DNA of 24,991 nt from a virus, in the IMG/VR virus record IMGVR_UViG_3300034378_000045, positions 1 through 24,991 of that record. The stretch is one strand, 5' to 3'. Position numbers and translations under genes: made by a program. Of the stretch, positions 1-24,991 are shown in pieces; the stretch's first letter is position 1, and the number at the start of each line of letters is the position of its first letter. Under the pieces are notes generated by a model that saw nothing but the letters and a program-made list of their open reading frames with translations, searched no databases and was not told where the DNA came from.

Positions 1-47
1 GAAAGCAGTGCCGCAGCTCGAAGTTGTGGACTTGGACGCAGAACCAT
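1..47 (-). CDS. possible start of a further gene, cut by the window edge
   Basis: An ATG lies one base beyond the TGA stop of the preceding small gene and opens a frame of 15 codons that runs off the window. The visible peptide is MVLRPSPQLRAAALL. The junction resembles others in this operon, but the fragment is too short to identify and may not be a gene. Confidence 0.2.
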   Translation of the reverse strand, partial: MVLRPSPQLRAAALL

Positions 48-48
48 A

Positions 49-210
49 TCAGCACGATTCATCACTCACTTCATCGAATCGATCGGCCAGCTCCCACTCG
101 ATGCAGGGCTCATTATCCACGTCCTTGGCCTGAAGCCATATCTCGCACCAGCCCTCGTCGCCTTGGCCGTGATCGTACCAGCCGCACGTGCCGCATTTCT
201 TCGGCAGCAT
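49..210 (-). CDS. small Cys-rich protein, 53 aa, possibly metal-binding
   Basis: The ATG shares one base with the TGA of the radical SAM gene (TGATG junction), so it is probably translationally coupled. The 53 residues begin MLPKKCGTCGWYDHG and contain a CxxC-G-W motif, a GWC at residues 20-22, a PCIEW at 35-39 and a terminal Cys. The arrangement CxxC...GxC...C-x-E-W resembles small phage proteins that probably bind zinc or iron, and it echoes the Cys cluster in the sigma4/alpha-CTD protein at 23250-23966. It is the last complete gene of the putative glycan-modification unit. The function is unknown, and the metal-binding role is inferred from Cys spacing only. Confidence 0.55.
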   Translation of the reverse strand: MLPKKCGTCGWYDHGQGDEGWCEIWLQAKDVDNEPCIEWELADRFDEVSDESC

Positions 211-1667
211 CAGTACGTCTCCAGCACCGGCTTCGACTTGGCGTAGCTATCGAATGCCTGCTGCCAGCTCTTCGAGGTCTTCTGCTCCTGCGTCTTCTCC
301 ATCGTGCTTCTGCTGTGGCCGCAGAGCCGGCAGAGCTGCGCCTGTTGCCGGCGTAGAGCTTCCAGCGTCAAGTCGTCCAGACTCGGCATGGCGACGTCGA
401 TCCCGAAGACTCTGGATATACTCGCGCCCGCCCCGCACAGATAGTACCCGTAGCGCGTCAGCGCAAGCCCGCATCGCCACGGAATCGAGCAGGCTTGAAC
501 GCGGTTGATGTCCTTGTCTGCCGGGGCCAGATTCGCCGCCTCGAAGTCCGGCTTGCCCTTCTCCTTCGCGGAGTTCCGCACCTTCAGCCACTTCGGCAGC
601 TTGGCGAGGCGCTTCCGCACACGCCTGCCCGTCCCGTTGGTCGTGAACCTCATCTTGCACTTCGGCACCGCCTTCTTGTAGTCGTGGAGCAGGGCCAGTA
701 TCTTGTCCAGCTCGGGATGCAGCGTCGGTTCACCGCCGAGGATGTCGATCCGGTTCCAGCTATGATCGAGCTTCGTGTGCCAGTCCAGCGACTCCTTGAC
801 GAACCGTCCTACTTGCGCGGCGGTCATGCATTCGTCGCTGGGCGCGGTGGCGCAGTTACGGTCGCAGTTGGGGCAGCGCAGGTTGCATTTCGTCGTGATC
901 TCCAGCTGGATGTGCTCGAACAGCCGCTGGGCCAGAAACTCGGATCGCAGCCCGACCTTGGCGCAGATGTCCTCGCGGCACTTCTTCTCGCGCGCGTTGT
1001 GCCCGACGCCGAGCTTGTGCAGGTTCTTCGAGTGCCAGCTGAACTCGTTGACATGCTGCGCCAGCCACCACAGGTATGTATCGTGTGACGGAACCGGCAA
1101 GCGTCCTTGCGCCAGCCTCGCCGCCTCGCGCACGAACTCCGTCTTGTGCAGGCAGCAGAAGGACTGAATGCGCGGGGAGTTGTAGCGGTTCCTGTCCTTG
1201 TCGATCACCCGGCTGGCCGGCAGCTTGCCCCACTTGTCCAGCGTGGCGATGTAGGACGCGGGCCGCGTGTATCCCCAACGATGACTGACGAGGTCGTGCT
1301 TGAAGTCGCCGAGCTCGAAGACGTCCTTGTCGTCGGTGAACCAGCAGTCAGCATCGAGCTTGACGAAGTAGTCCGTCTTGACATGCTGGGCCGCGCCAAG
1401 GATGAACGCCGAGATCATGCGCTCGCGATCATCGGCAGCTTCCGGCATGGGCCAAGGGATGATTTGTGTCTGCTCAAATAGAGACTCAGGCGTTACCTCC
1501 AGCAACCAATCATGGAAGCTAATTGCTCCGTCCTGGCCGAATCCATGTATAAAGATGATCAAGGGCAGCTCGGCGAACTGCGGCTTGAGCCGCCACGTCG
1601 GCAGACACCAACGCAGCTTGCCGAGATGGGACGGCGTGACGGCAGTGACAAGGGTGATGCCGTTCAT
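210..1667 (-). CDS. glycosyltransferase / radical SAM fusion protein
   Basis: This 485-residue protein appears to join two enzymes. Residues 1-235 look like a GT-A glycosyltransferase, starting MNGITLVTAVTPSH and carrying the DxD-type metal and nucleotide-sugar motif LDADCW (D105 and D107). From about residue 250 a radical SAM domain follows: the CNLRCPNC motif (C261, C265, C268) would ligate the 4Fe-4S cluster that cleaves S-adenosylmethionine, and GGEP (311-314) is the usual SAM-contact motif. Further cysteines at 393, 399, 411, 446 and 449 resemble a SPASM/Twitch auxiliary cluster site. The start at 1667 forms an ATGA overlap with the upstream gene and follows an AAGGAGAG ribosome site, although the frame is open back to 1781. 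The substrate is unknown. Its place in a run of glycosyltransferase-like genes suggests making or attaching an unusual sugar, perhaps on virion proteins. Confidence 0.8.
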   Translation of the reverse strand: MNGITLVTAVTPSHLGKLRWCLPTWRLKPQFAELPLIIFIHGFGQDGAISFHDWLLEVTPESLFEQTQIIPWPMPEAADDRERMISAFILGAAQHVKTDYFVKLDADCWFTDDKDVFELGDFKHDLVSHRWGYTRPASYIATLDKWGKLPASRVIDKDRNRYNSPRIQSFCCLHKTEFVREAARLAQGRLPVPSHDTYLWWLAQHVNEFSWHSKNLHKLGVGHNAREKKCREDICAKVGLRSEFLAQRLFEHIQLEITTKCNLRCPNCDRNCATAPSDECMTAAQVGRFVKESLDWHTKLDHSWNRIDILGGEPTLHPELDKILALLHDYKKAVPKCKMRFTTNGTGRRVRKRLAKLPKWLKVRNSAKEKGKPDFEAANLAPADKDINRVQACSIPWRCGLALTRYGYYLCGAGASISRVFGIDVAMPSLDDLTLEALRRQQAQLCRLCGHSRSTMEKTQEQKTSKSWQQAFDSYAKSKPVLETY

Positions 1668-2575
1668 GCTCTCTCCTTCACCGCGTCCCAGATCGGCAGG
1701 TACTTCCGCAGCATCCGGTCGTTCAGGATGTAGGACTTCACGAACGGCAGCTCGCGTATCTGCTCGAACTCGCGATACCACATCTGCGAGTTGTACTGAA
1801 ACTGCACGGAGCCATCATGGAAGCGGCAATGCTTCCTGCCGTGGAAGTGGATGATGACCGCCTTCTCGATATCGCCATAGCGGCAGGACGTGTTGAATCG
1901 CGGGCTCATCAGCCGATGCGGATAGCTGGCGACCATCGCCTGACAGCAGGTCTCGTCCGGTATCCACGACTCCCGGCCCTGCATCGCGTAGCCCCACCAG
2001 TCGTGCATCAGCTGGGAGTCGCGCCGGAATGCATAGATACCCGTGTTGATCGCCGCCGGGTAGTTGTAGGCCGCGGCCATCATGTCGGCTGGCAGGATGG
2101 TTTCCCAGAACGCGGCCCGCTTCCTGATCATGCCCTTCACTTCCCAATCGTGGAACTGGCAGAGGGCGAACTCGTCCTGCTCGGCGGCATCCAGCATCGG
2201 GGTCACATCGCCCTGCACGATGCAATCAAGATCGATCAGCAGCGAGACATCGAAAGGCGTGTGCTTGTGCAGCAGGCACTTGTTCAGATACGCGCGATGC
2301 TTGCCCTCATCGGTCTGGAACTTCACCTGAACGGGCGATGCTGCATACTCGCCGCAGAGCTTGCCAATCTGCAAGCAGTCCCATGCCTCAACCGATTCGG
2401 TATCGAGCAGCAGCGCGACCGGCCCGTCCCAGTGCCGGCGCAAGGTATGAAGGCAGACGGCAGCTCTACAGAGCATTTTCCGTCCTGCATTAAAGAGAAT
2501 GACACCCCGGCGGGTACTGGTGTTGAGGATACCCGGCTGCGCAGGCAGAGGGGATTCAGACCCGCCGGGGTTCAT
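1664..2575 (-). CDS. GT8-like glycosyltransferase
   Basis: The protein has 303 residues and a GT-A look. The segment SLLIDLDCIVQGD holds a DxD motif (D115, D117) that would bind a metal and a nucleotide sugar. Near the C-terminal third, IIHFHGRKHC resembles the HxxGxxKPW-type motif that ends GT8 catalytic domains. The phrase AINTGIYAFRRDS also fits GT8, where an N-T-G segment contacts the donor. The start overlaps the upstream stop by four bases (ATGA) and the end overlaps the radical SAM fusion gene the same way, so the three genes are probably made together. Donor and acceptor are unknown. No signal peptide is visible, so it should act in the cytoplasm during virion assembly or on host cell-surface precursors. 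Confidence 0.72.
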   Translation of the reverse strand: MNPGGSESPLPAQPGILNTSTRRGVILFNAGRKMLCRAAVCLHTLRRHWDGPVALLLDTESVEAWDCLQIGKLCGEYAASPVQVKFQTDEGKHRAYLNKCLLHKHTPFDVSLLIDLDCIVQGDVTPMLDAAEQDEFALCQFHDWEVKGMIRKRAAFWETILPADMMAAAYNYPAAINTGIYAFRRDSQLMHDWWGYAMQGRESWIPDETCCQAMVASYPHRLMSPRFNTSCRYGDIEKAVIIHFHGRKHCRFHDGSVQFQYNSQMWYREFEQIRELPFVKSYILNDRMLRKYLPIWDAVKERA

Positions 2576-2775
2576 TTCGTTTCGATGTCCTTTGCCTGTT
2601 CGGGCACCTTCGGAGTTATCAGCTCGGCGATCCTCTCCAGGGCGAGCGCGATCCGTTCCTGCGTCAGCAGGGTCGCCTGGGCTTCGTTCGTGAGGATTAA
2701 CTCCTTCGTCTCTGCATCGCGCCAGCCCCGGTCGTAGTAGATTTCCCTACCGTTCAGCATTCCTCTTGCGGTCAC
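2572..2775 (-). CDS. small unknown protein, 67 aa
   Basis: A 67-residue protein translated from a GTG that forms a GTGA overlap with the upstream gene and ends in an ATGA overlap with the GT8-like gene. The first half contains LNGREIYYDRGWRDAETKELI. The second half (about 30-60) is a predicted amphipathic helix, TLLTQERIALALERIAELI. I do not recognise the family. Being locked between two glycosyltransferase-type genes suggests a role in the same process, for example as a helper subunit, but nothing in the sequence proves this. Confidence 0.6.
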   Translation of the reverse strand: MTARGMLNGREIYYDRGWRDAETKELILTNEAQATLLTQERIALALERIAELITPKVPEQAKDIETK

Positions 2776-3809
2776 TTCTCACCCCCTCTGCCCCCCAGCA
2801 CGTTCTTCCGCAGTTCCTCCAAGGACAGACTGACCGGGCATACTTCGCTCGGGGGGCGTTGAGCATCCGTAGAGGCCCGGCCAGCCTTCTTCTTCGCCTT
2901 CTCGTATTCCTTCTTCGCATCCTTGATCGCGCGCTGGCGATCATACATGCCGCACTCCTTGGTGATGCCCTTGTGCGTGATGGTGCCGCGCAGCTGCTCG
3001 ATCGTGCGCCAGTGCGTCCCGATCCATTCAGCTTCAGCCTTCAACGGCTTCGCCGCATGTTCGACCGCTTCCTCGAAGGGGATATGATCGAAGACCTGTA
3101 ACCCACTATCGGGGTTGCAATTGAAGATGTGGAAGCCGCGCTTCTCGAAGATGGGCCGCAGCAAGGTGAACCGATCCCGCAGGGCCGCGTAGGTGTTCGT
3201 GTTGTTCTTGACCGCGCCCTTGGATCGGTCTTGCTCGAAGTGGTAGTTCTTGCCCCCGAGCGTCATGGAGAAATCGCAGCCGAGCAGGAACACTGTGCGG
3301 AAGCCCAGCAGGTAGAGAATCTTCACGGTTGCCAGCATGACCGAGCGCCCGCCGCGATGACCCGCCGTGCAGGTCTGATCCTTGCTGCATCCCCAGTTGA
3401 TCCTCGGCTCGTCAAGATAGACGTTGTGGTCGAAGCGGTCCTCGCTGCGTTCCCAGTAGATGATATTGGAGCAGCTACCGACCTTGTCCTTGGAGACCTG
3501 CCACTCGTTGTTGTCGAAGATCGGGCGCTTGCATTTGGGGCGCGGGCAGAACTTCTGGATGCGCGGATCGCGCCAGATCGAGCCGATGAAGTTGCACGGA
3601 TGATCGACCTCGGACCACATCATCGGGCGGAACGTGACCGGCATATTGTTAACGCCGAACGTGATGACGCCGGGCCGGTTCAGCTGGGAGTGATCCAGCT
3701 TGCCGAAGCTCGGCCCGCCGAGGCAGAGGAAGACGCTCTGGCCTTTGTAGAGGTTCTGGAGCCAGAGGATCGCCCCCTCCCGGTTCCAGAACATCGGGGG
3801 CGGCGGCAT
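2772..3809 (-). CDS. Rossmann-like protein resembling DUF115 / GT42 glycosyltransferases
   Basis: The protein has 345 residues when read from the ATG at 3809, which shares one base with the preceding TGA; the frame is open upstream to 3860. Residues 25-39 read SVFLCLGGPSFGKLD. This hydrophobic strand followed by a glycine-rich GPS loop is like the CMP-sugar-binding start of GT42 sialyltransferases and of DUF115 proteins. It is followed by FGVNNMP and later by a second strand, FLLGCDFSM, and a YHF. Several Cys and His residues lie between (FCPRPKCKRP, CSKDQTC). The C-terminal 60 residues form a charged helix, KDAKKEYEKAKKKAGR. The match is by motif pattern only, and a non-catalytic Rossmann protein is possible. 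Its place before two other glycosyltransferase-like genes supports a sugar-related role. Confidence 0.55.
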   Translation of the reverse strand: MPPPPMFWNREGAILWLQNLYKGQSVFLCLGGPSFGKLDHSQLNRPGVITFGVNNMPVTFRPMMWSEVDHPCNFIGSIWRDPRIQKFCPRPKCKRPIFDNNEWQVSKDKVGSCSNIIYWERSEDRFDHNVYLDEPRINWGCSKDQTCTAGHRGGRSVMLATVKILYLLGFRTVFLLGCDFSMTLGGKNYHFEQDRSKGAVKNNTNTYAALRDRFTLLRPIFEKRGFHIFNCNPDSGLQVFDHIPFEEAVEHAAKPLKAEAEWIGTHWRTIEQLRGTITHKGITKECGMYDRQRAIKDAKKEYEKAKKKAGRASTDAQRPPSEVCPVSLSLEELRKNVLGGRGGEK

Positions 3810-4027
3810 CAGTCTTGCGTCAGGACGAGGACGATTACGAGCTTCTCTTCGCCGCCACACTCGAACTTGTGGCGCTGAGTGTGCCGGACCACGTAGCCGT
3901 CGGTCAGCAGCTTGTGCAGTGCCGCCGGCAAGCCTTGGCCCTTGAACGGGTCATCGTCGTTGGCGTCTTCCTTCGGCGTTCCCTTGACTTCGACCGGCGT
4001 TCCATCCGGCAGTTTACCCCTCTTCAT
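3809..4027 (-). CDS. small unknown protein, 72 aa
   Basis: Seventy-two residues with an acidic stretch (KEDANDDDPF, 19-28) and a C-terminal beta-rich part ending EEKLVIVLVLTQD. The start codon lies 14 bases inside the previous gene and follows AAGGGGACGAGG, a good ribosome site. It ends in a TGATG junction with the DUF115/GT42-like gene. I do not recognise it. It is the second gene after the promoter at 4296-4324 and so belongs to the glycosyltransferase transcription unit. Confidence 0.55.
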   Translation of the reverse strand: MKRGKLPDGTPVEVKGTPKEDANDDDPFKGQGLPAALHKLLTDGYVVRHTQRHKFECGGEEKLVIVLVLTQD

Positions 4028-4265
4028 CCTCGTCCCCTTCCCACCAGTCCGGCGGGTCTACTAGACGCGACATGACGATCCGATCGATCGGCACGTCGAT
4101 CTCCCAATCGCCTTCCGGCCCGTGCAATTCATGGCGAACGCCTTTGAGCTTGTAGCTGATGTTGCCCGGCGTTGCCGGTTCGCCCGCGTAGTCCTCGCAG
4201 AAGAACGTCAACCATCTGCCGGTGATCTGCTCGACCTCGATACGGAATATCGGCTTCGTGCTCAA
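4014..4265 (-). CDS. small unknown protein, 83 aa, first gene of the distal unit
   Basis: The frame starts with TTG at 4265, preceded by a G-rich leader. No ATG or GTG gives a longer product. The 83 residues (STKPIFRIEVEQITGRWLTF...) look like a compact beta-rich domain with a HELHGPEGDWEIDVPIDR segment and a very acidic end (DDWWEGDEDEEG-like). No family is recognised. It follows directly after the promoter and palindrome at 4288-4324 and overlaps the next gene by 14 bases, so it appears to head the left-hand operon that encodes the sugar enzymes. Confidence 0.5.
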   Translation of the reverse strand: MSTKPIFRIEVEQITGRWLTFFCEDYAGEPATPGNISYKLKGVRHELHGPEGDWEIDVPIDRIVMSRLVDPPDWWEGDEDEEG

Positions 4266-4287
4266 CGTCGCCCCCGCGACCCCCCGA

Positions 4288-4310
4288 ACGCGCGATTTCT
4301 AGTCGCGCGT
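4288..4310. promoter_or_regulatory. perfect palindrome over the -10 region (candidate operator)
   Basis: ACGCGCGA (4288-4295) and TCGCGCGT (4303-4310) are exact reverse complements around a 7-base loop. On the minus strand the loop contains TAGAAA, the -10 hexamer of the promoter described separately. No T-run follows the stem on the minus strand, so it is not a standard terminator. A dimeric repressor or activator could bind here and control the downstream glycosyltransferase unit; that role is inferred from position. Confidence 0.55.
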
Positions 4311-4324
4311 CTACCAGCTGTCAA
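4296..4324 (-). promoter_or_regulatory. sigma70-type promoter for the left-hand (glycosyltransferase) operon
   Basis: On the minus strand TTGACA (4324-4319, a perfect -35) is followed by a 17-base spacer and TAGAAA (4301-4296, four of six -10 consensus bases). Transcription would start near 4289, about 24 bases before the TTG start at 4265. The -35 overlaps the stop codon of the coiled-coil gene. This is one of two promoter-like sites I found; the other (22365-22394) has the similar -10 TAGATT. Confidence 0.6.
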
Positions 4325-4611
4325 GGCTTTTGAGATTTCTTCTCCAGCAACGCCTTCAGCCGCTCGATCTCGGCGCGCAGCTTCTTCTGCTCCTTCAGGG
4401 CGATGCGGTACTGCTTGCCGCGCGTCTCCAGCGCCGAGGTCAGCTCCTGATTCCGGGTCTTGAGTTCCTGATTCTCCTTCTGCGCCCGGCCCAGATTCGC
4501 CTCTTCTGCGGAGGCCAGCTGCTGGAGCTGCTGGGCGCGTTCGACCAGCAGCCGGATATCGCCCTTCCGCGCCCGGCGCAACGCCTTCTTGAGATCGGGA
4601 AATCCGCCCAT
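4321..4611 (-). CDS. coiled-coil protein, 96 aa, following the tail fibre
   Basis: Residues 20-93 form a nearly continuous heptad-like helix rich in Glu, Lys, Leu and Gln (for example LLVERAQQLQQLASAEEANL), with a basic start, FPDLKKALRRARKGD. No enzyme motif is seen. A TAGGAG ribosome site, overlapping the tail-fibre stop codon, lies seven bases before the ATG. The place right after the tail-collar fibre suggests a fibre chaperone or attachment protein, which are often short coiled coils, but I cannot assign it to a known family. Confidence 0.6.
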   Translation of the reverse strand: MGGFPDLKKALRRARKGDIRLLVERAQQLQQLASAEEANLGRAQKENQELKTRNQELTSALETRGKQYRIALKEQKKLRAEIERLKALLEKKSQKP

Positions 4612-4620
4612 GCTGTTCTC

Positions 4621-5520
4621 CTATGCGACCCGGATCATCAGCGTCAAGCCGAGATGCGGGGGCCAGAGTGCCTTGTCGGTGATGCTGCCGCTGAAGGTGA
4701 CGTTGTGGTTGTGGTTGAGCCCGCCGCTTACCATGTCGGTCAGGCCGGAATGCGTGTGCGTGTCGTCGGCGGCATTGAAGTCGGTGCCGCTGGTCGCGCC
4801 CTGATAGCTGCTGGGCCAGCCCATACTGCAGTTGTGATCGTGATCGAGATCGACGTCATCTTCCGTGACCCCGAACGTATCGGGATGGCCGTGAGTCTCC
4901 GGGTCGCGATTGGCTTCGAGTTGCCCGTCGGTATCGCCGATCGCCATGTTGCTGCCGGTCGCGCAGATGTAGCGGTTCTTGGCATCCGCGATGTTGAACG
5001 TGCTCGATCCGTCGCCGTTGCCGTAACGGGTGCCGACCAGTGTGAAGTAGGTCGCGTAGGTCGTCCGGCTGATCGCGTCACCGTTGCAGACCATCCAGAC
5101 CGCACCGCTGGCATCGGTGTAGTCGGCAGTCCGGTCGCAGAACTTGTAGCTGCCGATATCCAGCACTCCGACCGCCCCGCCCTTGCCGAACGGGAAGAAC
5201 GGCAGGCCGCGTTCGCCCATCGCGATCATCGCGTGTTCGCCGCTGGCGATGGTATCCGGCCCGATGTTGAGCGCGGTGAAGCTATCGCCCCATGTCTCGA
5301 TCGAACTGCCGTCTGCATCCCAGTAGGCCAGCTTGACATCGCCGGTCGCGCCCGCCGCGATGCTGGCCTGCGCCTCGATCATATGCTGCGGCTTGCGTGG
5401 ATCGAACGGTGCGCCTTGGCGGTCAAGCTGCTTGGTCAGCCGGACGAGCGCGTTGAGCGACCGCGCCGAAACCCGGCGCTGGCCGGACTCGAACTTGGGC
5501 AGGTTGGTCCGTGAGGGCAT
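4621..5520 (-). CDS. tail fibre / receptor-binding protein with tail-collar domain
   Basis: This 299-residue protein has a phage tail-collar domain at about residues 142-184: the block DAISRTTYATYFTLVG followed by GNGDGSSTFNIADAKNRY is the classic collar signature. Four HxH pairs follow (210/212, 227/229, 255/257, 270/272). In T4 gp37-type fibres, HxH pairs of a trimer hold iron ions on the axis, so a metal-bound trimeric tip is likely. The N-terminal third contains a Pro-rich segment and a GEHAMIAMGERGLPF module typical of virion proteins. The start at 5520 shares one base with the upstream stop (TGATG); the frame is open to 5637, but that part overlaps the previous gene. It probably contacts the host receptor. 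Confidence 0.82.
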   Translation of the reverse strand: MPSRTNLPKFESGQRRVSARSLNALVRLTKQLDRQGAPFDPRKPQHMIEAQASIAAGATGDVKLAYWDADGSSIETWGDSFTALNIGPDTIASGEHAMIAMGERGLPFFPFGKGGAVGVLDIGSYKFCDRTADYTDASGAVWMVCNGDAISRTTYATYFTLVGTRYGNGDGSSTFNIADAKNRYICATGSNMAIGDTDGQLEANRDPETHGHPDTFGVTEDDVDLDHDHNCSMGWPSSYQGATSGTDFNAADDTHTHSGLTDMVSGGLNHNHNVTFSGSITDKALWPPHLGLTLMIRVA

Positions 5521-6404
5521 CAGCTGGAGCCCTGCGTGAACTTGAAGAGCGGCGTGAAGTCCGCGCTCTCGTAGAGCACCGGATCGGTATCGGCCCACGG
5601 GTGCGTGGCATCCGCGCCGTGGTAGACCTGATTCCACTTCGGCATCCGGTACTTGAAGACGAGTGTAAGTTCATACGGCTGCTGGCCTTCCGACGTATAC
5701 ATCCGCCGCGCGGTGCCGCCCATGAAGAGCAGGTAGCCGGGCGCGATCTGTTGCCGGTTCTTCGCGGTCGGGGGCCACGCGCCGGAATTGACCTTGCCGA
5801 GACAGTCCTGAATCGCTGTCTTGGGAAGCTCGATCACGTTCTTTTTCGTGTAGATGTAGTCCACGGTCGGGACGAGGACGTGCATCTGCTGCTGGACCGC
5901 CTTGCCGGCCTGCGGGTTCGCCGCGCCCTGCTGCGCCCGCCGATTCCAGAAGTATGCGCCCCACTTCAGATTGCCTTCCGGTGCCAGCATGAACTCGCCC
6001 GCGAAGTCCATCTCCTCGGTCGAGAGCACCTTCTCCTGCTCGTCCTTCTCCTTGTTGTAGGCGGCGGGCATGTACTTGACCGTGACGATCGCGGAGGTGA
6101 AGCTGATCTCGCCGGATGCGTTCTCGATCCGGCCTTCGCCTTCGATCGAGTATTCCTGCGCCTCGAGGATACCATAGCCGGGGAATCGTTGGGCTCCACC
6201 GAGTCGTCTCAGCTCACCTCGAACCCAGTCCACTTCGCCGAAGACGGCACTGAGGAAGTTGAACCGATCAGACCATGCGACCCGGAACCGCCGGATGCCG
6301 ACAGCCGTGCCGCCCGCGATCTCGAACCGCATCGAGTCATCGAGTTCGTTGTAGGCGACACCCCGCATGGTGCCGGCTGAATAGGTGGGCGTGGCAGGGC
6401 TCAT
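5520..6404 (-). CDS. distal tail / baseplate-type protein
   Basis: The protein has 294 residues, starts in an ATGA overlap with the tape measure gene and ends in a TGATG junction with the tail fibre. The sequence is mostly beta-type, with the segments MRFEIAGGTAVGIRRFRVAW, GEISFTSAIVTVKYMP and LLFMGGTARRMYTSEGQQPY. I do not recognise a family signature. In siphovirus gene order the position between tape measure and fibre is that of the distal tail and baseplate hub proteins, so this is the likely role. No hydrolase motif is visible. Confidence 0.6.
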   Translation of the reverse strand: MSPATPTYSAGTMRGVAYNELDDSMRFEIAGGTAVGIRRFRVAWSDRFNFLSAVFGEVDWVRGELRRLGGAQRFPGYGILEAQEYSIEGEGRIENASGEISFTSAIVTVKYMPAAYNKEKDEQEKVLSTEEMDFAGEFMLAPEGNLKWGAYFWNRRAQQGAANPQAGKAVQQQMHVLVPTVDYIYTKKNVIELPKTAIQDCLGKVNSGAWPPTAKNRQQIAPGYLLFMGGTARRMYTSEGQQPYELTLVFKYRMPKWNQVYHGADATHPWADTDPVLYESADFTPLFKFTQGSS

Positions 6405-7765
6405 GTGATCTCCAGTCCTACGCCTTGCTGCTTGGCCCTTCGGATCAGCTCCTTCAGCGCCTTGAGCTGATCCTGATTGACGACCAGCAGCTTGCGCTGT
6501 CGTTCTTCCTGCCGGCGGGCAAAGATGTTCTGCTGGATCGTCTTGGCGAGCTCGGCGATCCCGGTGAATCCAGCGGGTCGGCCCTTGATCTCGCCGCCGA
6601 TGAAGCCCGGTTCTGGCCGTGGGCGTTCGCGCCGGAACAGCGGACGCCGGCGCTTGCCGGCCATTCGCTCTTCGAGCGTTTCGCCGGGCCGCAGGAACTC
6701 GCCCCTGCGGGCCAGCATAGCCGCCGGACCTTCAGCCGCGAGTGCGGCCCCGGTGCCTGCGGGATTCCGCGCCATCGCTGCGTTCATTCGCTCCTTCGCC
6801 GACGTGAGGCTGTTGATCTTGTCCTCAAGCTGGTCGAAGGCGCGATATGCCATGTAGGCCGCACCGCCTGCCGCCGTGATCGCGAGTGCCGCAGTCGCGA
6901 GTCCGGCCAGTCCCTTGATCGCGACTTCTTTAAGCGTAACGAATGCAGCCATCGCGGCAGTGATCACCTTGAGCGTGATGAGGAACGTGCCGAATGCCGC
7001 GACCGCCTTTCCGATCCCGACGATCAAGTCCCGATTCGCCTTGATCCATGTGATCATCTTGGGGATCAGTTCACGGACGAAGGTAACGGCGCTCTTGACG
7101 TAGGGCAGGAAGTGAGCGCCGAGAGCCTGCGCGGCATCGCCCAGCTCGTTCTTCAACTGCTTCATCGCGCCGGCGAACGTATTGGTTTCTGCCTGTGCCT
7201 GCTTGTATCCCGCTGCCGCCGCTTGCGTGAATGCCGCCATCTTGGCTTGTTCATTGGCGGCAGTACGGAGCGCAGGGATGTAGCGGTTGAGCAGCGTGAA
7301 CTCACCCTTGCGGGCGAGGGCCACGCCACGCATCGCCATCTTCAGATCGAGCCCGTATGCTTTCGCGAGCCCGATCGCCTGCTTGGTCGCTTCCTCGACG
7401 CTCTCAGTGGCGATCCCCATGTTGACCGCCAGCGCCATCGCGCCCATGATCGCCTCGTCGCCCATCGTGGTCTCGTTCTGGATCGCCGAGGCGAGTTCCT
7501 TGAAGCGCCCGATCAGCTTCCTGCCGGATTCTCCCACGGCATCGAATGCCGCTTCCAGCCCGTATTCCGCCTCTTCCTGCTGCGCGGTCAGGTACATCAT
7601 CCCTGCGGCGGCGGCACCGAGCGCGGCGAATGCCTTGAGCCCGACGGTCGCCATGCGGTTGAGGCTTTGCGAGGTCGCGGCAATCTGCTGCTTCGCGCTG
7701 GCGAGTCCGCGCTTGAAGCCGCGATCCTTCAGGGTGAGTTCACTGTAGAGTTCGCCGAGCTTCAT
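6401..7765 (-). CDS. tail tape measure protein
   Basis: A 454-residue helical protein, rich in Ala, that begins MKLGELYSELTLKDRGFKRG, a typical tape-measure start. Hydrophobic segments occur near residues 43-61 (FAALGAAAAGMMY), 247-272 (FGTFLITLKVITAAMAAF) and just after that (ATAALAITAAGGAAYMAY). The last 100 residues are basic and helical. It follows the tail chaperone pair with an ATGA overlap, the standard order. By the usual rule of about 0.15 nm per residue the tail would be near 70 nm, short for a siphovirus. No lytic transglycosylase or peptidase motif is seen. Confidence 0.85.
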   Translation of the reverse strand: MKLGELYSELTLKDRGFKRGLASAKQQIAATSQSLNRMATVGLKAFAALGAAAAGMMYLTAQQEEAEYGLEAAFDAVGESGRKLIGRFKELASAIQNETTMGDEAIMGAMALAVNMGIATESVEEATKQAIGLAKAYGLDLKMAMRGVALARKGEFTLLNRYIPALRTAANEQAKMAAFTQAAAAGYKQAQAETNTFAGAMKQLKNELGDAAQALGAHFLPYVKSAVTFVRELIPKMITWIKANRDLIVGIGKAVAAFGTFLITLKVITAAMAAFVTLKEVAIKGLAGLATAALAITAAGGAAYMAYRAFDQLEDKINSLTSAKERMNAAMARNPAGTGAALAAEGPAAMLARRGEFLRPGETLEERMAGKRRRPLFRRERPRPEPGFIGGEIKGRPAGFTGIAELAKTIQQNIFARRQEERQRKLLVVNQDQLKALKELIRRAKQQGVGLEIT

Positions 7766-8474
7766 CGCTTCTTCCTCTTGCGCCTTTCCCTGCGCTCAGC
7801 CCGTTCCCGCCGGCGTTCCGCCCGTTCATTGCGGGCTGCATTCGCCGCGAAGATCGCTTCCCATTTGTAGCATTCCGGCGTCTTGGCTGCTGGCTGATGC
7901 TCATCGGTGCGCGTGTAGTAGTAGAGCTGCGCGATGCTCATCGCGGCGATTTCCTTCGGCGTGAACCCGTATTCCCTCGTCAGGCTACGGAAGATTGCGG
8001 GCCAGCTGGGGGGAGGGGCATCGCCGTCCCCTCCCCCGCTGACGAGTTTTTTCGCGCTTCCTCGTCCAGTCCGATCAGCGACTCGCACCACTTGCGAATC
8101 TGCAACAGCCCCCGGATCGACAGTATCTCGTCGATCTCCTTCTCCTGAATGTCGGGATGTTCCGCCGACAGCATCAGCTTGAACAGCAGCGGAATCGCCT
8201 CATCGCTTGACATCATGTTGGCGATGTAGGTATCCGAGTTGCTGTTGGCGATCGCCTCGGTGAGCATCTGCGTCTCGGCTTTCTCGCGCAGGCGCTTATC
8301 CTTGATCGCCGTCAGCTTCTCTTGCAGGTCGATGAACGGCTGCTGCTTCGCCCACTTCTTCATCCGCGAGAACTGATCCAGCGACAGCGGGCTGAGTCGG
8401 TAACTCTTCCCATTGCACTGAATCTCAAGCGGCGTGGCGCACATTGCCGCCAGCTTGTCGGCATCTTCCGACAT
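7762..8474 (-). CDS. tail assembly chaperone, long frameshift product (gpGT-like)
   Basis: The second frame (7762-8091) overlaps the first chaperone frame (7980-8474) by 112 bases in the -1 register, as in lambda genes G and T. A ribosome slipping back one base on A AAA AAC (8046-8052) would join 143 residues of the first frame to 94 of the second, giving about 237 residues with the base at 8046 read twice. The second part holds FRSLTREYGFTPKEIAAMS and AQLYYYTRTDEHQ, followed by a very basic tail of repeated Arg and Glu. It has no good start of its own. In lambda the two products recruit the tape measure and tube subunits, and the tape measure gene follows here directly. Confidence 0.75.
7980..8474 (-). 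CDS. tail assembly chaperone, short product (gpG-like)
   Basis: This 164-residue protein lies between the tail tube and the tape measure, the place of gpG-type chaperones. It is helical, with the segments SPLSLDQFSRMKKWAKQQPF and IPLLFKLMLSAEHPD, and a Pro-rich end MPLPPAGPQ. The start ATG at 8474 follows a G-rich leader. Chaperones of this type bind the tape measure during tail assembly and are absent from the finished tail. A clear -1 frameshift signal near its 3' end connects it to the next frame. Confidence 0.78.
   Translation of the reverse strand: MSEDADKLAAMCATPLEIQCNGKSYRLSPLSLDQFSRMKKWAKQQPFIDLQEKLTAIKDKRLREKAETQMLTEAIANSNSDTYIANMMSSDEAIPLLFKLMLSAEHPDIQEKEIDEILSIRGLLQIRKWCESLIGLDEEARKNSSAGEGTAMPLPPAGPQSSVA
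8009..8052 (-). promoter_or_regulatory. programmed -1 frameshift element (slippery site plus stem-loop)
   Basis: On the minus strand the heptamer A AAA AAC (8052-8046) sits in the right register of the first chaperone frame (CGA AAA AAC). Eight bases later begins a perfect 10-bp G/C-rich stem, GGGGGAGGGG (8037-8028) pairing with CCCCTCCCCC (8018-8009), around a 9-base loop. This is the textbook layout of a stimulated -1 frameshift, and the -1 frame is the one carrying the second chaperone part. Confidence 0.82.
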
Positions 8475-8501
8475 CGGTTCGCCCCCTCTCTATTCCCCCC
8501 T

Positions 8502-8939
8502 CTAGGTGCTGCTGCTGCTGCTGGACGAGCTGCTGAACAGCGATGCGCTCGGCCAGCTCGGCTCGGCATCGTACTCGGCGGTGAACGTGAACTTGACCGC
8601 GTCGTTGTTGACGCTCACGATCTCGAAGGTCTTGACCTCGACCGTGCCGCCGATGTACTTCTCCGAGGACACGTAGATGTTCAGTGTCGCTACGGTGCCT
8701 CGTTTGATGCCCGGCGCGCTGTCGGTCGGCTGCTGCGCGTACTTCCACAGCCCGGTGGCCGAGATCGTGTACTCGTCGTTCACGGTCATCGAACGCTTGA
8801 TGCCCGCCGTTGAGCTGTCGGTGATGTCCGCGTCGTCGCCGCCGACCGAGATCGTCCACTCCTGAAGGTCGATGTCCGTCCCCGCGAAGTTGCCCTTGTT
8901 GTTATGCCCGGCGGCAATCGTCTCTCTGATTCTCGGCAT
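8502..8939 (-). CDS. tail tube protein with C-terminal nonaserine tag
   Basis: The protein has 145 residues. The block LQEWTISVGGDDADITDSS and the later ATGLWKY resemble the conserved core of small siphovirus tail tube proteins, and the position immediately before the chaperone pair is that of the tube gene. The protein ends LF-S9-T, nine serines followed by threonine, which looks added after the folded domain (end near residue 133). The major capsid protein has the same S9-T ending with different codons. The ATG at 8939 follows a leader containing GGGGGGCA. The tube is built from many copies, so the serine tags would be repeated along the whole tail if they point outward. Confidence 0.72.
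   Translation of the reverse strand: MPRIRETIAAGHNNKGNFAGTDIDLQEWTISVGGDDADITDSSTAGIKRSMTVNDEYTISATGLWKYAQQPTDSAPGIKRGTVATLNIYVSSEKYIGGTVEVKTFEIVSVNNDAVKFTFTAEYDAEPSWPSASLFSSSSSSSSST
8508..8534 (-). repeat. C-terminal Ser9 tag of the tail tube protein
   Basis: Nine consecutive serine codons (AGC, TCG and TCC mixed) followed by ACC and TAG. The length equals that of the capsid protein tag, but the codon order differs. Confidence 0.85.
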
Positions 8940-8953
8940 GGTTTCGCCCTCTG

Positions 8954-8961
8954 TGCCCCCC
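8954..8961 (-). promoter_or_regulatory. GGGGGGCA leader element before the tail tube gene
   Basis: On the minus strand GGGGGGCA lies 14 bases before the tail tube ATG. The same octamer precedes the major capsid gene (twice) and the connector gene. It may serve as an extended purine-rich ribosome site; other roles are possible. Confidence 0.3.
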
Positions 8962-8968
8962 TGTGACG

Positions 8969-9703
8969 CTAACTGCTGCTACTGCTGGAGCTGGAGCTGC
9001 GGGTCGCCATCGAGCTGGACGAACTGCTCGACGAGCTACTGCTGCTCGATTTCACCAGCGCGGCAGTCGAACTGCTGCTGCTTGACGAACTCGTTGAGGA
9101 GCTGGAGCCGCTGCTTGTCGTACTGCTCGACGAGCTGCTTGATGCCGTGCTGCTCGATGTGCTTGACGACGAGCTGCTCGAACTGCTGACGTCCGGCTCC
9201 TCCCCGATGATGAGCACCTTGAACCGCGCCCGATCCGAGGCGTGGTCGTTGGTGATGGTGATGACATCCGATGCGCCGCCGGCTACCGCGTATCCCGCCG
9301 CGTCCGGCCTGAAGAACATGCACATGCCGCCCGGCCCGACCTTGGCGTCAAGGCTGTGCGTGGTGCAGAAGTTGCCGCTGAGCGAGACCGTCACGCCGGC
9401 GGTCGCGGTCTCCATGATGATCTTGACGAGGCGCACCAACGCGAAGTTGAGCGTGTCGCCGAAGACGGTGTTGTCCGCGCCCCCGAACAGATCGATCGAG
9501 ACGTTGCCACCGCCCACCAGCTCGAAGCTGCGAACGTAGATATGGTTCCCGCGATCCGCCCCGCGCCCGTCGGTCAGCTGATCCTCGAAGATGTAGTCCG
9601 AGGCCACGTAGGGATCGGCCACGTCAGACGGGTCGCCCATGTCCTTGAACGCCTTGAAGGACACGCGGGTGTCGATCTCGCAATGGCTCAGATGCATGGT
9701 CAT
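8969..9703 (-). CDS. virion surface protein with 72-residue serine-rich tail
   Basis: This 244-residue protein has a folded part (1-172) that looks beta-rich, with the segments IYVRSFELVGGGNVSIDLFG and TAGVTVSLSGNFCT, followed by an almost pure serine tail (173-244) interrupted by a few Thr, Ala, Gly and the insert AALVK. The tail ends MATR-S9. The position between the tail terminator and tail tube genes argues for a tail or neck decoration protein. No family is recognised. The start ATG follows GTAGGAG, in which the TAG is the stop codon of the upstream gene. The serine tail could be a flexible, possibly glycosylated spacer exposed on the particle. Confidence 0.65.
   Translation of the reverse strand: MTMHLSHCEIDTRVSFKAFKDMGDPSDVADPYVASDYIFEDQLTDGRGADRGNHIYVRSFELVGGGNVSIDLFGGADNTVFGDTLNFALVRLVKIIMETATAGVTVSLSGNFCTTHSLDAKVGPGGMCMFFRPDAAGYAVAGGASDVITITNDHASDRARFKVLIIGEEPDVSSSSSSSSSTSSSTASSSSSSSTTSSGSSSSTSSSSSSSSTAALVKSSSSSSSSSSSSSMATRSSSSSSSSS
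8972..9187 (-). repeat. serine-rich tract, 72 residues
   Basis: Residues 173-244 of the surface protein are mostly serine, coded by AGC, AGT, TCG and TCC in irregular order. The last part is MATR followed by nine serines. Confidence 0.85.
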
Positions 9704-9714
9704 GCGTCAGTCTC

Positions 9715-10341
9715 CTACGGCCCCGAACTGCTGCTGCTGCTGGCCGATGAACTGCTGTGGCTCGACGTGCTGCTCGAACTCGAACTGCTGCTCGATCCCG
9801 AACTGGCGGTGCTGCTGCTGGATGAACTGGAACTTGAAGCACTGGAAGAGCTTACGGATGACGAGCTGGAGGAGCTGCTGCTGCTCGGGGATTGCGAGCT
9901 GCTGGAGGTCGAGGAGCTTGAGCTGCTGCTGCTCGGCTCGTCGCCCTTGACATAGTACATCGAGAAGGTCTGCGTCCCGTGCCAGATGACATTGCCCTCG
10001 TCGTCGCGATCCGGCTCGGCGTCGAGGTCTTCATCCAGCGGATTGATGAAGACCACTTGGCCGGAGGGGATCGCGTCGGGTTCCCAGCGGCAGAAGAGAT
10101 CGTGAATCCGGCGCATCCGGGTGGCGAGTTCAGTCGCGTCGAGCCCGATCGACTCCACAAGGATATCGACATCCCAGTGCGTCCACGTCCGGTTCGTGGT
10201 GCTGAGATCGCGCAGCGTGGCATCGACCTTGAAGGTGTGGTATGGCATGGGCGTCTCGCGCGGTGCGGGTTTCGCGTGAACCCGCGCTGCCGTGAACAGG
10301 CGGGCCAGCCCGCCATAGACCGCTTCGCGCACGTACTTCAC
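9715..10341 (-). CDS. tail terminator / completion protein with 70-residue serine-rich tail
   Basis: Read from the GTG at 10341, which forms a GTGA overlap with the gp10-like gene, the protein has 208 residues; the frame is open upstream to 10407. The start KYVREAVYGGLARLFTAARV fits the N-terminal helix of small tail terminator proteins (gpU or SPP1 gp17 type), and YHTFKVDATLRD and TFSMYYVKGDEP fit their beta strands. The gene order connector, gp10-like, this gene, tail tube is standard. Residues 137-206 are almost all serine, and the protein ends SSSSASSSSSSGP. That 13-residue ending is identical in the decoration-type protein at 14041-14667, with different codons. Confidence 0.68.
   Translation of the reverse strand: MKYVREAVYGGLARLFTAARVHAKPAPRETPMPYHTFKVDATLRDLSTTNRTWTHWDVDILVESIGLDATELATRMRRIHDLFCRWEPDAIPSGQVVFINPLDEDLDAEPDRDDEGNVIWHGTQTFSMYYVKGDEPSSSSSSSSTSSSSQSPSSSSSSSSSSVSSSSASSSSSSSSSTASSGSSSSSSSSSTSSHSSSSASSSSSSGP
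9718..9933 (-). repeat. serine-rich tract of the tail terminator
   Basis: About 70 residues of serine with scattered Thr, Ala, Gln, Pro, Val, Gly and His, ending in Gly-Pro. Serine codons are mixed, so it is not a simple trinucleotide repeat. Confidence 0.85.
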
Positions 10342-10781
10342 GTCAGCTTCCCCGTCAGCAGTTTCTTGACCTTGCGCCGGCAAGCCTTGTTCGTCAGGCT
10401 CATCCACGGGCGCGGTTCCATCGAGACCTCGACTTCCTTGCCGAAGACTTCGCCCGTTTCCTTGTTCGCTAGCACCTTGGCCCGCCGGGCAACGATCTTG
10501 TGCGGCTTCGTCCCGAGTTCAAGGAATTTCCCGTACTTCAGGTTCGTGCCCCATCGCCCGCCCAGCTTGTTCGGGTAGAGATAGTAGTCGATCGATTTCC
10601 TGAAGTCGCCCATGCGCTTCGCCGGGTAGCCGCCGGGGCTGCTGGGCGGAAGCTGGCTCACCTTCTCGCGCGCGTGGCTCACCAGCGTCATGCCGGCGGC
10701 GTCGAGCCGGCGGCGGCTATCGGCCATGATGTGCCGCTCGGCATCCTTGGCTTTCCAGTCGAGGCGCGTCTTCACATGCAT
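10338..10781 (-). CDS. HK97 gp10-like neck / head-tail connector protein
   Basis: The 147-residue protein contains LKYGKFLELGTKPHKI and later MEPRPWMSLT. These match the HK97 gp10 family pattern, in which a Y-x-x-(F/Y)-x-E-x-GT segment is followed by a (R/x)RPWM or RPFM motif. These proteins complete the neck between head and tail. A GTG at 10784 and an ATG at 10781 are both usable; the ATG has the better spacing from the AGGAG site. It overlaps the adaptor fusion upstream and the terminator downstream, giving the usual gene order. Unlike its neighbours it has no serine tract. Confidence 0.8.
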   Translation of the reverse strand: MHVKTRLDWKAKDAERHIMADSRRRLDAAGMTLVSHAREKVSQLPPSSPGGYPAKRMGDFRKSIDYYLYPNKLGGRWGTNLKYGKFLELGTKPHKIVARRAKVLANKETGEVFGKEVEVSMEPRPWMSLTNKACRRKVKKLLTGKLT

Positions 10782-12076
10782 CACAGAATCTCCTGCGCCT
10801 CAAGCTGGACGAGTTCGCCGTGTTCGTGCGCGTCGATCGGGCCGGCAGTGATGACGAAGGTCCGCGAGCCGTAGCTGATCCGGTCGCCCTCCACTGCCGA
10901 GACCGATTGCGCGAAGAAGACGTTGTGTGTCGAGCGGATATCGCGCCGGACGTAGGCGGCATACGGCCCGCTGCGGATCGGCTGGATGCTGGCGTAGGCC
11001 CTCAAGACCGTGGTCGGGTTGTCCCAGTTCGCCAGCGTCGAGCCGTCGCGCTGCTTGGTCGTGCTGGGCCGCTGCACCGTCACCCGCTGCCCTTCGTCGC
11101 GTATCCAGCCCCAGAAGTCCGAGATCGGGGCTTCTGATTCGCCCGATTCCGAGCTGCTGCTGCTGGTCGATGAGGACGAGCTGCTGCTCGATCGTGTGGC
11201 GCGGGAACTGGAGGATGATGACGAGCTGCTGGATGAACCCGATGACGAGGACAGGCCGGCAGAACTGCTGGAACTGCTACTGCTCGCGCTCGATGAGGAA
11301 GCACTGGATGAACTGGACGATGAGCTGCTACTCTCCGAGCTGCTGCTCTCCGAGCTGCTGGACGACGAGCTGCTCAGCGAGGAGCTGCTCGCGGATGAAC
11401 TGCTGAACGAAGAGGACGAACTACTGCTGGAGCTTGTACTGCTCGATGAAGAACTCGATAATGCCGTACTGGACGAACTGGATGACGAGCTGCTGCTGCT
11501 CGACGTGCCCCCGGTGAGTTCAAGGTTTTCCACCGAATAGGTGATGTCGGGCGTACCGGCAAGCTCACGGGACTGACAAGCGTGGACTACGCTATAGGAT
11601 GTGTTCGGGCAGGTGAGACTAAGCGTGTCTTCCAGCGTTGACCGCGCGGCGTCGGTGTAGATGTAGAGCGTGAGTGTCGTGCCGCTGCGAGTGATCTCGA
11701 TCCAACGAGTTATGGGCAATCCCGCGACGCTCATCGAGTCGAAGTCATCGTCGGTGGCATCGTACAGATAAACGCTCAGCGCCCCGCCACTCTCTCGATA
11801 GAGGAACGCGAGGATACCCGTATTGTCGCCGATCATGTCATTGATGGTTTTCGATGATGTATCAAGCGCCCAGATGCTGCCTTGGGCGGTATCGGCAGAT
11901 GTCGCGGTCCAAGTGAATTTCAATTCGTGGAAGAAGTTTCCGATCGTGAAGCCGGCCTTGGCAACGTGGGAGACGACTCCACGCTGCATCGTGCTGACAT
12001 CTACCTTGTTGGCAGTTACGGTGATATCATTGCCACCATCCGTCTCCGTATAGGTAGTGAAGTCTTCAAAGGCCAC
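10781..12076 (-). CDS. jelly-roll domain / serine-rich linker / head-tail adaptor fusion
   Basis: This 431-residue protein has three parts. Residues 1-191 look like a LamG/concanavalin-type jelly roll (FTTYTETDGGNDITVTANKV near the start, then W-I-E-I-T-R and L-T-L-Y-I-Y strands). Residues 192-309 are a serine-rich linker of about 118 residues that includes RATR. Residues 318-431 are a complete head-tail adaptor (head-closure) domain: the block beginning ISDFWGWIRDEGQRVTVQRP and the RDIRSTHNVFF segment fit the SPP1 gp16/HK97 gp9-type family. Head-closure proteins are normally only about 110 residues, so the first 310 are an addition. The start is GTG at 12076. The fusion would put a possible carbohydrate-binding domain on a long stalk at the neck. 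A truncated relative of the first part lies at 12416-12657. Confidence 0.68.
   Translation of the reverse strand: MAFEDFTTYTETDGGNDITVTANKVDVSTMQRGVVSHVAKAGFTIGNFFHELKFTWTATSADTAQGSIWALDTSSKTINDMIGDNTGILAFLYRESGGALSVYLYDATDDDFDSMSVAGLPITRWIEITRSGTTLTLYIYTDAARSTLEDTLSLTCPNTSYSVVHACQSRELAGTPDITYSVENLELTGGTSSSSSSSSSSSSTALSSSSSSSTSSSSSSSSSFSSSSASSSSLSSSSSSSSESSSSESSSSSSSSSSASSSSASSSSSSSSAGLSSSSGSSSSSSSSSSSRATRSSSSSSSSTSSSSSESGESEAPISDFWGWIRDEGQRVTVQRPSTTKQRDGSTLANWDNPTTVLRAYASIQPIRSGPYAAYVRRDIRSTHNVFFAQSVSAVEGDRISYGSRTFVITAGPIDAHEHGELVQLEAQEIL
11150..11503 (-). repeat. serine-rich linker, about 118 residues, longest in the window
   Basis: Serine-rich segment inside the adaptor fusion. It contains regular ESSSS units and the peptide RATRSSSSSSSST shared in part with two other proteins. 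Codons AGC, TCG, TCC, AGT and TCA are mixed. Confidence 0.85.
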
Positions 12077-12080
12077 GGCA

Positions 12081-12407
12081 TCAGTCTCGGTCGAACGTTA
12101 TGCTGCTCGCGTCGATGTCCTTGTGAACCGCACGAATCTTGAATGGCTTTGCTTTCGCGGCTTCCTTGATCGCTTGCAGTTTCTTCGCGCCCTCGCTTTC
12201 CAGACCACCAACCCCGGCACCGCAGGCTTTGCGGGCGGCGTATCCATGCTGACCGACGATCGCCAACCGCGCTCGGATCAGTTCGCGTTCCGCCCAATCT
12301 CTGGATGCATTGTGATCCGCGATCAGTTGATTCTTTAACTGTTCGCAGAACGTGGCGAGATCGGTGTCGGTTTTCACCGCGCTCGGCAGATCGGTTGTCC
12401 AGTTCAT
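12081..12407 (-). CDS. small unknown virion-region protein, 108 aa
   Basis: The preferred ATG at 12407 follows GGTGATGGG and gives MNWTTDLPSAVKTDTDLATF; the frame is open to 12440. The protein is mainly helical (LKNQLIADHNASRDWAEREL), with a Gly/Ala-rich middle. It ends five bases before the GTG of the jelly-roll/adaptor fusion. I do not recognise it. The place between the broken and complete jelly-roll genes suggests that this region was rearranged by duplication. Confidence 0.55.
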   Translation of the reverse strand: MNWTTDLPSAVKTDTDLATFCEQLKNQLIADHNASRDWAERELIRARLAIVGQHGYAARKACGAGVGGLESEGAKKLQAIKEAAKAKPFKIRAVHKDIDASSITFDRD

Positions 12408-12415
12408 CCCATCAC

Positions 12416-12657
12416 CTACCCTATGAATCCTCTCGACCACTGCCGACCCAGCGATTGGAATAGCGAACTCGATGAATTGGATGAGCTCGATGAGCTTGAG
12501 GAGCTGACCGAACTGCTGGACGGCGAGCTTGACGACTCCGAGGAACTCGAAGAACTGGGTCGCAGGTGAGCGCGGCCCACGACACCTTGGTGGCCGTGAC
12601 GGTGATCCGGGTATTCGGATCGACCTCGGTATAGGTGGTGAAGTTCTCCAGCCCCAT
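12416..12657 (-). pseudogene. truncated, frameshifted copy of the jelly-roll / serine-tail gene
   Basis: The frame starts with a strong GGAGAGAGG ribosome site and reads MGLENFTTYTEVDPNTRIT, closely matching the start of the adaptor fusion (MAFEDFTTYTETDGGNDIT). After about 25 residues the match ends. The serine-rich continuation (S6-E-S4-P-S4-V-S9-N-S4, 12464-12556) lies in the -1 frame and ends at a TAG at 12416, whereas the original frame gives an unrelated Arg-rich peptide. The simplest reading is a duplicated gene that lost most of its jelly roll in an out-of-frame deletion. A sequencing error or an unrecognised frameshift could also explain it. Confidence 0.6.
12464..12556 (-). repeat. 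serine-rich tract in the -1 frame of the broken gene
   Basis: Thirty-one codons, nearly all serine (AGT, TCT, TCG, TCC, TCA, AGC), with single Glu, Pro, Val and Asn. They are readable only after a -1 shift from the ATG at 12657. Confidence 0.75.
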
Positions 12658-12670
12658 GCCTCTCTCCGGT

Positions 12671-12757
12671 TCAGTCCAGCTTCCTGCCGGGCGGCTTCTC
12701 CCGAATCTTGACCGCGACGACCAGCACGATCAGGAAGACTAGGATCAGAAGGCCGAG
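12671..12757 (-). CDS. possible very small membrane protein without a standard start
   Basis: The frame between a stop at about 12791 and the TGA at 12671 encodes LGLLILVFLIVLVVAVKIRE followed by KPPGRKLD, a clean single membrane helix with a basic tail. There is no ATG, GTG or TTG before the helix, so a CTG start (12757-12748) would be needed. It fits neatly between two genes. Small phage membrane peptides of this kind are often lysis helpers, but whether this one is translated is uncertain. Confidence 0.3.
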   Translation of the reverse strand, partial: LGLLILVFLIVLVVAVKIREKPPGRKLD

Positions 12758-12761
12758 CGTC

Positions 12762-13055
12762 CTACGGCCCCCCGCCCTGCACGAATCCCATCACGATCTT
12801 GATGACGATGAGGATGATCGCGATGATGACCGCGCCGATGATCTTCCACAGCCAGTTGAGCCGGTGCGTGTTGCTCTTGCTGCGTTCGTCCACGCGTGTC
12901 GTGCTCCGCACCAGCTCGGTGATCTGCTCGCCGACGGTCTCCTCGAACCGCCGCTGGCTGTTGATGAACCGATCGACCTGTGTCGCCAGCGCCGAGGTGA
13001 TGTGGTTCCGGCGCGTCTCGCACTGGTCTTGGTTGACGTGGCTGTTATCCGGCAT
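12762..13055 (-). CDS. membrane-anchored coiled-coil protein, holin-like candidate
   Basis: The 97-residue protein has a hydrophilic helical part (1-65, with QVDRFINSQRRFEETVGEQI) and one strong membrane helix at 67-92 (LNWLWKIIGAVIIAIILIVI). This resembles XhlA-type holin-associated proteins: a coiled coil followed by a C-terminal helix. It overlaps the lipoprotein gene upstream by 11 bases. No endolysin is visible in the window, so a lysis role is inferred only from layout and the neighbouring spanin-like gene. Confidence 0.55.
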   Translation of the reverse strand: MPDNSHVNQDQCETRRNHITSALATQVDRFINSQRRFEETVGEQITELVRSTTRVDERSKSNTHRLNWLWKIIGAVIIAIILIVIKIVMGFVQGGGP

Positions 13056-13398
13056 CCTTCTTCACCAGCAGGCTGGCGAGATTCGGCGCGCTGCCCGATC
13101 GCAGGCCCGGTATCCCCAGCAACCGTCCGGCCACCACGCCGCCGATGGACAGCAGGATGTAGCCGATCTTGTGATACCACTTGCCCTCGGCATCGCGGAC
13201 TGCCTTCATCTCGGCGAGCAGCGGCTTGATCTGAGCCACCGCTTCCTTGGTGGTCAGCTTGCCCTCGGCGTGTTCTGCCGCGATCGTGTTGACCCGCTGC
13301 GTCAGGCTGTCCAGCTTGGTGGCGGTCTCCGGGGAGACGCAGCCGGCGACGACGAAACACAGTGCTGTCAGCAGTCCCGCGACAAGTGCGATCCTCAT
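13045..13398 (-). CDS. lipoprotein with C-terminal membrane segment, candidate u-spanin
   Basis: The N-terminus MRIALVAGLLTALCFVVAGC is a lipoprotein signal with a VAGC lipobox, so Cys20 should be lipidated. Residues 25-75 are helical and hydrophilic. A weaker hydrophobic segment, YILLSIGGVVAGRLLGI (80-96), follows. A protein of 117 residues with a lipid anchor at one end and a membrane helix near the other has the plan of unimolecular spanins such as T1 gp11, which join outer and inner membranes in Gram-negative hosts. The second segment is not strongly hydrophobic, so an ordinary lipoprotein is the alternative. The start follows GAGGAGG. Confidence 0.55.
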   Translation of the reverse strand: MRIALVAGLLTALCFVVAGCVSPETATKLDSLTQRVNTIAAEHAEGKLTTKEAVAQIKPLLAEMKAVRDAEGKWYHKIGYILLSIGGVVAGRLLGIPGLRSGSAPNLASLLVKKDAG

Positions 13399-13408
13399 CT
13401 CGTCCTCC

Positions 13409-14026
13409 TCATCCCTCCCAGTACATGAACCGTTCCAGCAGCGAGTTCAGGTTCTCGCGCCAGACCTTGACCTGCGCCTCGTTGATCCGCGTCTTCGATC
13501 CCGTGCCGATCCTCTGCGATCCCAGCCCCGCGTTCATGTTCAGCGAGGTCGAGGCATACAGGATCATCGCCTGTAAGATCACGGCCTCTTGGAAGTCATC
13601 GTCGGCGTTCTGGTTCGTCCAGCCTGCCGTGTAGGTGGCCTTGATGTTGCGCGGGTAGGTGATCGGGAACGTGGCGTAGATGGACGTGTTATCGGGGCCG
13701 AAGCTCACCTTGCCGGTATCGGTATCGAGCACCACATCGGCATCGGAGCCGGACACGTCGATGGTGTCCTCGTCGCCGTTGGCATCGATGACCGCCAGCG
13801 CGTCGAGCGAGACGACAGGGGAGTGGCGCAGGTAGAAGTAGGGCTTGTTCCGCCCGTCATAGTACTCGACGCGCGAAGCCCGGCTGAACAGGCGGTCGCA
13901 GCGGTTCTCGATGCGCCTTTCGGCCATAGCGAGGAAATCGGTGACGATCTCCTCGCTTATGGCCGCAAAGACCTGTTTACGCCGGGCCCGCGCTGCCGAC
14001 GTGTAGAGCAGCGTCGTGCTGGACAT
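13409..14026 (-). CDS. gp6-like head-tail connector
   Basis: This 205-residue protein matches the gp6-like connector pattern: a helical start, the segment MAERRIENRCDRLFSRASRV, then VEYYDGRNKPYFYLRHSPVV, where the connector family typically has a Y-x-G-x(n)-L-x-PV/SP(V/L) block, and a C-terminal helix with the LNSLLERF segment. It binds below the portal to extend the DNA channel. The ATG at 14026 is preceded by GGGGGGCA and no other ribosome site. It follows the capsid and decoration genes, the usual order. Confidence 0.78.
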   Translation of the reverse strand: MSSTTLLYTSAARARRKQVFAAISEEIVTDFLAMAERRIENRCDRLFSRASRVEYYDGRNKPYFYLRHSPVVSLDALAVIDANGDEDTIDVSGSDADVVLDTDTGKVSFGPDNTSIYATFPITYPRNIKATYTAGWTNQNADDDFQEAVILQAMILYASTSLNMNAGLGSQRIGTGSKTRINEAQVKVWRENLNSLLERFMYWEG

Positions 14027-14032
14027 CTAAGC

Positions 14033-14040
14033 TGCCCCCC
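14033..14040 (-). promoter_or_regulatory. GGGGGGCA leader element before the connector gene
   Basis: GGGGGGCA on the minus strand lies six bases from the connector ATG and is the only purine-rich run there, so it probably acts as the ribosome site. It matches the leaders of the capsid and tail tube genes. Confidence 0.35.
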
Positions 14041-14667
14041 TTACGGGCCGGAACTGCTGCTGCTCGAAGCCGAACTCGAACTGTAGCTCGAACTGCTTTC
14101 GCTGCTGCTCGAACTACTGCTGCTGCTCCGGGTGGCCCGGCTGCTTGAAGAGCTGGACGAGCTGGAGCTGCTGGTGCTCGAACTGCTCGAAGAGCTGCTG
14201 CTTGACGTGCTCGAACTGGACGAGCTCGAACTGCTGGGCGAGCTCGAAGAGCCGGTGCTGACCGAGCTGCTGCTTGAACTGCTGCTGCTTGACGACGAAC
14301 TGGAGATGTCAGCCGCCGGCGCGGTCGGGACTGCCCCGGCCTCGATGATCAGCAGCGTGGCGTCTGCCGAAGCGCCCTTGGCATACCACGCCTGCGTGTC
14401 GAGGTTGCCCAGCTCCTCGGACATCTCGTATGCGCTGCCGCCGATCTTCCCGGTAGCGAGGTAGTCCAGCGAGATGCCGATGTCCTTGCCCGAGCCGCTG
14501 CGGATTTCGATCAGCGCGTCCGCATCGCGGTTCTGCATCAGCAGGTAGCGCCTGCCGGGGTTGGCGTTGGCGACTAAGTCCCAGCTCCCGTTCGACACGC
14601 TCACGACGCGGAATGTCTTGTCGTAGGCGGGCTTCAGCACCTTCCGGGTGCTTCGTTCTGTTCCCAC
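14041..14667 (-). CDS. decoration-type virion protein with 85-residue serine-rich tail
   Basis: The folded part (1-120) contains NPGRRYLLMQNRDADALIEI and later AWYAKGASADATLLIIEAG. This pattern occurs in a small beta-rich protein encoded near many phage capsid genes. Residues 122-206 are almost pure serine, with an RATR peptide near the middle-to-end and the final sequence SSSSASSSSSSGP. The gene sits directly after the major capsid gene, where decoration proteins are usually found, so the tails may project from the head. The C-terminal 13 residues are identical to those of the tail terminator, but codons differ. Confidence 0.65.
   Translation of the reverse strand: MGTERSTRKVLKPAYDKTFRVVSVSNGSWDLVANANPGRRYLLMQNRDADALIEIRSGSGKDIGISLDYLATGKIGGSAYEMSEELGNLDTQAWYAKGASADATLLIIEAGAVPTAPAADISSSSSSSSSSSSSSVSTGSSSSPSSSSSSSSSTSSSSSSSSSSTSSSSSSSSSSSRATRSSSSSSSSSESSSSYSSSSASSSSSSGP
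14050..14304 (-). repeat. serine-rich tract of the decoration-type protein
   Basis: Eighty-five residues, nearly all serine, with a few Val, Thr, Gly, Pro, Glu, Tyr and Ala and one RATR insert. Codons are mixed. Confidence 0.85.
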
Positions 14668-14688
14668 TCTCTGACCTCCCGAGGGGCG

Positions 14689-14719
14689 GGGGTGGGGGGC
14701 CTAGTTGCCCCCGCACCCC
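14689..14719 (-). other. strong GC stem-loop between capsid and decoration genes
   Basis: GGGGTGGGGGGC (14689-14700) and GCCCCCGCACCCC (14707-14719) pair across a 6-base loop with one bulged base. No T-run follows on the minus strand. It could reduce read-through after the capsid gene, or protect the 3' end of the capsid message and so help set the high capsid expression. The role is inferred. Confidence 0.55.
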
Positions 14720-14748
14720 CCAAGTCCCTCAGTTATGCAGCTGACCTA

Positions 14749-16344
14749 CTAGGTCGAGCTGCTGGAGCTGGAGCTGCTGCTGACGCCTGCGACATCGGCC
14801 AGAACGACGAATGCCTCGCCGCCCAGCACGCGCCCGCCGACGTAGGTGATCAGGCGGTAGGTCACAAGCCCGGTGTTGAAGGCGTAGTGGTCCGACCGCT
14901 CGATTCCCATCTCGTCGGTATCGACGCAGAAGCCGTAATGACGGCAGTTGCCGTAGATCACGTCTCCGCGCTGACCGACGTTGCGCGTATTCGCCTTGGT
15001 CCGCAGGTAGGGGCGGTTGAGCAGCAGGCCGCGCGGCCCGCGCTGCCCCGCCGGCCCCCAGCCGGTGAACTGATTGAAGAACACCGACCGTCCGTCGGAG
15101 TCGTCCAGCGAGACCATGTACTGCATCGCGCCGGAAGAGCCGCCACTGACGATGTAGGTGCCCTCGTCGGTGGCTCCCTCGTCCACGTCGAACTGCATCC
15201 GCCCGAGGTCGGTGTAGCTGACCTGCGCTGCGACCTGCCGCGCCCGCGTGACAACGCCGTGGCTGTTGATCGCGAGGTTGGTGTTGATCCCCAGCGGCAA
15301 CCCGGCGTTGTTGAAGAGGGTGTCCGAGCCCTCGATGATGTCCTGCCCGTAGGCGAACAGCACCGCGTTCCTGAACATCCACGCCAGCTCGGCCTCGAAG
15401 GCGATGTCCGCGTTGCGGACCTCCTTGAGCGAAGCCTGCGAGAGTGCCGCCACACGACCCGTCGAGATCGTGATCTGGTTGAACTGCGGGTTGCTCTCGG
15501 TGATCGCCTGACCTTCGCCCTGACCACTGGCCCCGTTCCCGCGAGTGATCGCGACGCCGAATGGCGTGGTCGCGCTCTGCGTCAGCTCGGGGAAAATCGC
15601 CTGCCGGCCTACGGCCCGCTTGACGAAGCACATCGACGGGATGTCGTGGACGAGGTTGATCTCCCGCCGATAGAGCTGGGGCACGTAGTCGGTGTCAATC
15701 AGGGCTGCGCCACCGGACTGCGTACCGGCGGCGTCGGTGGACAGGACGTCATTGGCTGACGCCTTGCCTTCGAGCCCTGCCGCTGCCATCGCTTTCGCGA
15801 GGCGCGGGTTGGACATGATGACATCCAGCGCGGTCGGCTGCGGCAGGATGAACCGCCGCATCCAGCTCGGTGCCTGCACCGCGCCGGCGTCCTCCTTGGC
15901 CTCGACGCGCTTGAGCATGATCTCATCCACCAGCACGTCGCCGTGCTTGGATGCCATCTCCTGAAGCGCGGTCGCCCCGCTCTTGGGGTGGATGAGGTAG
16001 CGCATGGACGCCTCATCCTTCTTGGCCTGATACTGCATCCGGTTGTGGTCGGTATCGGGGATTTCGACCTTCGGATCGGCCAGAGTGCCGTCGGCCTTCT
16101 TGTCCTCGGTCTTGTCCTCCTTCTTCGGCTTCAGCTCGGCCAGCCGATCGGCCCGCTTCGCTGCGGTCTGAAGGCGCTCGACCTCCTTCTCCTTCGCCTC
16201 GAACTCGGCGGTTTTCTCGTTCAGCTCCTCGACCAAGACTTCCTTCTTGGCGTCGGTTTCCGCCTTGTCGATGCGTTCCTCGATCTCGGCGATGCGGGCG
16301 TTGAGCGCCTCCATCTCCGCGATCAGTTCTGCGATCTTGTCCAT
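14749..16344 (-). CDS. HK97-type major capsid protein with C-terminal nonaserine tag
   Basis: The 531-residue protein begins with a coiled coil (1-80, IAELIAEMEALNARIAEIEE), the delta/scaffold domain found in HK97-type capsid proteins and normally removed by the prohead protease. A Lys/Glu linker (about 75-95) follows, then the capsid fold. Segments such as SMCFVKRAVGRQAIFPELTQ, AFEAELAWMFRNAVLFAYGQ and DTLFNNAGLPLGINTN are typical of the family. The gene lies directly after the protease gene. The C-terminus is V-S9-T, nine serines and a threonine, beyond the normal end of the fold. With hundreds of copies per head the tag would form a dense serine surface if exposed. Confidence 0.9.
   Translation of the reverse strand: MDKIAELIAEMEALNARIAEIEERIDKAETDAKKEVLVEELNEKTAEFEAKEKEVERLQTAAKRADRLAELKPKKEDKTEDKKADGTLADPKVEIPDTDHNRMQYQAKKDEASMRYLIHPKSGATALQEMASKHGDVLVDEIMLKRVEAKEDAGAVQAPSWMRRFILPQPTALDVIMSNPRLAKAMAAAGLEGKASANDVLSTDAAGTQSGGAALIDTDYVPQLYRREINLVHDIPSMCFVKRAVGRQAIFPELTQSATTPFGVAITRGNGASGQGEGQAITESNPQFNQITISTGRVAALSQASLKEVRNADIAFEAELAWMFRNAVLFAYGQDIIEGSDTLFNNAGLPLGINTNLAINSHGVVTRARQVAAQVSYTDLGRMQFDVDEGATDEGTYIVSGGSSGAMQYMVSLDDSDGRSVFFNQFTGWGPAGQRGPRGLLLNRPYLRTKANTRNVGQRGDVIYGNCRHYGFCVDTDEMGIERSDHYAFNTGLVTYRLITYVGGRVLGGEAFVVLADVAGVSSSSSSSSST
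14755..14781 (-). repeat. C-terminal Ser9 tag of the capsid protein
   Basis: Nine serine codons, in order AGC x3, TCC, AGC, TCC, AGC x2, TCG, then ACC TAG. The encoded ending S9-T equals that of the tail tube protein. Confidence 0.88.
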
Positions 16345-16356
16345 CTCTGTCCTCGG

Positions 16357-16378
16357 TGCCCCCCGAGTACTGCCCCCC
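16357..16378 (-). promoter_or_regulatory. two GGGGGGCA elements in the capsid gene leader
   Basis: GGGGGGCA occurs twice on the minus strand (16378-16371 and 16364-16357) in the 45-base gap before the capsid ATG, followed by GAGGACAGAG, a normal ribosome site. The doubled element, shared with other structural genes, may influence translation or RNA structure. Confidence 0.35.
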
Positions 16379-16389
16379 TTGGGCGTGTC

Positions 16390-17328
16390 CTACCGCCTCG
16401 TCTTTAGGAGACTGAGGCGGCGTTTCAGCAGCGCACTCGTCCGACGAGGCGCGACCGGAACCTCGGTGCGCTTCGGTTCGGTGGGTGCGGATGCCTTCTG
16501 CTCCAGAGCCTCGACACGCTGACGAAGCTCGTCGATCTCGGACTCGCTCTTGGCCGACGCGGTCGTCTTCTCATTGGCCGGAACCAGCGTCAGCGTGACC
16601 TCGTAGAGCGCGACCTCCAGCAGTTCCTTGCCGATCAGGGTGCCGTCCTTGTCGCGATGGTCTGCCGACCGGATGGTCTTGAACCCGACCGACATGCCCC
16701 ATGCGTTCGGCGCGGCTTTCAGCTTCTCCCGCGTGGCCTGCGCGTGATCGTCGCCGAACAGCTTGGCGCTGATCTTCAGGCCGCGCTTGGTCTCCTCGGC
16801 GGAATCGAGCACCCCGATCGCCTCGGACGTGTCGCCGCCGAAAGCGAAGTGCCGGGTCATCAAGACGACCTTGCCGGCGGATACGCGCTCCTTGATCGTT
16901 TTGGTGAACGCGCCGGGCCGGATCACGTCGCCCTGAAGGTCGGTGTTATTGAAGACCGCCGCGAAGCCGGTGATCTGACCATGCTCCGTGCCGTCGTCCT
17001 TCTTGCCCTCCAGAAACTCCAGCTCAGGCTCGGGGCAAGCCTTGGACAGCACCACGTCCTTGAGATCGTCGGGCATCTTCTTCTCCCCGGTGGCCGGCTC
17101 GAACAGGATCGGCTTGTGGTCATTATCCTTGAGCCACTTCTTCGCTTCCTTAACGGTGAACTTCTTGGCATCGAAGCGGATCGCCTGCAACTCGCTCTTG
17201 CGCGGCGGGCCTTTCTTGATCCCGAAGATCGCGTGAACCCCGCTGCCGAACTTGTTGTTCTGGCGGCGGAACTCGTCGTACTGGCCCGGTGTCTTGAGCC
17301 GCGCGGAATGCTCATTGGGGTAGGGCAT
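16390..17328 (-). CDS. prohead protease, HK97 family, with N-terminal extension
   Basis: Residues 115-250 match the HK97-type prohead serine protease: TGFAAVFNNTDLQGDVIRPG, then LMTRHF with the likely catalytic His160, WGMSVGF with the likely nucleophile Ser213, and a late VTLTLVPAN strand. It should cut the capsid delta domain during maturation. Residues 1-85 form an extra domain (YDEFRRQNNKFGSG, then KSELQAIRFDAKKFTVKEAK and KWLKDNDHKPI) that I have seen in other phage head proteins but whose role is unknown. The C-terminus is a coiled coil plus a basic tail. The start shares one base with the portal stop (TGATG). Confidence 0.85.
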   Translation of the reverse strand: MPYPNEHSARLKTPGQYDEFRRQNNKFGSGVHAIFGIKKGPPRKSELQAIRFDAKKFTVKEAKKWLKDNDHKPILFEPATGEKKMPDDLKDVVLSKACPEPELEFLEGKKDDGTEHGQITGFAAVFNNTDLQGDVIRPGAFTKTIKERVSAGKVVLMTRHFAFGGDTSEAIGVLDSAEETKRGLKISAKLFGDDHAQATREKLKAAPNAWGMSVGFKTIRSADHRDKDGTLIGKELLEVALYEVTLTLVPANEKTTASAKSESEIDELRQRVEALEQKASAPTEPKRTEVPVAPRRTSALLKRRLSLLKTRR

Positions 17329-19502
17329 CAGACATCCTCCGAAGTCTCGCCGACCGACACGTTGCGGCCAGTCTGGCGTTCACCGTATTCGGGGATATCC
17401 TCCCCGATCAGGACCGGAACCTGAGTGCAGCGGCAATTCGGGTGGAACGGCGGCGCGTTGCTGCCGTAGTCGCCGACTCCATTCAGCGCCTCGGTCATGG
17501 ACTGATAACCGCGTTTGGGGACGCCAGTCGGCTCGCCGGCCTCGTCGTACACTTGGCATATCTCGCAGGCGTCCTTGCTGATCACGGTCTTCATGCCCTG
17601 CACGATCCCGGTGTTGGCGGCAGCGAGTATCTGCGAATCATGCTGCGCCCTCGACCATTCCGTCTTCGCGATCCGCAGGATGCGGTAGTCGGCGAGGTCT
17701 TTGAAGATTCGCCGGACTGCGCGCGTGATCTTCTCACGGGTCGTGATCGCGCCGGATGCGCCGGCAGCGCGGCCCGCCTTCTTGATCGCCTTCTCAAGCT
17801 CCCGGTTGGTGGTGCCGTTGATCTCCTCGGCCAGCTGGGTGAGCTGCTTCTCCATCTGGGCTGCGAGTTCGGGCCGGACTACGTTGAAGCCGCCGCCGAT
17901 CTCGCCAGCCTTCATCTCCAGCGCGTCGATGCCGCCGGACTTGCCGGCGATGCCCTCGAGCGTGTCCTTGGCCGCGCGTTCCCAGATGCGCGTCATGGCG
18001 GGCCGGATCGCGCTCTTGAGCTGCTCGTCATGCTTGGGCGTCAGCATCGGGGTCTTGCCCCGCGCGGTCTCGCGCAGCATCGCGGTCTGCTGCTTGCGAA
18101 CAGCCCGATCCAGCGCGCCATGCAGGGTCGCGGACTCGAAGTCGCCCACTGCGGAGACGCGATAGTCCACCTTGGCGAACATGCGGCCCTTGTAGTCCAG
18201 CAGTTCAGGCTTCTTGGCGGGCGGCGGCAGTGCCGGGCCGGGCTTGACCGCGTACTCGTTCGCCAGTGTCTCGTCTTCCTCGATCTCGACGCCGGCGATC
18301 TGCTGGGCCACCCGGCGCTTGACCACGCCGCTCTTGTACAGGATGCTGGCCCGCTGGGCTTCCTTGAGCTTGTCAGCCTGAAGCTCGGGGATGCCGCTGC
18401 GGTCGAAGCGGAAGCAGAACTTGCGCCGTTCACGCGACTGGTCACCGAAGATCGCGCGGGTGAAGCCGGCTTGCAAGAACGTCCACCAATCGGAGATGGT
18501 CTCCTTATAGAAACTCTGCCGGGCGGATGCATAGTTGGCATATGTGGAGCTGTCCAGTCCGGCCTTGGCGGCGATCAGGATCGGGGAGACGCGCAGCACC
18601 ATGCAGATGCGGGTCTCGCTCATCGCGGCCAGCGCGGAGAAGTCGATATCGGTGAACTCCGCGCCCTTGACGAAGTCAACGCCCTTCGGCAACATCGGGA
18701 TGCCGCTGCGCCGGCCACTGTCCTTGCCGTACTTGGCCTCGTAGGATTCAACGAACTGCTGGCGCTGCTTGTCCGTCGGGTTCATCTCCTTCGGCACGAA
18801 GAAGCCCGGCGGGATATTGCGGTTCTTGAGGATGTCGGCGGTCAGCGAGAGCCGGTCGCTTTCGAGGCTGTAGTGCTTCATCGCCGCGTTCAGCGGGGAG
18901 ACGTAGCCGATGTACTTGGCCGGGTTCAGGATCATGTGCCAGCACATCTCTTCAGCCGGCACCTTGATCGGTTCCGGGGCCGTGGTCTTGATGCTGAACT
19001 CGGTGATCTCAGGGCCTTTGGACTTGTAGCCCACTCCTGCAGTCGGTATCGGCACGATGGTCTTGTGGCCGAAGCGCGGGTTCACATGACCGAGGTGCGT
19101 GAAGCTCGCGCCAGTCAGCGCCACGCGGCCCACCATGATCTTGAGCAGGTCGGCATAGCTATAGAGCCGGTTCTCGTAGAACAGGCTCAGCGCATCGTGA
19201 TCGACCGCAGGCTCGAACTCGTCCTCGTCGTTGAAGCAGCCGACCTCAAGCGGGGCCTCGGGCACCGCGCCTTGCAGTTCCAAGACGCAGGCAAACACGA
19301 TATCCGACTTGCTGTAGATCGCGGCCAGCTTGGCGTCGGTCTGCTCCTCGATCAGCAGGCCGGGGCCTGAGACGCCGATCGTCTGCCAGCCCACGTCGCC
19401 GGTCAGCGGCAGCGCCTTGGCCTCGGAGTACTGGCGGAAGCGCCTCTTCGCATCGGCGTAGTTGCGGAAGCGGACCAGCTCGCGCAGGCTGGGCCGGCTC
19501 AT
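17328..19502 (-). CDS. portal protein fused to a MuF-type minor head domain
   Basis: The 724-residue protein begins with an HK97-type portal (about 40-420; GRVALTGASFTHLG, HYSLESDRLSLTADILKNRN, then an S-x-T-Y-A-N-Y segment near 315). After a Pro-rich hinge (GPALPPPAKKPE) comes a helical region and a MuF domain near the end: RIAKTEWSRAQHDSQ, then KDACEICQVYDE and PPFHPNCRCTQVPV, where the Cys and His residues are the family signature. In SPP1 the corresponding gp6 and gp7 are separate; here they are one chain, so 12 MuF domains would ring the portal. The start shares a base with the terminase stop. Confidence 0.88.
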   Translation of the reverse strand: MSRPSLRELVRFRNYADAKRRFRQYSEAKALPLTGDVGWQTIGVSGPGLLIEEQTDAKLAAIYSKSDIVFACVLELQGAVPEAPLEVGCFNDEDEFEPAVDHDALSLFYENRLYSYADLLKIMVGRVALTGASFTHLGHVNPRFGHKTIVPIPTAGVGYKSKGPEITEFSIKTTAPEPIKVPAEEMCWHMILNPAKYIGYVSPLNAAMKHYSLESDRLSLTADILKNRNIPPGFFVPKEMNPTDKQRQQFVESYEAKYGKDSGRRSGIPMLPKGVDFVKGAEFTDIDFSALAAMSETRICMVLRVSPILIAAKAGLDSSTYANYASARQSFYKETISDWWTFLQAGFTRAIFGDQSRERRKFCFRFDRSGIPELQADKLKEAQRASILYKSGVVKRRVAQQIAGVEIEEDETLANEYAVKPGPALPPPAKKPELLDYKGRMFAKVDYRVSAVGDFESATLHGALDRAVRKQQTAMLRETARGKTPMLTPKHDEQLKSAIRPAMTRIWERAAKDTLEGIAGKSGGIDALEMKAGEIGGGFNVVRPELAAQMEKQLTQLAEEINGTTNRELEKAIKKAGRAAGASGAITTREKITRAVRRIFKDLADYRILRIAKTEWSRAQHDSQILAAANTGIVQGMKTVISKDACEICQVYDEAGEPTGVPKRGYQSMTEALNGVGDYGSNAPPFHPNCRCTQVPVLIGEDIPEYGERQTGRNVSVGETSEDV

Positions 19503-20773
19503 CAGGCGATCTCCCAGCTGGAAGAGGTTGCATCGAGGTATTGGCAGACGTATCGAAGCTCATCCATTGCGTGATCGTCCCGTTTCTGCGGCACGTCCTT
19601 GGACTGGCCGGCGGCGTTCTTGGCCCACTGGTAGGCGCTGAACTCCTGATGTTGGCAGACGCAGGATGGATCGAAGGTCAGGCGCGGCAGTTCGTCGCCA
19701 TTGATGCGGAGATATTCGGCCACCGTCTTGATCCCGTCCGAGACGCGGTTATCGGCGGCGACAACTGCGAAGTCAGCCGCCTCGAATGCCGCCACCAGCT
19801 TGGCCGCAGACGGATCGATCACCACGGCCTCGATCTCCTCGCCATAGCCGATCTTCACGGCACGGCGCAACTTCTTCGCCCAGCCCAGCACGTCTTCCGG
19901 CAGCTGCTCCCGCTTGTAGTACTCGCGGATCGAATGCGCCCGTCCGTCGTTGTCGATCGCGTACAAGTGCGCGGAGAGTGGGTTGGTATAGCCGTCATCG
20001 ATGCCGATCACGAACCGCTGCCAGTTCCGCCGGGTGCGCTTGCGATGCACCGCCTCGTCGTAGATCGCATAGACGAGCCCCTCGGCGGCAACCCACTTGC
20101 CCTCAAGCAACCGCGCCCTGCGATGCCCGGTCAGCTTGCCAAGGATGCGGTGGATGTAGCGTTCACCTTCGGGCAGCAGCTCCTTGGTCTGTTGGTCGAA
20201 GTAGAGCGGGTTATCGGTATGCCGCGAGATGATCCGGTGCATCTCCCTGCGCTCGGATCGCTGAAGCAGCCAGTGCATCGGCGCGGACGGGTTGCATTCC
20301 GCGATCGCCTGCTGGTACGGCATGACATTGTTGCGAAGTCGCGAGACCGCCGTCTCCCAGTCCTCCTCGCTGATCTCCTCGGCCTGATGGACAACGATGA
20401 TGTCATATTCGCCGGATAGAATCTTGCCGGGCTTGTCCCAACCGGCGACAACGAGCTCCGAGCCGTTCGGGAAATGGTAGACGGATCGGCTGTTCCGGCG
20501 CACCTGCCCCAGCCATGCCCAGTCGGGCATTACCTTCTCTTCGAGCGTGACGAGCACGGTTTCGGTCATGTCGGCGCGAATCTTGCGGCTGATGAGTGCT
20601 CGCGCGCCGGGATACTTCCACAGCGCCAGCACGACCTTCTCCAGAACACCGCGCGTCTTGCCGGTTCCGGCGGGGCCGTCGAGCAGCACTTCCAGCTTAC
20701 GGCAGCGCCAGAGCAAGTCCATCGCGCCGTGCGGCGTATACGTCTTGTGATCGACAGTCGCGCTAGACTTCAT
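19502..20773 (-). CDS. terL: terminase large subunit (DNA packaging ATPase and nuclease)
   Basis: The 423-residue protein has a Walker A motif GPAGTGKT (33-40), the strand YDIIVVHQAEE (123-133) in the Walker B position, and a C-terminal RNase H-type nuclease with GIDDGY (257-262), VVIDPS (D320) and RDDHAMDELRY (D400, D404) as the likely metal ligands. It drives DNA into the head and cuts the concatemer. The Walker B place usually has Asp/Glu before the Ala, but here the residues are His129 and Gln130, with Glu132 and Glu133 as possible substitutes. The start overlaps the small terminase gene by 11 bases and the end touches the portal gene. Confidence 0.9.
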   Translation of the reverse strand: MKSSATVDHKTYTPHGAMDLLWRCRKLEVLLDGPAGTGKTRGVLEKVVLALWKYPGARALISRKIRADMTETVLVTLEEKVMPDWAWLGQVRRNSRSVYHFPNGSELVVAGWDKPGKILSGEYDIIVVHQAEEISEEDWETAVSRLRNNVMPYQQAIAECNPSAPMHWLLQRSERREMHRIISRHTDNPLYFDQQTKELLPEGERYIHRILGKLTGHRRARLLEGKWVAAEGLVYAIYDEAVHRKRTRRNWQRFVIGIDDGYTNPLSAHLYAIDNDGRAHSIREYYKREQLPEDVLGWAKKLRRAVKIGYGEEIEAVVIDPSAAKLVAAFEAADFAVVAADNRVSDGIKTVAEYLRINGDELPRLTFDPSCVCQHQEFSAYQWAKNAAGQSKDVPQKRDDHAMDELRYVCQYLDATSSSWEIA

Positions 20774-21134
20774 CGATCGGTGCCTCTCTGCCGTACCACT
20801 TCTGCGTCACTTCGCCGGAATGCTCGACCTGCTGCTTCTCGATGTAGCCGCGTTTCTTGCCGATGCACTTCAGGAAGAAGCAGATCGCCCACGGCTTGCC
20901 TTCTGCGACGGCTTGAAGCAGCTTGCCCTCGGCGAGATCGAGCTGCTCTTCCCGTGCGCGTTCTGCGGCCTTCGCTACCCGCTTGCTCGACTTGATGCGG
21001 TCGCGCACTGTCTCGTAGCGACAGCCGGCCACCTTGGCCGCGATGGTGACGAGCCCGCGCGCCTTGATCAGCGCGTCGATGATCACCTTGTCGGGGATCA
21101 CCTTGCGGCCCTTCGACGGCTTCTTCTCAGCCAT
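20763..21134 (-). CDS. terS: terminase small subunit
   Basis: Read from the ATG at 21134 the protein has 123 residues; the frame is open upstream to 21266, but that part overlaps the methyltransferase. An N-terminal helix-turn-helix (LVTIAAKVAGCRYETVRDRI) is followed by an acidic helix, AREEQLDLAEGKLLQAVAEG, and AICFFLKCIGKKRGYIEKQQ, the typical small terminase pattern in which an FxLK..G..RGY segment precedes the end. It recognises the packaging site on phage DNA and loads the large subunit, encoded directly downstream. Confidence 0.85.
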   Translation of the reverse strand: MAEKKPSKGRKVIPDKVIIDALIKARGLVTIAAKVAGCRYETVRDRIKSSKRVAKAAERAREEQLDLAEGKLLQAVAEGKPWAICFFLKCIGKKRGYIEKQQVEHSGEVTQKWYGREAPIDEV

Positions 21135-22344
21135 CGCGCACCGCCTTGTCGCCGGTGAAGTCCTCCCAGCGCTTGACGGCCACGTCGCAGTAGACCGGGT
21201 CGATCTCCATTGCGTAGCACTTCCGGCCCAGCTGTTGCGCCGCGATGATCGTGCTGCCGGAGCCACAGAAGGGCTCGTAGCCGAGCTCCCCTGGCCCGCT
21301 ACTGTTCTGCAGGCAGCGCGTAATTAGCTCGACCGGCTTCATGGTGGGATGCTGCTCGCTGCGCTTTGGCCGGGGCACCTCCAGGACGGAGGTCTGGGTG
21401 CGGTCGCCGTGCCATGTGGCCCGCTTCCCCTTCCAGCCGTACAGGATAGGCTCGTGCCGGTAGTGGTAGTCGCTGTGGCCGAGGACCATCGAGTCCTTCA
21501 CCCAGACCAGTGTCTCGTGCAGATGCCAGCCGGCGACCAGGAACTGGTTGCCGAAGACCACGGATAGCGCACCCGACGGGTGCGCTACGTACAACGCCGC
21601 ACTCTCAGTCAAGGCGGCATCGGCCTCCTTGAACGCCTGGGCCAACATCACGGCCAAGTTGTCACCGTCGTCGTTCTGAATGGTCAGCGCGTCCTTCGTC
21701 CCCCCGACGTAACTGACGCCATATGGGGGGTCTGTCCACATCCAGCCGGCCTGCTCGCCGGCCATCAGCTTCCGCACGTGCTTCCCGCGCGTCGAATCCC
21801 CGCACATCAGCCGGTGGTCGCCCAGAAGCCACAGGTCCCCGGGCTTCGTGATCGGCTCCGGCGGTGGCTCCGGGACGGCATCGGGATCGGTATGGCCCTC
21901 GCCCAGCTCCGGCGGGATATCCTCCCGCAGAGTATGCAGGAACGCCTCGACGTCCATGCTGGGCGTCAGGTCGCTGATCAGCTCGTTCAGCTGCTCGGCG
22001 TTCTTCTCTGCCAGCGCGGTGATCGGATCGAGTGTCGTGAGCAGAAGATCGGCCTCTTCGTCGGTGACGTCGAGGATCAGGACGGGCCACTCGGTGGCCG
22101 GCGCGACATCACGCCGCAGGTGGCCGTCGATTAGCGTCACGCCGCCGCCGTTGCGTTTCGATCTGTAGCCGATCAGTGCGCCTGCGATACCGACTTCCGT
22201 CAGCAGCGCCGACAGGAAGTCGCGCTGCTCGTCGGGATGCCGTCGCCAGTTGCGCGGGTTCTCGCGCAGCTCGCTCGCTTTTATGCGTTCGAGGCCCTGA
22301 ACCCGATCGCGTAGGGAGGACTGACCGATCTCCCCGCCGCCTAT
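21127..22344 (-). CDS. ParB-like / N6-adenine DNA methyltransferase
   Basis: The C-terminal two thirds form an adenine methyltransferase: DPPYGVSY is the catalytic motif and EPFCGSGST the SAM-binding motif, in the order of beta-class enzymes. The N-terminal part is a ParB/Srx-like domain; translation upstream of the GTG at 22140 continues in frame as NPRNWRRHPDEQRDFLSALL and on to LIDGHLR, all typical of this family. A product starting at 22140 would lack half of that domain. However, no ATG, GTG or TTG lies in the extended frame. An ATG at 22355 would be in frame only if the run of five G at 22347-22351 had six. The enzyme may protect phage DNA from restriction or mark packaging sites. The exact start is unresolved. 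Confidence 0.8.
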   Translation of the reverse strand: MGGGEIGQSSLRDRVQGLERIKASELRENPRNWRRHPDEQRDFLSALLTEVGIAGALIGYRSKRNGGGVTLIDGHLRRDVAPATEWPVLILDVTDEEADLLLTTLDPITALAEKNAEQLNELISDLTPSMDVEAFLHTLREDIPPELGEGHTDPDAVPEPPPEPITKPGDLWLLGDHRLMCGDSTRGKHVRKLMAGEQAGWMWTDPPYGVSYVGGTKDALTIQNDDGDNLAVMLAQAFKEADAALTESAALYVAHPSGALSVVFGNQFLVAGWHLHETLVWVKDSMVLGHSDYHYRHEPILYGWKGKRATWHGDRTQTSVLEVPRPKRSEQHPTMKPVELITRCLQNSSGPGELGYEPFCGSGSTIIAAQQLGRKCYAMEIDPVYCDVAVKRWEDFTGDKAVRDG

Positions 22345-22364
22345 CGCCCCCGCATCTCGGCTTC

Positions 22365-22394
22365 AATCTACCACGACGTGCGCTTCTGCGTCAA
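22365..22394 (-). promoter_or_regulatory. sigma70-type promoter upstream of the methyltransferase-terminase operon
   Basis: On the minus strand TTGACG (22394-22389) and TAGATT (22370-22365) are separated by 18 bases. Transcription would start near 22358, just before the ATG at 22355, so that message would be nearly leaderless. This would be the main promoter for packaging and structural genes. The -10 resembles TAGAAA at the left-hand promoter. Confidence 0.5.
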
Positions 22395-22438
22395 GGCGAA
22401 ATCGCCGGAATATTGTTGCTGGTGTGGGCTTCCGCTCA

Positions 22439-22457
22439 GCCAGCACTCAATGCTGGC
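22439..22457. other. 7-bp inverted repeat in the intergenic region
   Basis: GCCAGCA and TGCTGGC are exact reverse complements with a 5-base loop, lying about 45 bases upstream of the promoter at 22365-22394. Without a T-run it is not a standard terminator. It could be a regulator site or a weak hairpin. The rest of 22345-22521 shows no gene. Confidence 0.4.
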
Positions 22458-22521
22458 CGCGATATATCAAGGCATGTGCTGTTCCCTCTGATTCCCGCAT
22501 AGATTCGATCTGAGGGCTGAT

Positions 22522-22623
22522 CTACGGTCTGCGGGCGGGTCTTGGCCACGGCAGCGCGATCATCCGCGATTCTGACTTCTTTGCCCCGCAATAAGAGCAA
22601 GTGTAGCGTTGTTCATCCCTCAT
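22522..22623 (-). CDS. 33-residue CxxC peptide
   Basis: The ATG at 22623 forms an ATGA overlap with the stop of the membrane protein gene. The peptide starts MRDEQRYTCSYCGAKKSESR, half of a zinc ribbon (CxxC-G-A-K-K), and ends PWPRPARRP. With only one Cys pair it could bind zinc as a dimer or with a partner. The coupling and the conserved-looking CxxC suggest it is real; its function is unknown. Confidence 0.45.
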   Translation of the reverse strand: MRDEQRYTCSYCGAKKSESRMIALPWPRPARRP

Positions 22624-22868
22624 CCCTCATCCTCCCCGCGCTGGGCTTCCGGTTCTACTAATGGTATCACCCGATATGCTTTGCCGTCATGTATCATCGC
22701 GCCCGCTTCGGCTACCTCGCGCTTCGTCCAAGTCTCACCCCACTTGATCCCCTGTATGCATCCCAAGGCGAAGGAGAGCAGCACCAAGACCACCAATGCA
22801 AAGCGAATCAAAAAACGCGCCACAATATCCACCATCCGCTTGTACTCTTCCGCGCTCACAGCACTCAT
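22620..22868 (-). CDS. small membrane protein, 82 aa
   Basis: Read from the ATG at 22868, which forms an ATGA overlap with the upstream gene, the protein has a membrane helix at 16-38 (VARFLIRFALVVLVLLSFAL) and a hydrophilic C-terminal half with MIHDGKAYRVIPLVE. The frame is open to 22907, but that part overlaps the previous gene. No family is recognised. It belongs to the run of small accessory genes at the right end. Confidence 0.6.
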   Translation of the reverse strand: MSAVSAEEYKRMVDIVARFLIRFALVVLVLLSFALGCIQGIKWGETWTKREVAEAGAMIHDGKAYRVIPLVEPEAQRGEDEG

Positions 22869-23179
22869 TTCTCGCCCTCCTCGTTCTTGCGCTTCGGTCC
22901 CATGCACCCGCTCATTCGGTCCTCCCAGCCCCCAAGGGCTTCTTTCGCCAACCCAACCGCGTGCTCAAGAGCCCGCGCGGCGCGCTCCTGGTCCTCGTCG
23001 TTCTCCATGACCCACGCGCCCTCGGCCCTGGCAATCACGCGACGGAGCGCCGTTCTCATCGGCTCGAAGGCGGCCCGGGCCCACCCGACGCGCCACTGAT
23101 CCTCGGTTATGCCATGCGGCTCGTCCTCGTAGGACACGCCGCGCTTGTAGTCGTCAAACCCGCGATTGAACTCCTCCAC
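22865..23179 (-). CDS. small RMF-like protein, 104 aa
   Basis: The preferred start is the GTG at 23179, six bases after a GAGGAG site; an ATG at 23281 is also open but overlaps the upstream gene by 32 bases. The N-terminal segment EEFNRGFDDYKRGVSYEDEP followed by W-R-V-G-W-A-R resembles the ribosome modulation factor fold, in which a G-x-x-A/Y-x-x-G-x(n)-P-Y segment precedes a W-x-x-G-W motif. The C-terminal half is helical and charged. RMF proteins bind ribosomes; several phages carry small RMF-like proteins of unknown role. The assignment is tentative. Confidence 0.5.
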   Translation of the reverse strand: MEEFNRGFDDYKRGVSYEDEPHGITEDQWRVGWARAAFEPMRTALRRVIARAEGAWVMENDEDQERAARALEHAVGLAKEALGGWEDRMSGCMGPKRKNEEGEK

Positions 23180-23249
23180 GGCGCGCTCCTCTGTCCCAGG
23201 AGCAGAGGAATAGCGGGTCTTGGCGGTAATGCGTCTGCCTTGCCACCCC

Positions 23250-23966
23250 TCACCCCTCCCCGCGCTGGGCTTTTGCGCCATGCGGCCTATGGTCCACGTC
23301 CCACTCGATACCCGCCTCGCGCAACCGCTGTCGTATTTCCAGCATGGTCTTCGTCCCCAGGTTTCGCCAGTTGAGCACTTCGCGGGCGGGGGTGTTGGCC
23401 AGTTGGCCGACGGTGACGATGCCCTGGCGCTGAAATATGGATCGCGCCCGCACGGACCAGTCAAGCGCCTCGATGGGCCTCGCGTCGTCGCAGCGCATGG
23501 CCTGCCACTCGCCGCAGACGTTACCTGCGTACAGGGGCTGTTTGCACCCGGTCGGCGGAAGCCGCCGACAGTGACCGTACATGCTCGCGTCTTCGGCCTC
23601 AATAATATCCCGTAAGGGCAGGTCCAGGTTCCTCTCGGCCTGGCGGTCGCTGATCCGCCAGTGCCAATGCGCGAAGTGCGCGCAGGTCCGGCAGGTGCGC
23701 CGGTCGTCGGTTTTCGGCATGTCTCGCCTCAGTTCGTTCAACACAGCCATCTCCCGGCACCGTTCCAGCGCCCTGATCCCCCGCGCCTCCAACTGCCGGA
23801 TGCGCTCGCGCGTGATCTTGAACCGTGCTGCGCACTCGCCCAGCGTGTGACACTTCACCGCCGCGAGGTCGTCACCGTAGCGGTAGCGCAGTACCATTGC
23901 ATCCCGCTCGCGCAGGCGCGGGAGGTATTCGGCGTAGGCGTGCAGATCTGCTGGCAGGTCAGTCAT
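23250..23966 (-). CDS. sigma-70 region 4 / Cys cluster / RNA polymerase alpha-CTD fusion protein
   Basis: The 238-residue protein has three parts. Residues 13-71 look like sigma-70 region 4: LRERDAMVLRYRYGDD, then TLGECAARFKITRERIRQLE, the helix-turn-helix that reads -35 elements. Residues 92-154 hold CRTC, a GHCRRLPPTGC and VCGEW, a probable metal-binding segment. Residues 163-222 match the RNA polymerase alpha C-terminal domain: RPIEALDWSVRARSIF, GIVTVGQLA and RNLGTKTMLEIRQRL correspond to the helices that bind UP-element DNA. There is no region 2, so it cannot act as a full sigma. It probably works as a transcription regulator that copies two promoter-reading parts of the host enzyme. It starts in an ATGA overlap with the HNH gene. 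Confidence 0.72.
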   Translation of the reverse strand: MTDLPADLHAYAEYLPRLRERDAMVLRYRYGDDLAAVKCHTLGECAARFKITRERIRQLEARGIRALERCREMAVLNELRRDMPKTDDRRTCRTCAHFAHWHWRISDRQAERNLDLPLRDIIEAEDASMYGHCRRLPPTGCKQPLYAGNVCGEWQAMRCDDARPIEALDWSVRARSIFQRQGIVTVGQLANTPAREVLNWRNLGTKTMLEIRQRLREAGIEWDVDHRPHGAKAQRGEG

Positions 23967-24310
23967 CGCTCCTCCTCAAACATTCGCGCCTGCCCCCGCT
24001 TCCGGTCCAATGTCTGTCTGGCGTGTCGTGCCCGCATCGGACCATCGGCTCGATTGTGGCACTGCTGGCAGAGCGCGATCAGATTCTCCATCGCGTTGTT
24101 CCTCGGGTCGCCGTCCTTGTGATGCACGGTCAGCACGATCTTGACCGGGCGACTTCCCTGCGGTCCATCATCGCAGCAGCCTTGGCATTCCTCGAAGCTG
24201 CCGTCGCGGGTACGAAAGCCCAGCGCGTGATTTGCGAGTCCGCACTGCTCGCACTTGTCGCCGGCCCGTTCCAACACCGCCGCCGCACAGAGCGGGTGTC
24301 GTCTACTCAT
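23963..24310 (-). CDS. HNH endonuclease
   Basis: Starting at the ATG at 24310 (GGGAGG eight bases upstream; the frame is open to 24367) the protein has 115 residues. It carries the CEQCG and CQQCHN zinc pairs and the core LTVHHKDGDPRNNAMENLIA, in which HH is the HNH active-site start and N the second ligand. HNH proteins are common in phages as homing or packaging nucleases. The packaging genes are several kilobases away, so which role applies is uncertain. It overlaps both neighbours by four bases. Confidence 0.78.
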   Translation of the reverse strand: MSRRHPLCAAAVLERAGDKCEQCGLANHALGFRTRDGSFEECQGCCDDGPQGSRPVKIVLTVHHKDGDPRNNAMENLIALCQQCHNRADGPMRARHARQTLDRKRGQARMFEEER

Positions 24311-24399
24311 TTCTCCATCCTCCCGTACTTGTATCCGATGCAGAACGCGATCCAGCCGACAACCCATGCCGTGATCGCCAATGCAATCAACACCGCCAT
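24307..24399 (-). CDS. 30-residue membrane peptide
   Basis: The ATG at 24399 forms a TGATG junction with the preceding gene, and the TGA overlaps the HNH start (ATGA). The peptide MAVLIALAITAWVVGWIAFC followed by IGYKYGRMEK is a single membrane helix with a basic cytoplasmic end. The double coupling argues that it is translated. Function unknown. Confidence 0.5.
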   Translation of the reverse strand: MAVLIALAITAWVVGWIAFCIGYKYGRMEK

Positions 24400-24737
24400 C
24401 AGAACGGTACTCCTTCTCCCCCCGCTACCACATCGTCAGGATCAAGGTACTCGTCTACCTCATCATGCTGGAGACCGGATTCCCCCTCCGGCTTCCCATG
24501 CGGGGGGCAGCTTTCGCCACCTTGGCCCGGCAGGACCGCCCGTCCGCACTCATCCCCGGTGCTGCCACACCGCTCCAGCACAAGCTCTACGATCGCGCGC
24601 GACATCCGCCTATAGTCATCCCGCGTCCGCTGATCCGCGTCTTTAAACGCGGGCGCGAGCAGCTTGCCCTCGAACCGCGTCACGTACATCAGCTCCGCGC
24701 CTTCTTCTTCGAGGTTGCCGCGCTCGACGGGGTTCAC
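24399..24737 (-). CDS. unknown protein, 112 aa
   Basis: The preferred start is the GTG at 24737, which forms a GTGA overlap with the upstream gene and follows AAGGAAG; the frame is open to 24812. The first 70 residues are ordinary (MYVTRFEGKLLAPAFKDADQ, then a helix DYRRMSRAIVELVLERC). The last 40 are acidic, rich in Gly, Pro and Asp, and probably disordered. No family is recognised. Confidence 0.5.
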   Translation of the reverse strand: MNPVERGNLEEEGAELMYVTRFEGKLLAPAFKDADQRTRDDYRRMSRAIVELVLERCGSTGDECGRAVLPGQGGESCPPHGKPEGESGLQHDEVDEYLDPDDVVAGGEGVPF

Positions 24738-24988
24738 TTCTGAGTATCTTCCTTTTCTGAAGTCGGATGCTCCCGTTCCTCTATCTCCCGCAAGAAGACG
24801 CTGGCTGCACATGCCGTGCAGTATTCAGTTACGCAGTCATCGGTTTGGGTGCAGTCATGACTGGGATCGCGGGCACATTCATGCCCAGCGCACATCTCCA
24901 GCATCGCCCGCCAGAGCCAGTAGGGGCGTCTCTCGTCAGTCTGGTCTATCCTGGCCACCAGCCCCGGAACGTAGTTGGCCTGCTGCAT
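24734..24988 (-). CDS. small Cys-rich protein, 84 aa
   Basis: The ATG at 24988 is three bases from the window edge; the frame remains open upstream, so this could be an internal Met. The middle region holds seven Cys and three His (CAGHECARDPSHDC, CVTEYCTAC), a likely zinc-binding cluster. The C-terminus is charged. No family is recognised. Its stop overlaps the start of the next gene. Confidence 0.5.
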   Translation of the reverse strand: MQQANYVPGLVARIDQTDERRPYWLWRAMLEMCAGHECARDPSHDCTQTDDCVTEYCTACAASVFLREIEEREHPTSEKEDTQK

Positions 24989-24991
24989 ACA

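Follow-up and report, generated by a model that had tools for sequence, protein, structure and literature searches.

Why should a single uncultured phage place serine-rich tracts on so many of its virion proteins, and do these tracts accept sugars attached by enzymes that the phage itself encodes? The question is raised by a stretch of viral DNA of 24,991 nucleotides (IMG/VR record IMGVR_UViG_3300034378_000045), referred to in its entirety as the window, in which Ser-tailed structural proteins and a set of glycosyltransferase genes are found together.

Serine tracts on virion proteins

Gene calls in the window place Ser tracts of 9, 85, 118, 70, 72 and 9 aa in six intact virion-type proteins (Table 1), matching to the residue the lengths given in the original prediction. 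Serine accounts for 72 of the 85 residues in the 14041-14667 tract, 98 of 118 in the internal tract of 10781-12076, 59 of 70 in 9715-10407 and 55 of 72 in 8969-9703; the 9-aa capsid tract occupies residues 522-530, and the tract of the tube protein (8502-8939) is also 9 aa long. A seventh Ser run, likewise foreseen in a broken gene, is present in a decayed partial gene copy (about 12410-12657), in which the opening ~28 residues are similar to the N-terminal end of the 10781-12076 product and the Ser run follows in a shifted frame. The remaining 25 called genes have at most 4 Ser per 12-residue window, as compared with 9–12 in the tract proteins; they include the terminase, portal, protease, connector, gp10-like, chaperone and tape measure genes, which the original prediction gave as free of tracts.

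The identities of the capsid, tail tube, tape measure, head closure and head-tail adaptor proteins have support from profile matches (Pfam/PHROG). The names decoration (14041), tail terminator (9715) and chaperone (7980) rest on gene order only, none of these three products having a PHROG or informative Pfam match; the 121-aa domain of the 14041..14667 product in particular matched no PHROG.

In control phage DNA (390 kb, 450 genes) no gene reached the threshold of at least 11 Ser in 15, and a chance origin of the tracts is therefore excluded. Codons are mixed, as originally stated: all six Ser codons are present, no single-codon run exceeds 4 and switching between AGY and TCN is close to random expectation. 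Ser codon usage differs modestly between the tracts and the sequence outside them (p = 1e-4), AGT and TCA being commoner in the tracts. The codon mixing, short same-codon runs and near-random AGY/TCN switches rule out simple triplet-repeat slippage as the source.

Table 1. Tract-bearing genes and glycosyltransferase unit of the window
Feature	Position	Strand	Evidence and remarks
Major capsid protein, 531 aa	14749..16344	-	Pfam Phage_capsid, E = 1.7e-20; C-terminal Ser9-Thr at 14755-14781
Small protein after capsid, decoration-type by position	14041..14667	-	121-aa domain and 85-aa Ser-rich tail (14050-14304) that contains a RATR island and closes with SSSSSSGP
Broken partial copy of fusion gene N-terminus	12410..12657	-	Ser run at about 12431-12577, in another frame
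Fusion, head-closure	10781..12076	-	Pfam Phage_HCP, 2e-5; PHROG head closure Hc1; ~190-aa domain at the N-terminus, then the 118-aa Ser tract (11150-11503, with a RATR island) and a head-closure domain at the C-terminus
Tail-terminator-position protein	9715..10407	-	158-aa domain and 70-aa Ser tail (9724-9933), end SSSSSSGP; name by position only
Surface-type protein	8969..9703	-	172-aa domain (PHROG 22694, unknown function) and 72-aa Ser tail (8972-9187) that contains TAALVK and MATR islands
Tail tube protein	8502..8939	-	PHROG major tail protein, 7.4e-5; Pfam Phage_tail_2, 2.6e-3; C-terminal Ser9-Thr at 8508-8534
gt3	2772..3860	-	PF01973 (Maf/MptE-like) family; CstII-like predicted fold; 362 aa
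gt2, GT-A glycosyltransferase	1664..2575	-	AlphaFold pLDDT 93; Foldseek UGGT/glycogenin, E ~1e-12
gt1	210..1781	-	N-terminal glycosyltransferase-like domain, KxDxD motif (alignment), fused to radical SAM (Pfam Radical_SAM, 5.9e-7)

The glycosyltransferase unit

Three glycosyltransferase genes form a unit at 210-3860, downstream of the tract genes and on the same strand. The original prediction was correct that such a unit exists and in its strand; the unit nevertheless lies outside the region that the prediction covered (8502-16344), and a distance of ~4.6 kb, which includes tail genes, separates it from the closest tract gene. No nucleotide-sugar synthesis gene was found in the window record, and tblastn of the three glycosyltransferases against INPHARED phages gave no match.

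The enzyme families and folds emerge directly from profile and structure comparisons. PF01973 was matched by all eight gt3 relatives (best 7.1e-12, Pfam); the window gt3 itself scored 0.0035 and 17.6 bits, below the cut-off of 34.6. Its AlphaFold model (pLDDT 85) contains a single confident domain, residues ~20-280. The top 10 Foldseek matches were all CstII or Cst-I, followed by mammalian sialyltransferases, with weak scores for those 10 (E 2e-3 to 7e-3, probability 0.91–0.99, TM 0.26–0.43). Judged by Pfam family and predicted fold, gt3 is likely to be a Ser/Thr O-transferase, the transfer to Ser/Thr being inferred. In gt2, D115 and D117 of a DxD motif are invariant across an alignment of 41 sequences. 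Sequence-based fold searches of the PDB were uninformative for both gt3 and gt2, and no profile-level match was detected between gt1a and gt2.

Fusions among these genes shift from genome to genome. gt2 is fused to gt1a in G003, G043 and G046; G041 has a gt3-gt2 fusion together with the glycosyltransferase-like–radical SAM fusion seen in gt1 (gt1a-radical SAM); and L272 has gt3-gt1a and gt1a-gt2. These shifting fusions indicate that the three genes function as a single machine.

Recurrence in other phages and prophages

A search for further phages that combine Ser tracts with these glycosyltransferases was positive, and the unit recurs in phages that are unrelated. Among viral loci carrying the unit, which were collected by gt3 homology and not by Ser content, 22 of 38 had a Ser-tract gene within 20 kb, as compared with 0 of 17 controls (Fisher p = 1.8e-5); when whole contigs were read where fetched, the number rose to 27 of 38. 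In viral loci with gt3 only, a Ser-tract gene was present in one of nine (p = 0.023). The control phages, mostly cultured, were picked by terminase similarity or chance, terminase-related INPHARED phages having been added because the first random pattern supplied only four loci. Capsid and portal searches for near relatives of the window phage returned none, or distant portals only. The conserved neighbourhood is evident in individual genomes: in G003 the unit and a gene for a Ser-tailed protein are 634 bp apart, the strict Ser-tract genes of G043 number seven, and in several phages the unit is sited in the structural gene region.

Bacterial prophage-like loci, mainly in Phycisphaerae, show a tighter arrangement, with a Ser-rich gene no more than 200 nt from gt3 in 43 of 57 and usually directly after it. 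Many of the 57 are related copies, representing few independent events, and comparison of the 5520-6404 protein with tail proteins of these loci revealed no homology.

At least five large unit-bearing contigs lack a Ser tract (G042, 173 kb; G053, 98 kb; G051, 74 kb; G050, 64 kb; G048, 54 kb). A Ser/Thr-rich substitute was sought in such contigs and found only once, in G042, the other four of the five large contigs having none. The unit can therefore act on something else, and the link between unit and Ser tract, as judged from gene content, is strong but not absolute.

Phages that keep the tracts and lack any glycosyltransferase gene would have refuted the original prediction. No such case was met: glycosyltransferase-type genes, some from other families, are present in all 12 Ser-tailed contigs of at least 38 kb that were examined. 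Among Ser-tailed phages without the gt1–gt3 unit, eight contigs carry a GT8-like glycosyltransferase and others GT9/GT4-type, epimerase or DegT genes; SAM methyltransferase-like genes also occur. An interim view that most Ser-tailed phages have no glycosyltransferases, based on the absence of PF00535 and of the unit, was dropped, as GT8, GT9 and GT4 type genes adjoin their tracts. PF00535, PF00534 and PF01501 had no match in 13 whole control phages.

Short islands interrupt the tracts ([RM]ATR and TAALVK in the window; TEVSET, TEVLTT and LGIT in relatives). They were found in 18 of 26 unit genomes and 2 of 22 non-unit genomes (p = 9e-6), a difference to be treated with caution because the non-unit group was chosen with a DNA pattern for pure runs, a criterion biased against islands.

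A proposed O-glycan coat, its rivals and known systems

We conclude that the phage probably encodes O-glycosylation of its own Ser tails, although no sugar has been seen directly. This reading, advanced in the original prediction alongside a putative role as adhesive brushes, draws support from the co-occurrence (22/38 versus 0/17) and from the PF01973 match and CstII-like fold of the gt3 family; the modification itself has not been demonstrated. The Ser tails would serve as unstructured acceptor arrays on proteins whose outward location on head, neck and tail is inferred. Attachment of sugars by the phage glycosyltransferases, also an inference, would take place in the cytoplasm of the host, as the particles assemble or beforehand. 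In the order of enzymes that we infer, the first bond to Ser/Thr would most likely be made by gt3, as a Maf/CstII-type enzyme using a CMP-activated sugar (a donor likewise inferred), while gt2 and the glycosyltransferase part of gt1 would extend or decorate the glycan and the radical SAM part of gt1 would modify sugar or acceptor. The islands may serve recognition or spacing. The supposed benefit would be protection against receptor decoys, proteases or grazers, or attachment to the host.

The tails could instead be unmodified flexible brushes or linkers that provide solubility, spacing or weak adhesion, the glycosyltransferases having their target elsewhere, such as the tail fibre or host envelope. 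Pure poly-Ser fits a linker, the 10781-12076 tract joins two domains, and Ser tracts are missing from several large contigs that carry the unit. Nevertheless, we consider this unlikely, given that Ser tracts recur together with glycosyltransferase cassettes of more than one type in unrelated phages, that relatives of the Maf-like enzyme act on Ser/Thr (PMC11339370), and that a Ser-rich gene directly follows gt3 in prophage-like loci.

There is very little to recommend the view that the enzymes glycosylate modified phage DNA bases, as in T4-like phages, and lie near Ser-tail genes incidentally. DNA-decorating phage glycosyltransferases are common, as discussed in PMC12619734, and the window has a DNA methyltransferase gene (21127-22140); but the 25-kb record revealed no enzyme for base hypermodification, gt3 is Maf/CstII-like and adjoins Ser-rich genes, and the unit falls within structural gene regions.

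It is just as hard to sustain that the tracts have little function and arose as by-products of expanding repeats and of gene conversion from one gene to another. Intergenic copying would give common islands and endings, such as RATR in two window tracts, MATR in one and ASSSSSSGP in two genes, and one tract copy has decayed. However, Ser is kept despite six mixed codons and same-codon runs of 4 or fewer, the common islands are not identical at synonymous positions, and the tracts are confined to selected proteins, with unrelated phages alike in this. Modification by host enzymes or other chemistry (e.g. phosphate), to which the phage unit would contribute only in part, would suit the lack of a sugar-donor pathway in the record and the unknown role of the gt1 radical SAM domain, but is barely credible when Ser-tailed phages of several lineages each have their own glycosyltransferase genes.

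Returning to phage-encoded O-glycosylation, we are evenly divided on whether it represents an undescribed, widespread strategy in which unrelated tailed phages, several with prophage relatives in Planctomycetota and Verrucomicrobiota, build mucin-like coats from poly-Ser arrays on many virion proteins, with exchangeable glycosyltransferase cassettes (the Maf-like unit or GT8/GT9/methyltransferase) and islands as recognition elements. Glycosylated particles are already on record for a small number of cultured phages. If the proposal is true, particle glycosylation would be spread over several unrelated phage groups and readable from the sequence by itself (Ser tails with glycosyltransferase cassettes close by), a prediction that applies to any cultured Ser-tailed phage. 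It would also provide a source of new enzymes that O-glycosylate proteins and have simple acceptors, and bears on the shielding or adhesion of phages from poorly cultured bacteria.

In mycobacteriophages Che8, Corndog and Myrna, phage-encoded glycosyltransferases glycosylate capsid and tail tube at their C-termini (Freeman et al., 2023, as conveyed by PMC12363180 and PMC12619734). Similarly, the window phage has glycosyltransferase genes, and its capsid and tail tube end in Ser9-Thr, although modification is unseen. Unlike those phages, it has Ser tracts of 70–118 aa on four other proteins, and its enzymes are PF01973/CstII-like, UGGT/glycogenin-like and a glycosyltransferase–radical SAM fusion; comparison with the Che8 and Corndog enzymes was limited to the tblastn search of INPHARED.

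The bacterial serine-rich repeat glycoproteins GspB and Fap1 have long Ser-rich acceptor tracts near the dedicated glycosyltransferase genes GtfA-GtfB. The window shares long Ser-rich tracts near glycosyltransferase genes, a likeness by analogy only; its tract proteins are virion proteins and its glycosyltransferase families differ. Among the main genes of the window, Pfam scans revealed no GtfA/GtfB pair, accessory Sec (SecA2/SecY2) or cell-wall anchor, and no signal peptide was noted.

Maf enzymes attach O-linked sugars to Ser/Thr residues in flagellin, and their Maf_flag10 domain (pfam01973) resembles Cst-II (PMC11339370), a resemblance mirrored by the gt3 family in its PF01973 match and CstII-like fold. 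Unlike Maf, gt3 is short, with one confident domain and no three-domain architecture, and the window has no flagellin. Both gt3 and Maf have Ser/Thr-rich partners encoded nearby, putative substrates in the case of gt3. We propose that gt3, while not to be classed as Maf (transfer of nonulosonic acid or Kdo is inferred and the donor unknown), works like Maf.

Serine tracts of the window

The window is a complete virus record of 24,991 bp, classed as linear, and its observed anatomy bears out the original prediction: the serine-rich tracts are real and have, in six intact proteins, exactly the lengths given (9, 85, 118, 70, 72 and 9 residues). They are confined as had been claimed, the other 25 called genes having no more than four serines in any 12 residues, and a seventh tract, ascribed to a broken gene, lies in a decayed partial duplicate. 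All six serine codons are mixed in the tracts and the same codon never occurs more than four times in succession; the tracts are therefore held at the protein level, as proposed. They are not pure polyserine, since [R/M]ATR occurs in three and TAALVK in one; two end in ASSSSSSGP, and the islands and endings that they have in common are encoded with differing synonymous codons.

Features of the window, with the genes of the minus strand in order
Feature	Coordinates	Strand	Remark
DNA methyltransferase		minus
Terminase		minus
Portal		minus
Protease		minus
Capsid		minus
14041	14041-14667	minus
Connector		minus
Fusion/head closure	10781-12076	minus
gp10-like		minus
9715	9715-10407	minus
8969	8969-9703	minus
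Tube		minus
7980		minus
Tape measure		minus
Tail proteins		minus
gt3	2772-3860	minus	glycosyltransferase (GT) unit
gt2	1664-2575	minus	GT unit
gt1	210-1781	minus	GT unit
Broken gene	12410-12657		degenerate, incomplete copy of the fusion's N-terminal domain; serine run in a different frame
Small protein	13045-13398		amid head genes; Pfam DUF7219 (2.2e-6); lipoprotein-like signal (VAGC) at N-terminus

Islands (TEVSET, TAVSLT, TEVLTT, LGIT and RATR) recur within and between phages that carry the GT unit; a role as recognition elements is possible. The contrast in islands between these and other serine-tailed phages is partly biased by selection of the latter. Separately, SRTNKPSIFNTNHFSRSSSS...GRSGFFNHKRFYTHV, a short open frame that is almost identical among several viral contigs (loci L003, L005, L006, L021, L022 and L023) and holds a variable serine run, looks like a length-variable repeat rather than a virion tail.

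Enzymes of the glycosyltransferase unit

The match to PF01973 is weak for gt3 of the window and clear for its relatives (8/8, best 7e-12). The AlphaFold model of gt3 (pLDDT 85) is nearest to Campylobacter CstII sialyltransferases and next to mammalian sialyltransferases, with modest E-values (2e-3) and TM-scores (0.3-0.4). Family and model are consistent with the account of Maf enzymes, which O-glycosylate Ser/Thr and whose Maf_flag10 domain (pfam01973) is similar to Cst-II (PMC11339370). The gt2 model (pLDDT 93) matches the catalytic domain of UGGT and glycogenin (~1e-12). The gt1 protein is a fusion of a GT-like domain (gt1a), whose DxD motif is invariant, and a radical SAM domain (motif CNLRCPNCDRNC); a profile comparison of gt1 with gt2 was unconvincing. 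The radical SAM profile also matches loci L228, L232, L259, L263 and L267.

Homologs elsewhere are fused in other combinations: gt2-gt1a in viral contigs G003, G043 and G046, gt3-gt2 in G041, which also has the gt1a-radical SAM fusion of the window, and, in bacterial locus L272, both gt3-gt1a and gt1a-gt2. Such varied fusions argue for a single pathway.

Co-occurrence of serine tracts and glycosyltransferases

A DNA pattern for mixed-codon polyserine retrieved an unrelated 96-kb phage, G003, with homologs of gt1, gt2 and gt3 (30-36% identity) and, 634 bp from the unit, a gene for a serine-tailed protein. A gt3 profile search, blind to serine content, yielded 52 viral loci. When genes with at least 11 serines in 15 residues were scored within loci of at most 20 kb, they were observed in 22 of the 38 unit-bearing viral loci, in 1/9 viral loci with gt3 alone and in 0/17 control loci (390 kb). 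Reading whole contigs where fetched raised the first count to 27/38 (adding G046, G049, G052, G058 and G060). Contig G043 has seven strict tract genes; by our own reading of names, the tracts include an insertion in a tail-sheath-like protein and tails on two decoration-like proteins, on which Pfam was silent. Serine tracts are absent from at least five large contigs that carry the unit (54-173 kb), and among contigs of this kind only G042 has a short threonine-rich tail; the GT unit therefore has, or can have, other targets.

Bacterial relatives of gt3 are found mainly in Phycisphaerae, other Planctomycetota and Verrucomicrobiota. Three loci of Phycisphaerae type were inspected (L288, L309 and L349); in these, phage tail genes, with tape-measure-like genes by eye and a PF06199 tail tube gene in L288, are followed by gt3 and directly by a Ser/Gly-rich gene, which in L288 carries a Hint domain. 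A serine-rich gene lies within 200 nt of gt3 in 43/57 loci with a gt3 profile match; many of these are related copies and therefore represent few independent events. We infer, as a suggestion, that gt3 and a serine-rich protein form the minimal pair, gt3 being the enzyme that contacts serine. The Phycisphaerae arrangement is repeated within one chromosome, CP054186.1 (four matches: L283, L299, L328 and L346). Bacterial contigs from Planctomycetaceae and Verrucomicrobia (L271, L272, L276, L278 and L302) encode very long serine-tract proteins near gt3 or the GT unit, that of L272 being Rhs/YD-repeat-like by eye.

Some serine-tailed phages lack the gt1-gt3 unit. An initial view that these have no GT at all was dropped when GT8-like, GT9-like and GT4-type genes were found. 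Eight contigs (G009, G016, G018, G020, G027, G029, G031 and G037) encode a GT8-like protein, often near serine-tract genes; in the four inspected (G016, G018, G031 and G037) its gene forms a row with others for SAM methyltransferase-like and GT9-like proteins. In G019 and G033, GT9/GT4-type proteins are accompanied by an epimerase or DegT aminotransferase. A cassette of a GT (GT8-like, GT9-like or other) and a SAM methyltransferase-like gene is near serine-tract genes in G033 and in all of the eight except G027, and between them in G016, G018, G033 and G037.

GT-type genes were present in 12/12 serine-tailed contigs of at least 38 kb examined for them. Seven were positive with just PF00535, PF00534, PF01501 and PF01973, the remainder being counted via the unit and GT8-like profiles; the first three Pfam families had no match at the same threshold in 13 whole control phages. 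Within-contig placement tests, not significant in several single contigs, gave combined p=0.017 for unit phages and p=3e-4 for other serine-tailed phages.

Proposed mechanism and known systems

Families, folds and co-occurrence support the predicted O-glycosylation. The best-supported reading is that phage GTs O-glycosylate serine arrays of virion proteins in the cytoplasm, sugar attachment being inferred without chemical evidence. On this model gt3 would act first and the other GTs would then extend; enzyme order, donor and function are likewise inferences, and no nucleotide-sugar gene was noted in the 24,991-bp record.

The predicted likeness to bacterial serine-rich repeat glycoproteins holds as an analogy and no further. 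A limited literature search found no published description of phages that combine polyserine virion tails and GT cassettes. Mycobacteriophages provide the nearest known parallel, their capsid and tail tube being glycosylated at the C-termini (PMC12363180, PMC12619734). The window shares with these the principle and both proteins, to which it adds four more with far longer tails, and its enzymes are different.
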